This document shows, one piece after another, positions 1 through 64,000 of a stretch of 64,000 nt of DNA. Position numbers and translations under genes: made by a program. Numbering within the stretch: the first letter of the stretch is position 1; every line of letters starts with the position of its first letter. This DNA comes from Rhodobacteraceae bacterium IMCC1335. GTDB taxonomy: Bacteria; Pseudomonadota; Alphaproteobacteria; Rhodobacterales; Rhodobacteraceae. The stretch covers positions 2,963,001-3,027,000 of the forward strand of contig CP046864.1 of NCBI GenBank assembly GCA_039640495.1, given 5' to 3'. The notes under the pieces were generated by a model. The model did not search any database and was not told where the DNA came from. It saw only the letters and a program-made list of their open reading frames with translations.

Positions 1-198
1 CAGGCCCAGCATTAGCCCAAAGGGCAGTTGCAAGCTAAAGGGGCTGATAAACTCTGGCAGCACCGCAAGCAGCAGGAGCACTCCCGCCAGGCCTTGCGGA
101 AAGCTCAAGCTCAGCCCAAAGTAGCGCCTCAGCACCCAGTTCAGGGCAACACGAAGCGCACCGCCCACGAGTGCGAGCAGCATAAAAGTAGTCATCAT
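1..198 (-). CDS. Small membrane protein of integrated element (3' end outside window)
   Basis: The reverse strand encodes 66 codons running off the window edge with no stop. The start is ATG at 198 (ATGATG), preceded by a good AAGGAGACC ribosome binding site. The product is strongly hydrophobic, with two probable membrane spans (TFMLLALVGGALRVAL near the N-terminus and LAGVLLLLAVLPEF after it). It is clearly related to the 76-residue protein at 45782-46012, which sits in another integrated element. The position downstream of the polymerase-like gene and integrase suggests an element-encoded membrane protein. The function is unknown; a holin-like or entry-exclusion role would be speculation. 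Confidence 0.7.
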   Translation of the reverse strand, partial: MMTTFMLLALVGGALRVALNWVLRRYFGLSLSFPQGLAGVLLLLAVLPEFISPFSLQLPFGLMLGL

Positions 199-552
199 AA
201 TGGTCTCCTTGATGAGGTTGTTACCATTATAGATGCCCGAGGTTTCTCGGTTTTCCGGGGGATTAGAACTGGCCAAGTAGACAAGTAGTCAGGCGATAAT
301 TTCTACAGACAGTGTCCCTTACGGGCCCCCTATATGGACAGCTAGTGGGGAGCCCCATTGGGGGGAGTGCATGCTGCAGCACTCTTTAATCTAATACTCT
401 TCTGGGAGTGGTGACATTCCATGTTGCCACCTCCCCTAAGGTTCTCTTACGGGTCCCCTATATGAAGAGGAAAGAGGGGTCCCCTTAGGGGGGCTTTGTT
501 CTAGTTGTTATTATTATTACTACAACATACATACCCTTCCCTTTAGGTATCC
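199..552. promoter_or_regulatory. Leader region with direct repeats and GC-rich hairpins
   Basis: This 354-bp stretch holds no convincing gene. An 18-bp direct repeat, TTACGGGYCCCCTATATG, occurs at 319-336 and 447-464 with one mismatch. Several short hairpins lie around it: GAGTGC/GCACTC followed by TTTAAT near 376-400, and CCCCTTAGGGG near 481. Just upstream of the small membrane gene the reverse strand carries CATCTATAATGG, a possible -10 box. It is conserved in the matching place (about 46030-46050) before the homologous gene of the second element. The region therefore probably holds the promoter of the 1-198 gene plus a terminator. Confidence 0.4.
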
Positions 553-1833
553 CTAGTTGGTTACCTCAGGGGTTATCCCAGTATGCTTCTTGAAGACCTC
601 TTTCATTACCCTGACTGCTGTGTCTTTATCCTCATCAGCAACTAGAACAGCATCATGGATTGGCAGAGCAACAACACTCTGTGCCTTTAACTTCAGTAGA
701 ACGTCTACCAGAATATCTGACTCTTTGCGAAAGAGCTGCATTCCCATATTGCATGTCATCAGTGGGAATATCCTAAAGTGCCTCTTCTGGATGGCTCTCA
801 CGACATTCTTGAGGGAAATTTTTGAGGGAAAGTGCTGACGTGCCCCCTTAGGCATCCTCTTAGGGACGTTAGGACTGTTAATGATAGCCTGCATGACTTT
901 CTTAATCCCAGCACGGCAGTCTTCAGGGATTCCATAATCACTCAGGTCGTACAGGTCCCCCTCTGGAAGTTGGTCTTGTGCTCCTGCTTCTGCATAGAGC
1001 AGTAAAATACTCATCTGACCATAGTCACATTCAACAACAGCATCCCTGTTAATACGCAGAGACTCGGCACGCTCCTCAGCTTTAAGGAATTGCCAAAAGC
1101 CGCCATAAAGCCTGCCGCCCTGTTCAAAGGAAGCATTATTAAAGATACGCCTAAGGTAGCGGTCATTGGAATTGACCTCAACGAGCGCGTAATCGATGTC
1201 TGCAGCTGCCACCCATTGATTGATAGCCCGCATCTGCTGGCGCAAGTGAACGCTATTATCATTATCTTCATACTCAAGCGTCTCAGCGATTTCAGTTCTA
1301 GGTGTCTTCGGTGCGCGTAGCTCAATTGTTTCTCGCTCATCTGACCAAGCAATGTCGTCTTGCGATATTGCAAAAGAGTGAATGCGGGCGGTTAGCTTCG
1401 GGCCCGCTGTCAGCGTGGACTGGATACCGCCTGCAGGTGCCATGTTCAGGCCCTGGTCAATCACTTTGAATGTTGTGCGCCCTTTTGTGAGCCTCACAAA
1501 GTCCATCTCGGGGGACTCCATGATGCGCAGCAGGTCTGGCAGAGTCTTTCCTAAGACAGGGCTTTTGCATCGACTAGCTTTTCTAAGGACCTTGTTGCTC
1601 AGTGATAGGTGCACAGCCTTGTACCGAGGGTCCAGGAACACCAGGCACAGGTCACATAAGATTGCCTCAATCATACGCTCGAAGCTAAGCTGGTCCACTG
1701 CCCTTCGTGCTCGCTTACGGGTCTTATAATAGTGCTCATACCCATCGATTTGTGTTTGCACTTCTTCGATAAGTTTCTTCAGCTTAGTGCTCTTTGCCAC
1801 CAGGAAGGGGTTAAACGCTCGGGCCGTTTCCAT
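553..1833 (-). CDS. Element-encoded protein with family-A DNA polymerase palm-like motifs
   Basis: 426 residues, starting at ATG 1833, 21 bp downstream of the integrase reading frame on the same strand. A block near residues 235-275 (GGRLYGGFWQ, then VVECDYGQMSILLLYAEAG) resembles polymerase motif A (D-Y-x-Q). Near residues 390-400, LPIHDAVLVADED resembles motif C (H-D). Between them lies a lysine/arginine-rich helical stretch (KRMPKGARQHFPSK). There is no recognisable exonuclease domain, and the protein is shorter than cellular Pol I. From memory, similar proteins occur beside tyrosine integrases in alphaproteobacterial islands. I infer a palm-fold polymerase or primer-extension protein for element replication; activity is unproven. 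Confidence 0.55.
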   Translation of the reverse strand: METARAFNPFLVAKSTKLKKLIEEVQTQIDGYEHYYKTRKRARRAVDQLSFERMIEAILCDLCLVFLDPRYKAVHLSLSNKVLRKASRCKSPVLGKTLPDLLRIMESPEMDFVRLTKGRTTFKVIDQGLNMAPAGGIQSTLTAGPKLTARIHSFAISQDDIAWSDERETIELRAPKTPRTEIAETLEYEDNDNSVHLRQQMRAINQWVAAADIDYALVEVNSNDRYLRRIFNNASFEQGGRLYGGFWQFLKAEERAESLRINRDAVVECDYGQMSILLLYAEAGAQDQLPEGDLYDLSDYGIPEDCRAGIKKVMQAIINSPNVPKRMPKGARQHFPSKISLKNVVRAIQKRHFRIFPLMTCNMGMQLFRKESDILVDVLLKLKAQSVVALPIHDAVLVADEDKDTAVRVMKEVFKKHTGITPEVTN

Positions 1834-1854
1834 TGTTTAAATATCCTGTAAATA

Positions 1855-3152
1855 TTAAGATGCCCACACCTTTTCCATGTGCTCCCGCATGACCCCCAGG
1901 GCATAGCCCGAGCCGTAGTTGGCTGCCACCGTGTTGGCCCCATGCCCCAGGATGGCCATCGATACCGCCTCAGGGCAGCCTGTGTTCCTCAGCTTGTCCT
2001 TCATGCGATGTCTTAGGGAGTGCATCGTCAGTTTCTTGTCCGTAATGGCCCTGCGTAAGCGCTTCATGAGCATAGCAGAGGCAGCATCATTGCCACGAGG
2101 GCGAGCGTACTTGGGGAAAATAGCTCCCCATCCTCTTTGCCTTTCCTGTGCTCCTGCAGTGTCTCTGCTGCTCTGTGGCTCAGTGGGAGTGTTCTATGTG
2201 ACCCCTTCGTCTTGAGACCTCTAATGTTGTTTGGCTTTATGGTTACTGCGCGCTCCTGCAGGTCCACGTCTTGGACTTCTAGCCCCACAATCTCCGACAG
2301 CCTTGCACCTGTATCTATCAAGGTGATGAAGAGTGCCCAGGCAAGCGGGTCGTCCTGGTAGCAGGGAGTTGCTATGGCGATATGCTCGTCCGTCAGCGGA
2401 TGCCTGTCCTCGACGCTGGCCCCTGCCCCTTTTATCTTAAGCCCGTTAAACACGTTTGGGATGGTAAGGCTATGCTCTGTTATCACGTAGTTCACGGCTG
2501 CCTTTACAACGGCCACATTCCTCAGCACCGAGTTGGGCTTCATCCGCTCCAGTAAGTGGTCCCGAAAGGCATTGGCATCTGCTCTGGTAATCTCTGCCAG
2601 GCTACCCTTTTCCAGCTTATGCTCTCCCAGGCTGCTTTTAAGGTCTTTGCGCAGCTTCTTGATACGCAGGGCAGCATCTTTATCTCTCACACCTTCCCCG
2701 GCTTTATAGGCTGCATAGTCACTTAAGGCTGTATCCAGTGTCATGGGGGGCGACTGTAGCTTGCCGTTGTAGACTTGCCTCACCACCTCCTGTGGCAGTT
2801 TCCCCTTGATGGTCTTTGCAAGTTCATTCAGGGCATAGTCCTCTTGGCTGTATTCAACGATTTGACCAGCCACGACCATATCCGCAACTTCCTCGCCCAG
2901 CGCTGCTCTGATAAACGCCAGGGCTCGTTCATTGGTAGGCATCGTCTCTTCTGCTGCAAACAGCTGCTCTATTTCCAAGTGCACTTTGGGAAGGGCGGTC
3001 ATCGCCTCTGAGTAGCTCTCCCCCAGCTGCCTGTAGAGCGTATCCTTTCCAATCAGGGGTCTGAGCTTTTTAGGAACGTTTCTTTTATAGCGATACGAGC
3101 CGTTCTGGCGTCTAAAGACATAGGCGGGGAGTTTTGGCATCTTGGGGTCCAT
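1855..3152 (-). pseudogene. Tyrosine integrase, frameshifted
   Basis: Two overlapping reading frames (2064-3152 and 1855-2073) together make one phage-type tyrosine recombinase of about 430 residues. The N-terminal part has the arm-binding and core-binding domains and catalytic Arg in DTGARLSEIVGL. The C-terminal part has HSLRHRM (His-x-x-Arg), LGHG and the Tyr in AANYGSGY. The near-identical gene at 63016-64000 reads through as DGEAIFPKYARSRGND. Here one C is missing at about 2124 (TAGCTCCCC against TAGCCTCCCC), so translation ends in LLCS*. A sequencing error or programmed frameshift is possible, but simple inactivation fits best. GGTCC repeats lie upstream at 3237-3266. Confidence 0.85.
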
Positions 3153-3725
3153 GCTGTGATTGTCACTCCTAGTCTGGCGAGTTTCAAGTCGCCTGGCAGT
3201 CTAATCGTGACACTTTACGGCAAATACTGACCAAGTGGTCCCAAAAGCGGTCCCGATAAATGGTCCAAACCACTGGTATCATTGAATTTATTCAGAAAAC
3301 TGGGTGAAAATGGCGCTGTGCTGAGTGTTGAAAGCTCCCTGCTCTCGCAATTTTCCCTGTTAACAGGGAAAATAACAGGGAAAATGAACAAAAATAGCTT
3401 CCATTTAACCTTCAAACCCCAATTTTTATTGGGCAAAGATGATCACTCTAGCAAAATTAACAGGGAATTATTTTTGCAAGAACAGGGAAAAATTCTTGTA
3501 AAACAGATTGTTTTACAGGTGCACAAAACCTGCAAATCTATTCTCACAATTTGCACAAAAGCATCATTCTGGCTGCACAACATCCAATCATAACATGAGC
3601 GTCAGAAAAAATCTGACACAAGTTGGGCCCTTCCTACTGGCCTCATAACTTCCCCTGGCGGCGTTGTTTTAGGTCGCACGCAGTCAGGGGCTTTTTCACC
3701 CAGACCTAATGATTGGAGACCTATT
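3153..3725. repeat. Integrase upstream region with GGTCC arms and AACAGGGAA repeats
   Basis: No gene is convincing here. GGTCC occurs three times at 3237-3266, and GGTCCCAAAAGCGGTCC (3237-3253) recurs exactly at 36786-36802. It is probably arm-type or att sequence for the adjacent integrase. A perfect palindrome centred on CCCTGTTAACAGGG spans 3351-3372. AACAGGGAA recurs at about 3362, 3373, 3459 and 3480, a dispersed motif family seen in roseobacter intergenic DNA. A short stem AGGTC/GACCT lies near 3670-3705, just before the next small gene. Confidence 0.45.
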
Positions 3726-3923
3726 ATGAGGACTATAATTCCAACCTTAGTATTGATTTTGCTGGGTTCAGCAGTCGTTGCAGGCGTGATGCCAGAAGAC
3801 ATCATGCCTGAAGTGACCGATATGTCCACTAAGTCGATACCGATTGAACCTACGCCAGAGATAGCCGATGAACCGCATCCTTTTATTCAATTCTTAACAT
3901 ATGTTTTGGTACTATTAATTTAA
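3726..3923 (+). CDS. Small predicted membrane or exported peptide (65 aa)
   Basis: Starts at ATG 3726 with GGAGA nine bases upstream. The product opens with a hydrophobic signal-like segment (IIPTLVLILLGSAVVAGV), has an acidic, proline-rich middle, and ends in a second hydrophobic stretch (FIQFLTYVLVLLI). I do not recognise it. The codon pattern and ribosome binding site are plausible but the length is small, so it may be a chance frame. Nothing nearby on the same strand suggests an operon partner. Confidence 0.4.
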   Translation: MRTIIPTLVLILLGSAVVAGVMPEDIMPEVTDMSTKSIPIEPTPEIADEPHPFIQFLTYVLVLLI

Positions 3924-4092
3924 CGATAAATGAGGGGGCCTAATGAAATAAAATTTGTTTCATTTGGACCCCCTTTTCATACCCTTGAAATATTTAACAG
4001 CGTTACCAAATACGGGTGCGTAAAGAGAAAGCACAGATTTGGAGTTTTACATGTTAAACTTCGACTAAGGCGATGGCCTAATAAAAGAAATC

Positions 4093-4299
4093 ATGAATTC
4101 CAAAGACCCCATAAGTGTGGTTCGGCAGCACGTGCTTAAGAATGGCGGATTTTGGAATGACACCGATGTAGTAAATAAATCCACCATTTTTGAAATTCAT
4201 CTCTATGGCGTCAGAGGCATTGGTCTGGGAGCAGATGAAGCGTTAAAAAACTGGCTGTTAAGCGCAAGAAACTCTTTGGAAAGCTCCAGACAGTGTTAA
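4093..4299 (+). CDS. Small conserved-looking protein (68 aa)
   Basis: Starts at ATG 4093 and overlaps the end of the convergent histidine kinase gene by four bases. The sequence has a soluble alpha/beta look (STIFEIHLYGVRGIGLGAD followed by EALKNWLLSARN) and resembles, from memory, short alphaproteobacterial hypothetical proteins with an FEIxxxGVxxxG...A..NW pattern. The function is unknown. Tail-to-tail packing against the kinase gene, without wasted DNA, supports it being a real gene. Confidence 0.5.
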   Translation: MNSKDPISVVRQHVLKNGGFWNDTDVVNKSTIFEIHLYGVRGIGLGADEALKNWLLSARNSLESSRQC

Positions 4300-5855
4300 G
4301 CTTTTAGCGATATTGTAAACTTCGCTCCCCCTTGGCGTAGATTACTGACAGACACTTTGCCGCCATGGGCCTCAACGACCTGCTTCACAATAAACAAACC
4401 CAATCCTGAACTCGCATCCTCTTCTGCGGTGCCTTCACGATGGGTGAAAAATCTTTCAAAAATTTTATCTAGCTGCTCTTCTGGAATTCCCGGACCTGTG
4501 TCCTCCACAGACAGAGTAAGATCTTTCATCCAGCGTCTCTTTAGAGAAATAGTAACCGTTCCTCTTGGCCTGGCAAAGCTAATCGCATTCTCGATTAAAT
4601 TGATGACCACTTGTGCAAACCGATCAGGCAAACCTACAAATTGTATATTTGGTGCAATATCAGACATTATTTTCACGCCCGGCGTTGCTTTGGCATCGCG
4701 GAAATGATCAACAAGATCATTGAGTAGAACCGAAAGGTTGAATTGTTCCCTCTTGGCTGCCACGAGCTCATGATCAACAGTTGCAGCCTCTGATATTTCA
4801 CTAACAAGCTTATTGATCCGAATTGCTTGTTTCTGAATGGTTGTAATAGTGCCCTGAACCTTTTCCTGATCATTCAAATTGCCTCTTATTACTTCGGTAT
4901 GCGCAATAATCGAGGAAACCGGATTTTTAATCTCATGTGAAATATCTGCAGCGAACCGCTCTTTGTCTGCAAAGATGCGCGCTAAGTTGTCATTCAACTT
5001 TATGAGGTTTTTGTAGACCAAACCAATTTCATCTTTGCGCTTCTCAAGGCTTTGGATTCGAAAATCCGTAAGGTGCTGCGCGACATCATCAGATGTCAGT
5101 TTTTTGTTTAATCGTCTTGAAAGTCGTCGCAATGGAAACGCCAATGAGAAGGCAAAGACAGAACCAATTAATAAAGTTATGCCCGATAATCCGATCAAAA
5201 CCCACAGACGCGCATTATTATCTTTTAAATATATCTCACGCAGATGGTATGCATCTTTCAGGTCCACAATAGCGATTGTTTTTTTGTCAAACTTGACCGG
5301 CATGGCATATCGTAATTCATACCCATCCGCATTTGCTTCAATCAGGTGGTACTGCGCAGAAAATCTTGCTCGACGATACACGATAGGATCAGTAAGCAGA
5401 TTAAAATCCACTAATCTCTTATATGAATAAAACAAAAGCTCCGCGATTTTCGGCAGCTTAGGTTGCTCTGCCAGTTTTGGCCCCTCTGATGTAATTTCAG
5501 AAACAATAATTTTGCTTTCCCGATAGGGATTATTAGTTTGAAAAAATGCAAATCCATCATCGTTGACCTCATCTATAAAGAAGGGACGGATTTCTAAAGC
5601 ATCCGACAAAACCGTATCAAGTTGATTAAGCGTATTGGTAATCTCAATCATTTTATCAAAACGGCTCAAATCTGTTCTAAGCAATGTTGGCTTCACGATT
5701 TCGGAAACCAGTACGCCTTGAGAATATAGCGCGCTGCGTTTGTTATTAATTTCAGAGTAAGCCGTATCCTCAGTTAAAAAGATAAATGCCCAAAGCGCCG
5801 CATTTATAACGATCAGGAGAACAAATATCTTTACGAAGATACTACGAAAAACCAT
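4296..5855 (-). CDS. Sensor histidine kinase, ChvG-like
   Basis: 519 residues. A membrane span near residues 8-28 and a second near 217-238 enclose a roughly 190-residue periplasmic sensor domain, followed by HAMP, the phosphoacceptor helix (DISHEIKNP, His near 312) and a GHKL ATPase domain with N box (NLIENA), G1 (DTGPGIP) and G2 (SSGLGLFI). It would autophosphorylate and pass phosphate to the regulator encoded immediately upstream. The stop of that gene overlaps this start (TGATG), so the pair is translationally coupled. The architecture resembles the ChvG/ExoS envelope and acid sensors of alphaproteobacteria, but orthology is not certain and the periplasmic domain is not diagnostic. Confidence 0.9.
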   Translation of the reverse strand: MVFRSIFVKIFVLLIVINAALWAFIFLTEDTAYSEINNKRSALYSQGVLVSEIVKPTLLRTDLSRFDKMIEITNTLNQLDTVLSDALEIRPFFIDEVNDDGFAFFQTNNPYRESKIIVSEITSEGPKLAEQPKLPKIAELLFYSYKRLVDFNLLTDPIVYRRARFSAQYHLIEANADGYELRYAMPVKFDKKTIAIVDLKDAYHLREIYLKDNNARLWVLIGLSGITLLIGSVFAFSLAFPLRRLSRRLNKKLTSDDVAQHLTDFRIQSLEKRKDEIGLVYKNLIKLNDNLARIFADKERFAADISHEIKNPVSSIIAHTEVIRGNLNDQEKVQGTITTIQKQAIRINKLVSEISEAATVDHELVAAKREQFNLSVLLNDLVDHFRDAKATPGVKIMSDIAPNIQFVGLPDRFAQVVINLIENAISFARPRGTVTISLKRRWMKDLTLSVEDTGPGIPEEQLDKIFERFFTHREGTAEEDASSGLGLFIVKQVVEAHGGKVSVSNLRQGGAKFTISLKA

Positions 5856-6547
5856 CAGTCGGCTTTCAACTTATAGCCCAGCCCATGCACCGTCGCGATT
5901 ATGGAGCAGTCTTCATCGCTCGACTTTAGCTTTTGTCGAATATTGCGGACATGGCTGTCGATTGTTCGATCTGTCACATGAATGGCGCCTGCATAAGCTG
6001 CATCCATCAGCTGACTACGGCTTTTCACCAAACCGGGCCGTTCTGCCAAAGCTGCAAGTAAAAGACATTCTGTAACTGTAAGGTCTATCGGCACCTCTTT
6101 CCAAGATACCAAATGGCGACTTTGGTCTATAACCAAATCGCCCGCGATAATCTGAGAAGATTTGTCCTTAACCGAGCCATCAACATGGCGGCGCAAAACC
6201 GCAGCCACGCGCGCCAGTAAAAGGTGTTTGCTAAAAGGTTTGGTTACATAATCATCGGCACCAAGCGTAAAACCTATGATTTGATCTTGCTCTTCATCCT
6301 TTGAAGATAGAAAAATTACAGGTAGATTGGACTTAATCACTCTGAGTTCTTTTAAGAGATCATAACCACTCATTTCCGGCATTTTAATATCGCAAATTGC
6401 CAATGCGATTTCGTTTCTTCTCAAATGGCTTATTGCTTTAAGAGGGGAACCAAAAGCATCAATGCGATAACCCTCTGCCTCAAGCATAGATTGCAACGGG
6501 TTTAAAATTTCCGGTTCGTCATCAACAATCATCAGTCTTTGCATCAA
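5855..6547 (-). CDS. OmpR/ChvI-family response regulator
   Basis: 230 residues: receiver domain with phosphoacceptor Asp in ICDIKMPEMSGYD and conserved Lys in DDYVTKPF, then an OmpR-type winged helix (VTDRTIDSHVRNIRQKL, ending HGLGYKL). First gene of a two-gene operon with the kinase. It is transcribed divergently from the small-peptide/Sel1/ClpP-like operon starting at 6818, with about 270 bp between. That arrangement makes those exported proteins candidate targets, although no binding site was identified. It could equally be a general envelope stress regulator. Confidence 0.9.
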   Translation of the reverse strand: MMQRLMIVDDEPEILNPLQSMLEAEGYRIDAFGSPLKAISHLRRNEIALAICDIKMPEMSGYDLLKELRVIKSNLPVIFLSSKDEEQDQIIGFTLGADDYVTKPFSKHLLLARVAAVLRRHVDGSVKDKSSQIIAGDLVIDQSRHLVSWKEVPIDLTVTECLLLAALAERPGLVKSRSQLMDAAYAGAIHVTDRTIDSHVRNIRQKLKSSDEDCSIIATVHGLGYKLKAD

Positions 6548-6765
6548 ATTAGCTCCATCACTTTGTGCAAAACTGGCACAGACTCATGAGTATCTCAAAG
6601 TGAAATAACGCTTCTGCACATATTCTGAATAATCAATCACACTAACTGCAAATATCTCTCAAACTGGCTGCACATGTCTCTGCCAAACATTTCACAACAG
6701 GTCGAGGCATCGATCTGTCGAGCAGAGCGAGTTGTAGGTTCCTCTCCCTTTACGGCTTCGCTCCT

Positions 6766-6800
6766 AGCCCTGGTGGTCTCCCCTCCCAACCACCGGGGCT
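6766..6800 (+). ncRNA. 12-bp hairpin with CU-rich loop in a 5' leader
   Basis: AGCCCTGGTGGT (6766-6777) pairs over all 12 positions, one of them a G-U, with ACCACCGGGGCT (6789-6800). The 11-nt loop is CTCCCCTCCCA. The loop is complementary to Shine-Dalgarno sequences and resembles the CCUCCUCCC loops of alphaproteobacterial cuckoo-type small RNAs. It lies 18 bases before the start of the 29-residue peptide gene. It may regulate translation in cis, act as an anti-ribosome-binding-site sRNA, or both. Confidence 0.45.
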
Positions 6801-6817
6801 GGTTAACCAAGAAAGGA

Positions 6818-6907
6818 ATGAAAATGGAGACACTTCAAATATTCACAGCTGGAGAAATCTTGTTCTTCATTGCAGCCGCAGGTTTGTACATTTGGGGGTC
6901 CAAATGA
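6818..6907 (+). CDS. Tiny membrane peptide (29 aa), translationally coupled
   Basis: ATG 6818 follows AAGAAAGGA directly. The peptide has a single hydrophobic span (ILFFIAAAGLYIW) and ends GSK. Its stop overlaps the ATG of the Sel1 gene as ATGA (6904-6907), strongly suggesting it is translated and coupled. Single-span leader peptides of this size often regulate or stabilise a partner protein, but no family is recognised. It sits behind a strong hairpin, so its translation is a likely control point for the operon. Confidence 0.55.
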   Translation: MKMETLQIFTAGEILFFIAAAGLYIWGSK

Positions 6908-8520
6908 ATAATCTGCCCAAGAAACCTGAAACCGAAACCAAGGTAGCAATAAAGTCAAAAAAATATTCGATAAAACAGCATCAACTTTATCTAATGATTT
7001 TTTTGGTCGTGATCTTCTCACTGTTTGGTCTTTCAGCCTTCGCTTCACCAAGCACAGAATGGAAAAAAGAAGGTGATGATCCCTGGGTGGGTGCGTTGAG
7101 CCATCAAGGGAATGCCTTGCTTGCTTTTTTCATGTTTGATGACTGCTCAGTGGACTTGGACGTTCACCTGAGAGCGCCTGTCACATTTAGCAATCATTAC
7201 CAAGAAAATCAGAAAATCGAGGCCTCTATCAAATTAGTATCACAAGATAGAAAACATGAGTTCGATAACGAAGCGACAATAGAAGAACTGATCGTTGATG
7301 AAGATAAAAATCAAAATCTAGTAATTTTAAATTTTGGAACATTTAAACATGTCAAACATGTTCTTAGAGCGTTCGATCCTGCAAAAGTTCATGTGTCATT
7401 TTCGATAAATAATGAAATTCTTAACTTAGAAAACAGCGTTTGGGACTTTACGAGCTTTGAAGATCCTATTTCAAAACTAGCAGCAAGCTGCAAACAATAT
7501 GAGCCTGCCAAGTTGTATGATGAAGGGCAGCGATTTTTATCAGAAGAAAAAAACCATAAAAGCAACATAATAGCCTTCAATCTCATCAATGAAGCAGCGC
7601 AGTCAGGCTACGCGCCAGCTATGGTGGGCTTATCAGAACTTTATCAAAAAGGTGCAGGCGTTGACCAAAATTTGGAGATTGCAATTATTTGGCTTGAGCT
7701 GGCTGCCAAAAATCAGGTTCCCACGGCACAATTCAAACTTGGAAAGTTTTACAAGGACGGTTTAGCGCTAGAAAGAGATTTGGATAAAGCGGAGCGGCTT
7801 TTGCAAGCGTCTTTAGTAAACGGCGTCGAGCACGCTGCGGTTGAGCTTTCGGACCTTAAAGAGCTCAAAAAGATCGAACCATATCTCGATAGCGAATTTA
7901 GAAAAATAGCTGGCATGGCAGCTTATCAACGGACCCTGATCAACCTAGTCTCTGGAAATAAAAGAAGCCAAAAGACTGCTCTAACAAATTTAGAAAATTG
8001 GGCATTTAAAGGAGATGGGTCGGGTTATTTTTTATTGGCCCATCAATATAACGAGCGTGATTGGATACTTGGAAGCAACCAAAAAGCGCGGCGTTCTATT
8101 CAACGCGCGCAGAACATTGCATGGAAACAACTTAACACTGATTTGCTCATCAAAATTGCCGAACTCTACGAAACTGGCAAAATTGTTCCCAAAAGTGCAA
8201 AAAGAGCAATTTCTCTTTACGAGCGTGCGGCCAGATTATCAGACCCAAAAGCTAATTTGAAATTAGGTAATCTAATTTTAGACGAAGCTAAAAATATAGC
8301 AGATCTAGACCGCGCGTTTGAGGCCTTTTGGTTGGCTGCACGCGAACAAAGCTCACAAGCAAACAGATGTTTGTCACTATTTTATGCATTCGGTTTAGCA
8401 GTGGAAGCTGATGCTGAGGAAGCTGTCAGATATTCAAAATTGGCATCTACCGAGGAAAATCCTCAAAATTTCGTATGCAGTTTTGAACGGATTAAAGAGC
8501 TGTCCGTCCAGATCAGCTGA
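6904..8520 (+). CDS. Exported or membrane-anchored Sel1-repeat protein
   Basis: 538 residues from ATG 6904, chosen for the ATGA overlap; a TTG at 6892 is a less likely start. One hydrophobic segment near residues 25-45 (LYLMIFLVVIFSLFGLSAFA) could be a signal peptide or anchor. A domain of about 170 residues follows, then several Sel1/TPR-like helical pairs (AAQSGYAPAMVGLSELYQKG; AAKNQVPTAQFKLGKFYKDG; YERAARLSDPKANLKLGN). Sel1 repeats mediate protein-protein contacts, often in envelope or signalling complexes. Genes downstream encode a periplasmic ClpP-fold protein, an unknown exported protein and an extensin-like protein, so this may be the scaffold of an envelope system. Confidence 0.8.
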   Translation: MNNLPKKPETETKVAIKSKKYSIKQHQLYLMIFLVVIFSLFGLSAFASPSTEWKKEGDDPWVGALSHQGNALLAFFMFDDCSVDLDVHLRAPVTFSNHYQENQKIEASIKLVSQDRKHEFDNEATIEELIVDEDKNQNLVILNFGTFKHVKHVLRAFDPAKVHVSFSINNEILNLENSVWDFTSFEDPISKLAASCKQYEPAKLYDEGQRFLSEEKNHKSNIIAFNLINEAAQSGYAPAMVGLSELYQKGAGVDQNLEIAIIWLELAAKNQVPTAQFKLGKFYKDGLALERDLDKAERLLQASLVNGVEHAAVELSDLKELKKIEPYLDSEFRKIAGMAAYQRTLINLVSGNKRSQKTALTNLENWAFKGDGSGYFLLAHQYNERDWILGSNQKARRSIQRAQNIAWKQLNTDLLIKIAELYETGKIVPKSAKRAISLYERAARLSDPKANLKLGNLILDEAKNIADLDRAFEAFWLAAREQSSQANRCLSLFYAFGLAVEADAEEAVRYSKLASTEENPQNFVCSFERIKELSVQIS

Positions 8521-8617
8521 TCACTTTCGCCTCCTTTGCAATACCCAGTTTTCTGACGCCCCAATCGGGCAAAACCTAACCATCAACCTTAACAACTTCA
8601 CATAAAGGAAATCAAAA

Positions 8618-9349
8618 ATGAGACCTATTTTCAAAACTATTTCAGCGGCCTTCTTGTTTCTTGCGAGCGCAGCTCAATCCGAAGAAGCCAAATTCAAAAT
8701 TCAGGGGGACACCCTATTTTACAGCACTGAAGACGAAGGAATTACAAAGGATTTTGTGAGTATTTCAGACGCTTTACATTTTCGCACCATATTACGTGAT
8801 AATCCTGAAATTCTTCGTATTAATCTTTATTCATATGGCGGGCATGTAGAGGCCGGCTTGGAAATAGCGCGTATCGTCAGTGACTTTGAAATAGACACTG
8901 AGATTTCAAAAGAATGCTCTAGCGCCTGTGTTCCTATATTTTTAGCAGGACAGAACCGCGTGCTTAAAAAGGGAGCATTGATCGGGTTTCACCGTCCAAA
9001 CTGGCAGCAGGATTCGATGGAGCGTTACTATGATGCAAAGAAAGAAGACTTCGGCTGGAATACGCCATTTGAATTTTCAAACTGGGTTCAAAAGGACACG
9101 TTCGAAGTTGCAATGCAGCTCTATGATAGATTTTCTAAAGCTGGAGTTGCACCCGAATTCATCTCTCAAGCCCTCAAATATGACATTGAGCAAATGTGGT
9201 ATCCTTCGCGCACCGAGCTTGTGAATTTTGGTGTGGTAAATCTGGTTGAACTAGCCGCCATGAGGCCCCCTACCCGTCCAACAAATGTTAAAAAAATCGA
9301 AGACGCTTTTCAAGAAGTGCAGATCAGTCAACTCGAACAAACCGAATGA
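8618..9349 (+). CDS. Periplasmic ClpP/crotonase-fold protein (COG3904-like)
   Basis: 243 residues with a signal peptide (ISAAFLFLASAAQS) and start ATG 8618 behind AAAGGAAA. The core has the pattern of periplasmic ClpP-fold proteins: INLYSYGGHVEAGLEIARIV, then ISKECSSACVPIFLAGQNR, then GALIGFHRP. Ser in the CSSAC segment and His in GFH are the likely counterparts of the ClpP catalytic Ser and His. The two cysteines probably form a disulfide. Family members are annotated as predicted periplasmic proteases, but substrates are unknown. It is the third gene of the 6818-10660 cluster. Confidence 0.75.
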   Translation: MRPIFKTISAAFLFLASAAQSEEAKFKIQGDTLFYSTEDEGITKDFVSISDALHFRTILRDNPEILRINLYSYGGHVEAGLEIARIVSDFEIDTEISKECSSACVPIFLAGQNRVLKKGALIGFHRPNWQQDSMERYYDAKKEDFGWNTPFEFSNWVQKDTFEVAMQLYDRFSKAGVAPEFISQALKYDIEQMWYPSRTELVNFGVVNLVELAAMRPPTRPTNVKKIEDAFQEVQISQLEQTE

Positions 9350-9382
9350 TTGAACATCAAATTTCTTAACAGGATCAAACCT

Positions 9383-9958
9383 ATGAAACTTTCTCATGGT
9401 ACTTTTCATTACTCTTTGGCGGTTAGTTGCGCGCTTTTATGCTTTTCGCCGGTTGCAGCTGATGAAGGCTCAGTTTCCCCAAGCATATGGGAATTTACAA
9501 TAGAGCCTAAGCCAATGATTTATAAATCTGGCAATGTGACCTATGGGAACCGATTGTTCATGCTGCCGACTGATGATTGCGGCGTGCAAATACATGCCTG
9601 GTTCACATCTTACAACAAAGAGGCTCTCAAAAACCTTGAGGGCCAAGATATAGAAATGGATGTGGTTATCCTTGAAGGTGAAAATAACTATCCACTGATG
9701 AATGAAGCCTATCTTGAGTATGTTCTTGATCCCAGCTTTGGCGACTTAGATCTTCTGTTCTCAATTGCTTCTTTTCGATTAGGAAACCTTAACAGCGCCG
9801 AGACTTTGCTTAATTGGGAAGATTTGGGCGCAACTGGTTTGCAGATGACAGCCCCTTCTGACGAAGTATTCGACGTACCTGTAGAAAGTTGGGACTTTTC
9901 AGGCTTTAGGCCGGCCGTGCAGGAATTGCTGACTTGGTGCAAAAGCAACCAAGCGTAA
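9383..9958 (+). CDS. Exported protein of unknown function (191 aa)
   Basis: The start at ATG 9383 is preferred over TTG 9350 because ACAGGAT lies at the right spacing. It begins with a clear signal peptide (SLAVSCALLCFSPVAADEG). The mature part is about 165 residues, with a cysteine pair (TDDCGVQIHAWF and the terminal LLTWCKS). Part of it echoes the N-terminal part of the Sel1 protein upstream: DDCSVDLDVH there versus DDCGVQIHAW here, and ENSVWDFTSFEDPISKLAASC there versus VESWDFSGFRPAVQELLTWC here. It may therefore be a stand-alone version of that domain. Function unknown. Confidence 0.7.
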   Translation: MKLSHGTFHYSLAVSCALLCFSPVAADEGSVSPSIWEFTIEPKPMIYKSGNVTYGNRLFMLPTDDCGVQIHAWFTSYNKEALKNLEGQDIEMDVVILEGENNYPLMNEAYLEYVLDPSFGDLDLLFSIASFRLGNLNSAETLLNWEDLGATGLQMTAPSDEVFDVPVESWDFSGFRPAVQELLTWCKSNQA

Positions 9959-9997
9959 ATCATCCATTATCCAAATCAAACTACTCTGGAGGTTTTC

Positions 9998-10660
9998 TTG
10001 AAACGAAAGCTCATACTGCTTTTTGCGAGCATTTTTACCTTTTGCGCCATAATATTCTTCTTCGTTCGTGATGAAGTTCAAGACTTTATCATTGAGCAGC
10101 AACTCGAAACTCAAAGAGACGCTGAAAATGCAGGGCTGACTTGCGTACAAAAACTCGAAAAGAAAGGCGTGGAGTTTGTTGAGTTACAGAAATTTGGAAA
10201 GCCTAAATGCATAGTCAAAGAACCGGTTCGAATTGAAAATTATCCCACAACCAAACTTTCTGGTCCGGTTACATTAAATTGTTCAACAGCACTCAACCTT
10301 GCAAATTGGCTAGAGGAAATCGGCGCTAATGAAGTTGAACATTTTGGATCTTATAATTGTCGCACCATCCGAGGCAGCTCGATCATGAGTCAGCATAGCT
10401 ATGGGTCGGCAATTGATATCGCCAGCATTAACGGGGCCTCTGTTTTATTTGATTGGGCGAATTCAGCTGAAAAGTCGGAGTTTCTAAAACATGCCGGAAA
10501 AACAGCCTGCAACCATTTTTCAAATGTCCTTACGCCGGATTACAATCAGGCGCATAAAGATCACTTCCACCTTGATGACGGGTATTTCTCAGCATGTGAA
10601 AAACCAACTGACACTAAATTAACAGCGGCAATGACGAGATTAGTACAGCATATATTTTAG
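9998..10660 (+). CDS. Extensin-like C-terminal / M15-like peptidase domain protein
   Basis: 220 residues with a TTG start at 9998, supported by TGGAGG upstream. An N-terminal membrane span (LILLFASIFTFCAIIFFFV) anchors the protein. The C-terminal domain carries the extensin-like family pattern: FGSYNCRTIRG, then SQHSYGSAIDIA, and HKDHFHLD near the end. The His/Asp/His set matches the zinc ligands of LAS (M15-type) peptidases, so a peptidoglycan-cleaving role in the periplasm is likely. It is the last gene of the exported-protein cluster. Confidence 0.8.
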   Translation: MKRKLILLFASIFTFCAIIFFFVRDEVQDFIIEQQLETQRDAENAGLTCVQKLEKKGVEFVELQKFGKPKCIVKEPVRIENYPTTKLSGPVTLNCSTALNLANWLEEIGANEVEHFGSYNCRTIRGSSIMSQHSYGSAIDIASINGASVLFDWANSAEKSEFLKHAGKTACNHFSNVLTPDYNQAHKDHFHLDDGYFSACEKPTDTKLTAAMTRLVQHIF

Positions 10661-10871
10661 GATAAAACTTCATTTAACTTCTGCACCTATTTCCCACATC
10701 GTACTTGTTTAGAACTTTGCAAACATAATTTTGCATCATTCCGATGGACCAAACACAAACGATGCAATAACAAACAAAGAGGCCAAATGGATAGCGCCTG
10801 TCATAGACACTTTTAATCTCTACGCGCGAACTTGACTAACAAACACTCAAAGCACGGTATCTAAATAATGA

Positions 10872-12083
10872 ATGCAGTCGCTCATTAAAATGAATTTATC
10901 TGCATTTAACTTTAGAGACTTTCGCCTCTACTTGCTGGGAAACCTATTTGCGATCAACGCACTTTGGATGCAACGAGTTACAATTGGCTGGATCGCTTGG
11001 GATCTTACAAAATCAGCTACTTTTGTAGGGTTTATAGCATTCATAAATTTTGCTCCAGCGATTATCACAGGGCCTTTATTTGGGGTTCTCATTGACAGGG
11101 TGAATGTAAAAAAAGCCGCTCAAGTGACACAGTTTAGTTTGTTCACAATTTCTGTTGGCTTTTATCTTTTTTTCATTTTCGGGGGGCTCAATGAGTTATT
11201 TCTTTCTGTGCTCTCGCTATTATCGGGCATAGCCACTTCTGCGCATAATCCAGTAAGATTATCGTTAGCACCAAGGCTCGTTAATCACGGATCGGTTTCC
11301 TCAGTTGTCTCAATTGTTGCTATCAATTTCAATTTAGCAAGGTTAACGGGCCCCGCAATTGCCGGGTGGCTAATTGCGGTTTGGGGTTTGCAAATTACTC
11401 TCCTCGCCCAAAGCTTGTTATATTTACCCTTTATACTGATGTTAAACCTTTTACGTCCTCGAGATCAGGTGCCCCTTAAGGCAAGCAAAGAGCCTTTTTT
11501 GGCTGCCCTACGTTCAGGCGTGAAGCACACACTCTCTAATTCTTTAATGCGACAAGCCCTTTTAATAACGAGCATCTATGCTTTTCTAATTCGAGGAACT
11601 TTAGAAATCCTTCCAGTAATTGCTGATGGTATTTTCGCAAAAGGCGCTGCTGGCCTGGGAATAGTGACATCAATTGCTGGATTTGGTGCAGTCGTTGCCG
11701 GGATAACAAAAGTATTCACTCAAAGCCAAAAAGCAGGAGAAATACCAAAATTTGTGATCGCTAGTGCATTGCTTGGGGTAGCGCTTATTCCGTTAGTCGG
11801 ACTTTCAAACACATGGGAGTTAACAGTTGGATATATCTGCTACTTAGGGTTTGCTGGAACTCTATCCGGCATTTCAATCCAAACAGCGCTTCAAATGGAT
11901 TTGCCTGATCACTTTCGAGGACGCGTTATGAGCCTTTGGACGGTGGTCAATGTAGGCGCTACTGCGACAGGAGCGATGATATTGGGGGGACTGTCCGATT
12001 ATATTGGAATTCCAACAGCGTTCTGTTTCGCCGGGGGCCTTGGCACAGTGCTATTATTAACAGCTCTTCTAAAAAACCGATGA
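10872..12083 (+). CDS. Major facilitator superfamily exporter (EntS/MFS_3-like)
   Basis: 403 residues with about 12 hydrophobic spans. It begins FNFRDFRLYLLGNLFAINALWMQ, typical of the EntS-like branch that exports siderophores or drugs. Loop motif VLIDRVNVKK follows the second span, and the C-terminal half has DHFRGRVMSLWTVVNVG. Methionines at 10872 and 10890 are both possible starts. It stands alone between intergenic regions; no biosynthetic partner is near, so the substrate cannot be named. Confidence 0.85.
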   Translation: MQSLIKMNLSAFNFRDFRLYLLGNLFAINALWMQRVTIGWIAWDLTKSATFVGFIAFINFAPAIITGPLFGVLIDRVNVKKAAQVTQFSLFTISVGFYLFFIFGGLNELFLSVLSLLSGIATSAHNPVRLSLAPRLVNHGSVSSVVSIVAINFNLARLTGPAIAGWLIAVWGLQITLLAQSLLYLPFILMLNLLRPRDQVPLKASKEPFLAALRSGVKHTLSNSLMRQALLITSIYAFLIRGTLEILPVIADGIFAKGAAGLGIVTSIAGFGAVVAGITKVFTQSQKAGEIPKFVIASALLGVALIPLVGLSNTWELTVGYICYLGFAGTLSGISIQTALQMDLPDHFRGRVMSLWTVVNVGATATGAMILGGLSDYIGIPTAFCFAGGLGTVLLLTALLKNR

Positions 12084-12234
12084 GCCTGCAATAATTTATA
12101 AAATAACACTAAAACACAAACAAACTTTAGGAGAAGAGATCCACCAAAGTACGATCTATCACCTAATAATTTTCTGAACCGAATCGCCATTTGCCCCTTT
12201 TTATTGAGAAGTCTTAAGGTCGATCCACAGATTT

Positions 12235-12276
12235 TGTGGATAAGTTTCACAAAGATGGGGATAAGCCTGTGGGTAA
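12235..12276 (-). other. Cluster of three DnaA-box-like 9-mers
   Basis: On the reverse strand, TTATCCACA (12235-12243, perfect consensus), TTATCCCCA (12256-12264) and TTACCCACA (12268-12276) lie within 42 bp in one orientation. An upstream dyad ATCCACA..TTGTGGAT overlaps the first. The DNA to the left (12085-12180) is AT-rich. No replication initiator gene is adjacent. This may be a DnaA-controlled promoter for the noncoding RNA that follows, a DnaA-titration site, or part of a secondary origin. Confidence 0.5.
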
Positions 12277-12412
12277 GCGTTTTCCTCTAAATTTATGCTT
12301 TGTACATTCAGATTCCTGTGTACTCTCATAGATAATCTAGTCTGGGGGGTAACGAAATTTCAGGCTTAAAACTGGCAACAGATTTAAGGCTAAAACGAGT
12401 TTACCACTGTCG

Positions 12413-12871
12413 GATTACAGATGTTGGAGAGGACGATGATCTTCGGATCATTATCCGCAAAAGCATCGGCGGTTAAATTGTGAAAACAAACTCTTCGGAG
12501 ATTGCGGAAACAAATTAAACGCAGGAGGCGGTAGTTCGCTAACGCCGAAGGTAACTGGTGAGTTAGATTACAGATGCTGGGAAGGTTCTCATCTTCGGAT
12601 AAGAAAACGGAAAGGCATCGGCGTGATAGAATTAGTGAGTAATGTTTTCGGATTTTACACTCTTTGACTAAAACGCGGGAAGCATTGGCTCGCTAATGCT
12701 GAAGGTAATCGGCAAGTTAGACTACAGATGTTGGAAAGGTTTTGATCTTCGGATCATTATCATCGAAGACATCGGCGATTAGGTGGCGGAAGTGTTATCT
12801 TCGGATAATGTGCCCGTAAACCTAGACGCAGGACGCAATGGTTTGCCCATGCTGAAGGTGACTGACAGATG
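12413..12871 (+). repeat. Three tandem imperfect repeats of about 153 bp
   Basis: Units are 12413-12565, 12566-12719 and 12720-12871, each opening GAYTACAGATG followed by TTGG or CTGG. Conserved landmarks in every unit are ATCTTCGGAT about 30 nt in, CATCGGCG near 55, and GCYGAAGGTRA near 130. The intervening sequence diverges but keeps pairing, so selection acts on structure rather than on sequence or coding. Confidence 0.75.
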
Positions 12872-12883
12872 GATTAGAACAAG

Positions 12884-12932
12884 TGGCCGTTCAACAAGGA
12901 GCTTCTCCATGTTGGGCGGTCATTTTGTTTTT
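12884..12932 (+). terminator. Intrinsic terminator
   Basis: TGGCCGTTCAACA (12884-12896) pairs with TGTTGGGCGGTCA (12910-12922) over 13 positions including G-U pairs. An inner GGAG/CTCC stem closes the loop, and TTTTGTTTTT follows directly. It ends the tandem-repeat RNA and precedes the next ribosome binding site. Confidence 0.85.
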
Positions 12933-12960
12933 GGATTTTGATGCCTAGTTAGGAGTTTAC

Positions 12961-13173
12961 TTGACCGAAAGATCCGAGTTTCTTGTTAACTATGACGCGC
13001 TCCAATTAAATATGAAAATTTTGGGCGACTCTAAAGGTTACTCTCTGCATGAGTTTTGTGATGAAACTAAACGCTTTATCATTGCATCAGAAACATGGGA
13101 TTTAAAACCTTACAGCCTGACACTAGCAGATATAGATGAAATCTTAATCGCCCGTCAAAAGATGCTGCAGTAG
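12961..13173 (+). CDS. Small hypothetical protein (70 aa) behind the repeat RNA
   Basis: TTG start at 12961, supported by TAGGAG six bases upstream. The product is acidic and soluble-looking, with an SLHEFCDETKRFI segment and a C-terminal helix (LTLADIDEILIARQKML). I recognise no family. Its position directly after a terminator that closes a structured RNA makes it the candidate target if that RNA is an attenuator or riboswitch. It converges on the nuclease pseudogene, with 8 bp between them. Confidence 0.55.
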   Translation: MTERSEFLVNYDALQLNMKILGDSKGYSLHEFCDETKRFIIASETWDLKPYSLTLADIDEILIARQKMLQ

Positions 13174-13181
13174 TTCATTTT

Positions 13182-13631
13182 TTAATAACGGCCCCAAACA
13201 TCATATTTTTTCCAAAGCTTGCAGGCGGAATTTCGCATCATGAACAGACCGAAGTCTTGATTTTCAATACTGCAATATCCGACTAACCTGTCATAAGTTT
13301 TTGCACCAGTTAACTCATATACAGCCTTTGTATTTAAAAACTGTTGAGCTAACCGATTTGCATGCTCACTATCTCGCGTAACGCGCTAGGGGCAATCCAA
13401 CGCTGAAAGCCTAATAGCTATTCCATTTACTTCGATTGTATCACCGTCCCTGACGTGCGTTACCTGCCCTTCAAGTAGCGTTCCAGGTTTTGGTAGCTCT
13501 GACTTATTAATCTTTTTGTGGCAGTGGTACTTTTGCGAACCTGAATGACAACCATTCTTATCAAGTCCGCCGCTATGAGCGAAGGCGAAGTTTGCAAGGA
13601 GAATAAAGATTGAAGCTAAGAAGTATTTCAT
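13182..13631 (-). pseudogene. Secreted thermonuclease (SNase-like), broken by an in-frame TAG
   Basis: Starts ATG 13631, directly after the stop of the PanB-like gene. Signal peptide (ILLANFAFA), then a Cys/His-rich segment (GGLDKNGCHSGSQKYHCHK) often fused to nucleases, then the SNase fold beginning VTHVRDGDTIEVNGIAIRLSALDCP. The next codon is TAG (13386-13388), exactly where the family has a conserved Glu (DCPE; GAG to TAG is one change). The frame then continues open for 67 codons through recognisable SNase sequence (HANRLAQQFLNTKAVYEL, ending WKKYDVWGRY) to TAA at 13182. So one nonsense mutation silences an otherwise intact gene. Amber readthrough is possible but unsupported. Confidence 0.8.
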
Positions 13632-14441
13632 TCAAACTTTATCCAAACCCTCAAAAAAACGATCTAACTCATTATCATCCATATGCACCAAATGTGATGT
13701 TTCAGGAAAAACCCCGGTATCGACGTCGTTTACAAATTCTTTAAATGCAGAAATGCGTTCTAGCTGAAGTCGATCATACTCTGCCTTGAAATTACGATAG
13801 ACTTTTGAATGGCGAGGGATATGACCTTCTGTGTATCCAAGAATATCATTCGAAAAGAGATATTGCGCGTCGCAGCCGGCGCCCGCACCCATCGACCATA
13901 CAAGCAAACTTGTGCGTTTCGAAAGTTCTGTTGCTACCTCAACTGGTACAACTTCTAATTCAACCGCAATTGCGCCAGCATCTTCATAGGATTTTATCTG
14001 CTTGAAAAGCTGAAGCGCTTCTTCCGCTGTTTTCCCTACTGCCTTAAAACCACCTGTCCAAGTCGCTCTTGAAGGTACAAGACCAACATGCCCAACGACA
14101 GGTATGAATTCTTTCGCTAGCATTTCCACTGTAGAAAAAGAACCAGAACAATAAACTGCATCAGCGCCGCGCTCTATAGCAGAGTTACACCATTTAAAGT
14201 ATTCGTGAGGTGTTCCACATTCAGTATGCGTTTGCCCCGCCATAGAAAAAATACTTGGCGCAACTTCACGGTATCGTGGATGAAACAAAATATCTGCTGG
14301 AACTGAAGCGATATCAATGCCCGCCGCCTCTGCTGCTGCTGCCTCATCAAGAGAAAAGTACCTCAACATTGTAAGCTGCTTTTGTCCTTTTAAGGCTCGT
14401 AGATCTAAAACTGTTGGAAGTTTACGTTGCTCCATAGACAT
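13632..14441 (-). CDS. PanB-like ketopantoate hydroxymethyltransferase family protein
   Basis: 269 residues with a TIM-barrel pattern of the PanB family: EAAGIDIASV near the start, the GHVGLVPSRATWTGGFKAVG block, EDAGAIAVELEVVP, and GAGAGCDAQYLFSNDILGYTEG. In PanB the corresponding blocks are GHIGLTPQ, AGAFAIVLE and GIGAGxxCDGQVLVxxD. PanB transfers a one-carbon unit from methylene-tetrahydrofolate to alpha-ketoisovalerate in pantothenate synthesis. Several canonical residues differ (CSGSFS where DMPF is usual), so this may be a paralogue with another aldol substrate. No panC is nearby. Confidence 0.7.
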   Translation of the reverse strand: MSMEQRKLPTVLDLRALKGQKQLTMLRYFSLDEAAAAEAAGIDIASVPADILFHPRYREVAPSIFSMAGQTHTECGTPHEYFKWCNSAIERGADAVYCSGSFSTVEMLAKEFIPVVGHVGLVPSRATWTGGFKAVGKTAEEALQLFKQIKSYEDAGAIAVELEVVPVEVATELSKRTSLLVWSMGAGAGCDAQYLFSNDILGYTEGHIPRHSKVYRNFKAEYDRLQLERISAFKEFVNDVDTGVFPETSHLVHMDDNELDRFFEGLDKV

Positions 14442-14700
14442 TTCGGCGTCTCCTAAGTCAGGTCACTTTATTAGGCTCATGTAGGGCTGAAAGCCCTTGC
14501 ATAAATCATCATCGCACCGAGAGTTTAACTACTAATCACTCATATTTAAAATAACCTCAAAGAGGATTTTTATTCCAAAATCAGAGTAATTGACGAGCTA
14601 ATTTCTTTGTTTACTAAATTAGTATAATGGAGCTTTTCTTACAAATGATTAACATGACAACTTCCTGAAATAAGCATTCAAAATAAAATTATTGAAGCAA

Positions 14701-14880
14701 TCATGCTTTTTTATCGCGTGCAGCTTTTTCTTCTTTTGTGAGTTTATTGTTCCACTGATTATTACTAAGGCCAAGCTCTGCCGCCGGCGGCTTGGTTTTA
14801 CCATGGCTAATCTTACCGCCATTATTCAGAAACTCCTGAATAAGAGATTCATCAGTTGTTTCTTTTGGGACATGTTTCAA
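14701..14880 (-). CDS. Small hydrophilic protein (59 aa)
   Basis: Reading TTG 14880 to TGA 14701 on the reverse strand gives a lysine-rich peptide with QEFLNNGGKISHGKTKPP and a terminal LTKEEKAARDKKA. The NGGKIxxxxPG-like pattern resembles short element-encoded proteins. A forward frame covers the same DNA but its product looks random (Cys/Phe-rich). The start codon and ribosome binding site are weak, so the call is tentative. Confidence 0.45.
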   Translation of the reverse strand: MKHVPKETTDESLIQEFLNNGGKISHGKTKPPAAELGLSNNQWNNKLTKEEKAARDKKA

Positions 14881-14983
14881 AATGGAATCTCACTCAATTA
14901 TTTAATGATAGACGCTTTAGAAGGCTATAAAATGAATGTGGACTATCTCCATTCAATTTACCATACCAAGCGATAAGACTGCT

Positions 14984-16171
14984 TCACTCCTCTCGTCTCA
15001 CCTCGTCAAACTTTGCAGCCATAGTTGGATTTTTTCGGGTCAACCTTTTAACAGAGACATCTTGCGCTTTGTCGTTGGCAAGCCGAAGATTTCTATCAGT
15101 GCTTAACAATGCTTCTTTAGTCTTTTGCAGATGAGAAATTGATTTATCTATTTCAGCTATTGCCGTGGTAAATTTCTTCGAAGCTAGTTCATAATTACGT
15201 CCGAAAGCTGTTTTGAATGCGTCTAATTCTGTTTCAAAATTCGTGATATCTATGTTTTGCTCTCTTACAAGAGCCAACTCTGTTTTGTATTTTAATGAAT
15301 TCAAAGCCGCGTTTCTTAGCAAAGTAATCATCGGAATGAAAAATTGCGGCCTGATGACATACATTTTTGGATATCGGTAAAACACATCCACTATCCCAGT
15401 GTTATAGAGCTCACTTTCCGGCTCCAGTAAGGAAACTAACACTGCATATTCGCATCCCTTTTCGTTTCGATCTTTATCTAACTCTTGTAGAAAATCTTCG
15501 TTCTTTCTTTTAGTTGCGGTCGTATCCACCTCGTTTTTCATTTCAAACATAATTGAAATGATTTCAGTTCCATTTTCATCATGATCTTTAAAGATATAGT
15601 CACCTTTGCTTCCCGATCTGGCATCATTATCTTTCTCAAAAAAAGCAGATTGAAAAGCTGTAGACCGTAATTTGTTAAATTCGGTCTCACAATGCTGCTC
15701 CAAAGTTTCTCCAACCATCTTTGTTGAAAGTTTAGCCTTCATGTCTTTCAGGCGTTCAATCGCTTCATCACGATCGCGTATTTGAGTTTTATATTTGTCT
15801 TTGAGCAGGTTTTCTGAATTCTCTTTCTCTAATTTTGAATTTTTAAGATCGTTTTTTAAATTGTCTCTCTCTTTTTCCATTTCGCGAACAGCCTTATCAA
15901 CCGTTGCTTGGACTGAACTATCCTTTTCTCGTATCGTTGATCTTAGGCGTTCAATTTCCACCTCTTTTTCTGCCTTCAAAGTTTGAATAGCGCTGTCGGA
16001 TGAACTCTTAGCAATTTCAAGCGCCGCGGCATTTTCCTTCTCTTTCTGAGCTATTCTTTCTTGTAGGTGATTTTCGAACTCATGATCATGAACCTGCTTA
16101 AGGATATTTGCATAACCGCTTTCATCAACTTTGAATGCTTTGCTACAGTGTGGGCATTTAATTTCATTCAT
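14984..16171 (-). CDS. DUF2130 domain protein
   Basis: 395 residues. N-terminal CPHC-type segment ([21 protein letters not shown]), a long coiled coil from about residue 30 to 150, then the DUF2130 core ([61 protein letters not shown] in pieces), followed by a second coiled coil. The core recalls a nuclease-like fold with acidic and lysine residues (GDYIF...FEMKNE). The molecular role is not established for the family. It is likely its own transcription unit with the HD gene 55 bp upstream on the same strand. Confidence 0.85.
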
Positions 16172-16226
16172 AGTGAACCGCCTTTTTTACAAAAAAGTTA
16201 TTAGTCTCTTTGGTTTAATAAGTACT

Positions 16227-16730
16227 TTAGATGAATGATCGAGATCTTCTATAAGCTGCCTCGATAAAACGCTCTGATTTTGCAGAAGCAGTGCAGAGTT
16301 TATGATAAGATGGCCTTATTCCAACTCGTCCCAAATCTAATCGGTCTGCATCCCAGCACACTTGTACAGTAATATCAGCATCAACATACCCATCGGAATG
16401 ATAACGCAAAGCTTCATCAAGAAGCTCCATTTCTTCTTCGTTTAATTCAAATAGCGTCCCACGAATGGCCTGCGCGTAATCGGCAGCTCTAGAACCATGT
16501 TCAGGGTCTCTGTCCTCGTTTCGGCGCTGGGTGTCATGGAGAAGACAGAATAGTTCTACGACCTTAAGATTGGCATTTTCCGTTTCAGCCAAAAGCCTCC
16601 CATTATGAAGCACCCGCATCCAATGGGCATACCCATGCAACCCATCGTGATCCATTTTATAGGCTCGACAGCAATGCTCAACAAACGGCTGCGTCACTAT
16701 CTCGGATGTAATTGGTTTGAGTAGCTCCAT
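16227..16730 (-). CDS. HD-domain phosphohydrolase-like protein
   Basis: 167 residues with an HD-superfamily layout: HGYAHWMRVLHNG (first His), CLLHDTQRRNEDRDPEHG (His-Asp pair), then VCWDADRLDLGR (final Asp). These are the usual metal ligands for phosphomonoester or nucleotide hydrolysis. Length is short and single-domain, similar to stand-alone HD proteins of unknown substrate. It lies just upstream of the DUF2130 gene on the same strand, so the two may be co-transcribed. Confidence 0.8.
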   Translation of the reverse strand: MELLKPITSEIVTQPFVEHCCRAYKMDHDGLHGYAHWMRVLHNGRLLAETENANLKVVELFCLLHDTQRRNEDRDPEHGSRAADYAQAIRGTLFELNEEEMELLDEALRYHSDGYVDADITVQVCWDADRLDLGRVGIRPSYHKLCTASAKSERFIEAAYRRSRSFI

Positions 16731-17092
16731 CTGGCAATCTTGGAGTGAGAAGGGCTCAAATTCAAGTTACCTATTTCTTCAAACCAAGTAATTAAAAGAA
16801 ATAATGTGCTCACATTTCTCTAGTTCTTCGGCTTTCAAAGGCCACCCTGACTACGTGGATGCTCTAAAAGAGTTGGGTGATGATGAAACCAAGGTGGTGA
16901 AAAGAACTAGCTGTGTGATAAGCGGTTAACCCCATGCGCACCCTACTCATAGCACTTATGATGACGCTCGCGTCGAAGGCGGGGGCTGCAAAATTGAGTT
17001 AGTTTGTCAGAGCCATCCGCTCCAAATCTATTAGATATATGTACTTCAAATTTTACAGACAGTGTTTAATTATGTTAATTCTTTACCATGAT
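16731..17092. other. Gene-poor stretch with two tiny frames
   Basis: Two short forward frames are present: 41 codons from ATG 16804 (MCSHFSSSSAFKGHPD) and 22 codons from ATG 16934 reading MRTLLIALMMTLASKAGA, which looks like a bare signal peptide cut off by a stop. The second resembles the start of exported alphaproteobacterial proteins and is probably a gene remnant. I see no terminator or RNA gene. Confidence 0.3.
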
Positions 17093-17569
17093 TTATAGAA
17101 ACTGATCGATTTCCTTTGAATGTTTTACAAAAATTTCGAGGGCGTCGGATTGCGTTACACTTTCCAATATACCGTTATCCATCTCTTCCCTAGTCCACAT
17201 CCAGCTCTTGATAGGATCGTCTCTCATTGCCCAATTAGCGAATAAGCGCCTCCTAGCTGATCCTGATGAGAGCAGTTGAATATCGACGTGTCGGTCATCC
17301 AACAATATTTTTGAATAAGTCATATTTAATTCTTTTTCTGGTCCTTCCAAAAACTGACAGTAAATATCATGTCTGCACAAAAGTGCGCCCGTTATGTCAG
17401 TGGCCTTATTATTGACCTGTGATTTCAATAAAATTTCGTCCAAATCCTTCTGGCTAAATCCAAAAGGTTTAGATGCGTAAATCAAATAGTTAAAGGGCTT
17501 TGAGACTTTTGATCTCATTTGGTTTTCACAAGGTCCATTATGCTTAGTAACATAAGTAACGGTTCTCAC
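17093..17569 (-). CDS. BLUF-domain blue-light sensor
   Basis: 158 residues, essentially one BLUF domain with a short extension. Flavin-site features are visible: the Tyr in FNYLIYAS, Asn in SQVNNKATDITGALL, Gln in YCQFLEG, and the late Trp/Met in FANWAMRDD. BLUF domains bind FAD and switch hydrogen bonding on blue light. No output domain is fused, so it presumably acts on a partner protein. None of the neighbours is an obvious partner. The first 23 residues before KPFNYLIY may be native or may indicate a downstream start. Confidence 0.85.
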   Translation of the reverse strand: MRTVTYVTKHNGPCENQMRSKVSKPFNYLIYASKPFGFSQKDLDEILLKSQVNNKATDITGALLCRHDIYCQFLEGPEKELNMTYSKILLDDRHVDIQLLSSGSARRRLFANWAMRDDPIKSWMWTREEMDNGILESVTQSDALEIFVKHSKEIDQFL

Positions 17570-17680
17570 ATAAAAAAATATTAATTTAGTTCTATGGACG
17601 AAATCTGAGATGGTTTAGGACGGAGATTAAGTTGATCACACCCGCAACACAGGAGAGGGCTTTTGGAGGACATTGTAAAA

Positions 17681-17824
17681 ATGGCTGACCTATTAAGAAG
17701 GCCAGCCAGTCAAGAACAGCGAAACGCAAGGAGACGCGTTTCTAAGAGAGAGACTGGCGTTCCCAACAAAGATAGAAGCCAGCCTGAGTCTAACAAGAAA
17801 CGGGAAGGTTATGTTAGAACTTGA
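17681..17824 (+). CDS. Small basic peptide (47 aa)
   Basis: ATG 17681 lies ten bases after GGAGGA. The product is rich in Arg, Lys, Ser and Gln (NARRRVSKRETGVPNKDRSQ) without hydrophobic core, so it would be disordered or nucleic-acid binding. No family recognised. The strong ribosome binding site is the main support. Confidence 0.35.
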   Translation: MADLLRRPASQEQRNARRRVSKRETGVPNKDRSQPESNKKREGYVRT

Positions 17825-17894
17825 TCATCGGCTCTTGGCCTAATGTGTCAAAGTGTTACCTAACGTCATAAAAAAAGTCACCTGACGTCACAAA

Positions 17895-18365
17895 TTAAAA
17901 CGCTGATGATCTGTCTAATTTTTGTTCACCGTCTTTGATGTAGGCATTGTCACTGCCGTGCCGCTTATCTTTCATCGCGGTCTCAAAACGCGCGGTAATT
18001 TTAGCTTTATGCAATGCCAAAAAATGCTGCGTAATTTGCCCTGCATCGCAAGCCAAAGAGTGCTCTTTGTAACCATCATGGAAAAACAAGCCGCCGGATG
18101 ACGTTACGCGGTAGCTTTCATTCAGCCAATTGTATGACACCGCCTTTGCAAACGTCTTTTGCACAGTTACGCGTATGCAGATGACGTCATTCTTGACGCT
18201 AACGCCAACGAAAGGCACGCGCCCATATTTGCGAAATGGCTCCAGCTCATTTCTGACAAGATCGGCGGCGGCCTCAAACTCTGGCACCATTGCCTGTTGA
18301 GCGAGTTGGACAAGTTTAATCTCAGCCAGTTTTTTGTTTTCAATTTCAGCGAGTTTTAACATCAC
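17895..18365 (-). CDS. Hypothetical protein of prophage remnant (156 aa)
   Basis: Opens with a heptad-like repeat (LAEIENKKLAEIKLVQLAQQAM) and continues as a soluble alpha/beta domain (RVPFVGVSVKNDVICIRVTVQ). I do not recognise the family. It lies on the same strand as the terminase small subunit and a 43-codon gene, with a base composition more GC-rich than its left neighbour, and most likely belongs to the same phage fragment. Just downstream, GTCACCTGACGTCAC-like imperfect repeats occur at 17848-17892. Confidence 0.6.
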   Translation of the reverse strand: MMLKLAEIENKKLAEIKLVQLAQQAMVPEFEAAADLVRNELEPFRKYGRVPFVGVSVKNDVICIRVTVQKTFAKAVSYNWLNESYRVTSSGGLFFHDGYKEHSLACDAGQITQHFLALHKAKITARFETAMKDKRHGSDNAYIKDGEQKLDRSSAF

Positions 18366-18372
18366 GTTTCTT

Positions 18373-18504
18373 TCATTTTGTTTCAGATAATTCGTCTGCC
18401 AGTGCGCGCATGTTTGGCATTGTTATAAATTGCGGCAGGCCCAGCTCGACGGTCAATTCGGGCTCGCAAACTAGGCCTGATCCATCAGGGTAAAGCACTA
18501 TCAT
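18373..18504 (-). CDS. Small phage-remnant protein (43 aa)
   Basis: Reads MIVLYPDGSGLVCEPELTV and ends ELSETK. The frame is open upstream of the ATG for another 25 codons, so the N-terminus may be longer. It lies between the terminase small subunit and the 156-residue gene on the same strand and ends 10 bp before the latter starts. Such small frames commonly follow P27-type terminase genes; function unknown. Confidence 0.5.
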   Translation of the reverse strand: MIVLYPDGSGLVCEPELTVELGLPQFITMPNMRALADELSETK

Positions 18505-18545
18505 TTCCTTACGCCCGCTGGCCCAAATGGCGCGCGCCTGGTCGC

Positions 18546-18857
18546 TTACTTTATGATGGCGAGCCTTTTCGGCGCGGCGATATCAAGGTCCATACCGCGA
18601 AGCATACGCGCAAATCCAGTTGCGCTATCTCGCTGAATTGCAACTTCTGGTCGCGGTTTTGGTTGATCGAAACGATCTATGAATATCTTGCCTTCACGCT
18701 GCAGAACTTCACGCGCTTGCTGCGCGCTGTCATATGCCTCACAGGCCAACGTCAGCAGCCGGACATGATGCGGCTCCAGAGCGTATTCATCCATAACAGA
18801 CGCCCACCACTGGGCTGTCTCTGGGCTTAAGTGAACTGGGGGTGTTTGTTCTTCCAT
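18546..18857 (-). CDS. Phage terminase small subunit, P27 family
   Basis: 103 residues with the P27-family pattern: LSPETAQWWASVMDEYALEPHHVRLLTLACEAYDSAQQAR in sections, then EGKIFIDRFDQPKPRPEVAIQRDSATGFARMLRGMDLD. These proteins bind phage DNA to start packaging. No large terminase or portal gene follows, so this is a fragment of a prophage. Its start lies about 50 bp from a truncated cyclase gene on the opposite strand, so the junction is at roughly 18860-18910. Confidence 0.8.
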   Translation of the reverse strand: MEEQTPPVHLSPETAQWWASVMDEYALEPHHVRLLTLACEAYDSAQQAREVLQREGKIFIDRFDQPKPRPEVAIQRDSATGFARMLRGMDLDIAAPKRLAIIK

Positions 18858-18909
18858 TTAGGGGAGATCTCCTGTTTTTCGTTTCAACGGGGTCAGCACA
18901 CACAAAATT

Positions 18910-19301
18910 GCGATTACGCCAAACTCTTTCAGTTGGACGATAATCCAGGTGATACTTTCACCGGATTTTATATGGTAAGCAGTTATTTAAATAATGATTT
19001 AGAAAAAATGCGAGAGTTAGCATTTAGAATAATTGAAACGAATAACTCTAGAGAAGTTGACAATTGTACCAAGCCTTTTTGTGGTAACGCAGCTTACGCT
19101 TACATATTTTTAATCTATGAAGCTAATCAGAACAACGATCAGAAGAAAGTGGATGAATATTTACAAGACTTCAGATCAGTGCGTAATGAATACACGCGTG
19201 AAATGTGGATGGGTCGTGATAATCCAGCTCGTTTTATTTGGAAGGAGCAATTTGAAAAAATTACAGCTATGATGGATCAACTTGGATGGTCATCTGTATA
19301 A
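18910..19301 (+). pseudogene. 3' fragment of a class III cyclase/TPR gene
   Basis: About 130 codons match the C-terminus of the intact cyclase at 33490-35430: LDDNPGDTFTGFYM versus IDENPGDTFTAFYM, FCGNAAYAYIF versus YCGNAGYAYIF, RNEYTREMW versus RNKYTREMW. The catalytic, membrane and TolB-like parts are absent. The homology begins abruptly near 18910, next to phage terminase sequence. This gene lost its 5' end by recombination, and cyclases of this type have been inserted more than once in the region. Confidence 0.8.
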
Positions 19302-19515
19302 TAAGAAAATACGATGAATTTAAATTATATGTTTGATTTAAACACCAATCGGAATTGTTTACTGGTTTGAAAAAAAGACGAACTCTTTCGATTTGTGAGG
19401 GGTATAGATCGTAATCATCCACTCCAAGCCTCATCCAAAGGCCGGTCTGCGTCGCTAGTTTGTTCCTGTAGTGTGCTAATGCTTTTAACTTTCTTTGAAT
19501 TTGATAGCTCCGCAT
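19267..19515 (-). CDS. Uncertain small protein (82 aa)
   Basis: Reverse-strand frame starting MRSYQIQRKLKALAHYRN with a GGAG motif upstream. It contains Tyr/Arg-rich sequence (DDYDLYPSQIERVRLFF) and overlaps the cyclase fragment by 35 bp. No family recognised; it may be a chance frame filling the gap before the GST gene. Confidence 0.25.
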   Translation of the reverse strand: MRSYQIQRKLKALAHYRNKLATQTGLWMRLGVDDYDLYPSQIERVRLFFKPVNNSDWCLNQTYNLNSSYFLIIQMTIQVDPS

Positions 19516-19571
19516 GTTTATCCATTCTCCACACCTTCCACACACTCCATCGATAGGATCTTTGGACCTTT

Positions 19572-20171
19572 TTAATCGTCAGACATATCTAATCGAGCTG
19601 CAGTTTGGTATGCCGGTCGTTTTCTTAAGCTTTTAACGTATGCCCCAAACTTATTGCTCCCAGTGGAAAATTTTGCGACATGTGCCCAACCTGCGCAATG
19701 GCCAAGGATGAAATCAGGTAAAGAAAGATTGTCACCCATTAAAAACGACCCTTTTATCTGTTTTTCAAGACGGTCAAGGTTTCGTTTATATTCTTGTTTG
19801 AAACTGTCTTTTATATTGGGGAAGTTATCTAATTCCTTGAGGCCCAGCGAAGAACGAGAGGCGGCCCACAAAACAGAATCAATTTCGTCTATGATCTGAT
19901 GTGAAAGTGCATCTTGATGCGCACGTTCAATTGAGCCGGCTGGTGCAGTCAATGTCTGATGTTTGTCTGCTAGGTAAGTCATGATCGCGTTTGAGTCTGT
20001 AATAACTGCGCCTTGGTCTATAAGAATTGGAATCTTGCCTGAGGGATTATATTGTTTGACTAACTCTGAATGGGGTGGCGCATGAGTATATTCATAGGTC
20101 AGACCCATTTCTTCTAGCATCCATAAAACTCGAAACGCCCGACTTTTGACGGAACCAATTATTTTGTACAT
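19572..20171 (-). CDS. Glutathione S-transferase
   Basis: 199 residues. The N-terminal thioredoxin-like domain has SVKSRAFRVLWMLEEMGLTYE, the cis-Pro loop NPSGKIPILIDQG and the glutathione-contact TDSNAIMTYLADK. The all-helical C-terminal domain contains MGDNLSLPDFILGHCAGW, the usual N-capping Asp motif. It would conjugate glutathione to electrophiles in the cytoplasm; the substrate is unknown. Monocistronic by appearance, with gaps on both sides. Confidence 0.88.
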   Translation of the reverse strand: MYKIIGSVKSRAFRVLWMLEEMGLTYEYTHAPPHSELVKQYNPSGKIPILIDQGAVITDSNAIMTYLADKHQTLTAPAGSIERAHQDALSHQIIDEIDSVLWAASRSSLGLKELDNFPNIKDSFKQEYKRNLDRLEKQIKGSFLMGDNLSLPDFILGHCAGWAHVAKFSTGSNKFGAYVKSLRKRPAYQTAARLDMSDD

Positions 20172-20535
20172 CTCGTCTGCTTTACATTTTTTAATTTTGA
20201 GGTTTCCTTTTTAGCACTAATGAAGCTTTTTAATAAGATATTTTTTTAAATATAAACTTAATCAAAGAAAATACCTAATTGGCTTGAGCTTGATGCTGCT
20301 AGTTTTGGTTTGGCTGCTTGGTGGTGTAAGGAGTGGAGCATGTGGAAGGTTAATAGTTGTTGGAACTAAAAACCTAGAACCTTGCGATGTGTGAGCGTAT
20401 TGCGCTCAAATTTTTTTCGACGGTAGGCATTTAATAATGAGTTTTATTTTAAGTAGGCTAGAGTTTTTTTTAAGACTCCACATATCCGTGCGCTGCGTTA
20501 TCCTGAAGCAAAATACTGGAGATAGGAGTTATAAA
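20172..20535. other. Intergenic stretch without recognised features
   Basis: AT-rich divergent spacer between the GST gene and the DUF3764-like gene. Apart from GATAGGAG before 20536, which is the ribosome binding site of the next gene, I see no gene, repeat or strong hairpin. Confidence 0.4.
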
Positions 20536-20799
20536 ATGAAAACCCAAGTTATGACCTTCAATATCAGCAACACATTTGAAGAGTGGGTTGAAAGCTTTGA
20601 CTCGCACCGTGAACTGCAAGCCGCAGCAGGAATGACGCCATTATTCCGTGGTCCTCACGAGGATGATCTTCAAAAAGTATGTGTGGTAATCCAAGTGGAA
20701 GATGATGCAAAGGTAGCTGCGTTTATGGCAGAAAATGAAGCATCGATTTTAGAGTCGGGTCATTTACTCCACACGACAGAGAGTAATACCTATTTGTAG
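20536..20799 (+). CDS. DUF3764-like small protein (87 aa)
   Basis: Start ATG 20536 follows GATAGGAG. The sequence has the compact ferredoxin-like pattern of this family: VMTFNISNTFEEWVESFDS at the start, AGMTPLFRGPHEDDLQKVCVV in the middle, AAFMAENEASILESGHL near the end. Proteins of this type are common in marine bacteria and cyanobacteria; the role is unknown. Two further small genes follow on the same strand at short spacing. Confidence 0.65.
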   Translation: MKTQVMTFNISNTFEEWVESFDSHRELQAAAGMTPLFRGPHEDDLQKVCVVIQVEDDAKVAAFMAENEASILESGHLLHTTESNTYL

Positions 20800-20878
20800 T
20801 GAATGCACAGCCCAAACAGTAGTGTGCCTGAATATCGCTTGAGGCATTGGTGTTGTTAATTTTATAAGGTAATTTGTT

Positions 20879-21172
20879 TTGAAAGTTTTGAACATAGTTA
20901 GGTTTAAGCCCAAACCCAATCATTTAGAAGATGTTATCAAAGAACTCAGATCTCATAACCAGAGGTGCAGGAGACAATTCAATCAGCAACGTTTTCTTTC
21001 AGAGGTCGATGGCGAAATTTATCTAGTAAAAATTTCACCTTCGATAGAAAAAATTTCAGAAGATCAAGAAGTATCCCTTGCTCATTTAGATACGATCCGC
21101 CCTTGGCTCGAAGAGTGGTCTGATGAAGAGCAACACACGCGGTCTATCTCCGGAATGTTAATCGATGAATAA
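20879..21172 (+). CDS. Small hypothetical protein (97 aa)
   Basis: TTG start at 20879, with GGTAATTTG as a weak ribosome binding site. The sequence (VLNIVRFKPKPNHLEDVIKE, then SEVDGEIYLVKISP) suggests a ferredoxin-like antibiotic-biosynthesis-monooxygenase (ABM) type fold, but key residues are not diagnostic. It lies between two other small stand-alone domain proteins. Confidence 0.5.
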   Translation: MKVLNIVRFKPKPNHLEDVIKELRSHNQRCRRQFNQQRFLSEVDGEIYLVKISPSIEKISEDQEVSLAHLDTIRPWLEEWSDEEQHTRSISGMLIDE

Positions 21173-21228
21173 CCACGTGCAAAGATTGCTCTTAGCATTA
21201 ATAAACAAATATTAGGTAGGTGTTCTCA

Positions 21229-21561
21229 ATGAGCTTTTATGAAAAATATCAAAGAGCGTGGGACGAACAAGACATCGGTGCAATGTTGGAATTGTACCAT
21301 CCTGATTACAAGAGAATTTTTCATGCCACAGGTAAAGAGCAAGGATTTGACGAACTTGAAGACATAATGACACGTTGGCTCACGGGGACACAACGTAATC
21401 AGCGCAGGTGTCTATACGAGAATAGCGAAATCATCGTGGAACATTTTATAGCAGAGTTCCAAGACAATACAACGGAAGCAGTTTTGACCGTACATCTATT
21501 AAAGGACGGTCTTTTATGGCGAACAGAAACTGGCGCTACACCGCTATTTACAAAGGCCTAA
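21229..21561 (+). CDS. SnoaL/NTF2-like small protein (110 aa)
   Basis: ATG 21229 is chosen over an upstream GTG. The protein begins with the NTF2-like opening YEKYQRAWDEQDIGAMLELYHPDY and continues with a beta-rich half (IIVEHFIAEFQDNTTEAVLTVHLLKDG in part). Such cone-shaped domains are small enzymes or ligand binders; the substrate cannot be inferred. Confidence 0.65.
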   Translation: MSFYEKYQRAWDEQDIGAMLELYHPDYKRIFHATGKEQGFDELEDIMTRWLTGTQRNQRRCLYENSEIIVEHFIAEFQDNTTEAVLTVHLLKDGLLWRTETGATPLFTKA

Positions 21562-21662
21562 ACTCAACCGCATCGCTTATATAATCTTTGAAGACCTGAT
21601 TGGAGCATGTCTTAGCCCCCTAGAACTGTGCCAGTATATATTGGCAAAGGGAGTAAGGAAAC

Positions 21663-21950
21663 ATGGCTCGAAAGCGTTATTCTGATGAAGATGTGTTGAA
21701 GTTGTTACGCGAGATTGATGTTCATTTGCACGATGGTTTGGACGTTGTGAGTGCGTGTCGCAAAGCTGGGATTTCTGATAAGAGTTATTATTACTGGCGT
21801 AAGAAGTTTGGAGGCCTTTCTCGTTCGCAGGTTTCTGAGATGAAATCGCTCAAGAAAGAAAACGAGCGCTTGAAGAAGATCGTCGCTGACTTGCAGTTAG
21901 ACAAGGTGATCCTGAAGGAGAGCCTTGATCATCTAAAGCCGCGGGCCTGA
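21663..21950 (+). CDS. IS3 OrfA, transposase DNA-binding subunit
   Basis: 95 residues with a helix-turn-helix (VSACRKAGISDKSYYYWRKK) followed by a leucine-zipper-like coiled coil (LKKENERLKKIVADLQ). In IS3 elements OrfA binds the ends, and a -1 ribosomal frameshift yields the OrfAB transposase. It overlaps the orfB frame at its 3' end. Confidence 0.9.
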   Translation: MARKRYSDEDVLKLLREIDVHLHDGLDVVSACRKAGISDKSYYYWRKKFGGLSRSQVSEMKSLKKENERLKKIVADLQLDKVILKESLDHLKPRA

Positions 21951-22795
21951 CGCGGGCTCAGCTTCGTCAGGCTATTATTCATACGCGTCAAAAGCTGGAT
22001 ATTTCTGAGCGGCGTGCTTGCGCTGTTCTGGATGTAGCCCGCTCAAGTCTGCGCTATCAAGCCAAATCAGTAGATGACAACGAACTACGCTTGGCGATGA
22101 TCCGGCTGGCCAAGCAATATGGGTGGTATGGTTATAGGAAAGTCACAGCTCTGCTGCGCATGGAAGGCTGGCGTGTTAACCACAAGAGGATCGAGCGCTT
22201 ATGGATTGAAGAAGGTTTGCAGCTGCCGCGCCGGCACAACAAGCGCAAACGGCTTTATCATAAAGACAGCTCCATCATCAGGCTGCGGCCCACACACCCC
22301 AACCATATTTGGGCGATCGACTTTGTGCACGATAAGCTTAGCAATGGGCGCAGCTATAAAATGCTCACGGTTCTAGATGAATATACCCGTGAAGCGCTCT
22401 GCGTGGCAGTGAGACCCAAAATGAATGCGAACGACGTTTTGGAGACACTGCACCCGCTGCTGATCAAACATGGTAAGCCAGAGTTTATTCGCTCTGACAA
22501 CGGACCCGAGTTCATTGCCACGCATCTGCAGGACTGGCTGAAGAGGATCGGCATCAAACCAATGCAAATCTATCCGGGCAGCCCTTGGGAAAATGGATAC
22601 AACGAACGCTTTAACGGCACCTTGCGAAAAGAAGTGCTCAACGCCGAATGGTTTCACACCACACGGCAAGCCCAGGTCGCTATCAATGTTTGGCTCAGGC
22701 AATACAACCAGTTCAGACCTCACCATGCATTGAACATGCGCCCACCCGTCCCAGAAACCTTATTAGAGAAACCAAAAATCAATGGACGAATATAG
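21941..22795 (+). CDS. IS3 OrfB, DDE integrase-fold transposase
   Basis: The frame opens without ATG at about 21941 (GLTRAQLRQAIIH), as expected for a frameshift product; an internal ATG lies at 22091. HTH_21-like segment (YGYRKVTALLRMEGWRVNHKR in part), then the rve core with catalytic Asp in WAIDFVHD, Asp in IRSDNGPEF and Glu in ENGYNERFNGTLR. It appears intact, so the element may be active. Confidence 0.9.
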   Translation, partial: AGLTRAQLRQAIIHTRQKLDISERRACAVLDVARSSLRYQAKSVDDNELRLAMIRLAKQYGWYGYRKVTALLRMEGWRVNHKRIERLWIEEGLQLPRRHNKRKRLYHKDSSIIRLRPTHPNHIWAIDFVHDKLSNGRSYKMLTVLDEYTREALCVAVRPKMNANDVLETLHPLLIKHGKPEFIRSDNGPEFIATHLQDWLKRIGIKPMQIYPGSPWENGYNERFNGTLRKEVLNAEWFHTTRQAQVAINVWLRQYNQFRPHHALNMRPPVPETLLEKPKINGRI

Positions 22796-22815
22796 GGGGC
22801 TGGACAGCCTTAGCT

Positions 22816-23871
22816 ATGTGCCTAGGTTTTAAAAATCACATCCTTTCCATCTATTTCGATGTTAGCACAAGGTATTTACGCAGAATTATGTTAGAAAGAA
22901 AGCGTGACAACTTTAGTTTCATTACTGGCCAAAAATATAGAGACCGCATCTCTCGTCATCTGAGAGCAGATGTCCAATCTGTTGTTTCAAAAACTCTGCA
23001 TGAGCCACCCAGTGTTTATGGTATTAACCGAACAACTTGGACAATAAACTTGTTGACGTCGACCATAAACCAAGGCTCATCGGGACTAGATTTTAAAGTT
23101 ACTAGATCAAATGTTTCCCATGCTATTAGAGCAATGGGATATAGATTTAAGAAGACCAGGGAGGTGTTAACAAGTAATGACCCCAACTACAAAGAAAAAC
23201 TGGCAAAGATTACTAGAACACTTCAACGCCTTGGCCCTGCTGACCGTTTTTTTTCAATAGATGAATATGGCCCAATCTCAGTTAGACATCGAGGTGGAAA
23301 ATTACTCACGCCCAATGGCGTCAGACCAGTTGTACAACAGTATCAGGAGTCGAAGGGTAAAATAATAATGACTGCGGCTTTAGAATTGGTAAATAACCAA
23401 GTATCATATTTTTACAGTCAAAAAAAAGACAGCGAAGAGATGGTCAAATTAGCAGACTTCCTTCAAAAAAAATACCATCATTGCAGATTTTTATATTTTT
23501 CTTGGGATGCAGCATCGTGGCATTCGTCACGCTATTTTTTATCTGAACTAAAAAAATTAAATGATCCAGTTTATAGAAACGAAAATCAACTGCCGAAGAT
23601 TATTTTGAGGCCATTACCTGCTAGGGCACAATTTTTAAATGTCATAGAATCTGTTTTCAGTGGAATGTCACGTGCTGTGATCCAAAATAGCAACTATTCG
23701 TCAACAAAAGAAATGAAGGAGGCGATTGATGCATATTTTTCAGAACGAAATGATTTTTTCAGGCGTTACCCTCACAGGGCTGGTAATAAAATATGGGGTA
23801 AAGAGCGTGTAAAGCCCTCATTCAGCGTTTCTAATAATTGTAAAGATACCTTCGTTAAATACAGGCACTAA
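22816..23871 (+). pseudogene. IS630-family transposase, 5'-truncated by the IS3 element
   Basis: The frame continues out of the IS3 end; ATG 22816 is only an internal methionine. Helix-turn-helix remnant (ILSIYFDVSTRYLRRI), then the IS630 DDE domain: FFSIDEYGPISVRHRGG (Asp), YFSWDAASWHSSRYFL (Asp), FLNVIESVFSGM (Glu). Roughly the first few tens of residues are missing compared with family members. A left end of this element is not found on the far side of the IS3, so a deletion accompanied the insertion. Confidence 0.75.
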
Positions 23872-23875
23872 TTGC

Positions 23876-24286
23876 AACCCTGCTTAACCTACTGATGTAG
23901 GCGATGTAGGCTGTGTAGCCCTTTCTGAAAACTTTCTACTGGGATTTCTGTGGGGACTTTTCGGATTGGGCTACATTCCCTACATTCCCTACATTGTTTT
24001 CTTCTTCTACGAGAAAGAGGAATACTAATAGACCATCCAACCCTCGTAGGTACACAGTCAGCCTCATCCCCCGGCATAATCAAAACCGTCAACTTGACGA
24101 AAACCATAACCCAATCTCAGGTCAGGCTCATATACGGCAACCCTAGGTAGGCCTTGGCGCTCGCCCCCAAGCTTTCGTAGACCAAACCGTAGACCAAAAT
24201 ACGCCTGTTGCAGGAACCGAAATGAGGCAGTAGCCTTGTTTTGTGGGGTTAATGCGTTGGGTCGTTTCCTACCGGAGGAACCATCA
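23876..24286. mobile_element. E0: worn end of an E2-type unit
   Basis: No gene. 23890-24000 contains TGTAGG repeats facing three CTACATTCC repeats (imperfect inverted arrangement). From about 24040 the DNA parallels the right arm of E2: CATAACCCAATCTCAGGTCA here versus CATAACCCAATCGCAGGTCA at 33075, and GACCAAACCGTAGACCAAAA (24180-24199) versus GACCAGATTACTGACCAGAA (33151-33170), both followed by ATACGCCT. It ends at the first core (24287). I read it as the diverged arm of a fourth unit, clipped on the left by IS630/IS3 insertion. Confidence 0.55.
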
Positions 24287-24469
24287 CCTCCCCGGTGCGC
24301 CACTAACCTACATAACGCATTGTAATACCTCACTATTTTGACTTTAGTAGTGAGCCGTAGACCATGCTGGCAACCAAATCTAACAGTTACACATTCCAAA
24401 AGAGCGGCGTCTGGTATTTCTCCCGTCGAGTTCCCGCAGACTTACGGCGGCATTACAGAACGGGTAGGA
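24287..24469 (+). repeat. E1 left inverted repeat (183 bp)
   Basis: Reverse complement of 26500-26682 with no difference that I can see. It begins with the core in plus orientation, then the integrase promoter/arm, then the integrase 5' codons. Position pairs sum to 50969, showing no gap. Confidence 0.9.
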
Positions 24470-24474
24470 CTTGA
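24364..24474 (+). pseudogene. Truncated integrase 5' end inside E1 left repeat
   Basis: ATG 24364 reads 35 codons identical to the start of the integrase at 25436-26605 (SYTFQKSGVWYFSRRVPADL) and then ACT TGA. It exists because the inverted repeat extends into the gene. It may still produce a short peptide containing part of the arm-binding domain. Confidence 0.85.
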
Positions 24475-24481
24475 AACAGCT

Positions 24482-25420
24482 TTACGTTATTGATTGTATG
24501 AATGAACTCTGCTTTGCAACAGCCTCGTGAAATAATTCGGAATGAGGATATATCGCACCAAAATGACCCCCATCAATTTCATAAAACTCTTTTTCACTTC
24601 CTATCCGGCTATACACCTCTAGCTGCACATCCCGGCTGATGAGTGGCATTTCATCATCCTTGCCAATCATCATTAAAACTGGCGCACTTATAAACGGAGC
24701 CGTAAGCAACGGGGTAAAAGGAACCTCCGTTCGAGGTATTACCCTCGTCACCTGATTTTCCCAACCACTATTAAATTTTCCACCCTGTTCTATAAACCAT
24801 TTAAAAGCTTGTATCGGCGTTAGCAAAGAAGGATTAGCTTCCTGATCAGCAGACACAACTGGCATCGGGCCTTCTCTAGACAAATCTTCCAACTGATCAA
24901 ACTTCCCTTGGGCAAATATGGTCTTAAAGGTTTTGAAATCTTTTTTAGGGTTTTCAAAGTTAACAATTCTTAATCCACAGGAAGCGGTGAACGAAACTAT
25001 ACCCGCTAACCCCTCGACCAATGCACCAACTGTAAGAACAAGCATGCCTGCAAAACTATCGCCCCAAAGGATAATTTTTCCACTGTGATCACCATCTCTT
25101 TTTTTAACAAACGAAACAGCAGCGGCAATTCCCTTTGCTTGGAGCCAAGGATTGATTAGTTGACGCTCCTTTCCACCACTCCTTCCAAAACCAGCATGAT
25201 CAAATAAAAAGACATTAAAGCCCTTCTTTTGAAATTCAGATGCATAGTCAGACAAACACATTGTTATTGTGGCGGAGGTGCCATGACACATTATGATGCA
25301 TGGGGCTTCGGACTTAGTTTGAGCCGAATACCAGCGACCCCTTAGCGTTGAACCTTCTGAAATAAACTCTTTTTCAACAAACATCCGGTCGCTCCTGTTT
25401 TGATTATGGAGACGTCTCAT
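24482..25420 (-). CDS. Alpha/beta hydrolase (E1 cargo)
   Basis: 312 residues. Alpha/beta-hydrolase features: oxyanion-loop CIIMCHGTSATI, FLFDHAGFGRSGG, nucleophile elbow WGDSFAG, late Asp in MIGKDDEMPL and His in IDGGHFGAIYP. The first 12 residues may be a false extension (MFVEKEF is an alternative start). It resembles serine hydrolases of the dienelactone-hydrolase/peptidase type acting on esters or peptides in the cytoplasm. It is the single cargo gene of E1, 8 bp from the truncated integrase fragment and 15 bp from the integrase stop. Confidence 0.8.
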   Translation of the reverse strand: MRRLHNQNRSDRMFVEKEFISEGSTLRGRWYSAQTKSEAPCIIMCHGTSATITMCLSDYASEFQKKGFNVFLFDHAGFGRSGGKERQLINPWLQAKGIAAAVSFVKKRDGDHSGKIILWGDSFAGMLVLTVGALVEGLAGIVSFTASCGLRIVNFENPKKDFKTFKTIFAQGKFDQLEDLSREGPMPVVSADQEANPSLLTPIQAFKWFIEQGGKFNSGWENQVTRVIPRTEVPFTPLLTAPFISAPVLMMIGKDDEMPLISRDVQLEVYSRIGSEKEFYEIDGGHFGAIYPHSELFHEAVAKQSSFIQSIT

Positions 25421-25435
25421 TTAACCCTTAAATTG

Positions 25436-26605
25436 TCAAAAAGTTTTCGTGCTGTGATCAAACAAAGTTTTACGCAACCAGGCCGCTAGGATATCAGGCG
25501 GATATCCGTTTCCATAGCTATTTCCAACGCCGTGCGTTAGCCAGCCACCAATCTGGTCGATAATCTCGCTGGGGCATTCTACCGCCCTCAACCTATCACG
25601 CATTGAATGCCTGAAGCTGTGAATTGTGTAACCTCGCCCAATCTTGGATTTAAGCCACTTGTTCAAGGCAGCACTTGCTGAGTTGGCGTTAGTTCTTTTG
25701 CCATCATTGTAGTTGGGGAAAGCAAACCGACTTTCTATCGATTGGGCTAATATCCGTTCTGCGGCCCACTTAGACGAGCCAACAAGTGGAACCAGCCTTT
25801 CACTGCTGGAAGTTTTCAAGGATCGCCAAGGATGCGGCGTGATGTTGACGCAAAGAATACCATCCCGTTCTACGAAATCTGACCTTAACAGCCCAGCGCC
25901 TTCACCCAAGCGTATGCCGGTGTCAGCTATCAGAGCAATAAGCCACCGCTTTTCGTCATCAGCTTTATAACACTTCTGTTGAACCTTCTCGATGTCTTCA
26001 GGCTTTACGGGAATGCGTTTCTTAACCCCTTGGCTTTGATCAAAATAGACGTTTGAGAATGGGTTGACGATTGATAGCCCAAACTCACTCAGGGCCAAGT
26101 TTATAACGGCTCTCACAGTACCAAATATCCTTGCTACAGATGCTCCGTTAAGACCTTTGGCGAATAGATAATCACGGAACTTCGTAGCATCTGAGCGGGT
26201 GTACCCTTGGAGATTCTTCATCCCGCAACTATCGATTAAGTAGCCGCAGCCTCGCTTCAACGTGGCTTCAAAAGCGGGTGGCTTATTCTGCCCTTTCAAT
26301 CGGAGGTATAATACCACTGCATCAGATAGGCTTGGCCCCTGACCAACATTCTTTTCTGCAGGCTCCTCCAATAAATGCTTACCCGGAATATCATCTGACG
26401 ACATTCGCATAATAAGCCAATGCCGATCCAATTTAGCAGCATCGCTCATTGCCCTAACCCGAGCATCCCTGATGGATTTGGTTCTTAACGAGTAGGCAAT
26501 CCTACCCGTTCTGTAATGCCGCCGTAAGTCTGCGGGAACTCGACGGGAGAAATACCAGACGCCGCTCTTTTGGAATGTGTAACTGTTAGATTTGGTTGCC
26601 AGCAT
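25436..26605 (-). CDS. Tyrosine integrase of E1
   Basis: 389 residues. N-terminal arm-binding type domain (GVWYFSRRVPADLRRHY), core-binding domain, catalytic domain with Arg in DTGIRLGEGAG, HSFRHS (His-x-x-Arg), IGGW and Tyr in GNSYGNGY. It is homologous along its length to the E3 integrase at 35419-36618. The gene starts 60 bp from the core at 26665, and TGGTCTACGG (26605-26614) overlapping its start also occurs, reversed, in E0. All catalytic residues are present, so it is probably active. Confidence 0.9.
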   Translation of the reverse strand: MLATKSNSYTFQKSGVWYFSRRVPADLRRHYRTGRIAYSLRTKSIRDARVRAMSDAAKLDRHWLIMRMSSDDIPGKHLLEEPAEKNVGQGPSLSDAVVLYLRLKGQNKPPAFEATLKRGCGYLIDSCGMKNLQGYTRSDATKFRDYLFAKGLNGASVARIFGTVRAVINLALSEFGLSIVNPFSNVYFDQSQGVKKRIPVKPEDIEKVQQKCYKADDEKRWLIALIADTGIRLGEGAGLLRSDFVERDGILCVNITPHPWRSLKTSSSERLVPLVGSSKWAAERILAQSIESRFAFPNYNDGKRTNANSASAALNKWLKSKIGRGYTIHSFRHSMRDRLRAVECPSEIIDQIGGWLTHGVGNSYGNGYPPDILAAWLRKTLFDHSTKTF

Positions 26606-26682
26606 GGTCTACGGCTCACTACTAAAGTCAAAATAGTGAGGTATTACAATGCGTTATGTAGGTTAGTGGCGCACCGGGGAGG
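26500..26682 (-). repeat. E1 right inverted repeat (183 bp)
   Basis: Partner of 24287-24469. It contains the integrase first codons and upstream region and ends in the core AGTGGCGCACCGGGGA, here in minus orientation and shared with the E2 left repeat. Confidence 0.9.
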
Positions 26683-27442
26683 TAGTTCTACTCCTAATAC
26701 CTGCGCTGAGTTACTGCTAACATCCTGATATCATTAGGTACAGCATCCCTGAGTTCATCACAATAAGGCGTATTCTGGTCAGTAATCTGGTCAGTAATCG
26801 CTGGGGGGGCCAGTGCCATGGGGGTATACCGGGGTACTGTACTCAGCCATGACCTGCGATTGGGTTATGGCAACTGTCATCGGCTTGGATCAGGCTGTTT
26901 CATCGGGGCTTGACAGTTTTATCTGTGCGGTAGGATGGCGGCTCTGTGCATCACTCAAGCAATTATCCAAGCTGATACACGATCCTGCTGCTTGATGCTG
27001 ATTATCCCAGAATCTTGTTAATGCTTCATCAGGGTATCGGGCATGGGTCATAGAGGGCTATGGGGTTGCTATACCTGTGGTCTGCCAGCGATTAGTCTTG
27101 TAATCTCGTAAACCACTTTGGGCTAGGTTTCGGGGTTAGTTGACCGCCCTGCTGATCCTTAAAGGGACAGGTTCCTATAAGTACCTATAGCACCTTGTCA
27201 CATTAACGGTATTACTCCCCCGAAACTTCAGGCTCAGGCCCGTAGAGATACTTCAGATTAAACTCAGTGATAGCACCTTCACCCCAGCCAGCGGTTAAAT
27301 AGGCTTCGGCTTCTTCATCAGTCCACGGGGTATAGATGCTGGTGGTGGGGGAGCCTGAATAGTCTTTGGGTAGGAAAAGGTGTTGGTGGGTGGTCTTACG
27401 TTTATCACCAGCTTTAAAGGTGGCTATTTGAGTAGCGGTGCG
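26665..27442 (-). repeat. E2 left inverted repeat (778 bp)
   Basis: Reverse complement of 32501-33278 (position pairs sum to 59943, no gaps). It seems identical except for about 14 substitutions clustered near 27017-27095 and 27154-27170. It contains the core, arm sites (26773-26792), a dyad-rich segment (27175-27215) and the 3' end of the primase-helicase gene. The sulfotransferase stop codon falls inside it. Apart from that and the dead gene end, no gene is convincing. Confidence 0.85.
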
Positions 27443-29454
27443 GAACGAGAATATAAATCATCGAAAACGTCATCAAGATATGGTTTAAATTTCTTCCATT
27501 GTGAAGAACTGCCTTTATAAACTTTATTTCTTACTTGGTCGTTCGAAACTGTTTTTATAATTCTAGGGTTTTTATGAGGAGAAAGGCAAGCCTCCTCCCA
27601 ATCCAGCCCAAGATATTCGATAAGTTTATTTGTTTCTATATTTTGCTCAGAAGTTAAATGTTCATAATTCAAATTATAAATTTTGTTGTGGTAACTTTTT
27701 GTCCAAAACGACATTAAGTCTTTGTATAGCAGAAAATAATCGACCGTGTTTTGTAAATCGCAGCTATATCCCAGAGCCTTTGAACGAAAATGGTTTTTGA
27801 AATTTGACCAACAAGTAGCGGCTGGATCACGCATGACATGGATGATTTTTGCTTCGGGGAAAGCTTTACAAATTAATCCAATATGCAAAAAATTGTGAGG
27901 GGTTTTATCGGTTACAAATGGCGTGCCAGCGGCGTGCTGAACGATACTTTGAAGGTAATTATCTCTAAACTTCATAATAATTTCTTCTGTGACATTTGTG
28001 TATCCAATGCTTATTGGAGCGCCTTGTTTTATAAGATAGGGAGCCTCTCCCGCAGCTGATATTTGGGAGTGACTAGACAGTATTTGTTCTACTAGGGTCG
28101 TTCCCGAACGTGGCATTCCAAGTATAAAAATGGGTGTGGCTTTCAAAAGCCTTTCGATTTTTGGTCTAGGTTTTTTAATTTTGTTGTGATGAGCTTTAAT
28201 TTTTTCAAATAGAGTTTGGTCATTTTTAAATTCGTAACCTAAGCTTTCCTGCCTAATTTTACCGGCTGCTTTATAACTTTGAAAGGCTAAATCAAGATTA
28301 TTAGTGTCCTCACACATTTTTCCGTAAGTATAGTACAATAGACACAGGTTTTCTTTGCTCTGGTCAGCCCCGCAGATCAATTTTTTTACTAAATTTAGTT
28401 GTGGATCATTTATAGTATATTTTTTTAAGTAACTTGAATTCAGATGAGCTGCTCCATTATCTGGCTCTAATTCGATAGCAGTTTTAAAGGCTTTTAATGC
28501 ATTTTCTGTTTGACCTAAATCTCTGTAAATATTTCCTTTACCATTCCATGCGTCAGCACATTGTGGATTAATCTCTAAGGCTTGATCATATGCTTCAAAT
28601 GCTAGTTTTTCTTGATTACGGTCTCTCAATAAATCCCCAATATTTTTATGTGCCTCAAAATAATCTGATTTCAGATTGCAGGCTTCTTTAAAAGCTTCTA
28701 GTGCCTCATCGTCATTCTCCAAAAATCTGAGTGAAATGCCTTTATTGAAATAAGCACCTGCAAAGTATGGAGCGTATTTTATTGCATTATTATAAGCGTC
28801 GATAGATTGAAAAACTTTTCCAATATGAAATAAGCTTGTTCCCAAATTATTATAAGCTTTTGAAAATTTTGGATCAAATTTAATAGCTTGAGTAAAAGCA
28901 TCAACAGATTTATCAAATTTTTTTTGTAGTTGAAGAATGACGCCCTTGACATTGTATGCATCGGCAAACGATGAATTTAATTCGATTGCCTTCTCACATA
29001 AAATCAGAGCTTCCTCAAATTCACCAATTTCTTTAAGTACTACTGCTTTATTATTATAAGCATCAGCAAATTTTGGGTTCAAGAGTATGGCTTTATCAAA
29101 AGCGTCATGCGCAATTGAAAACCTTGTTAGCTGAGCAGATGTAATGCCTAAAATGTGCCATATTTGAAAGGCGTTTGGAAATTGTTTCGAGAGCCTTGTG
29201 GCCATATCAAATGTGGCTTCAAATTCCCCAATATTAAATTTTTTCAGAAGACTATTTATGGCATTCTGAAAAGATGTTCCTGCTGGTTTTTCTTGCATAT
29301 TTTTTGATAGAGCAGCTAAACCCTCTTTCGCCCTTATATTTTTTGGATAAGAATTTAGTATGGTCGAATAAATTTTCTTAGCTTCCGCAATTTCACCTTT
29401 TTTGGCATGCGACTTTGCTTTTAAAAGTGCCTGATCAATTGACAGTTTTGCCAA
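27424..29454 (-). CDS. TPR-sulfotransferase fusion (E2 cargo)
   Basis: 676 residues with TTG start 29454 behind AAGGAAG. Residues 1 to about 400 are at least nine TPR units (for example AYNNKAVVLKEIGEFEEAL, AWNGKGNIYRDLGQTENAL). The C-terminal 260 residues form a sulfotransferase domain with the PAPS 5'-phosphosulfate loop (IFILGMPRSGTTLVEQIL) and the 3'-phosphate region near VMRDPAATCWSNF. It likely moves sulfate from PAPS to a protein, glycan or small acceptor held by the TPR part. The last codons (SAPLLK*) are provided by the E2 inverted repeat, so the 3' end of this cargo was fixed when it was captured. Confidence 0.85.
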   Translation of the reverse strand: MAKLSIDQALLKAKSHAKKGEIAEAKKIYSTILNSYPKNIRAKEGLAALSKNMQEKPAGTSFQNAINSLLKKFNIGEFEATFDMATRLSKQFPNAFQIWHILGITSAQLTRFSIAHDAFDKAILLNPKFADAYNNKAVVLKEIGEFEEALILCEKAIELNSSFADAYNVKGVILQLQKKFDKSVDAFTQAIKFDPKFSKAYNNLGTSLFHIGKVFQSIDAYNNAIKYAPYFAGAYFNKGISLRFLENDDEALEAFKEACNLKSDYFEAHKNIGDLLRDRNQEKLAFEAYDQALEINPQCADAWNGKGNIYRDLGQTENALKAFKTAIELEPDNGAAHLNSSYLKKYTINDPQLNLVKKLICGADQSKENLCLLYYTYGKMCEDTNNLDLAFQSYKAAGKIRQESLGYEFKNDQTLFEKIKAHHNKIKKPRPKIERLLKATPIFILGMPRSGTTLVEQILSSHSQISAAGEAPYLIKQGAPISIGYTNVTEEIIMKFRDNYLQSIVQHAAGTPFVTDKTPHNFLHIGLICKAFPEAKIIHVMRDPAATCWSNFKNHFRSKALGYSCDLQNTVDYFLLYKDLMSFWTKSYHNKIYNLNYEHLTSEQNIETNKLIEYLGLDWEEACLSPHKNPRIIKTVSNDQVRNKVYKGSSSQWKKFKPYLDDVFDDLYSRSAPLLK

Positions 29455-29557
29455 ACTTACTTCCTTCTTTATCCAAATCTCATTATGGGAGTATGAGCCA
29501 TTGGTAAATTCATACTGCCAAGCCTATACTTTAGCAAAAGTTTTGAAAAGGTTGGCC

Positions 29558-32500
29558 ATGAGCGACGACATTAGTATCCTTACCTCCGCCAATCATACTT
29601 CTCTTGTTAAAACCTTCAGTGGCCCTGATCTGAAAAAGCAATCATTTGCAATTGGTAAAGAGTTCAACGTAACTGAAGAACCAGTTTCTAATCTTCAAAA
29701 CCTATCTAAGGTATTGCACAAGCTTGAGAATGATCCCACACGCACGATCATCAGAGGATCACTGATCGAAGGCAAAACCAACCCCGTCCCACGCAATAAA
29801 ACTACCTTCACTGCTACACTTCGCCAATGGTGCATGATCGACATCGATAGCCTTGCTTGGGATGGAGATATTAACGATCAACAGGCAATGCTATCATATG
29901 CCATTGAGCAGCTTCCAATCGAGTTCCAATCTGTTGACTGCTGGTATCATTTTTCATCCAGCATGGGAATCAAGGCTGGTATCAGGGTGCATCTATGGTT
30001 CTGGCTGGAAAGACCCTGCTCTGATGATGAAATGAAGGCGTGGCTGTCTGGCTGCCCTGTTGATCTGCGGCTGTTTAATCCCATCCAAATCCACCTGACT
30101 GCCAATCCTCGCTTTATAGCTGGTGCTATTGATCCGTATCCCAATCGGTCTGGTCTGTTTGAAGCTGGTAACGGGGTATCAATAGTTCCTGTTCCAGCAA
30201 ACCTCGCGTCTAGAACCGCCGTTACTCAGGCCGCATCACGACAACGATCCAGTGATAAATCAGGACTACTAGACCCTGCCGATATTACCCGTGATCCAGA
30301 TACGGGTTTGGCAATAAATGGTAGGGAGCAATTGATGTTCCTTCTATCCAATGAGGTTATGCGTGAATTGGTGACTGCCAAGCACACACCCAGCGAAGAA
30401 GAAGTTACCACTGTCCTTTGGAGCCGTTTTTGCGAAGAAGCAGATATAAGCATTGTCTCTGAGCGTGGTGCTTGGACAATCGCTGATGCAGCATCAAAGG
30501 CCAAAGCACGGTTACAGGAACTCGAAAGGGGTGCTTATGACTTTGTGTCCCGTTCAGACAGAACAACGCTTGTAGCTGGTACAGGCAAAGCAGAGCGTCC
30601 AAAGCTTGTTGGAACCATTCAGGCACAATTAGAACTCAATAACATTTTGGATAAGTTCTTTGGGGATTTAACGGAAGGGTCTAAGCCAAGAGCCGCTATT
30701 CGCCTTACAATGGGCGCAGGTAAAACCAAAAAGACCATAACCCATCTAAAAGCCTATCTTGAGGGCAAATACCGTCAGAAGATCGAAGTCTATGTTCCCC
30801 GTCATGATCTGGCAGATGAGTGGACGAAAAGCTTAGAAGGCATAAATGCCAATGTCATTCATGTTTATCCCCGTACTGGTGGCGAGTGGGATAATGAGGC
30901 CAGAGCATACAAACACCCGATTATGTGCCAAAGGGCTGATTATGTCAGGGATTTGGAAGAGAAGGGCCACAGCATCTATGGCAATGCCTGTCTTAGCCGA
31001 ACCTCTAGAGAGCAATGCAGCTTCTTGAGCAGTTGTGCCTATTTAGATCAGTTCAGGCAAACGAGCAGCGATATAGGCGTTGAGAATACGATCCGCATCT
31101 ATACCCACGCCTCGTTGTTCCTGAGCAGAAACGAGTTTGAGCGCCAAACAGAGCCTGATTTAGTCATAATAGATGAAGCGTTTCTGTCCTCTGCAGTTAG
31201 TAATATGCCATCCATCCCAGTTGGTGAAGTAACTCAGCATGTTCGTGTAAACGGCATTCCCAATTTAGGCTTCGATCTGTTGGAGTGCCTAACCGAACAT
31301 CAAGGTGATTTATCTTACCTGCGAGCCAAAGACATAGGAGCCTTTGAGTTTAACGCCGTATCAATTGAAGGGTTAAATCCAGCTACTCCATTCAGTGCTG
31401 ACACTGCGCAAAGCCGCAACGTGAGATCCGCCAAGCAATATAAGGCTCTGACCAAATTACTTGAGATCGCAGCACGGGAGATTGAGGATCAGGGTAGAGA
31501 CAGCTTCGGGCAGTTGGCCTATAACCGCCGAAAGAACGAGATCGTAATCTGTGAGCATAAGCCAACAAGAGTGCCTCGCACCACGCCAGTACTTTATTTA
31601 GACGCAACGGCTGACTCCATCATTACAGAAGCCTACCTACCAGCCTTGCAACATCATCAGATCGATGTTCGCCAATTGGCTGTGGTCAGTCAGGTATATG
31701 ATCGTACAGGCAGCAATAGCTTTTGGAACAACAGGATTGGACAAGAGCAACAGAACTTATCTGATCCATCCTATGATCCTCAGCACAACGACATAGCAGC
31801 CCTGATTACGATCCTGAATGAGTGGGTGAAGGCTGGAGAAAGTCCGCTACTCGTGGCGCATAAAGACTTATGTGATCAGTTGCGAGTTCACCCCAAGCTT
31901 GATGAAGGTGTAGCAGTGGCGCATTTTATGTCCTTGCGTGGGTCAAATGCTTATGAGGATAAGTCAGTGATCTTCATCACAGGCAGGAACCAACCGCCTT
32001 TGGATGATATTGAACGACAAGCAAGAGCCATCTTTGGTAACTCAGGCAATCCTCTGGGATATGATGACTTAGAAAACCTACCTTCGGATCAGGTTGAATA
32101 TTGGCTGTCTAAGCGTAGCCCACATACTGCTTCGGCTATTACAATTCCTGCCTTCAGTGATCCCCGTATTGAGGCAGTGCAAAAGCAAATCAGGGAAGCA
32201 GAGACAGTTCAGGCAATAGCCCGATTACGATTAGTATGGGCTGAATATCAGAAACGTGTATTCTTGCTTTCAAACCTGCCTGTCGAGATGCCAGTGGATC
32301 ATCTGATTGAGTTTAATGATCTGATGCCTGACAGGCTTGAAATGGAACTGATCAAAAAGGGTGATATTCCGCTGACAACGCTAGGATTGGAAAAGATGCG
32401 GCCTGATTTGGAATTATCTAAAGAAGCGATCAAGAAGTTAGTGCAACGCTCCAAAGCCTCCAACCCAAAGCGGCTTTTAACACAACTCCCTGATCTTGTT

Positions 32501-32731
32501 CGCACCGCTACTCAAATAGCCACCTTTAAAGCTGGTGATAAACGTAAGACCACCCACCAACACCTTTTCCTACCCAAAGACTACTCAGGCTCCCCCACCA
32601 CCAGCATCTACACCCCGTGGACTGATGAAGAAGCCGAAGCCTATTTAACCGCTGGCTGGGGTGAAGGTGCTATCACTGAATTTAATCTGAAGTATCTCTA
32701 CGGGCCTGAGCCTGAAGTTTCGGGGGAGTAA
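29558..32731 (+). CDS. Primase-polymerase/helicase fusion of E2
   Basis: 1057 residues from ATG 29558 (AAAAGG upstream); the frame is open back to TTG 29501. The N-terminal third resembles an archaeo-eukaryotic primase: acidic motif CMIDIDS near 105, HFSSSMGIKAGIRVHLWFWL near 150, then ATP-helicase motifs with Walker A TMGAGKTKKTI near 390 and Walker B DLVIIDEAFL near 550, and YLDATAD near 685. It would prime and unwind DNA to replicate the element. Its last 77 codons lie in the inverted repeat. No integrase is present in E2, so this is the replication half of a presumed ancestral integrase-plus-primase element. Confidence 0.75.
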   Translation: MSDDISILTSANHTSLVKTFSGPDLKKQSFAIGKEFNVTEEPVSNLQNLSKVLHKLENDPTRTIIRGSLIEGKTNPVPRNKTTFTATLRQWCMIDIDSLAWDGDINDQQAMLSYAIEQLPIEFQSVDCWYHFSSSMGIKAGIRVHLWFWLERPCSDDEMKAWLSGCPVDLRLFNPIQIHLTANPRFIAGAIDPYPNRSGLFEAGNGVSIVPVPANLASRTAVTQAASRQRSSDKSGLLDPADITRDPDTGLAINGREQLMFLLSNEVMRELVTAKHTPSEEEVTTVLWSRFCEEADISIVSERGAWTIADAASKAKARLQELERGAYDFVSRSDRTTLVAGTGKAERPKLVGTIQAQLELNNILDKFFGDLTEGSKPRAAIRLTMGAGKTKKTITHLKAYLEGKYRQKIEVYVPRHDLADEWTKSLEGINANVIHVYPRTGGEWDNEARAYKHPIMCQRADYVRDLEEKGHSIYGNACLSRTSREQCSFLSSCAYLDQFRQTSSDIGVENTIRIYTHASLFLSRNEFERQTEPDLVIIDEAFLSSAVSNMPSIPVGEVTQHVRVNGIPNLGFDLLECLTEHQGDLSYLRAKDIGAFEFNAVSIEGLNPATPFSADTAQSRNVRSAKQYKALTKLLEIAAREIEDQGRDSFGQLAYNRRKNEIVICEHKPTRVPRTTPVLYLDATADSIITEAYLPALQHHQIDVRQLAVVSQVYDRTGSNSFWNNRIGQEQQNLSDPSYDPQHNDIAALITILNEWVKAGESPLLVAHKDLCDQLRVHPKLDEGVAVAHFMSLRGSNAYEDKSVIFITGRNQPPLDDIERQARAIFGNSGNPLGYDDLENLPSDQVEYWLSKRSPHTASAITIPAFSDPRIEAVQKQIREAETVQAIARLRLVWAEYQKRVFLLSNLPVEMPVDHLIEFNDLMPDRLEMELIKKGDIPLTTLGLEKMRPDLELSKEAIKKLVQRSKASNPKRLLTQLPDLVRTATQIATFKAGDKRKTTHQHLFLPKDYSGSPTTSIYTPWTDEEAEAYLTAGWGEGAITEFNLKYLYGPEPEVSGE

Positions 32732-33278
32732 TACCGTTAATGTGACAAGGTGCTATAGGTACTTATAGGAACCTGTCACAATAAGGATTAGCAGGGCGGT
32801 CAACTAACCCCGAAACCTAGCCCAAAGTGGTTTACGAGATTACAAGACTAATCGCTGGCAGACCACAGATATAGCAACCCCATAACCGGCTATGGCCCAC
32901 GCCCCGTAGCCTGATGAAGCATTAACAATATTCTGGGATAATCAGCATCAAGCAGCAGGATCGTGTATCAGCTTGGATAATTGCTTGAGTGATGCACAGA
33001 GCCGCCATCCTACCGCACAGATAAAACTGTCAAGCCCCGATGAAACAGCCTGATCCAAGCCGATGACAGTTGCCATAACCCAATCGCAGGTCATGGCTGA
33101 GTACAGTACCCCGGTATACCCCCATGGCACTGGCCCCCCCAGCGATTACTGACCAGATTACTGACCAGAATACGCCTTATTGTGATGAACTCAGGGATGC
33201 TGTACCTAATGATATCAGGATGTTAGCAGTAACTCAGCGCAGGTATTAGGAGTAGAACTACCTCCCCGGTGCGCCACT
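32501..33278 (+). repeat. E2 right inverted repeat (778 bp)
   Basis: Partner of 26665-27442. After the primase-helicase stop it holds the stem TGTGACA..TGTCACA (about 32740-32780), the arm GACCAGATTACTGACCAGAA (33151-33170), and the core CCTCCCCGGTGCGCCACT (33261-33278), shared with E3. The 758 bp between 32732 and the cyclase start have no convincing gene. Confidence 0.85.
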
Positions 33279-33379
33279 ATCATCAGACTTAAGCAGTCTA
33301 CCGATAGATAACCTACTGATAACATTCTCATAAGTAACTTTGCCTTAGTATTGGGCTGGAGAGAATGTTGACCAGATTA
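33263..33379 (+). repeat. E3 left inverted repeat (117 bp)
   Basis: Reverse complement of 36604-36720, pairs summing to 69983. It ends in ATGTTGACCAGATTA, the first five integrase codons, after which the two copies diverge. Confidence 0.9.
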
Positions 33380-33489
33380 TTTGTCTCAATATCTGGAATG
33401 TCCTGCGACTTTTTAACATGCTGCAGTATCACACTGGACTATATGAAGCCCAAGTGTAATCATTCTTCTAGAAAAACGTGGGGCTTTTC

Positions 33490-35430
33490 ATGTCTACTGA
33501 AGTAATTGACCGGAAGATTGCAGTGATCCTTGTGGCTGATGTTGTTGGCTACAGTAAGCATATGGAGAAAGACGAAGACGCTACCTTAAAAGCTTATTCT
33601 GAATGTGAGAAAATCCTGAAGAGCCTTTTGGATAAAAGAAGGGGTTCAATTTTCAATACGGCGGGAGATTCAGTGCTAGCTGAATTTCCAAGTGCAGTAA
33701 ATGCGGTTGAATGTGCAGTAGAATTTCAAACCAAGATTAATGAACGAAATCAATCTGAAAAGACCTCAACAAAACTTGAATACAGGATCGGCATCAACAT
33801 TGGTGACGTTGTATCTAGAGAAGGTAATTTATTAGGAGATGGAGTTAATATAGCTGCTCGCCTTGAGGCGTTATCTCAGCCAAACGGCGTATGTATATCA
33901 AAAAGCATCTACGACTTGGTGGTCCCCAAAACAAAGATGACATTTAACGATCTGGGCGTTCAAAAGGTCAAACAGAACCAATTTCATGCATACGATGTCT
34001 TACTTAATCCTTCTCAGAAACGAAAAATTAAATCTAAACGAAGCTTTTCGTCATCATTGATTATTGGATCGGTTGCATTTTTAACGGCTGTCGTTTTGGC
34101 AATCGGTTTTGTCATTAATCAACAAAATGCAGATAAAGCCAATGACTTTGAAGGAAGAATCCTTCTAGTCAAACCATTCGAATATTTAACTGATGGTGAA
34201 AACAAAGAGTTTTTGGCTGATAGTATGTTAAGTGTTTTTGTGAGTGGTTTGTCTGGTTATGAGAATTTAAGGGTACTCTCAAAGAATACATCGCAGATCA
34301 TTCAAGAACAGAATTTGAGCGATGAGGAAATTTTGTCTAAATATGGCGCACGTTTTGTGCTAGATGGTTCAATTACTGTATTTGGAAATGATATGCGGAC
34401 CAGCGTTGGCATACGCAACCTTGAAGATGGCTCAGTCATTTTTTCGGACTTTAAAAATACCAAAACCAAAGACTTTTTCAAAATACAAGACGAACTGGTG
34501 ATTTCAGTTTTGAATAGTTTTGAACTCGAGGAAGACAAAGTTCGAGTTTCCAATGAAGGCGTAGAAACCATTGAAGAATTAAGATTATTGCATTTTGCTG
34601 CCAAGGAGCGAGAAAAATGGTCAAGAGACTCATATCCTCCGTATCAAGAAGCCGTAGAAAAACTATATGCGATAAACCCAGAGGGTTACACTCACAATGT
34701 CAGTCAGGCTTGGAAGTATCATTATAAAATGCGATTGGGTTTGTGCAGGGGGTCTGGTAATGATCAATTCACCGGCGGGACCATTTGTATGTTGGACGCT
34801 ATAAAATTTGCAAAAAAAGCAATAGAAATTAACCCAAATAAAGCAGATGCGTACCTCGCAAAAAGTTATTTCTTGTCATCCCTTTATTTACTAAATTTGA
34901 AAACTGATAACAAAATGAAGTGGGGAGGCTTAGAGAGTGCTTTAGAATCTGCTGAAAAAGGCTATCAGCTTATCACTGATGATGCTTACCAATTTGGCTT
35001 AGCAGGAGAAGTATTTTCGTTTACTAATAACTTTAGAAAAGCTACAGATTCATTTGCTCGTTTGTTTGAAATAGACGAAAATCCAGGAGATACCTTCACA
35101 GCATTTTATATGAACACAAGTTATTTGAACGAAGATTTCGATACGTCTGAACAACTTGCCTTAAGAATAATTTCTAAAAATAAATCTCGAGAAAAAGATG
35201 AGTGCTTTAAACCATACTGCGGCAACGCCGGGTATGCTTATATCTTTGCGATATATGCAGCCAAAGCTCGAGGCGATGACCAAAAAGTTAACCAATATTT
35301 GTCTGAGTTCAGGACTGTACGAAATAAGTATACACGAGAAATGTGGTTATCAGGGGATAATCCCTTTCACTTTATATGGAACGAAAAAGCAGTAAAAATT
35401 ACTGAATTAATGGACAGTTTAGGTTGGTAA
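33490..35430 (+). CDS. Class III adenylate/guanylate cyclase with TolB-like and TPR domains (E3 cargo)
   Basis: 646 residues from ATG 33490. Residues 10-170 form a class III cyclase domain: AVILVADVVGYSKHME (metal-binding Asp), FNTAGDSVLAEFPSAV (second Asp), IGINIGDVVSREGNLLGDGVNIAARLE (transition-state Asn/Arg). One membrane span near 185-205 (SLIIGSVAFLTAVVLAIGFVI) follows. After it comes a TolB/FlgO-like region, then TPR-like helices. It probably makes cAMP at the membrane, with an extracytoplasmic sensor part. A 3' fragment of a paralogue lies at 18910-19301. Such cyclases are numerous in marine alphaproteobacteria. Confidence 0.88.
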   Translation: MSTEVIDRKIAVILVADVVGYSKHMEKDEDATLKAYSECEKILKSLLDKRRGSIFNTAGDSVLAEFPSAVNAVECAVEFQTKINERNQSEKTSTKLEYRIGINIGDVVSREGNLLGDGVNIAARLEALSQPNGVCISKSIYDLVVPKTKMTFNDLGVQKVKQNQFHAYDVLLNPSQKRKIKSKRSFSSSLIIGSVAFLTAVVLAIGFVINQQNADKANDFEGRILLVKPFEYLTDGENKEFLADSMLSVFVSGLSGYENLRVLSKNTSQIIQEQNLSDEEILSKYGARFVLDGSITVFGNDMRTSVGIRNLEDGSVIFSDFKNTKTKDFFKIQDELVISVLNSFELEEDKVRVSNEGVETIEELRLLHFAAKEREKWSRDSYPPYQEAVEKLYAINPEGYTHNVSQAWKYHYKMRLGLCRGSGNDQFTGGTICMLDAIKFAKKAIEINPNKADAYLAKSYFLSSLYLLNLKTDNKMKWGGLESALESAEKGYQLITDDAYQFGLAGEVFSFTNNFRKATDSFARLFEIDENPGDTFTAFYMNTSYLNEDFDTSEQLALRIISKNKSREKDECFKPYCGNAGYAYIFAIYAAKARGDDQKVNQYLSEFRTVRNKYTREMWLSGDNPFHFIWNEKAVKITELMDSLGW

Positions 35431-36618
35431 AGAATTTATTCTGGTTAACCAGTTATTAAGAACTTGAACTGAATATCCCTCACCATACCCCTGCCCTACT
35501 CCCTCAGTTGCCCAACCGCCTATTTGATCAATCACATCAGACGGGCATTCTACCGCCCTCAGACGATCTCTCATCGAATGCCGGAAGCTATGCATTGTAC
35601 AACCCTCAGGCACGTACTGATGCAGCCATTTGTTTAATGCGGCACTAGCTGAGTTAGAGTTGGTAGCGTCTCTCCTGTTGTATCTTGGAAAAGCATAGGG
35701 GCTGTCCGGAAAGGTCTCTGAGAGCCTCTGAGCGGCCCATAGAGAGGCTCCTACAAGCGGTATATCTCGTTTGCTGCCAGATGTCTTTAGCGGCCTCCAG
35801 GGATGCGGTTTAAGGCTTATGTGAGGTATGTCTGCATCTAGGATTATATCACTCTTCAGCAGCCCAGCGCCTTCTGCCAAGCGCATACCCGTATCTGAGA
35901 CCAAAGCCACCAGCCACCTTAGGTCATCATCCATTAAGCGGCACTGGTTTTGGACTTTGCGGATGTCTTCTATCGGTATGGGAAGCCGCTTACTTACTCC
36001 AGCCGATTTATCAAAGTACATACCTACAAAGGGGTTCTTGAGATCAAGCGCATACTCAGAGATGGCGAAGTTAAAGACGGCTCTGATAGAACTGATTACC
36101 CTGCCAACGCTCGAGCCAACCAGCCCCTTGGCAATGAGGTAATCTCTATAACGCAGAGCATCTGCTCTTGTGTACTCAGCTAAGGTCTTGGCTCCACAGG
36201 CATCTACAAGATAAGTACAGGCTCTTTGGGTCGCAGCCTCAAAGCTCTTTGGCTTACCAGCACCCTTCTGCGTGACATAGGTTTCTAAAGCGTCAGAGAG
36301 CGAAATACATTGCTCAATGGCAGTAGACACATCAAGCTGAGTATTCCGGGCAAATGAACCATATCCCGACTTTAACAAACTACGCCCAATAAGATCAGGG
36401 TCGGTCATTCTAAGATGAGACCAGTATTCATCTAATTTAGCCGCAGCAACCAAAGCCCTTGATTTAGCAGTCTGCGCAGACCTCGTCTTAAGGCCCTGAA
36501 CAATACGAGGATAGGAGTAATGGCTCAAAAGATCAGCGGGAACCCGTCTTGAGAAGTAGTAATACCCAGCACGGTTAAACGTGTAAGGGACTTTTTTGGT
36601 CAGTAATCTGGTCAACAT
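35419..36618 (-). CDS. Tyrosine integrase of E3
   Basis: 399 residues, homologous to the E1 integrase (GYYYFSRRVPADLLSHY; DTGMRLAEGAG; HSFRHSMRDRLRAVECPS; IGGWATEGVGQGYGEGY). The catalytic Arg, His-x-x-Arg, Trp and Tyr are present. Codons 2-8 are themselves built from the repeat TGACCAGATTACTGACCA, the same motif found in both arms of E2, so the gene start overlaps its likely binding site. It ends inside the cyclase 3' end. Confidence 0.9.
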   Translation of the reverse strand: MLTRLLTKKVPYTFNRAGYYYFSRRVPADLLSHYSYPRIVQGLKTRSAQTAKSRALVAAAKLDEYWSHLRMTDPDLIGRSLLKSGYGSFARNTQLDVSTAIEQCISLSDALETYVTQKGAGKPKSFEAATQRACTYLVDACGAKTLAEYTRADALRYRDYLIAKGLVGSSVGRVISSIRAVFNFAISEYALDLKNPFVGMYFDKSAGVSKRLPIPIEDIRKVQNQCRLMDDDLRWLVALVSDTGMRLAEGAGLLKSDIILDADIPHISLKPHPWRPLKTSGSKRDIPLVGASLWAAQRLSETFPDSPYAFPRYNRRDATNSNSASAALNKWLHQYVPEGCTMHSFRHSMRDRLRAVECPSDVIDQIGGWATEGVGQGYGEGYSVQVLNNWLTRINSLPT

Positions 36619-36720
36619 TCTCTCCAGCCCAATACTAAGGCAAAGTTACTTATGAGAATGTTATCAGTAGGTTATCTATCGGTAGACTGCTTAAGTCTGA
36701 TGATAGTGGCGCACCGGGGA
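36604..36720 (-). repeat. E3 right inverted repeat (117 bp) with outermost core
   Basis: Partner of 33263-33379. It ends at AGTGGCGCACCGGGGA (36705-36720). The flank beyond (TGCGACTGAAC) matches none of the arms and should be the original target sequence. Confidence 0.9.
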
Positions 36721-37253
36721 TGCGACTGAACTTAAATAAGGTTGTTTATTATCAATACCTTATTGAGATGCTATTTTGGAAAAGCGGTCCCAAAAGCGGT
36801 CCACGGTGACTCACCTGCCAGGTCTGGCTTCCTACCTCTGCCGTCATTAGCTGCAGTGAGCTCAAAGGTCAGCTATGCGGACAAAACCGACCTTGGACTT
36901 TCAACCTTCGCTAACGCAGCATTCTTTCGCAGGTGCAGCAGTGTTCTTTTGGCAGTGCAACGGCTTTCCCCATACCAGCCACTCGGAGAGGCCAGAACCG
37001 AGAATTCCCAAACTACCCATTTGCTGCAAACGGACATAGTAACTAGTTGGCGGACGACAAGCCATTGAGAGGCGCAAAGCTGTCGATTTTCTGGGACAAG
37101 AATCGCAAACGGGCCGTGGACCAAACCTGACCGTTAATGGACGAGTTGATGCAAGAAATTGGTAAAAACGAGCGAAACCAGACGTGGAAAGGTGGCCAAT
37201 AAAGGCCGTAGTCTGTTGAAAGTGATGGTAATTTTGAAAATTTAATACATTTA
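36721..37253. other. Flank between E3 and the sulfatase locus
   Basis: No supported gene. AAAAGCGGTCCC is tandemly repeated at 36780-36802, and GGTCCCAAAAGCGGTCC (36786-36802) is identical to 3237-3253 next to the frameshifted integrase. It is probably an att or arm remnant of that integrase family. The rest is degenerate intergenic DNA. Confidence 0.4.
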
Positions 37254-37284
37254 TTGACATATGATCCAAAAGTTACTACTTTTG
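37254..37284 (+). promoter_or_regulatory. Promoter and GntR-type operator
   Basis: TTGACA (37254-37259) can serve as -35. Overlapping the -10 zone is the dyad CAAAAGTTACTACTTTTG (37267-37284) with 7-bp arms and a 4-base centre, fitting a GntR operator. It lies 14 bp before the regulator start, which suggests autoregulation. Confidence 0.45.
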
Positions 37285-37298
37285 AAGTGGGAGAGAAA

Positions 37299-38048
37299 AT
37301 GACAACACCAAAATATCATAGTGCGCCAGCAAAGCCTGTACCTCTGCATATTCAGGTTAGAAGCCTGATTAAAGAACGGTCGGTCATTGGCGATTTGATC
37401 AATGAAGAGGGCCGTTTGAAAACCGAAGCCGAGTTGGGCGAGATTTTCAACGTGAGCCGTGTGACGATCCGAAATGCTATCGCGCCATTGGTCGAGGAAG
37501 GTGTGTTCACCCGCAAACGCGGCCAAGGCACCTTTATGCGGACCAATGTTCAAGAAAGCTGGGTTGGAAATTTGCTTGGTTTTCAAGAATTGGCCGAGAT
37601 CGATAAGTACGAGGCAGGTGCCGAAATTTTGTCACAAGGAATGACAGCCGATCAGGATCAGGAGATCAGCGAAGCATTAGGCGAACGCGCTGTTTGGCAA
37701 CTTAGGCGTTTGCGGACAGCAAACGATGAGCCAATGGCAATCGAACAGGCTTATTACCCCCCCGAGATTGGCCTGAAGCTGCAAGAGCATCGGTTGACCG
37801 ACATCAAGGTTTACAAGGTGCTCGAGGAAGAATTTTCGATTGATGTTGTCAAGGCCAAGCAAGACATCAAGGCCAAACTGGCAACGCAAGAAGAGGCCGA
37901 ACTTTTGAACGTCGCACCTGGAAGTGCGTTGTTAATCTCGGTCCGTCTGACGTTGACGGCACAGGACCGTGTCGTCGAATACCTACAATCAATCCACCAT
38001 CCGGAATCGTTTCAATTCTCGATTGATCTCATGCGACGACGACTTTAG
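37299..38048 (+). CDS. GntR/HutC-family transcriptional regulator
   Basis: 249 residues from ATG 37299 (GGGAGAG upstream). N-terminal winged helix (LKTEAELGEIFNVSRVTIRNAI, KRGQGTFM), C-terminal UTRA ligand-binding domain (WQLRRLRTANDEPMAIEQAYYP). HutC-type members are usually repressors released by a metabolite. It heads the sulfatase-TRAP-FGE gene set in the same orientation and most likely controls it in response to a sulfated substrate or its product. Confidence 0.88.
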   Translation: MTTPKYHSAPAKPVPLHIQVRSLIKERSVIGDLINEEGRLKTEAELGEIFNVSRVTIRNAIAPLVEEGVFTRKRGQGTFMRTNVQESWVGNLLGFQELAEIDKYEAGAEILSQGMTADQDQEISEALGERAVWQLRRLRTANDEPMAIEQAYYPPEIGLKLQEHRLTDIKVYKVLEEEFSIDVVKAKQDIKAKLATQEEAELLNVAPGSALLISVRLTLTAQDRVVEYLQSIHHPESFQFSIDLMRRRL

Positions 38049-38101
38049 CGCCACGCGCGCGCGCCCACACCAAAAACTGAATGTAATGAATGAGGGCCAG
38101 C

Positions 38102-39733
38102 ATGTCTGACCACCAAAAGCCGAACGTTATCGTCATCCTTAATGACGACATGGGATTCTCTGATATTGGCTGCTACGGCGGCGAAGTCGAGACCCCGAAC
38201 CTTGATACTCTTGCACTCAATGGGCTGCGGTACTCGCAGTTCTATAATACGGCAAGATGCAGCCCGTCACGCGCATCCTTGTTGACTGGTTTGCATCCCC
38301 ATCAGACCGGCATTGGCGTGCTGACTTATGATATGGGGCCAGAGGGCTATGTTGGCAATCTTAGTAAGAACGCAGTGACGATTCCGGAAGTGCTGAAAGG
38401 CGCAGGTTACAGCACTTATATGAGCGGCAAGTGGCATATCGCCTCAAGCCTTCACGAGCCGTCAGATGCATGGCCGACCCGACGCGGTTTTGATGAGTTC
38501 TATGGCACTATTATTGGTGCAGGCAGTTATTACAGCCCAAACACACTGACCCGTGGTGAAGAAAATGTTGAACACGAGGCCGATACTGATTCAGAGTTTT
38601 TCTACACCGACGCGATCAGCGATCAGGCAGCCGATTATGTCAAATCACACGCCAACCAGGACGGGGATGCGCCCTTTTTCCTTTATACAGCTTACACAGC
38701 GCCGCATTGGCCGCTGCACGCCCATCCCGAAGATATTGCAAAATACAAAGGCCGTTTTGATGCGGGTTGGGATACATTGCGAGAAGAACGTTTGGCCCGT
38801 TTGGTCCGCAGTGGGTTATTGGATGCCAAGTGGGGTCTAAGCGACCGCGATCCGTCGCAACCGCCCTTTGATGATGCAGAAGACAAGGCTTGGCTTTGCC
38901 GCTGCATGGAAGTTTACGCCGCACAGATCGACCGGATGGATCAGGGCATCGGACGTATCCTCGATGCCCTTGATGAAACGGGCATGGCGGATAACACGCT
39001 GATTATTTTCTTGTCTGATAACGGTGGCTGCGCAGAGGATATCCCCGAAGATGTCACCCCGTCGCAACTGGTCGAAGATCTGAATATCGCGCGTTACACG
39101 ACCCGCGATGGCCGGGACGTGCGCATTGGAAATGACCGCAGCATCATGCCTGGCGCAGAGGATACTTACCAAAGCTACGAGACCGCTTGGGCCAATCTCT
39201 CGAACGCGCCATTCCGTCTCTACAAGCACTGGATTCACGAAGGCGGCATTTCTACCCCTCTGATCATGCACTGGCCTAATGGCATCGCGGAACCCGGTGG
39301 TTTGCGCCATAGTCCGGGACAACTAACCGATATAATGGCTACCATTTTGCAAGTGACCGGTGCGCAGTACCCGTCTGAATACGATGGTCACGCGATCCCG
39401 CCCTGCGAAGGGGAAAGCATGGCTGATAGCTTCACCTCAGCCGATACAACACGGGGTCCCCTGTTCTGGGAACACGAGGGTAACGCTGCTGTTCGTGACG
39501 GCAAATGGAAACTGGTCCGCAAGTACCCCCATGACTGGGAACTCTACGACATGGACGACGACCGAACTGAACTGAACGATATCGTTGCGCAACATCCTGA
39601 CCGAAAGGCAAAGATGCTTGTCCAATATGAAACCTGGGCAAATCGATGTGGCGTCATCCCGCGGGCCCAAATCCTACGCGTTATGGCGGATCGCAACGAA
39701 AACGCGTTCTGGGAAAAACCCGAAGAAATTTAA
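38102..39733 (+). CDS. Formylglycine-dependent sulfatase
   Basis: 543 residues from ATG 38102 (GAGGG five bases upstream; ATG 38090 is an alternative). Sulfatase metal ligands LNDDMGFSDIGCYGGE, active-site motif ARCSPSRASLLTG in which Cys becomes formylglycine, YMSGKWHI, and a later IIFLSDNGG. No signal peptide, so it acts in the cytoplasm, and the substrate must be imported by the adjacent TRAP system. It resembles arylsulfatases acting on small sulfate esters. A dedicated formylglycine-generating enzyme is encoded at the end of the cluster. Confidence 0.9.
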   Translation: MSDHQKPNVIVILNDDMGFSDIGCYGGEVETPNLDTLALNGLRYSQFYNTARCSPSRASLLTGLHPHQTGIGVLTYDMGPEGYVGNLSKNAVTIPEVLKGAGYSTYMSGKWHIASSLHEPSDAWPTRRGFDEFYGTIIGAGSYYSPNTLTRGEENVEHEADTDSEFFYTDAISDQAADYVKSHANQDGDAPFFLYTAYTAPHWPLHAHPEDIAKYKGRFDAGWDTLREERLARLVRSGLLDAKWGLSDRDPSQPPFDDAEDKAWLCRCMEVYAAQIDRMDQGIGRILDALDETGMADNTLIIFLSDNGGCAEDIPEDVTPSQLVEDLNIARYTTRDGRDVRIGNDRSIMPGAEDTYQSYETAWANLSNAPFRLYKHWIHEGGISTPLIMHWPNGIAEPGGLRHSPGQLTDIMATILQVTGAQYPSEYDGHAIPPCEGESMADSFTSADTTRGPLFWEHEGNAAVRDGKWKLVRKYPHDWELYDMDDDRTELNDIVAQHPDRKAKMLVQYETWANRCGVIPRAQILRVMADRNENAFWEKPEEI

Positions 39734-39765
39734 AACCACTACTTGTCATATCTGGGAGGAAACCA

Positions 39766-40830
39766 ATGACACATTCCATCACGAGAAAAACATTCCTGAC
39801 GGGCGCTATGCTTGCTGTTAGCCTGATGGGCTCAACTGCTGCATTCGCCGAGGCAGAATATACCTTCAAAGTATCGAACGTTCTGTCAGAACAGGATGTC
39901 ACTGCATTTGGTCTGAATAAATTCGCTGAATTGGTGGCAGAAGCCTCTGACGGGCGGATTGAAATTGAAGTATTCCACGGTGGTCAACTTGGATCGGGTG
40001 TGGAAACGTTTGAAGCCGTCAAAAACGGCCACCTTGATTTTGCGGGCGACTCCTTTGCAAACCTTGCGACAATCACCCCGGCCTTTGAAATCTTTCACTT
40101 CCCGTTCTTGTTTGAATCCCGTGCGCAGATGCTGAGCGCCTTGGGCAGCGACGCTGTACAAACGCAGGTGAACTCTGAATTGGCCGATGTGGGTCTGGTT
40201 TGGTTCTCTACATATGAGATTGGTGGCCCGCGCAATGTAGGTACATCCAAAGCCCGCATCGAGACAGCCGAAGATCTTGCCGGCCTAAAGTTCCGTGCGT
40301 CGCGTTCGCCGCTTGAAATCGGCAGTCATGAATCATGGGGCGCAGCTGGTGTGACAGTTGATTGGCCCGGTACACCCGAAGCTGTGCGTCTTGGCATGGT
40401 AGATGGTCTAACCGTACCTTATGCCAGCTTCTATTCTGCCAAGTTCCACGAAGGCAACCTGATCAACTATATTCTGGATCTGAACTTTCAAAACTACGCT
40501 TTGGTAATCGCTGCCAACGCCGAAAAAATGGCAGCACTTCCAGATGATGTGCGCATGATCCTTGAAGATTCTGCCGCAGAAGCACAGGCGTGGCATGTCG
40601 ATTTCGTAAGTGGATATATCACTGAAAACATTCAAGCTATGCGCGATGAAGGTGTTGAAATCTATTCATTGCCAGACGCAGAATATCAGAAGGTCCGTGA
40701 TATGACGGTTGACGCCGTTTGGCCGCGCTTTGTCGGAAACGTAGGTATGAGTCAGGAAAAACTGGACCTGATCCGCACCGAATCCGGTGAAATCGGAACT
40801 GACGGTTGGGGCTACTCCCTAGGCGAATAA
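39766..40830 (+). CDS. dctP: TRAP transporter solute-binding protein DctP
   Basis: 354 residues, start ATG 39766 behind GGGAGGA. Signal peptide TFLTGAMLAVSLMGSTAAFA, then the DctP fold: FAELVAEASDGRIEIEVFHGGQLG, ETAEDLAGLKFRASRSPLE with the substrate carboxylate Arg, and EAVRLGMVDGLTVPY. It binds the solute in the periplasm and delivers it to DctQM encoded next. The sulfatase beside it suggests a sulfated organic acid. Confidence 0.9.
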   Translation: MTHSITRKTFLTGAMLAVSLMGSTAAFAEAEYTFKVSNVLSEQDVTAFGLNKFAELVAEASDGRIEIEVFHGGQLGSGVETFEAVKNGHLDFAGDSFANLATITPAFEIFHFPFLFESRAQMLSALGSDAVQTQVNSELADVGLVWFSTYEIGGPRNVGTSKARIETAEDLAGLKFRASRSPLEIGSHESWGAAGVTVDWPGTPEAVRLGMVDGLTVPYASFYSAKFHEGNLINYILDLNFQNYALVIAANAEKMAALPDDVRMILEDSAAEAQAWHVDFVSGYITENIQAMRDEGVEIYSLPDAEYQKVRDMTVDAVWPRFVGNVGMSQEKLDLIRTESGEIGTDGWGYSLGE

Positions 40831-40925
40831 ACATTCGCAATATAGGATGGGGAAGGCGAGGTTTCTCGCCTTCCCCCACAATTGCGTCAGCTATCAAGCT
40901 TTACCGATCTTGCGAGGAATCCAAC

Positions 40926-41441
40926 ATGAATACGGCAACTATCGAAAAGCTGGATAAAAAGCTCGCACGGATTGTCGAGGTGACCTGCGTAGTCTTATTG
41001 GCGGTTATCGTGACCACAATCTGCATTTCGGTTTTCACCCGTTTTGTCATTTTCTACCCACTGAATTTTGCCGACGCGATGGCGAAGTACCTGATGCAGT
41101 GGATGGCATTTCTGGGTGTTGGTCTGGCGATCCGGTCCGGCGAGCATGTGCTCGTGGATATGTTCCCCAATTCACTGAACGCCAGACACCGCCTCAACCT
41201 TTACGTTTTCACCAACATCTTGCTGATGGGGCTCTTCGCGACCATCGTCTTTTACGGCAGCATTTACGCAATGAGTGGTTGGAATTCGCAAGACATCTTT
41301 GTTTTTGGCGTCAGCATGGCTGTGCCCTATTTTTCGGTCCCTGTCGGGGGTGCATACGCTTTGATCGCAACGCTTTTTTCGACTTTGCTGGCGGTCGTGA
41401 GATCACGCGGACCTGAAAATCACATTGACGCTGGAGCCTAA
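40926..41441 (+). CDS. dctQ: TRAP transporter small membrane subunit DctQ
   Basis: 171 residues, start ATG 40926. Four hydrophobic spans, with the family sequence AKYLMQWMAFLGVGLAIRSGEHVLVDMF. It pairs with DctM to form the permease. Its stop is one base before the DctM start, so the two are translationally linked. Confidence 0.88.
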   Translation: MNTATIEKLDKKLARIVEVTCVVLLAVIVTTICISVFTRFVIFYPLNFADAMAKYLMQWMAFLGVGLAIRSGEHVLVDMFPNSLNARHRLNLYVFTNILLMGLFATIVFYGSIYAMSGWNSQDIFVFGVSMAVPYFSVPVGGAYALIATLFSTLLAVVRSRGPENHIDAGA

Positions 41442-41442
41442 G

Positions 41443-42729
41443 ATGAACGCGCTCACTGCATATTTCGTCTCTTTCCTTGTACTGATTTTCATCGGTGTGC
41501 CCATTGCCTTTTCTCTGGGGGTCTCGACCCTTGGTGTGTTTTGGCTGACCGATCAGCCTTACGCGCTTTACATGCAGCGGCTTTGGACGGGTTTGGACAA
41601 GTTCACCCTCGTGGCCATCCCATTCTTCATCTTCGCTGGTGAATTGATGGGCGGCTCTGGTATTTTGTCGCGGCTTCTGGATTTCGCGAAACTTGCGATC
41701 GGACGGGTCAAGGGCGGGCTTTTGCACATCAACATTCTGGTCAGCATGTTCTTTGGTGGCATCAACGGATCGGCGATTGCGGATACAAGTGCAGTTGGCT
41801 CCATGATGATCAAGGCCACTGACGAGGCCTATAAAGATCCTGAACTTGCAGCGGCAGTCACAGCCGTTAGCTCGGTCGTTGGGCCGATCATTCCGCCAAG
41901 CCTGCCAATGCTGATTTATGCGTTTGCCGCTGGCAACGTGTCTATCGCCGCCTTGTTCATTGCGGGTATTATTCCTGGCGTTTTGATCGGGTTAAGCCTT
42001 ATCATTGTAACGATTTTTGTCGTGCGCAAAAAGGACTACCCGATTGACCGCACCACCTATGAATTTTGGGATGTCGTACGGATCGTTCGACGTTTTATAA
42101 TCGCAGCGGTATTACCGTTTATAATGGTAGGCGGGATTGTTGGGGGCATCGTTACGCCGACAGAAGCTGGCTGCGTCGCCATTGTCTATGCATTGTTCAT
42201 CGGTTTCTTCGTCACAAGAGAGCTATCTGCCAAACACGTATACGCAGCCATGGTGCGCACTGTGATTGTCACCTCAGTCGTGATGATCATCATTTCATTC
42301 GGGAATGTTTCAACTTGGTGGCTGACAATCGAAGGGGTGCCGCGCGCTGTCAGCAATAGTTTTCAGGCTGCTACCGACAGTCCTGTTGTTTTCCTGACGC
42401 TGATGTTGGTGCTATATCTTGTAATCGGACTTTTCATTGAGCAGGCTGCCGCAATGGTTATGCTAGTGCCAATTTTCGCGCCTTTGGCAGATAAATATGG
42501 AATTGACCCCGTGCATTTTGGTCTTTTCACATGCCTGACATTGGCCTTGGGATTGATCACGCCGCCTGTGGGTTTATGTCTTTTCATCTCGAGCAGCATC
42601 GCCGGGGTGCCGGTGCAAAGTGTGTTCAAGGCCTCGCTCCCTTACTTTATCGCGATGTTGATGATCCTTGCTTTGGTCACCTTTGTTCCACATACTTTCT
42701 TGTGGTTGCCAAAAATGATGGGATTCTAA
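41443..42729 (+). CDS. dctM: TRAP transporter large membrane subunit DctM
   Basis: 428 residues with about 11-12 spans. Family motifs include AIPFFIFAGELMGGSGI, FFGGINGSAIADTSAVGSMM and PPSLPMLIYAF, plus the C-terminal LGLITPPVGLCLF. It is a sodium-driven ion-transporter-superfamily permease. The start ATG 41443 is preferred over upstream alternatives because it follows GGAG and the dctQ stop. Confidence 0.92.
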   Translation: MNALTAYFVSFLVLIFIGVPIAFSLGVSTLGVFWLTDQPYALYMQRLWTGLDKFTLVAIPFFIFAGELMGGSGILSRLLDFAKLAIGRVKGGLLHINILVSMFFGGINGSAIADTSAVGSMMIKATDEAYKDPELAAAVTAVSSVVGPIIPPSLPMLIYAFAAGNVSIAALFIAGIIPGVLIGLSLIIVTIFVVRKKDYPIDRTTYEFWDVVRIVRRFIIAAVLPFIMVGGIVGGIVTPTEAGCVAIVYALFIGFFVTRELSAKHVYAAMVRTVIVTSVVMIIISFGNVSTWWLTIEGVPRAVSNSFQAATDSPVVFLTLMLVLYLVIGLFIEQAAAMVMLVPIFAPLADKYGIDPVHFGLFTCLTLALGLITPPVGLCLFISSSIAGVPVQSVFKASLPYFIAMLMILALVTFVPHTFLWLPKMMGF

Positions 42730-42730
42730 C

Positions 42731-43663
42731 ATGGCAAAAGGATGCTGCATCCCAAATGCGGCACCCGTCCGCACTGATTTTTGGTTCCCAAAGCCAAGCG
42801 GGCTTCGACCGGATCTGGCGAAGAACCAAATCCACCTGTCACGTTGCGAATTTATGATGGGGACCGATGACGCTGAGGGCTATCCAGAAGACGGTGAAGG
42901 TCCGGCCCGCAAGGTCATGCTCACCCCATTTTCGATTTCGAAATACGCCGTAACAAACCGCGACTTTGGCCAGTTTGTACAGGATACAGGATACATAACA
43001 ACAGCCCAATCTCAGGGGTGGAGCCATGTGTTCCACATGTTCTTGTCAGCCACGAAAAAGCGCATGACCACCGATGTGCCCGCCGAAACGCCTTGGTGGT
43101 ATCTGACACCCGACGCCTGTTGGAGCGCGCCGGAAGGCGCAGGGTCAGATATTCTCGCGCGGCAGGACCATCCCGTTGTTCATGTGTCCTGGCTTGATGC
43201 GATCGCCTATTGCGACTGGGCCGGCGGCACCTTGCCAACCGAAGCACAGTGGGAATGCGCCGCCCGTGCAGGGTCACAGGAAACCTATCCTTGGGGGACA
43301 GAATTGACCCCAAACGGAAGGCACATGTGCAACATATGGCAAGGCCGGTTTCCGGGCTCAAATACTGCTGATGACGGGTACATCGGGACTGCGCCGGTCA
43401 TAGCCTACTCAGCAAACCGTTTTGGTCTTCACAACATGATCGGCAATGTCTGGGAATGGTGCGCCGACGCCTTTTCGCCAGACTACCACGCAGCGACGCC
43501 GGCCCACGACCCGTATTTCGCGACGGACACTGGCTTACGCGCCGCACGGGGTGGGTCATTTCTGTGTCACAAAAGTTATTGTAACCGCTACCGATCGGCC
43601 GCCCGAAATGGCAACGCCCCGGATACGACAAGTTCAAACCTTGGGTTTCGTGTCGTGAGCTAA
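42731..43663 (+). CDS. Formylglycine-generating enzyme
   Basis: 310 residues, starting one base after the DctM stop. FGE-sulfatase domain: SRCEFMMGTDD, KYAVTNRDFGQFV, PVVHVSWLDAIAYCDWAGG, LPTEAQWECAARAG, NVWEWCAD, and the active-site pair in RGGSFLCHKSYCNRYR. The enzyme oxidises the sulfatase Cys to formylglycine using copper and oxygen. Being last in the operon, it makes the locus self-sufficient after horizontal transfer. Confidence 0.92.
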   Translation: MAKGCCIPNAAPVRTDFWFPKPSGLRPDLAKNQIHLSRCEFMMGTDDAEGYPEDGEGPARKVMLTPFSISKYAVTNRDFGQFVQDTGYITTAQSQGWSHVFHMFLSATKKRMTTDVPAETPWWYLTPDACWSAPEGAGSDILARQDHPVVHVSWLDAIAYCDWAGGTLPTEAQWECAARAGSQETYPWGTELTPNGRHMCNIWQGRFPGSNTADDGYIGTAPVIAYSANRFGLHNMIGNVWEWCADAFSPDYHAATPAHDPYFATDTGLRAARGGSFLCHKSYCNRYRSAARNGNAPDTTSSNLGFRVVS

Positions 43664-44034
43664 GATTTTTAGCTGGAACTCTAATGGCCAGCATAAGTTG
43701 CCCAATTGGGCAAAGCAGACTTACGAACTTTTGTAGCGTACGGCAGAAAAATCCGCAACTTGAGCCTTGGCTGCAGTTCCTTTGGTGTAAATTCTACGAA
43801 TGGCTGGTTCTCACGCCGCGCTGCGACACCGAAATTTTAGCAGTCGCGGCATCGATCGTGCTGCGCGCGCTATGCTGCGAAGGTGTGACATTTCCGGTTT
43901 GGGCTCTTTCCTGCCGATCGCTGCACTTTGCATCAATGTCCGCATTGGCTTGTTATGCCTAAAACAAAAATTTAATCGCCATCCCCCCGCCCAACCACCC
44001 GCGATGGGCAGCCGGACAGGGGGTGTTTAGCGGT
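43664..44034. other. Intergenic boundary region
   Basis: No gene accepted. The reverse strand holds GCGGACATTGATGCAAAGTGCAG-like sequence (about 43860-43950), a degenerate motif family I associate with roseobacter spacers; a related piece lies at 48474-48510 beyond the next element. The left attachment site of that element should lie near 44000-44034 but I cannot define it. Confidence 0.35.
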
Positions 44035-44217
44035 CTAACCAAGCCCTCGCTTGATCACATAGTTAGCAAGCCAACGCCAGTATGCGCCTGCTGAGGCAAA
44101 CCCTTGCTCTGTTGCAGCGAGGCTTTCTGCTTGCAGCCTTGTCAGCCTGCCATCGTGTTCAGCGATAGCAGCCCTTTCCTCGAAGGCCTCGATGTCAGGG
44201 ATACGTGAGGCAGTCAT
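44035..44217 (-). CDS. Small protein coupled to integrase (60 aa)
   Basis: Starts at ATG 44217, overlapping the integrase stop as ATGA. The sequence (IPDIEAFEERAAIAEHDGRLTRLQAESLAA) is typical of a short conserved protein often found near alphaproteobacterial integrases and plasmid genes. No function known; coupling suggests it is made with the integrase. Confidence 0.65.
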   Translation of the reverse strand: MTASRIPDIEAFEERAAIAEHDGRLTRLQAESLAATEQGFASAGAYWRWLANYVIKRGLG

Positions 44218-45467
44218 AGCGCCACCTCTTGCGGCAACCTCACCCCATCCACAATCTCCCGCTTCTGCGCATCACTGATGCCTCCTGAGTAAAGCCCATA
44301 AGTAAGCTTGTTTGCAGAGCGTGCAGAGTGATGTCCCACAAGGGAGGCGGTGAAGTGCTCAGGGGTGCCTGTGCGCTCGCATTGGGTGATGAACCACTTG
44401 CGGGTGGAGTGGAATACGCTGCCTAGGAGGTCAGGATATAGCCTCCTAAGCTTGGCGTAGCGCTTTACTACAGCATCAACTGTTAAATAGGGAAATAGCC
44501 TTCCCTGTTTTGGCAGGGATGTATCCAGAAGCTGCTCTAGGGTTTGATGAAGCGGTACTTCCCGTTCAGCTGCTTTTGACTTGAGTTGTCGGATGGCGTT
44601 GGGCTTGATTTGGATAAACCGCCCAAGGTTGCCCTTATGGGTGATATCCTCTGCCATAAGCCCGCAGATCTCTCCTGAGCGCATGCCAGTCAGGAGGCCA
44701 AAGAGAAGGGCGCTGTGAAGCACCCTATCCTTGGCTTTGAGAAGGATTGAGACTTGCGCATCTGTTAGAACGCCATGAGGGGAGACCTCAGGCTTTGCTC
44801 TTATGCTGAGAGCTGACCAAGGGTTGTTGCTGAGCTCTCCTTCTCTGACGCACCAGTCAAGGAAGCGCTGCATTTGCTTGAAGATACGGGCCTGCGTTTG
44901 TGGCGTCAGAGATATGGCCTCATAGGTTTGTGAGAGCTCCGCCAGCTTTGTAAGGCTGGCCTCCTTAGCTTCAGCGTATTTCCTAACATTGGGAGAGAGC
45001 TTGGATATTAGCTTTAAGATATCTCTTCCTGTATCAGTGCTAAGCTCCCCTATCTTTTGCTTATTGCCTACATGAGAGCTTAGAAGCTCCAGTGCATAGC
45101 GAATGGACTTTGTAGTGCCGGGTCTAAGCGTTTGAGATAACTCTTTTAGATATCTCTTGGCTAACCCATAAACAGGCTGCTCACCCAAAAGCCTTGCGCG
45201 CTGATATCGAGGACGCGCCACAGCAAGCTGAGCAGTTTCAAGGTTGGGTTCAGCTGTTGCAGCATCAGCATGGGCCTGTGCCTCCTTTACGAGGTTCGTG
45301 AATGTTTGATTGAGCTCAGCCACACGGGCTTTTGCCTGTTTGGCATCAGCTGTTCTCAGGGATTGCTTGAAGCTTGAGCCAAGGATGGGTTGCAGCGCCT
45401 TGGGATAGGTTCTGCGATAAACCCAGGTGTTATGCCGTTTATAGGCGTATTTTATGTCTGCAGACAT
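44214..45467 (-). CDS. Tyrosine integrase of E4
   Basis: 417 residues of the phage-type family, distinct from the E1/E3 and left/right-edge integrases. Catalytic Arg in LLTGMRSGEICGL, HSTRKW, VGHHSARS and Tyr in KLTYGLYSGG. N-terminal DUF6538-like opening (YAYKRHNTWVYRRTYPKAL). A perfect palindrome GGGGCAATTGCCCC (45482-45495) lies between promoter and start, and GGAGACAGT before ATG 45467 is the ribosome binding site. Confidence 0.9.
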   Translation of the reverse strand: MSADIKYAYKRHNTWVYRRTYPKALQPILGSSFKQSLRTADAKQAKARVAELNQTFTNLVKEAQAHADAATAEPNLETAQLAVARPRYQRARLLGEQPVYGLAKRYLKELSQTLRPGTTKSIRYALELLSSHVGNKQKIGELSTDTGRDILKLISKLSPNVRKYAEAKEASLTKLAELSQTYEAISLTPQTQARIFKQMQRFLDWCVREGELSNNPWSALSIRAKPEVSPHGVLTDAQVSILLKAKDRVLHSALLFGLLTGMRSGEICGLMAEDITHKGNLGRFIQIKPNAIRQLKSKAAEREVPLHQTLEQLLDTSLPKQGRLFPYLTVDAVVKRYAKLRRLYPDLLGSVFHSTRKWFITQCERTGTPEHFTASLVGHHSARSANKLTYGLYSGGISDAQKREIVDGVRLPQEVAL

Positions 45468-45481
45468 ACTGTCTCCTTACT

Positions 45482-45495
45482 GGGGCAATTGCCCC
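45482..45495. promoter_or_regulatory. Palindrome in the integrase leader
   Basis: GGGGCAATTGCCCC is a perfect 14-bp dyad 15 bp before the integrase start. It could be a repressor operator, or a hairpin that lowers integrase translation. Read on the plus strand it is followed by GGTTTTG. Confidence 0.45.
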
Positions 45496-45536
45496 GGTTT
45501 TGATGTTGAGTTGGGATTTTGTGAGTAAGAACAACG

Positions 45537-45557
45537 AAGGGCTGGGTTTAAGCCCTT
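45537..45557 (-). terminator. Probable terminator after the 68-aa gene
   Basis: AAGGGCT/AGCCCTT with a 7-nt loop. On the minus strand it lies just beyond the stop of the 45574-45780 gene and is followed by CGTTGTTCTT. The T tract is imperfect. Confidence 0.4.
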
Positions 45558-45573
45558 CCCTGAAGCAATAAGC

Positions 45574-45780
45574 TTATCTCTTTGCAGTTGTTCCTTGAGA
45601 GATGAGTTTCACAATCATCTCAATGTCTGGCTCTCCGTATTCCCCTGCAAAGGGACCAGAGAGAGCCATACCTGTAACGAACTCCTCATAGATCTCATCT
45701 ATGCGGAATTCATGCTCTGGGATGTTATCAAAGCCTTCTATCAGAACGATGCATCCTGGTCTTATATCCAGCTGCCTCAT
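45574..45780 (-). CDS. Small element protein (68 aa)
   Basis: Acidic soluble protein (RPGCIVLIEGFDNIPEHEFRIDEIYEEFV, quoted in part as IRPGCIVLIEGFDN and FRIDEIYEEFV) with a small beta-barrel feel. It begins one base after the stop of the membrane-protein gene, so the two form a pair. Function unknown. Confidence 0.6.
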   Translation of the reverse strand: MRQLDIRPGCIVLIEGFDNIPEHEFRIDEIYEEFVTGMALSGPFAGEYGEPDIEMIVKLISQGTTAKR

Positions 45781-45781
45781 A

Positions 45782-46012
45782 TCAGCCTCTTCTCAGCAAA
45801 AGATCTGGAAGCAGCAGGCCAATGGTTAGGCCCAGAGGTACTGGAAAGGGAATGGGCTTAATGAACTCAGGCAGTCCTGCCAGCACCACAAGGGCACCGG
45901 CTAAGGCTTGAGGCACACCAATAGACACGCCCCAGCGCTGCTTTAACAGCCAGGCCAGGGCAAGCCGAAGGATACCGCCCGCAGCAGCGAGCAGCATGAA
46001 TAAGGTAAGCAT
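45782..46012 (-). CDS. Small membrane protein of E4 (76 aa)
   Basis: Two hydrophobic segments (LFMLLAAAGGILRLALAWLL and ALAGALVVLAGLPEFI) and a final hydrophobic stretch ending LLPDLLLRRG. Homologous to the protein at 1-198, and the upstream DNA is also conserved (TTGTTACCATYATAGATG). Recurrence in two different elements suggests a conserved element function. Confidence 0.7.
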   Translation of the reverse strand: MLTLFMLLAAAGGILRLALAWLLKQRWGVSIGVPQALAGALVVLAGLPEFIKPIPFPVPLGLTIGLLLPDLLLRRG

Positions 46013-46221
46013 GATGGTAATCTCCTTTTCTTGTTACCATCATAGATGCTCAAAAATGCTCAGTTTTAGGGGGGCATAAGGAACAAGCTTTCCAACAGCT
46101 TTCCAATACATTTCCAAAGATATTTCTTTTTTGGAAAGCACTTCTACAATCTAAAACAATACCTTAGATACAAACTATCCAACTTTCCAACCTACTTTCA
46201 CTTACTGAAGGTTTGACTTCT
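46013..46221. repeat. Iteron-like CTTTCCAA repeats
   Basis: CTTTCCAA at 46088-46095 and 46099-46106, ATTTCCAA at 46110-46117 (11-bp spacing), inverted TTGGAAAG at 46131-46138, and CTTTCCAA at 46183-46190. The region is AT-rich and lies inside an element that encodes a replication helicase, so it is a candidate origin. A promoter for the leftward genes is likely at 46030-46055 (TGAGCAT twice, CTATGATGG). Confidence 0.55.
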
Positions 46222-46641
46222 TTAGACGCGTTCGCGCGTGTCGTGTATGTTTTGCCCTTGCGTGCCATGTTCTAGGTGCATTGGGTTGATGCAGCGGCGG
46301 TTGTGACACATGTGGCGCACGACATCGTCTGCATTTGGGACGATTGCATTACCCACCCAGTAGACCAGCTGATATAAGTAGATCTGCTGTTTTTTTATGC
46401 TCACTCTGCGGACGCTGGGCGTTCCCACTTCGACACACCCTGGGCCTCTATTGTCTTCAGCACTCAAAGCGTTTCGCATTATTCTGTTTGCATTATCCGG
46501 GTTTTCTATAATTTCTGCCCACCAGCAGCGGCGTTCACTGGCAGTAAGTAAAAACAACGCATCTCTTTCAAACCTTTGTTGTCGAAGCTCCAGCTCACTT
46601 AACCAAAGCTCTAAGGAACTGTTATTAGAAGGGAGCATCAT
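46222..46641 (-). CDS. HNH (His-Me finger) endonuclease-like protein
   Basis: 139 residues with the HNH_3-like signature VVRHMCHNRRCINPMHLEHG followed by TQGQNIHD, where the first His, the Asn and the last His form the beta-beta-alpha-metal site. Such proteins occur as phage-associated or homing nucleases. Its start overlaps the end of the helicase gene by 17 bp, so they are co-transcribed. The role in the element may be DNA processing. Confidence 0.75.
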   Translation of the reverse strand: MMLPSNNSSLELWLSELELRQQRFERDALFLLTASERRCWWAEIIENPDNANRIMRNALSAEDNRGPGCVEVGTPSVRRVSIKKQQIYLYQLVYWVGNAIVPNADDVVRHMCHNRRCINPMHLEHGTQGQNIHDTRERV

Positions 46642-48289
46642 TCTCTTGTGTTTTGGGAGCTTTGCGTTCCATCATTTCAAAATTAATTCCAAACCCAATT
46701 TCGTTTAATGCTGGGCCCAAGGTCCGGTTAAGATGATTTTCTATTGTCTCCACAAAGTTTTTTGTCTGCAGCCGTCCTTTCTCTGGGTTAGATTGGGGGT
46801 CATAGAAAGCCCAAGCTGGGCCCTTGCCGCCCCAAGCAAACTTCTTCTTTTTCCAACCTAAACGATCAAAGCTATATTTTGATGCATTCGGATTTCTATG
46901 CGCAAAAAACTCTACAACCTTATTGGCATACCTCACCGGTACAAAAAGAATGCCATGCTCTCGAAGAAATTCCTCAAGCATCTCTTCGACAATATCAGGT
47001 GAAAGCGCATTTATCTCCTTCATGATATCCGTTGCCACTTTATTCACATTTAAAGAATAAGGATCGAAGATGGCCGACTGTTTACGTTCTTTTAAAGCAC
47101 CATAGAGCGATGCAAGATCAATCGGTCTGTCATATGTCTGCTTTACTCTTTGCACTAGAGCTACGAATTCTTCGTACTTGGCTCCCCCAGCCGCAAAGCC
47201 TTCATGATCGACATGGATAATATAAAACCGTCTATCACCGGGCTCTAACCATATTGGTTTGTGGTTGGTCGTAAGAATAAAGCAGCACCTATGATCTACA
47301 GGCTCAATGTCTTTTCCTTTACTTTCCGCCATAGTTTGACGTTCAGAAATTAAGGTCTTGAGTTTATTTCCGTCATCAGAATTTTGGGCAACTTTTACTT
47401 CTTCGGCATAGATGAGCTTTTTATGCAAAATGGGCTTATTGAAGCGGCTTATAATCGGCTTGATGCCTTGCTGTTCAGAAGCATTCTCTTCGCCAAAAAG
47501 CTTTTTAACGACCGAAGCAAGTGTAGATTTTCCGGTGCCATGTTTCTCAGAAAATAGAAATATTGCCCAAGAGGGCTTGTCAGTTTCATTTTGCAAGCAC
47601 CACGACAGCCAGTCCAGAAAGACTTCTTTTTCTGCAGGATTTTTAAAAATGAATGTTAGAAATTCTTCAAAAACTCCTAGCGAATTATCTCTAGGGGTTA
47701 GTTTCCGATAGCTCGGCTCTTGCCAAAGATTGATTGTAAATTGTCCATTATCAAAGATTAAGCTCTCTGTATTTCCAGGCTCTGTCATTGTTTTCCCATT
47801 CCAAACAGGAATGCTTAAACCTGGCTCAGCCGTGGGATTACTTGTTAGCGCATCCATAAGCGATTTTAGTTTTTCTTTGGGTAATTCATATTTTGGGAAA
47901 GTCGAACGGATTAACGTAAAAACTATGGGCTGCAGATCGAATTTTGTTATTGGCTTTTCAAGTTTCGTAATCTCGAAAAAATTCATTTCGCGCTTTACAA
48001 ACTTTGCAGCGACAAACCTTAAGATCTCTATATCAGTTGGGATAATTTCATCACCATTCTCATCGAGCGGCGAAAATACCTCACTGCCATCAAAGGGGTA
48101 GTTCCACAGACCTTGCTTTTGACGTTGTTCTAAAATTGCAAATTCAGGACTATTTTCAGCCGCTTCTAATCCAAGCAGTTCCAGCTCTTCTTCGGTATGC
48201 TCTCGGCCAATTGTTTCCTGTACCGCCGCCTTAATGAGATCATCTTCTATTCCAGTCAGGCTGAAGTTAGTTTTCTCTTTTTCACCCAT
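46625..48289 (-). CDS. SF3-type primase-helicase (DUF5906/D5-like)
   Basis: 554 residues. After an N-terminal region of about 190 residues comes an SF3 helicase-like ATPase: Walker A FSEKHGTGKSTLASVVKKL near 265, Walker B-like HKKLIYAEEVKVAQ near 310, motif C CCFILTTNHKPIWLE near 355, then RRFYIIHVD. This set is typical of phage and plasmid D5-like replication helicases. It is the first gene of the minus-strand operon and probably the replication initiator or helicase of E4. No primase zinc finger is seen. Confidence 0.85.
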   Translation of the reverse strand: MGEKEKTNFSLTGIEDDLIKAAVQETIGREHTEEELELLGLEAAENSPEFAILEQRQKQGLWNYPFDGSEVFSPLDENGDEIIPTDIEILRFVAAKFVKREMNFFEITKLEKPITKFDLQPIVFTLIRSTFPKYELPKEKLKSLMDALTSNPTAEPGLSIPVWNGKTMTEPGNTESLIFDNGQFTINLWQEPSYRKLTPRDNSLGVFEEFLTFIFKNPAEKEVFLDWLSWCLQNETDKPSWAIFLFSEKHGTGKSTLASVVKKLFGEENASEQQGIKPIISRFNKPILHKKLIYAEEVKVAQNSDDGNKLKTLISERQTMAESKGKDIEPVDHRCCFILTTNHKPIWLEPGDRRFYIIHVDHEGFAAGGAKYEEFVALVQRVKQTYDRPIDLASLYGALKERKQSAIFDPYSLNVNKVATDIMKEINALSPDIVEEMLEEFLREHGILFVPVRYANKVVEFFAHRNPNASKYSFDRLGWKKKKFAWGGKGPAWAFYDPQSNPEKGRLQTKNFVETIENHLNRTLGPALNEIGFGINFEMMERKAPKTQENDAPF

Positions 48290-48815
48290 TCACAGCCCTT
48301 CAGTCCTATAAGCTCTAAAGTATCACTTTGAATGATGCATCAGGACATCGCCTTCATCAAGTCCACCTTTTTCAACTGACGCAAAGCTTAAAAAACCTCC
48401 ACCGAAGAAAGGGTGGAGGCTGTTTGGGGTCCTGCATCAAGATTTACACGGCACTTGGCGCACTATACGCAAAGCAGACATTTAATCGGATTGCGGCGAA
48501 TGGCTGCTAGGAGCCCAGAGTCCTAGATTCTGGACGCCACACAAATGACCTGAATCCGCACAAAGCTGTCGTTCGACCTTTTTCAGCCCCGATTTAAGGG
48601 GAAGCTCACGCCGACGCCGGGTTTTCCCGAAAGCGGCCACTGGCTGCTGGCCTCCGTCGCGTGACAAAATGTTGTCAGTACGCAAATGCAAATACACAAA
48701 TTTGTGTGAAGCGAAGATTCTTATTGAACCTCTAGTTGGTGTAGGTTGTACCTGTCATATGGAGCATGCGGCACATATTACGCAAATTGACTATTAGGAC
48801 GGAGACAAGTTCAAT
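48290..48815. other. Right flank of E4 and start of the metal island
   Basis: No protein gene accepted. It contains the terminator at 48388-48419 and, near 48474-48660, degenerate roseobacter-type spacer sequence. The base composition rises towards the right. The E4 right attachment site is expected here but not identified. Confidence 0.4.
48388..48419 (-). terminator. Intrinsic terminator facing left
   Basis: On the minus strand CCTCCACC (48419-48412) pairs perfectly with GGTGGAGG (48403-48396), followed by TTTTTT. No known gene lies directly upstream on that strand, so it may end a small RNA or insulate E4. Confidence 0.6.
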
Positions 48816-49478
48816 ATGCTGACCAGACGCCATTTCATCGCGACCACTACTGCACTTTTCTCAGCGCCGCTGGCTTCGCCCGCTTTTGCCAATACATGGC
48901 CAACGGCGTCACAAAAGGCTGCTTGGGACGCGCAAGTTACTCCAGAAAACTTCGTTCTTGAAACATCTAACCCATGGGATCTTGCACCGCGTTTCCTTCC
49001 GCAACGGGTCGAGGCACGGGATGGGCTGGCGCCTGGCGATATCCACGTCGATGCTGTCGCAAGATATCTCTACCACATCGAAGAGGGGGGCACGGCGATG
49101 CGCTACGGCGTCGCGATTGCGCGCGGTAATCTTTATGAACCGGGCACTTATACCGTGCGCCGTCTGGTCGAATGGCCGCATTGGACACCGACCCAATCGA
49201 TGATCGAACGTGACCCTGAGAACGCGCGATGGGCTGACGGCATGGAGCCTGGTCCTACAAATGCCCTCGGCTCTCGTGCGATTTACCTCTACGTCGGGCA
49301 GCGCGATACGTATTTGCGTATTCATGGCACGCCTCACCCCAGATCGATTGGCGGCCGCGCGAGTTCAGGCTGCGTGCGGATGGTGATGGCGCATATCAAT
49401 GCGCTGTATCCAAATGTCGAAATCGGCTCAACTGTATATCTCTACTCCGCTTCGGACAGCGTGGTCTCCACCAGCTAA
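48816..49478 (+). CDS. L,D-transpeptidase (YkuD), exported
   Basis: 220 residues. Twin-arginine-like signal (TRRHFIATTTALFSAPLASPAFA). YkuD catalytic motif HGTPHPRSIGGRASSGCVRM, with the His and the nucleophilic Cys. The enzyme crosslinks peptidoglycan or attaches lipoprotein to it through meso-diaminopimelate. A second YkuD protein is encoded at 52474-52983 in the same island. A good ribosome binding site (GGACGGAG) precedes the start. Confidence 0.9.
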   Translation: MLTRRHFIATTTALFSAPLASPAFANTWPTASQKAAWDAQVTPENFVLETSNPWDLAPRFLPQRVEARDGLAPGDIHVDAVARYLYHIEEGGTAMRYGVAIARGNLYEPGTYTVRRLVEWPHWTPTQSMIERDPENARWADGMEPGPTNALGSRAIYLYVGQRDTYLRIHGTPHPRSIGGRASSGCVRMVMAHINALYPNVEIGSTVYLYSASDSVVSTS

Positions 49479-49549
49479 CAGTCAAAGCATCGTCGATGAC
49501 TGCGAACAAATGAAGACAGCTCTGATGAATTCAGGGCCGTTTTTGTTTG

Positions 49550-49825
49550 TTATGCCTCTGCGGGCTGTTGAATGCAGATGGGACGGTTGTCAGCAGTCCG
49601 AAGCGGCAGAGGTGTCTTTTCAACCGGGCCATTGTGCATGTACCAATAGCAACTGTCTTCAGGACGCAGGAAGGCTGACATGAGGTCTTGGTTGGGTCCT
49701 GCAATAGCAATCACTTCCTCAGGAATGGAAGGTGTCGGGCTTGCGTCTTGAGGCTCGGTCATGGTGACCGCGCAAGCGCTCACGAGCGGTATGAGCGTGA
49801 ATACGGCTGCATTTCGCTTGATCAT
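49550..49825 (-). CDS. Small predicted lipoprotein (91 aa)
   Basis: ATG 49825 follows AAGGGAGCC. The signal peptide ends in a lipobox-like VSAC (VFTLIPLVSACAVTMTEP). The mature part is short, with a Cys pair (EDSCYWYMHN and PICIQQP). Function unknown. The position among envelope and metal genes suggests an outer-membrane or periplasmic role. Confidence 0.65.
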   Translation of the reverse strand: MIKRNAAVFTLIPLVSACAVTMTEPQDASPTPSIPEEVIAIAGPNQDLMSAFLRPEDSCYWYMHNGPVEKTPLPLRTADNRPICIQQPAEA

Positions 49826-50001
49826 CTTTTGGCTCCCTTTACCCAAGTATTGTTGCTTCGCTGATATGATGAAAGCCAGACGATATTCAATCGTTCCCGC
49901 CTTCGGCCTCAAAACTTCCTCCGGCGCGTTGTTGGAAGGTGACTAACTGAGGCAGGTTTTCGTAGTTCAAACGAATATAGGACGCGCTGTCATTTTTCTT
50001 C

Positions 50002-50032
50002 TTGTAGCTCTAGTTGCTGTAGCTCGTATCCT
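50002..50032 (+). promoter_or_regulatory. MerR-type promoter of the P-ATPase gene
   Basis: TTGTAG (50002-50007), 19-bp spacer, TATCCT (50027-50032). The spacer holds the imperfect dyad GCTCTAGTTGCTGTAGC. The stretched spacer with central dyad is the hallmark of MerR/ZntR-controlled promoters. Confidence 0.6.
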
Positions 50033-50064
50033 TGTCAAAATAGTCGCGAATCTAAGGATAACTC

Positions 50065-52407
50065 ATGCCACACGATGCTGCTCATCATGATCACGATCAT
50101 GCCGCTTCTTCGCCTGAAACAGGCACAAGTTGCTGTGGTGGTGATGCTGTTCCGCCAACGCAAGTCAGCGCCTCCGACGGGCGGAGTTTCCACGTCAGCG
50201 GCTTGGACTGCGCGGAAGAGGTCTCGATCCTCAACAAAGTCGTCGGTCCAGAGGTCGGAGGGGCGGAATTTCTGGCCTTTGACGTCATCAACGCCAGAAT
50301 GACCGTTCTTGAAGGTGGCACGTCAGTGTCCTCGGACAACATCATCAAGGCGGTCGCATCAACTGGCATGACGGCCAAACCGTGGGATGCCGAGGACGCC
50401 AGCGCCGATCAGGCTGCACATCTGAAGAAACAAAAGCAGTTTACGATGTTGAGCGGAGGCTTTTGGGCGGCGGGGTTCACATACCATCTGGTTGAAACCG
50501 GGATTGGCGGGGCCATCGGCATCTTTTCCGGCCATGGGGAATCCGCGATGCCAATGGCGGAAGTTGCCTTGTTCGCTGGCGCAATTCTATTCGGTGTGTG
50601 GCTGGTGGCACCTAAAGCATGGTCGTCTGCGCGCCGGATCTCTCCTGATATGAACCTGTTGATGGTGGTTGCCGTTGCCGGTGCAATCGCGCTTGGAGAG
50701 TTCTTCGAGGCCGCAACTGTTGCGTTTTTCTTCTCACTTTCACTGTATCTTGAAAGCTGGAGCGTCGGGCGCGCACGCAATGCCGTCTCGGCGCTTCTCG
50801 ACCTCGCGCCTCCGACCGCGCGGGTGATAAACGAGGATGGGTCTGAGACGGATATTCCCGCCGCGGCCGTCGCTGTCGGAACCAAGTTCATTGTGCGCGG
50901 AGGGGACCGCATTCCCCTGGACGGTGAAGTTGTCGACGGGGCGGGAGCTGTCGATCAGGCGCCCATTACGGGTGAAAGCGCTTTGGTGCCAAAAGAGGCG
51001 GGCGACGATGTCTACGCGGGCACCATAAATGGTGAGGGCACGTTGACCGTACTGGCAACGAAAGCGGCATCTGACACAGTGTTGTCCAAGATCATTCGCA
51101 TGGTCGGCGATGCACATTCGCGTCGCGCAGAGGTCGAACAATGGGTGACAAAGTTCGCCCGCATTTACACACCAGTTGTGATGGTGCTTGCTATTTTCAT
51201 TGCCTTAATCCCGCCACTTGTCGCGGGCGGCGATTGGGGCTTTTGGTTCTACAACGCACTGGTTCTTTTGGTCATCGCCTGCCCCTGTGCTTTGGTGATA
51301 TCGACCCCTGTCTCCATTGTCGCGGCTCTTGCCGCCTCGGCGCGCAATGGTGTGCTGATCAAGGGCGGAGCCTATGTCGAAGCCCCGGGTCGCACGACAG
51401 CGCTGGCCATGGACAAGACCGGTACGATCACCATGGGTGAGCCCGAGGTTGCGGCCATTTATCCGCTTGGTGGCACAACCGAAGCCGAATTGATGGCACG
51501 GGCCGTGGCCCTCGAAGCGCGTTCCTCACATCCTCTGGCGCGGGCTATCCTTGGCCGTGCAGAGCAGGACGGAATAAAAATCGTCGCCGCCGAGGATACC
51601 CGAACCGTCCCAGGGCGCGGCCTTGAGGGTCAAATGGGCGGTCAGTCCATCTGGCTCGGCTCAGACCGGTTTGCCGAGGAAAAGGGCCTTGGCGGGGATA
51701 TTCCGGCTGATCTGCGCAATCAGATCGAAGGCGCGGGCAGCACGCTGGTGGCGATCGGTGATGCCAACGGCGTCAGCGGCGTTCTCGAACTGCGGGACCG
51801 GATCCGGCCAGATGCCAAGGGCACTGTCGCGCGTTTGCACGCACAGGGTGTCAAAAAGATCGTGATGCTCACCGGCGACAACGCGGCCACGGCAAGAGCA
51901 GTGGCTGCCGAAGTCGGTATCGACGAGGTGCGGGCCGAGCTCCTGCCCGAGGATAAGGTCACCGCCATCGAAGAGCTGGTGGCGCAATATACGACCGTCG
52001 CGATGATCGGGGACGGAGTGAACGACGCACCGGCAATGGCGCGTGCGCATTACGGCATCGCAATGGGCGCGGTCGGGTCGGACGCCGCGATTGAAACGGC
52101 AGACATCGCTCTCATGACAGACGACATCGGCAAAGTTCCATGGCTGATCGGGCATTCGCGCCGGACCATGTCGATCATCAAACAGAACATCGGCCTGTCT
52201 TTAGCAACCAAGGCAGTCTTCGTAGTCGCGACCGCCTTTGGCATGGCGTCCATGTGGGGCGCGATCGCGGCAGACGTCGGGGTTTCGCTCCTCGTTGTCG
52301 CGAATGCCTTGCGGTTGTTACGAGCGCGCGACAACGATCAAGGACCGCGCGGCGGAGAGCAAGTTGGCGAAGAATTGGCAAAGGGCGCGCTGGCTCACGG
52401 CCATTGA
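50065..52407 (+). CDS. Zn/Cd/Pb-exporting P1B-type ATPase (ZntA/CadA-like)
   Basis: 780 residues. His-rich N-terminus (HDAAHHDHDHAA), a CCGG segment and one heavy-metal domain with GLDCAEE in place of the GMxCxxC copper type. Core motifs: TGES (APITGESALVPKE), the membrane CPC (VIACPCALVISTP), phosphorylated Asp in DKTGTITMG, SSHPLA, and GDGVNDAPAMA. The CPC plus the late Asp (AADVGVSLLVV) indicates divalent zinc, cadmium or lead rather than copper. It pumps metal out of the cytoplasm and is probably controlled by the MerR-type promoter directly upstream. Confidence 0.92.
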   Translation: MPHDAAHHDHDHAASSPETGTSCCGGDAVPPTQVSASDGRSFHVSGLDCAEEVSILNKVVGPEVGGAEFLAFDVINARMTVLEGGTSVSSDNIIKAVASTGMTAKPWDAEDASADQAAHLKKQKQFTMLSGGFWAAGFTYHLVETGIGGAIGIFSGHGESAMPMAEVALFAGAILFGVWLVAPKAWSSARRISPDMNLLMVVAVAGAIALGEFFEAATVAFFFSLSLYLESWSVGRARNAVSALLDLAPPTARVINEDGSETDIPAAAVAVGTKFIVRGGDRIPLDGEVVDGAGAVDQAPITGESALVPKEAGDDVYAGTINGEGTLTVLATKAASDTVLSKIIRMVGDAHSRRAEVEQWVTKFARIYTPVVMVLAIFIALIPPLVAGGDWGFWFYNALVLLVIACPCALVISTPVSIVAALAASARNGVLIKGGAYVEAPGRTTALAMDKTGTITMGEPEVAAIYPLGGTTEAELMARAVALEARSSHPLARAILGRAEQDGIKIVAAEDTRTVPGRGLEGQMGGQSIWLGSDRFAEEKGLGGDIPADLRNQIEGAGSTLVAIGDANGVSGVLELRDRIRPDAKGTVARLHAQGVKKIVMLTGDNAATARAVAAEVGIDEVRAELLPEDKVTAIEELVAQYTTVAMIGDGVNDAPAMARAHYGIAMGAVGSDAAIETADIALMTDDIGKVPWLIGHSRRTMSIIKQNIGLSLATKAVFVVATAFGMASMWGAIAADVGVSLLVVANALRLLRARDNDQGPRGGEQVGEELAKGALAHGH

Positions 52408-52473
52408 TTGGCGGAAGGCAACGCTGTATCAGATAGGCAAAACGAACCTCCGAAGAAGAGGCATTGGGCAGTA

Positions 52474-52983
52474 ATGATAACAAAATTACCGAGACGGCTG
52501 TTCCTATCTGGTGCGGTCGCGACATTCTTGGCCGGATGCGCCAACAAATTCAGTTCGTACACTGGCCCTGACGTGACACGCCTGCGCCTCTACAAATCTC
52601 AACGACTGCTCGTTCTCGATGGAGCGCAGGGCGTGCTGCGCTCTTACCCGGTCGGGCTTGGTTTTGCCCCGGAAGGACACAAGCAATTCGAGGGCGACGG
52701 ACGCACGCCCGAAGGAACCTATACCATCGACCGCCGAAATCCCGAGAGCCTGTTTCATCTCTCAATTGGCATTTCGTACCCGAATGCGGCCGACCGCGCT
52801 TTTGCGGCAGCTCAGGGCCAGTCTCCAGGGGGTGATATCTTTATCCACGGTGGCCCGAGGCGGGGGATCGATCCAACGAATAAGCAGGACTGGACCGCCG
52901 GATGTATTGCGGTCAGTGATCGGCAGATTGAAGAGATTTATGCAATGGTGCGCGATGGCACGCCCATCGACATTTATGCCTGA
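52474..52983 (+). CDS. Second YkuD L,D-transpeptidase, lipoprotein-type signal
   Basis: 169 residues from ATG 52474. PRRLFLSGAVATFLAGC is a twin-arginine/lipobox-like leader. The YkuD domain has IFIHGGPRRG and DWTAGCIAVSD, giving the catalytic His and Cys (shorter motif than the first YkuD protein). It overlaps the convergent lspA end by 10 bp. It presumably remodels the wall or lipoprotein anchoring. Confidence 0.85.
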   Translation: MITKLPRRLFLSGAVATFLAGCANKFSSYTGPDVTRLRLYKSQRLLVLDGAQGVLRSYPVGLGFAPEGHKQFEGDGRTPEGTYTIDRRNPESLFHLSIGISYPNAADRAFAAAQGQSPGGDIFIHGGPRRGIDPTNKQDWTAGCIAVSDRQIEEIYAMVRDGTPIDIYA

Positions 52984-53441
52984 CGACGTGCGTCCCACAC
53001 CGGATACAACAAAAGTACGCCAACGCCACATACGACAAAAACATCGGCCAAGTTGAAGGCCGGCCAATACAGGCCCGCGATGTGGAAGCTCAGAAAGTCA
53101 GTAACGGCTTGAAATCGGAAGCGATCTACGACGTTTCCGAGTGCGCCGCCAATGATCGCACCAAGTGCAACAGCTTCGATACGATTGTCGCTGCGAAAAA
53201 GCAGCACACCGAGAACGGCACATATCAAAAGCGCCAATGCCGACAGTCCCCACCAAGGCATGCCCCCGAACATCCCGAAGCTAACCCCATCATTTTGAAC
53301 ATACACAAGGTCGAATATGGGTAAGATTTGAATGCCGGTGGCAAACGAGGATGCGTTGTCCATGACAAAGAACTTCGTGACTTGATCCACGAAAAGAGCG
53401 ATCAACACGGTAGTCAGGCCGGGAAGGATGAATATCTTCAT
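52974..53441 (-). CDS. lspA: Lipoprotein signal peptidase (signal peptidase II)
   Basis: 155 residues with four membrane spans. The two aspartate motifs are intact: GGALGNVVDRFRF and WPAFNLADVFVV. Island-borne extra copies of lspA are common next to metal-resistance genes. It would process the lipoproteins of this island (for example those at 49550 and 52474). It is preceded closely by the ZIP gene on the same strand. Confidence 0.92.
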   Translation of the reverse strand: MKIFILPGLTTVLIALFVDQVTKFFVMDNASSFATGIQILPIFDLVYVQNDGVSFGMFGGMPWWGLSALALLICAVLGVLLFRSDNRIEAVALGAIIGGALGNVVDRFRFQAVTDFLSFHIAGLYWPAFNLADVFVVCGVGVLLLYPVWDARRQA

Positions 53442-53447
53442 CTTTTT

Positions 53448-54230
53448 TTATCCGAGCCAGACGTCCAAAAACAGCATGATGACCAAGCCGATCGCAAGGC
53501 CAAGTGTTGCCTTGTTCTGATGACCGCTTCGGTGGGTTTCAGGAATGATCTCGTGACTGATAACGTAGAGCATCGCACCTGCGGCAAACGCCAAACCCCA
53601 AGGAAGAAGCGGTTCGGAGATCGTGATGATCCCCGCACCCAAAAGCCCTCCAATGGGTTCAACCATGCCAGTTAATGCGGCGATCCCCCAAGCCCGGACT
53701 TTCGAATACCCTTCGCCGAGCAGTGACACCGCGACGGCCAGACCTTCGGGCGCGTTCTGCAGCCCGATCCCGATCGCAAGCGGCATACCACCTGACACAC
53801 CGTCCGCGCCGAAGCCGACGCCAACAGCGAGCCCTTCAGGAAAATTGTGGATCGTGATGGCGATAATGAACAACCACACCCGTCGAAGGGATGCTGCCTC
53901 TGGTCCCTCTCGCCCTGTGCTGAAATGCTCATGCGGGAGTTTCTCGTTCATAAGTGCCACGGCACCCATCCCGAGGAGGATCGCAATACACACAATAGCT
54001 GCCGGTGCGGCCTCGTTCACATACCGTAGTTCAGCAGCATCAAGTGCCGGTATAATCAAGGAAAAGAACGATGCCGCCAGCATCACGCCTGCTGCGAAAC
54101 CAAGTGAGAGGTCTCGGGTAGCGCGAGACGGTACGCGACCAAAAAGCACGGGTATTGCGCCAATGGCGGTCATTGAACCTGCGGCAAGACTACCCAGAAA
54201 TCCGAGCATGATGGGGGAGAGAGTGTCCAA
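53448..54230 (-). CDS. ZIP-family metal transporter
   Basis: 260 residues, eight predicted spans. Metal-site signatures IITIHNFPEGLAVGVGFG (as AITIHNFPEGLAVGV) in span 4 and GLQNAPEGLAVAV in span 5, and a His-containing cytoplasmic loop (LPHEHFSTGREG). ZIP proteins normally bring divalent metals into the cytoplasm. Presence beside exporters suggests balancing of zinc, or efflux to another direction as proposed for some GufA-type members. It is six bases from lspA. Confidence 0.9.
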   Translation of the reverse strand: MDTLSPIMLGFLGSLAAGSMTAIGAIPVLFGRVPSRATRDLSLGFAAGVMLAASFFSLIIPALDAAELRYVNEAAPAAIVCIAILLGMGAVALMNEKLPHEHFSTGREGPEAASLRRVWLFIIAITIHNFPEGLAVGVGFGADGVSGGMPLAIGIGLQNAPEGLAVAVSLLGEGYSKVRAWGIAALTGMVEPIGGLLGAGIITISEPLLPWGLAFAAGAMLYVISHEIIPETHRSGHQNKATLGLAIGLVIMLFLDVWLG

Positions 54231-54256
54231 ATTTATATCTTTCGTTGTAAATCTCT

Positions 54257-54706
54257 TCAGTCGCCAGAATAGCTTGAGAAGACTTCTGTCGACCCGTCGT
54301 TGTTGATGAGAAACACGTCGTAGGCCTCACGCCAGCGGCTCTGATCCATACCAGGCGAGCCAAGCGGCATGTCCGGCACCGCGAGGCCTACTGCGTCTGG
54401 TCTTTCGCTGAGTAACCTGCGTATATCACCCGCTGGGACATGGCCTTCGATCACATATCCGTCGATGAGCCCCGTGTGACAGGACACCATACGTTGCGGA
54501 ACGCCATTATCGAGTTTGAAGCGTACAAAAAGGCCTGCAAACATATCCTCACCTGTGGGTTCAAAGCCGTTTTCTTCGAGGTGTTTCATCCACGCTAGGC
54601 AGCACCCGCAGCCATTCGTCTTAATAACTTCAATTTGGGTCGCTTGGGCGATGGCCTGAGCGGCGAAGCTCATTGAAAAAAGGGTTGCGAGCGTAAAAAG
54701 CTTCAT
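54257..54706 (-). CDS. DUF411 periplasmic metal-binding protein
   Basis: 149 residues. Signal peptide (ATLFSMSFAAQAIA), then the family's CxCC motif in IKTNGCGCCLAWMKHLEENG, a later VSCHTGLIDGYVIEGHVPA, and GLAVPDMPLGSPGM. Usually found with copper-handling genes and thought to bind copper. Its start overlaps the SCO stop by 4 bp, placing it in the operon that also encodes PCuAC and the SCO proteins. Confidence 0.88.
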   Translation of the reverse strand: MKLFTLATLFSMSFAAQAIAQATQIEVIKTNGCGCCLAWMKHLEENGFEPTGEDMFAGLFVRFKLDNGVPQRMVSCHTGLIDGYVIEGHVPAGDIRRLLSERPDAVGLAVPDMPLGSPGMDQSRWREAYDVFLINNDGSTEVFSSYSGD

Positions 54707-55326
54707 GAGGATTGTTCTCCGGTTCTTGCAAGGACGCGGCGGATTTTTGGCACCGCGAATTCCCGTTGTTCATGGTAGTCTATTGTGCCGGAAAACTGCC
54801 CCTCAGCATCAAAGAGAAAGACGCTTGCCGTATGGTTCATCGTATAGTCGCCGTCCGTGGCGACCTTTTCATAGCGCGCACGGAAGCCAGCGGCAGCGCG
54901 CGCTGTCTCTTCAAGCGTCCCGTTCCAGCCTTGGATAGCAGGGTGAAAATAATTGACATATTCCGCCATGGCGTCCACGGTATCGCGCTCCGGATCGACC
55001 GTGATGAACACGACGTTCATGTCCGCAACATCATCTCCAAGGTCGTCAAGCCAGCCAGAAATATCCGACAATGTGGTTGGGCAAACATCGGGGCAGTATG
55101 TGAAGCCAAAAAACACCATGGATGGATTGCCCAGAAGCGACGCGGGTCCGACGGTTGCACCGCCTTGATCGGTCATCTGAAAGTCCATCTGGGTGAGCGG
55201 CAAGGGTCGCTGAGCTACAGGTTCAGGCGCGCCGGGACCGTCCACTCGCCACCAGCCGATAAATAGCGTGAGCGCAAGCGCCCCGCTTATTGCGGCACCA
55301 TAAGTGAAAAGGGTTCTTCGGTTCAT
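54703..55326 (-). CDS. SCO1/SenC-family protein, copy 1
   Basis: 207 residues, membrane-anchored by an N-terminal span. Thioredoxin-fold copper site: FFGFTYCPDVCPTTLSD with the CxxxC pair and a late His (YTMNHTASVFLFD). SCO proteins deliver copper to, or reduce, the CuA site of cytochrome oxidase. Overlaps PCuAC by one base (TGATG-type). The second copy is at 56891-57487. Confidence 0.9.
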   Translation of the reverse strand: MNRRTLFTYGAAISGALALTLFIGWWRVDGPGAPEPVAQRPLPLTQMDFQMTDQGGATVGPASLLGNPSMVFFGFTYCPDVCPTTLSDISGWLDDLGDDVADMNVVFITVDPERDTVDAMAEYVNYFHPAIQGWNGTLEETARAAAGFRARYEKVATDGDYTMNHTASVFLFDAEGQFSGTIDYHEQREFAVPKIRRVLARTGEQSS

Positions 55327-55787
55327 CAGCCTTCCGGATCGAGCGCCGCAATGCCAAAAATTGGAACGTCAACAGTCAGTGTCCCGCCATCGGCAAAGTT
55401 TAAGGTTAGCTGAAACGTCTCGCCTTCGATCATCTTGGCTTGCAACCGCATCAGCATCGCATGCATGCCGCCTGGCTCCAGCGAGACACTCTCGCCCGGA
55501 GAAATGTTGATTTCACCGACAGGGCCCATGGAACTGACACCATTTGAATCAGTCGTGGTTTCGTGGATGTCCGGCATCATGGCCAATGGGGTTTCCAGCC
55601 CGACCAATGTCACCGGGTCAGTGCCCGTGTTGCGCAGGGTCATGTAGGCTACGCCCGGACGGTTGGTACCGATAGACGCGCGGGCCCATGCGTCTTCGAT
55701 CACAATGTCTTCCGAACCCGCAAGGGAAGCTGTAGGCAATCCGACCAGAATACTGAATGCAAGGGCATGGAAGGTAGATTTTCTCAT
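55326..55787 (-). CDS. Periplasmic copper chaperone PCu(A)C
   Basis: 153 residues from ATG 55787 behind AGGAA. Signal peptide (LAFSILVGLPTASLAG), then IEDAWARASIGTNRPGVAYM and the H(M)x10M...HxM copper ligands seen as MMPDIHETT, and PGGMHAMLMRL. PCuAC receives copper and works with SCO in CuA assembly, which fits the neighbouring gene. Confidence 0.9.
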   Translation of the reverse strand: MRKSTFHALAFSILVGLPTASLAGSEDIVIEDAWARASIGTNRPGVAYMTLRNTGTDPVTLVGLETPLAMMPDIHETTTDSNGVSSMGPVGEINISPGESVSLEPGGMHAMLMRLQAKMIEGETFQLTLNFADGGTLTVDVPIFGIAALDPEG

Positions 55788-55812
55788 AGGTTTGTTCCTG
55801 ATAGTTTTCTGT

Positions 55813-56472
55813 TCAAGATCCACTCGCGGCGACTTCCGCTGCGACGAGGGCGCGCAACTCGTCAGCGCCGAAGGGATCTAGGGGTTTGCCGTTTACGAAG
55901 AAGGTGGGGGTACCACGCACGCCGACAGCGTCGACATCTGCGCGATCTTGATTGAGAACGCCAACCGTCTGTGGTGCCATCATTTGGGCTTTCGCGGCTT
56001 CCGCGTCCAGGCCAGCCTGTTCAGCAATTCCAATGATCCGACCGGGGTCTGGCGCGCCATGGGAGGCCCAACGGGGCTGATACTCTAGGAGTGCTTCGAG
56101 GACCGGCTCGAAAATGCCCTGCATGCGGGCCGCCTCAAGGACACGTATGGCCTGCTCTGAGCCTTCCCCGTGAAAGGGCGTATATCTCAGCACAACACGC
56201 ACTGCGCCGTCATATTCGGCCAGTATGTCCTTCACAATCGGATGAAAAGCGCGGCAGGCTTCGCAAGCCGGATCGAAGAACTCGACGATGGTGACAGGGG
56301 CCTCTTCGGGGCCAAGGATAGGAGAGTAGGACCGGATCAGTGCCTCTGCAATTTCGGGCTGGACAGGTTCGACCTGAGCAACCGGCGCAGGGCGGGTTTG
56401 GTACCAAACGGCGGCGGCAAAGATCGCAAGGCCAACGATTAGGACCGATAGAACGACTGATTTGTTTTTCAT
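55813..56472 (-). CDS. DsbA-family thiol oxidoreductase, membrane-anchored
   Basis: 219 residues. N-terminal span (VVLSVLIVGLAIFAAAVWY), thioredoxin fold with active site FFDPACEACRAFHP and cis-Pro loop VRGTPTFFVNG. It would introduce disulfides in the periplasm. It overlaps the DsbB gene by 4 bp, forming a DsbA-DsbB pair. The Cys-rich SCO and DUF411 partners are plausible clients. Confidence 0.88.
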   Translation of the reverse strand: MKNKSVVLSVLIVGLAIFAAAVWYQTRPAPVAQVEPVQPEIAEALIRSYSPILGPEEAPVTIVEFFDPACEACRAFHPIVKDILAEYDGAVRVVLRYTPFHGEGSEQAIRVLEAARMQGIFEPVLEALLEYQPRWASHGAPDPGRIIGIAEQAGLDAEAAKAQMMAPQTVGVLNQDRADVDAVGVRGTPTFFVNGKPLDPFGADELRALVAAEVAASGS

Positions 56473-56894
56473 GTGCGCTGCTCCTTCAGGGAGAAAATGG
56501 ACAGGATCGCGATCAGCCCAAAGGCGACCAACGACAAAAGTGGGATTGGGACGCTGAGGAAGACCTGATTGTCATCGGTGCAGGACGGACCGGTCGCAGT
56601 GCAGGGTTGGATACGCTCCGGGAGGAGCCCGATATAAAGGCCCAGATGCCAGAGTGCGATGGCGGCCCCACCAAGGGCGAGCGCAACACCGTAGCGACCG
56701 ACCCGGTGATCATCCCACCAGAGACCGAGGCCCAACACGACGGCCAGAGGGAACATAAACGCACGCTGAAACCAGCACAGATTGCACGGAGCCTGCCCCA
56801 GAACCTCACCTATAAAGAGCACGGCCAGCGAACTCCCCAAAGCGACGATCCACGCGGCGGTCAAAGCCGTCTCTTTTGACATCACCCGTCTCAT
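56469..56894 (-). CDS. Disulfide bond formation protein B (DsbB-like)
   Basis: 141 residues from ATG 56894, which overlaps the upstream SCO stop (ATGA). Four membrane spans; first Cys pair in APCNLCWFQRAFMFP, second pair in IQPCTATGPSCTDDN. DsbB reoxidises DsbA using quinone. Earlier in-frame methionines lie inside the SCO gene and are less likely starts. Confidence 0.9.
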   Translation of the reverse strand: MRRVMSKETALTAAWIVALGSSLAVLFIGEVLGQAPCNLCWFQRAFMFPLAVVLGLGLWWDDHRVGRYGVALALGGAAIALWHLGLYIGLLPERIQPCTATGPSCTDDNQVFLSVPIPLLSLVAFGLIAILSIFSLKEQRT

Positions 56895-57487
56895 ATCGAC
56901 ATCCGCGCCTTCAGATCGGCAAGGATTTCCTCTGCCGGTGTGCCGTAGACCCACGCCCCCACATATCCGCCTTGCGGATCAAAGAGGAACAGCTGAGACG
57001 AATGCCCCATCGTGTATCCGTCGGGCGATGCCGCTTCCTCGATTTTCTCAAAGTACACACGGAAGGTTTCAGATGTTCGCTTGATCTGATTGGCCGTACC
57101 GGTCAGCCCAATGATGTTTGCGCCAAACGCCGGTACGAACTCTGCGAGTTGTTCGGGCGTATCACGTTCGGGATCAATTGAAATAAAGAGAGGCTGGACT
57201 TGGGCCGCGTCAGAGCCGAGCGCATCCATGACGGCGGCAACCTCGGCCATAGTCGTGGGGCACACATCGGGGCAATTCGCAAAGCCGAAGAAGACGAGCA
57301 ACCAGCGCCCCGCGAAATCTTCGTCCGTCTGAACTATGCCTCGGTGATCGGTCAGTTCGAAGTCGGCTTGGAACGCGGGCGCATCAGCGCGCTGTTCCTC
57401 TCTGATAGAAACCTGCAAAAAAATGAACCCAACAACCACGATCGCGGTAAGTCCCCAAAGCATTTTTTGTAACGTAGAAAATTTCAT
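56891..57487 (-). CDS. SCO1/SenC-family protein, copy 2
   Basis: 198 residues with an N-terminal anchor (MLWGLTAIVVVGFIFLQV) and the CxxxC site FFGFANCPDVCPTTMAEV plus YTMGHSSQLFLFD. First gene of the long leftward operon (SCO, DsbB, DsbA, PCuAC, SCO, DUF411, and perhaps ZIP and lspA). A MerR-type promoter lies 38-68 bp upstream. Confidence 0.9.
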   Translation of the reverse strand: MKFSTLQKMLWGLTAIVVVGFIFLQVSIREEQRADAPAFQADFELTDHRGIVQTDEDFAGRWLLVFFGFANCPDVCPTTMAEVAAVMDALGSDAAQVQPLFISIDPERDTPEQLAEFVPAFGANIIGLTGTANQIKRTSETFRVYFEKIEEAASPDGYTMGHSSQLFLFDPQGGYVGAWVYGTPAEEILADLKARMSI

Positions 57488-57524
57488 TGGTTGTATTGCG
57501 CCCGATTCCGCCCATTTTTAAAGC

Positions 57525-57555
57525 GTTCTAAATGTTCTAGCTGCTAGAGGTTCAA
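57525..57555 (-). promoter_or_regulatory. MerR-type promoter of the SCO/Dsb operon
   Basis: Minus strand: TTGAAC (57555-57550), 19-bp spacer, TAGAAC (57530-57525). The near-perfect dyad TCTAGCAGCTAGA (57548-57536) lies in the spacer, next to the divergent merR-like gene at 57660. Confidence 0.65.
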
Positions 57556-57659
57556 GTTGTATTTCGGCATTGCGGCAGCGTGTCACGGATCTGTGATTAC
57601 CGTGCTGGCTTGCGGATGCCAATAGCTATAGCTACCAACGCTATAGATATGGAGGTCAC

Positions 57660-58088
57660 ATGCTGACAATTGGAAGTTTGGGAAAGAAGACCGGAACAAA
57701 AGTTCAGACTGTCCGGTATTACGAACAGATCGGCCTGATGCCCGAACCAGGTCGCACCGAAGGCGGGCAGCGGCGCTACGGGGATGCGGAAGTTGACCGC
57801 TTGTCCTTTATCCGGCACGCACGCCAGTTGGGGTTTCCCCTTGAAGCGATCCGCGAGCTTCTCGATCTCAGTGATAATCCCGACCGCTCCTGCCATGAGG
57901 CGGATTCCATCGCCCGGCGGCAACTCAAGCAGGTACAACTAAGGATGGATCGGCTGAAAGCGCTACGCACAGAGTTGAAGCGCATGATCCACGAATGCAG
58001 CGGAGGCAATACGGCGGACTGCAAGGTTCTCGAGGTCTTGCGCGATCACTCAGAGTGTCTGACCGACCACGATGAAATTGGGGCTTAA
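57660..58088 (+). CDS. MerR-family metal regulator (ZntR/CadR-like)
   Basis: 142 residues: winged-helix motif (GTKVQTVRYYEQIGLMPEPGR in part, TVRYYEQIGL), dimer coiled coil, and a metal loop with Cys residues in NPDRSCHEAD, IHECSGGNTADCKVLEVL and a later HSECL. The Cys spacing fits Zn/Cd/Pb sensing. It would untwist the 19-bp promoter facing left and perhaps that of the P-ATPase gene. Confidence 0.88.
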   Translation: MLTIGSLGKKTGTKVQTVRYYEQIGLMPEPGRTEGGQRRYGDAEVDRLSFIRHARQLGFPLEAIRELLDLSDNPDRSCHEADSIARRQLKQVQLRMDRLKALRTELKRMIHECSGGNTADCKVLEVLRDHSECLTDHDEIGA

Positions 58089-58183
58089 CCGTTTCCACGG
58101 CTCTCAAGCTACCAAAACGAAAAGAACCCTTGAACCTAAAGTCACTGTAGCAATTACATCTATCTCAAAGGCGATTCGAGGAG

Positions 58184-58960
58184 ATGAAAATGAGCGCTGA
58201 TGATCCGTTGTTAGCAGCAACCCCAATCCTGAACTTCAACCACCCGTCGATTGCACAACTGATCGAGGACCGAGGGTGGAAAGCCCTTTCTCAGCATGAC
58301 CGGATCGGCGCGGTCTACGATTTCGTCCGCAACGAAGTTGCCTTTGGGTACAACCGCGCAGACGATATCCCGGCGGCAGAAGTACTCGCTGACGGTTTTG
58401 GTCAATGCAATACCAAGGGCACGTTACTTATGGCTTTGTTGCGCGCGGTCGGTGTGCGGTGCCGCCTTCACGGGTTCACGATCCACAAAGAAATGCAGCG
58501 GGGTGTTGTGCCAGAAATCGTCTACCCCCTCGCCCCCAATGAGATCGTCCACTCATGGGTTGAGGTGCAGACCGAGACGGGTTGGGCGAACCTCGAAGGG
58601 TTTATTCTGGATGCAGAGTTTCTATCGGCGCTCCAATCCACATTTACCGATTCACCCAGCCTCTGCGGTTACGGGGCAGGCACCGACTGCCTGCAGGCTC
58701 CCCCTGTAGAGTGGACGGGTGGCGATACCTACATCCAAGAAACCGGTATTGCCCAGGACTTTGGTATTTTCGACGCGCCCGACGAATTCTACGCCGCTCA
58801 TCAGCAGTCGTTTAGCTTCGTAAAAGGCATATTGTATCGCCATATAGTCCGCCATTGGATGAACGCCCGCGTGCGCCGGATCAGATCAGGCAATGTGCCG
58901 CAAATACCTGGCTTGGCGTTGCCCAATCATAAACACGAGGAATCGCGTCATGCCTCATGA
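58184..58960 (+). CDS. Transglutaminase-like cysteine protease family protein
   Basis: 258 residues, cytoplasmic by lack of signal. Catalytic triad pattern: Cys in ADGFGQCNTKGTLLMALLRAVG (as GFGQCNTKGTL), His in EIVHSWVEVQTETGW, Asp in EGFILDAEFL. Proteins of this type repeatedly accompany MerR/CDF clusters in alphaproteobacterial islands; the role is unknown. Its 3' end overlaps the CDF gene by 11 bp. Confidence 0.8.
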   Translation: MKMSADDPLLAATPILNFNHPSIAQLIEDRGWKALSQHDRIGAVYDFVRNEVAFGYNRADDIPAAEVLADGFGQCNTKGTLLMALLRAVGVRCRLHGFTIHKEMQRGVVPEIVYPLAPNEIVHSWVEVQTETGWANLEGFILDAEFLSALQSTFTDSPSLCGYGAGTDCLQAPPVEWTGGDTYIQETGIAQDFGIFDAPDEFYAAHQQSFSFVKGILYRHIVRHWMNARVRRIRSGNVPQIPGLALPNHKHEESRHAS

Positions 58961-59867
58961 TAACGGTCACGCGCATATTGATCCCGCGTCAGGGGACCGC
59001 CGTGTCTCAATCGCGATCTGGGCCAACGCACTTCTGACGGTCGCGCAGATCGTCGGCGGGATCTTGTCGGGCAGCCTCGCGCTTATTGCGGATGCTCTGC
59101 ACAATTTCTCCGACATGGCATCCTTGGTGATCGCTTTTGCAGCTCGGAAAATCGCAAGACGCCCTGCGGACGGGCGCATGACATTCGGCTATGGCCGGAT
59201 CGAAGTTGTGGCTGCCTTGATCAACTACACCACCCTCATCCTCGTTGGGTTCTATCTCATCTACGAGGGCGGAATGCGCATGATCGAACCGACCGAAGTG
59301 GCCGGTTGGACCGTGGTGATCCTGGGATCGGTGGCGCTGGCCGTAGACACGCTTACAGCGCTGCTGACTTATTCCATGCAAAAGGGCAGCGTGAACATCC
59401 GGGCGCTCTTCCTGCATAACTTGTCAGACGCGTTGGCTTCTGTTGCCGTAATTATCGGCGGCTCGCTCATCCTGCTCTATAACATGTGGTGGGTCGATCC
59501 GGCGATCACGATCGGCATCGCGCTCTACCTACTTTATCTCGCCTTCACTGAAATCGGCAAACCCATCCGCATCCTGATGCTAGGTAGCCCACCCGACATC
59601 GACAATGATGCCGTTGTTGCTGCAATCAGGGAGGTCGACGGGGTCCATGATGTCCACCACGTTCATCTGTGGCAGATGCAAGAGAACGACGCGGCATTGG
59701 ATTGCCATGTCGTGACGGCTGATGGCGCGTCGGGCGAAAGGATCAAAGCGGCAGTGAAAGCGCGCCTCGCCGAAAAGTTCGGCATCCAGCACTCCACTCT
59801 CGAATTGGAGGATCTGGGGAATGCACACGATGGAGCGCAGCTCTATGGGCATGAGGAGACCAGATAA
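58950..59867 (+). CDS. Cation diffusion facilitator (CzcD/ZitB-like)
   Basis: 305 residues from ATG 58950. Six spans; zinc-site residues in SLALIADALHNFSDMASL (HxxxD of span 2) and LFLHNLSDALASV (HxxxD of span 5), and a cytoplasmic C-terminal domain with VHDVHHVHLWQM. It exports zinc or similar ions from the cytoplasm in exchange for protons. Flanked by translationally coupled genes on both sides. Confidence 0.92.
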   Translation: MPHDNGHAHIDPASGDRRVSIAIWANALLTVAQIVGGILSGSLALIADALHNFSDMASLVIAFAARKIARRPADGRMTFGYGRIEVVAALINYTTLILVGFYLIYEGGMRMIEPTEVAGWTVVILGSVALAVDTLTALLTYSMQKGSVNIRALFLHNLSDALASVAVIIGGSLILLYNMWWVDPAITIGIALYLLYLAFTEIGKPIRILMLGSPPDIDNDAVVAAIREVDGVHDVHHVHLWQMQENDAALDCHVVTADGASGERIKAAVKARLAEKFGIQHSTLELEDLGNAHDGAQLYGHEETR

Positions 59868-60418
59868 TGATAGAAGTCATCTTGATTTACTTAGGTCTGG
59901 GAATTGCTGCGGTGACACTTGCTTCGATCCTTTGGTCAATCGCTTTCCCCGCGCGTCGTATCTGGCCACCCAAGCGCTACACGTCGATCACACCAATTCT
60001 GGTCTGGGTGCCAACGTTTTCGTTGTTTGGCATTCTGATCATGCTTGGCGTCTTGGGCTGGGGTGATCTGGCGTTTCCCACCTGGCTGCGTTTCGGGGTT
60101 GGGATACCGCTCATTGTGTTCGGCAATATCGTAGTCTGGTTTGAAGTCTCGCATTTCGGGGTGCCACAAACGGGCGGCGCGAAAGGCACGCTGAGGACCG
60201 CTGGCATGTATCGCTACTCTCGCAATCCTCAGTACATGGCCGATATCGCGATTGTAGGAGGTTGGTTGATCCTTACTGCAACACCAACAACGCTCATTGT
60301 TGGAACGGCTTCGATCTTGGTTTTGGTAGCTGCGCCATTCGCGGAAGAACCGTGGCTCAAGAAGCAATACGGGTCTGATTTTGACGAGTATATGGCGTCA
60401 ACCCGTCGTTTTATCTGA
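59867..60418 (+). CDS. Isoprenylcysteine methyltransferase-like membrane protein
   Basis: 183 residues with four to five spans. The C-terminal family signature is GMYRYSRNPQYMADIAIVGGW, then AEEPWLKKQYGSDFDEYM, as in ICMT/phospholipid-methyltransferase-like proteins that use S-adenosylmethionine. The start overlaps the CDF stop by one base. The substrate is unknown; such genes often travel with metal-efflux genes. Confidence 0.8.
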   Translation: MIEVILIYLGLGIAAVTLASILWSIAFPARRIWPPKRYTSITPILVWVPTFSLFGILIMLGVLGWGDLAFPTWLRFGVGIPLIVFGNIVVWFEVSHFGVPQTGGAKGTLRTAGMYRYSRNPQYMADIAIVGGWLILTATPTTLIVGTASILVLVAAPFAEEPWLKKQYGSDFDEYMASTRRFI

Positions 60419-60484
60419 GCCGCCTCGCTAAGAAGCTTTTCGGAGGTTCGTTGACCCTTCAGCTGCGCGAGGCCTGAATCGCCC

Positions 60485-60709
60485 CTAGGGGCAGCAGGAC
60501 TTACCTTTTTGAATCGGTGGGCATGGAACAGTTGCGTAAGAACAATAGACGCAGCAATCCCCCTCAAGCGGTTTCAAGACGGTCTGACATGATTTGCATT
60601 CATAGAACCACTGGCAAGCATCTGTCGGCATAGTCTCGGTCTCAGCGTGTCCACAATTTGGACATGTGAGAGTAGATTGCAGCACTACTTTTGTTTCTTC
60701 TGTCGCCAT
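60485..60709 (-). CDS. GDCCxxCSY-type Cys-rich small protein
   Basis: 74 residues with LTCPNCGHAETETMPTDACQ, YECKSCQTVLKP, then EGDCCVYCSYATVPCPP and a terminal KSCCP. The GDCCxxCSYG pattern defines a small family in mer-type operons. Eleven cysteines suggest zinc or mercury binding. It overlaps merF by 25 bp. Confidence 0.85.
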   Translation of the reverse strand: MATEETKVVLQSTLTCPNCGHAETETMPTDACQWFYECKSCQTVLKPLEGDCCVYCSYATVPCPPIQKGKSCCP

Positions 60710-60894
60710 AGCGCGTACCCCGTCAGAATTAGAAATCCGGCCAATATCGGCAGCAAGATCGCATCGCTGTAGACGACACCAAGCAAGCCCGTCAGACCAA
60801 GCGCAGTCAGTACGACCGGCAGTAACGGTGTGAAGCAACAGAGCGCGGCCAAGATCGTGCCACCCACTCCTAGGGCCAATAGTTTGTTCTTCAT
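60685..60894 (-). CDS. merF: Mercury transport protein MerF
   Basis: 69 residues, two spans. VGGTILAALCCFTPLLPVVL holds the vicinal Cys pair that takes up Hg(II), and the C-terminal span ends in a basic tail. The second Cys pair typical of MerF is not seen. Start overlaps the MerT stop (ATGA). It moves mercuric ion into the cytoplasm, normally for reduction by MerA, which is absent here. Confidence 0.8.
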   Translation of the reverse strand: MKNKLLALGVGGTILAALCCFTPLLPVVLTALGLTGLLGVVYSDAILLPILAGFLILTGYALWRQKKQK

Positions 60895-61277
60895 TGTGTC
60901 GATCTCCGCAAATCCCACATAAAACGCTGTGCAGACGCCTCCCACATGGGCGAAGATAGCGCGACCAGAAAGGCGATGGACGCGACTGTAGTCCAGACGA
61001 TTGTGGACTGCCTGCGCGTTGCACATGGCCTGCGCCGAAGCACCCGATACCATGCCCAAACGAGTGCAATCGCGACGCCGACAAGAATGAAGTCCCGGTA
61101 AGCGACGAATGGCCCAAGCATGGTGAGCCATGAACCACCTAGGCCCAGTATCGAAAGGCCGATAGGCAAAACACAGCACGACGCCGACAACAGCGCCAGA
61201 AGTGCTGCGAAGGGCATCACAAGCTTGGAAGCAACGCCAGAGTTCGCGACCGGTTGTTGATTTGCATTCAAATCCAT
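60891..61277 (-). CDS. merT: Mercuric transport protein MerT
   Basis: 128 residues with three spans. First-span Cys pair in ALLSASCCVLPIGLSILGLGGSWL, the classic MerT signature. First gene of the leftward mer operon, 43 bp from divergent merR. No periplasmic MerP gene is present. Confidence 0.88.
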   Translation of the reverse strand: MDLNANQQPVANSGVASKLVMPFAALLALLSASCCVLPIGLSILGLGGSWLTMLGPFVAYRDFILVGVAIALVWAWYRVLRRRPCATRRQSTIVWTTVASIAFLVALSSPMWEASAQRFMWDLRRSTQ

Positions 61278-61283
61278 TTTGCT

Positions 61284-61314
61284 TTTCTACTTCCTGTAGT
61301 GACTACAGGAGCAA
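61284..61314 (-). promoter_or_regulatory. mer operator-promoter
   Basis: Minus strand: TTGCTC (61314-61309), 19-bp spacer, TAGAAA (61289-61284). The perfect dyad CCTGTAGTCACTACAGG (61309-61293) fills the spacer. It drives merT and is bound by the product of divergent merR. Confidence 0.75.
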
Positions 61315-61319
61315 GCAAA

Positions 61320-61745
61320 ATGTTCACCATCGGCAAAGCGTCGGAACAAAGCGGCGTGAACATCGAAACGATCCGCTACTATGAACGAGAGGGGATTGTC
61401 CCAAAGCCCGGACGCTCCGCTGGTGGGCGTCGGTTATACTCGTCCGACGAAATCGCCAAACTCAGGTTCGTGCGCCGGTGTCGCGATCTGGGTTTTCCGA
61501 TCTCGAACATACAGACCTTTTTATCCCTCACTCCGCAGTATGACCGATCCTGTGGTGAGGTGAGAACCATGGCCGAGAACCATTTGGGTGAGATAAACGC
61601 GAAGATTGAGAACCTTATGCGCCTCAGAGAAGCGCTCTTGAGCCTCTCCAAGAACTGCGATGACGGCACCGCAGACTGTCCAATGCTGGACGCTTTGATG
61701 AAGGATGGCTTTGGCGATGGCCTACACGAGCAAAGCAGCTGCTAG
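61320..61745 (+). CDS. merR: Mercury-responsive regulator MerR
   Basis: 141 residues from ATG 61320. Helix-turn-helix region GVNIETIRYYEREGIVPKPGR (as IETIRYYEREGIV), coiled coil, and the Hg(II) cysteine triad: YDRSCGEV, KNCDDGTADCPML. The final HEQSSC is an extension. Arranged divergently from merTF with the operator between. Confidence 0.92.
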   Translation: MFTIGKASEQSGVNIETIRYYEREGIVPKPGRSAGGRRLYSSDEIAKLRFVRRCRDLGFPISNIQTFLSLTPQYDRSCGEVRTMAENHLGEINAKIENLMRLREALLSLSKNCDDGTADCPMLDALMKDGFGDGLHEQSSC

Positions 61746-62057
61746 TTTAGGCTTCGCAAACCGCAACTTTGTCCTGCAACTCAATCATCTGAAGGTGAAT
61801 TTCGCTAAAATTTGCTCGAACGGCTGCTTTTGCTAGTTTGACGCGATGCATACACCGGATCAATCTCGAACCGAATTCATCGGCGGGGGTCGCGATGCAC
61901 CGAAACCGGCCGTCGATTCAATAGTACGCAAGGTCGGCTAGGTCCGCATAGCAGACATTGGGGTCCGCTGCAGCGAAGGTCCGCTTTGCTATCTGAGTTT
62001 TGAATTTGAACGTTATGGCTCTCAAGCCTACCACGTGGATGATAGGGCCTCTTAGGT
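61746..62057. other. Boundary between metal island and right-end element
   Basis: No gene seen. The base composition falls from the island into the AT-rich element. A short reverse frame near 61877-62074 has no supporting features. The element's left attachment site should be here. Confidence 0.35.
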
Positions 62058-62642
62058 TTAGAACGTAAAGTCATCTTCTTGATGACTGACCTGGTGAACA
62101 GATCTATTAACTGTAACTGTACGATACCCGTCTCTATAGTCCTGCTCGGTGAAGGTCATATCCACCCAGTCATGCTGATAGCTGGCCATGTACTCATTGA
62201 AGATAGCACTGCGTCCTTTTTTAGGACCACTTGCGATTAGTAAGGCGTTTATGACTTGAGTTGGTAGTTGCCATTGGTGGGTTAGCGTATCTAGCAACAC
62301 ATGCAGATGCTTATCTTCTGTTAAGACAAGCACATGGGCATTATCAGCAGTGGCATTGATATCCCCTTTAAGATGCACTCTGTAGATGAGGCTGTTGGGG
62401 TGTTCAGCCAGTAGCTCTTCTATTAACTGGTAATGCTCTGGCTTAGTTAAAGCACTACGATCATACTGCCTTTTATAAGCTTCTCGGGAGCGCTTAGGCT
62501 TTACTGCATAGTACTCTACTCTGTCTTTATGGCTTTTATGAAAGCTGAGCTTAATGCGCCCTGAGGTAAACACCTGAAGGCTGTAGCCTTGGTAGGTTTC
62601 TAGGATCTCATGGGAGAGCTTTGGATCAATATACTTGGTCAT
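62058..62642 (-). CDS. Element protein of unknown function (194 aa)
   Basis: Soluble protein with a His/Lys/Tyr-rich N-terminal half (GYSLQVFTSGRIKLSFHKSH) and an LIYRVHLKGDINATADNAHV segment that looks like a beta-rich core. No recognised motif. It lies downstream of the right-end integrase on the same strand, in the place occupied by the polymerase-like gene in the left-end element, so the two elements share an integrase but differ in cargo. Confidence 0.65.
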   Translation of the reverse strand: MTKYIDPKLSHEILETYQGYSLQVFTSGRIKLSFHKSHKDRVEYYAVKPKRSREAYKRQYDRSALTKPEHYQLIEELLAEHPNSLIYRVHLKGDINATADNAHVLVLTEDKHLHVLLDTLTHQWQLPTQVINALLIASGPKKGRSAIFNEYMASYQHDWVDMTFTEQDYRDGYRTVTVNRSVHQVSHQEDDFTF

Positions 62643-63015
62643 TCTAAATTATCTTTCTGTTCTTAATACAAAAATAAAAAACACCTCAGGAAAGGCTCCT
62701 AAGGCAGGGTTAAAGGATAAGCTGTAAGGGGTAATGCGTAAGACGTAATATGTAAGTCGTAATATATAATATATAATACATAAGGGTTTGGGTGTTCCCA
62801 CACCCTGTCAGCTTAGAACAAACTACACTACAATTTATTCTTTATCGTCTGCTATTAGAGCTGTCTTTATTTCCATAGCTTTGGGATATTTTTTCTATGT
62901 CTTTAGGGCTGCTCTCTGATGCTCTCTTTAAGCACTTCCTTTTTTGATAACCACCTTATGCTTAATCCTTTTGGTGTCTCCTCGTGCCACTCTGGAGCAC
63001 TCTGGTATAGCTCCG
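62643..63015. other. Spacer with AT repeats and hairpin
   Basis: 373 bp without a gene. GTAAKRYGTAA-like short repeats and an ATATATAATATATAATA tract span 62731-62782. A perfect stem GGGTGT/ACACCC with a TCCC loop lies at about 62790-62806. These may form the promoter and leader of the 194-residue gene or a replication region. Confidence 0.35.
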
Positions 63016-64000
63016 TTACTTCCACACCTTTTCCATATGCTCCCGCATGATATCTAGGGCATAGCCTGAACCATAGTTCGCAGCGACTGTGTTAGAACCA
63101 TGACCTAGGATGGCCATAGAGACAGCCTCAGGGCAGCCTGTGTTTCTGAGCTTGTCCTTCATGCGGTGGCGGAGGGAATGCATGGTAAGCTTCTTGTCTG
63201 TTATGACTGTCCTAAGGCGCTTCATGAGCATAGCAGAGGCAGCATCATTGCCACGAGAGCGAGCATACTTGGGGAATATAGCCTCCCCATCCCCCTTGCC
63301 TTTCCTGTGCTCCTGCAGTGTCTCTACTGCTCTCTGGCTCAGTGGGAGTGTTCTATGTGACCCCTTCGTCTTGAGACCTCTAATGTTGTTGGGGCGTATG
63401 GTTACTGAGCGCTCCTGCAGGTCCACGTCTTGGACTTCTAGTCCTACAATCTCCGACAGCCTTGCGCCTGTATCTATCAAGGTGATGAAGAGTGCCCAGG
63501 CAAGCGGGTCATTCTGATAGCAGGGAGTTACTATGGCGATATGCTCGTCCGTCAGTGGATGCCTGTCCTCGACGCTGGCCCCTGCCCCTTTTATCTTCAG
63601 CCCTTTGAACACATTTGGAATGGTAAGGCTATGTTCTGTTATCACGTAGTTCACGGCTGCCTTTACAACGGCCACATTCCTCAGCACCGAGTTGGGCTTC
63701 ATCCGCTCCAGTAAGTGGTCCCGAAAGGCATTGGCATCTGCTCTGGTAATCTCCGCCAGGCTACCCTTTTCCAGCTTGTGCTCTCCCAGGCTGCTTTTAA
63801 GGTCTTTGCGCAGCTTCTTGATACGCAGGGCAGCATCTTTATCTCTCACACCTTCCCCGGCTTTATAGGCTGCATATTCACTTAAGGCTGTATCCAGTGT
63901 CATGGGCGGCGACTGTAGCTTGCCGTTATAGACTTGCCTCACCACTTCCTCTGGCAGTTTGCCCTTGATGGTCTTTGCAAGTTCATTCAGAGCATAGTCC
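63016..64000 (-). CDS. Tyrosine integrase (5' end outside window)
   Basis: About 328 codons reading out of the window edge. Nearly identical in protein and DNA to the frameshifted integrase at 1855-3152, but intact where that one has the missing C. Catalytic residues: Arg in DTGARLSEIVGL, HSLRHRM, LGHGSN and Tyr in AANYGSGY. It probably targets the same attachment sequence as the left copy. The gene lies in the same orientation as its left-end relative, about 60 kb away. Confidence 0.92.
   Translation of the reverse strand, partial: DYALNELAKTIKGKLPEEVVRQVYNGKLQSPPMTLDTALSEYAAYKAGEGVRDKDAALRIKKLRKDLKSSLGEHKLEKGSLAEITRADANAFRDHLLERMKPNSVLRNVAVVKAAVNYVITEHSLTIPNVFKGLKIKGAGASVEDRHPLTDEHIAIVTPCYQNDPLAWALFITLIDTGARLSEIVGLEVQDVDLQERSVTIRPNNIRGLKTKGSHRTLPLSQRAVETLQEHRKGKGDGEAIFPKYARSRGNDAASAMLMKRLRTVITDKKLTMHSLRHRMKDKLRNTGCPEAVSMAILGHGSNTVAANYGSGYALDIMREHMEKVWK

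Follow-up and report, generated by a model that had tools for sequence, protein, structure and literature searches.

Three abutting units with inverted-repeat ends, joined by four copies of a short core in alternating orientation, raise the question of what kind of element is built in this way. They lie in the window analyzed here, a stretch of 64,000 nucleotides that covers positions 2963001 to 3027000 of a genome assembled as a single contig of 3,735,584 bases. Exact 16-bp copies of the core, AGTGGCGCACCGGGGA, are located at 24289-24304 (minus), 26665-26680 (plus), 33263-33278 (minus), and 36705-36720 (plus) of the window. These matches confirm the alternation reported in a preliminary description of the sequence; the signs that it lists (plus, minus, plus, minus) are reversed for the string in its written form, and its coordinates need correcting by a few bases. 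With up to three mismatches allowed, the window contains five matches to the core against 0.36 expected, and none of 100 shuffles gave five; the fifth match, at 57769, has three mismatches. The inverted repeats measure 184 bp at 100% identity for E1 (24286-24469 and 26500-26683), 779 bp at 98% for E2 (26664-27442 and 32501-33279), and 117 bp at 100% for E3 (33263-33379 and 36604-36720), which bears out three abutting units with their own repeats, previously given as 183, 778, and 117 bp. Because neighboring units have the core in common, there is no spare DNA between them.

The core is the 3' end of a tRNA-Arg(ACG) gene, which ARAGORN places on the minus strand at genome positions 3052485-3052561, outside the window and 52.8 kb to the right of the chain. 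Further exact copies of the core occur in the genome at 2932173 and 2951790, and copies with one mismatch at 2258025, 3027469, and 3052483. The plus cores at 2932173, 2951790, 2999705, and 3027469 are all followed by the same sequence (TGCGAC...), which reads as the far end of repeat-free islands, and the integrase end of these islands recurs at 90-92.5% identity. Given the core copies and the tRNA gene, the region appears to have grown by successive elements stacking up at a single tRNA gene, and the chain is located inside this stack.

The natural unit appears to be a pair, an A-unit and a B-unit, that lies between direct cores with a single inverted core inside. Read in this way, the chain would comprise two elements that form a stack together with other islands: E3+E2, which is complete with its two units, and E1+E0, which is older and truncated. 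From the tRNA side, E3+E2 presents a core, an A arm, the integrase, cyclase cargo, the inverted A arm, and an inverted core, beyond which follow a B arm, a primase-like gene, a TPR-sulfotransferase gene, the inverted B arm, and a direct core. The features of the chain, in window coordinates, are as follows.

36705-36720, plus strand: core 1 of E3+E2, tRNA-proximal, now also the far end of the next stacked island (core search)
36604-36720, plus strand: A arm of E3, adjoining the integrase 5' end, 117 bp, 100% inverted repeat (repeat comparison)
35419-36618, minus strand: tyrosine recombinase, the integrase of E3+E2, DUF6538 and Phage_integrase (domains)
33478-35430, plus strand: A-unit cargo of E3+E2, adenylate/guanylate cyclase-domain protein (domain match)
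33263-33379, plus strand: inverted copy of the E3 A arm (repeat comparison)
33263-33278, minus strand: inner inverted core of E3+E2, the putative second attP (core search)
32501-33279, plus strand: B arm, inner copy, 779 bp, 98%, containing the 3' end of the primase ORF
29501-32731, plus strand: primase-helicase-like replication protein of E2, 1,076 aa (domain and PHROG matches)
27424-29454, minus strand: B-unit cargo of E3+E2, TPR-sulfotransferase protein (domain match)
26664-27442, plus strand: B arm of E3+E2, outer copy (repeat comparison)
26665-26680, plus strand: core 3, the outer end of E3+E2 and also the formerly tRNA-proximal core of E1
26500-26683, plus strand: A arm of E1, adjoining the integrase 5' end, 184 bp, 100% inverted repeat
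25436-26605, minus strand: tyrosine recombinase of the older element E1+E0, DUF6538 and Phage_integrase (domains)
24482-25420, minus strand: E1 cargo, alpha/beta hydrolase (domain match)
24286-24469, plus strand: inverted copy of the E1 A arm (repeat comparison)
24289-24304, minus strand: inner inverted core of E1+E0 (core search)
23095-24288, plus strand: E0, truncated B-unit including a transposase-like gene (match to the L133 B-unit)

E1 reads as the A-unit of the older element, whose partner E0 appears to have been cut. The end of E0 at core 24289 is 72.6% identical over 1,208 columns to the inner B-unit end of L133, one of the elements compared below, and its transposase-like gene shares 65% amino-acid identity with the L133 counterpart over 344 residues. 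E0 had been described as the remnant of a primase-helicase arm; beyond its first bases it matches the L133 B-unit and not the E2 arm. The genome core search found no third core belonging to E0, and just past E0, at 22091-22795, lies an ORF with an IS3-type integrase core domain. Both the origin of the core as a tRNA 3' end outside the window and the pair between direct cores as the natural unit had been missed in the preliminary description.

We consider it somewhat probable that E3+E2 is a self-contained integrative element at tRNA-Arg, whose circle would follow the plan of the yeast 2-micron plasmid with an inverted inner attP. Looking for the layout in related genomes had been proposed earlier, and it does recur. 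Among 195 related genomes, relatives of the E3 integrase (E <= 1e-40) are present in 12 and relatives of the E2 primase (E < 1e-100) in 3. The single-contig genome G047 carries four two-repeat elements, at tRNA-Ser(GGA), tRNA-Thr(TGT), tRNA-Ser(TGA), and tRNA-Leu(CAA), together with an additional A-unit at tRNA-Leu(CAG), and G002 carries one two-repeat element at tRNA-Arg(ACG). An integrase-alignment scan of species genomes yielded 426 relatives, of which the best 80 were kept. In these best 80 of 426, an inverted repeat surrounds the integrase in 68 loci (at least 25 bp and at least 80% identity; 64 of the 68 also have at least 60 bp and at least 85%), a tRNA gene lies at the integrase 5' end in 65, and the two occur together in 56; 16 anticodons are targeted. 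Record titles in this set are mostly Rhodobacterales, and relatives of the same build occur in other, mostly marine, bacteria. Since the loci were sampled by integrase similarity and the best 80 kept, the proportions hold for that set. The A repeat is absent in 12 of the 80, comprising 3 whose contigs end within 100 bases of the match and 9 with at least 348 bases after the integrase. Apart from the window, 29 loci were extended or already long; 13 of them showed a second repeat, and the other 16 none in range. In view of the 9 loci without an A repeat and the 16 without a second one, either some members have one repeat or a conventional build, or their other end lies farther away.

We compared 14 elements, namely that of the window and the 13 loci with a second repeat. 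The inner core is exact over 14 nt in all 14, partly as a consequence of the way in which the A-units were bounded; the third core provides an independent test and matches exactly in 12 and with one mismatch in 1, and in G196 the contig stops exactly on it. Both repeats and three cores (the third with zero or one mismatch) are present in 12 of the 14, including the window element and that of Ruegeria sp. TM1040. Two unique regions between inverted repeats, with a recombinase target in each, are the arrangement that defines the 2-micron plan. A arms span 43-262 bp and are 100% identical in 11 of the 14 elements; B arms span 164-2316 bp at 95.3% identity or more in 13, and those of the G205 element at 774 kb are eroded. 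The TM1040 element, found in a complete megaplasmid record, extends over 12.8 kb, has B arms of 1,148 bp that each contain a complete BRO gene, and carries type I restriction-modification genes as cargo.

Repeats of this kind could in principle arise from assembly errors or chimeras, and draft contigs do break at them: 32 of the 68 contigs end within 200 bp past the inner end of the A-unit, and 2 of the 68 start within 200 of the other end. Collapsed long repeats stop short-read assemblies in just this manner, and B repeats may therefore be inferred in many of these loci. The layout is nonetheless found in the single-contig genomes G000, G002, and G047 and in the complete TM1040 megaplasmid record, which are independent in sequence. 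The concern voiced earlier, that the repeats might be confined to chimeric or short-read assemblies, is contradicted by G002, G047, and TM1040, and given such independent genomes an artefact appears very unlikely, to the point of being nearly negligible. As a control, we inspected 43 tyrosine recombinase loci with 1,500 bases on either side of the match; 30 came from the 90 matches of one search, and the other 13 were all those of another. No repeat was found within this distance of the match in the 42 nonmember loci, among them those of the repeat-free island integrases at this tRNA-Arg, and the sole repeat-bearing locus is a member of the family itself.

Evidence for mobility comes from plasmid p2 of Tritonibacter mobilis A3R06. 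It contains the left flank of the TM1040 element at 82% identity over 2,515 bases, through the tRNA-Phe gene, directly followed by the right flank at 84% over 326 bases, beginning in the core; from this alignment, p2 reads as the empty site for the TM1040 element. A plasmid of T. mobilis F1926 matches the right flank alone with no tRNA-Phe beside it and is unreadable as an empty site, and no clean empty site was found for the G047 Leu(CAA) element. Among plasmid records we found no free circle, the single integrase match being the integrated TM1040 copy. The E2 primase has 24 plasmid matches, all below 60% identity, and the two that extend over 80% of its length are to small Roseomonas plasmids at 22.6%. 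Its matches to phages reach at most 20% of its length, and no phage match to a related integrase was found at E <= 1e-30. A scan of virus records retained nine loci, with the integrases of L166-L168 at 55-70% identity; self-comparison of the virus-record stretches gave no repeat apart from the A repeat of L167, whose record is annotated linear-or-fragment, and a primase scan of the virus records gave 14 distant matches.

Comparisons between elements reveal traces of recombination. In G047, the alignment of the Ser(GGA) element with the Ser(TGA) element runs in one direction from the tRNA across the A-unit and the inner arm (90.4% over 2,158 columns) and in the opposite direction across the B-unit (89.6% over 5,089 columns). 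These two different elements of one genome are inversion isomers. In all five elements compared over 660 bp, B arms are 96.4-100% identical within an element versus 64-90% between elements. Of 64 units with A repeats of at least 60 bp and at least 85% identity, 38 have arms that are 100% identical to each other and 57 have arms at 95% or more; for the 45 A-units with a relative, the best between-unit arm identity is 90% at the median and 98.5% at most, with none of the 45 at 100%. Compared with the end of the local tRNA (ARAGORN, 14 nt), the inner core is identical in 44 of 56 loci and has at most two mismatches in 48; 2 of the 8 misses come from contigs that end before this point. Comparison with tRNAs for other anticodons, restricted to those that differ at four or more positions of the end, gave zero or one mismatch in none of 2,308 cases. 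The isomers, the homogenized arms, and the tRNA-tracking cores argue that something copies or exchanges core and arm between the ends of a unit. The earlier proposal of inverted copies of an attP (integrase arm, core, and replication arm) with cargo captured in between is supported.

The duplicated arms could alternatively be a passive scar, left by a head-to-head dimer of an ancestral circle in which each half lost most of one duplicate. The inner core would then have no role, and host homologous recombination would keep the arms identical and flip the B-unit. Their length makes the B arms well suited to homologous recombination, which by itself could both homogenize and flip the arms, and arm endpoints vary by element (43-262 bp for A and 164-2316 bp for B in the 13 intact cases), as such a history would have it. 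Passive duplications should, however, decay in most lineages, and the layout is kept by elements whose integrases share only 42-62% identity with the E3 integrase. In addition, A arms are short, with 52 of the 68 measuring 75-126 bp, yet 41 of the 68 are 100% identical, and the inner core tracks the local tRNA. We regard a passive scar as unlikely without being far-fetched.

A second possibility is that the extra attP mainly serves retargeting, allowing the core to be rewritten for a new tRNA as a working copy remains. A family of 15 units whose arms link up at 80% or above is spread over five anticodons in the 11 units for which a tRNA was found, inner cores follow the local tRNA, and the two ends of L014, a decayed A-unit, carry different cores, Arg and Thr. 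Retargeting by itself leaves the long, near-identical B arms and the replication-type genes unexplained, and ordinary elements switch targets without a second attP; as the main role of the second attP it seems to us improbable.

The orientation of the integrase is highly biased. Of the 66 loci with a neighboring tRNA among the best 80 of 426, 65 have the 5' end of the integrase toward the tRNA, and one (L086), a metagenome bin with odd flanking sequence, has the 3' end there. The A-unit is therefore hardly ever found flipped, and the two attP are not equivalent, such that either integration or survival afterwards favors the one at the integrase 5' end. Integration through the integrase-side attP is also compatible with the passive scar. 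Of the earlier suggestion that every unit could be flipped, flipping of the B-unit is supported by the G047 isomers.

The same bias bears on whether the chain is a phase-variation switch or a shufflon-like array, in which flipping of A or B would alter the cargo genes that are expressed or joined. Such a switch would account for inverted cores with cargo inside the units, for the occurrence of both B-unit orientations in G047, and for an ORF of 100-206 aa that spans the inner core in 4 of the 14 elements. Within the window, a 111-aa frame spans the E1/E0 core, and no ORF of 100 aa or more spans any core of E3+E2. The integrase is the only ORF of at least 90 aa in 9 of the 14 A-units, and the A-unit is flipped in only 1 of 66 loci. 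The shufflon-like array of the preliminary description agrees poorly with these observations, and we give a switch only a small chance of being correct.

Our preferred reading remains an integrative element with the 2-micron plan, in which the integrase would act beyond integration itself. An integrase is present in all 14 A-units, and R246, K278, H343, R346, W369, and Y378, which we take to be the catalytic residues of a tyrosine recombinase, are invariant in 13 aligned sequences. The integrase would recognize the tRNA 3' end, and because the outer cores are direct, it should excise a circle. This circle would consist of two unique halves, A (the integrase with or without cargo) and B (the replication gene and cargo). 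Between the halves would lie inverted repeats, each made up of A arm, core, and B arm and centered on the recombination site, with the inner core serving as an inverted second attP. In the circle, the integrase could invert one half relative to the other, and inversion during replication would turn theta into double rolling-circle replication, raising the copy number before reintegration. Integration via the attP at the integrase 5' end would separate the integrase from signals in the B arm, locking the element in place. Circular excision, inversion by the integrase, and amplification are steps that we infer from sequence comparison. No obvious excisionase gene was noticed in the elements. The same build in relatives suggests that the elements can flip, and perhaps multiply, after leaving the chromosome.

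The replication genes that such a circle would use are diverse. One of four replication-type candidate gene types is present in 13 of the 14 B-units, and none of the four is found in the G205 element at 774 kb. The first type is the 1,076-aa primase-like protein, present in five elements. In the E2 ORF, the N-terminal 200 residues match a phage primase family (PHROG, E 7e-22), and a match to the helicase-type domain ResIII scores 21.6 bits, just under the Pfam cutoff of 22.5; its predicted structure (mean pLDDT 37) is too poor for use, and no relative of the primase was found among solved structures. The second type, in L133, is a Prim-Pol gene followed by a D5-type helicase (Pfam E 1.3e-12 and 3e-19). 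The third is a 468-534-aa protein in four elements. A 512-aa B-unit protein has a predicted structure of middling quality (mean pLDDT 57), for which the 50 Foldseek matches listed are PolA-type DNA polymerases with TM-scores of about 0.2-0.3, and 2 of 277 matches reach E <= 0.001 (best 5.8e-4); a PolA-like (family-A DNA polymerase) identity for the 468-534-aa protein is a lead only. The fourth, a 634-655-aa protein in three elements, matches no replication family and is called helicase-like from a Walker-type motif read by eye alone.

A close parallel in geometry is the yeast 2-micron plasmid (Flp/FRT), in which, according to PMC3147054, inverted repeats hold the targets of the plasmid's own site-specific recombinase and two isomers exist. 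The same paper describes how recombination just after one site has replicated can initiate double rolling-circle replication, and it places the first experimental confirmation of this mode in the 2-micron plasmid (PMC3147054). The two systems share inverted repeats with recombinase targets, an element-encoded recombinase, and two isomers. The elements described here differ from the plasmid in being bacterial and integrated at a tRNA gene, with a recombinase that also integrates, and in having their own replication-type genes, cargo, a third core upon integration, and an amplification that is presumed. By this analogy, the simplest reading appears to be that the elements use their integrase as the 2-micron plasmid does. 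More tentatively, and as a possibility that we would place somewhat short of probable, bacterial integrative elements may have independently reached the 2-micron solution, in which flipping would lead to double rolling-circle amplification, integrase-side reintegration would act as the shut-off, and the attP pair would allow the core to be rewritten and the element to pass from one tRNA gene to another that differs in sequence. We know of no natural bacterial case of double rolling-circle replication.

Several bacterial systems share parts of the layout. With tRNA-integrated islands that encode a tyrosine integrase, the elements have in common an integrase 5' end beside the tRNA, duplication of the core at the far end, an empty site, and stacking at one tRNA; they differ from these islands, including the repeat-free ones stacked here, in the additional inverted core and the inverted-repeat arms around both halves. 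Shufflons and other multisite invertible systems combine inverted recombination sites with a site-specific recombinase, as do these elements, whereas the window element has no gene-end switching and the family has symmetric arms, is mobile, and often has integrase-only A-units. P4-like satellites carry an integrase and a primase-helicase at tRNA genes. The integrase and, in L133, the Prim-Pol/D5-type gene pair are shared with them, in contrast to the inverted second attP and the paired arms. The preliminary description knew of no element class with this layout, and in agreement with it, we found no description of the layout among open-licence PubMed Central papers (preprints excluded).

A bacterial family with the 2-micron geometry, in which the A repeat is present in 68 of the best 80 of 426 loci, would make the mechanism testable in bacteria and would suggest that copy-number control in selfish DNA has evolved convergently. 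It would also account for the many draft contigs that break off at such tRNA islands. For island-finding software, the inverted core just past the integrase would provide a signature.

One decayed A-unit, the integrase half of a tRNA-inserting element with its flanking inverted arms, carries two core types. The core on its left belongs to the tRNA-Arg type, that on its right to the tRNA-Thr(TGT) type, and the right arm ends in bases matching those of the Thr-type arm in genome G047. ARAGORN identified no tRNA within the 16 kb examined at this locus, which looks like either a mosaic or a retargeting event caught in progress. This unit and further A-unit loci are located as follows.

A-unit loci and an associated repeat
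L014, genome 2258025-2261790: decayed A-unit with two core types
L016, genome 1993407-1996492: second E3-like A-unit, at tRNA-Arg(CCG)
L016:11594-11785: 8-base repeat array (GGCAACAC / GGGAACAC), ~1 kb from tRNA-Arg(CCG)
L120/L190, Roseicyclus contig, 2912-9314: two A-units
L086, 1-1473: A-unit at tRNA Leu-GAG, from a metagenome bin

The L016 unit resembles E3, one of the window's A-units, in its arms (94%); its integrase reading frame is broken, and ~70 bp of B-like arm lie beyond its inner core. The two Roseicyclus units point toward each other from tRNA-Arg(CCT) and tRNA-Thr(CGT), separated by ~3.3 kb. Only in L086 does the tRNA lie beside the 3' end of the A-unit's integrase; its relative L122 has the usual orientation. 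L086 is possibly chimeric because it derives from a metagenome bin.

Pairs of tyrosine recombinases (~510 and ~192 aa), encoded on opposite strands ~1 kb apart, also recur in G000 and G047, with several in each genome. A 426-aa protein adjoining the integrase of a repeat-free island is weakly similar in alignment (22% identity) to the PolA-like proteins of B-units.

Recombinase pair examples and the 426-aa protein
G000:C1:2679428-2680944: tyrosine recombinase pair
G000:C1:2718781-2720297: tyrosine recombinase pair
Window 553-1833: 426-aa protein
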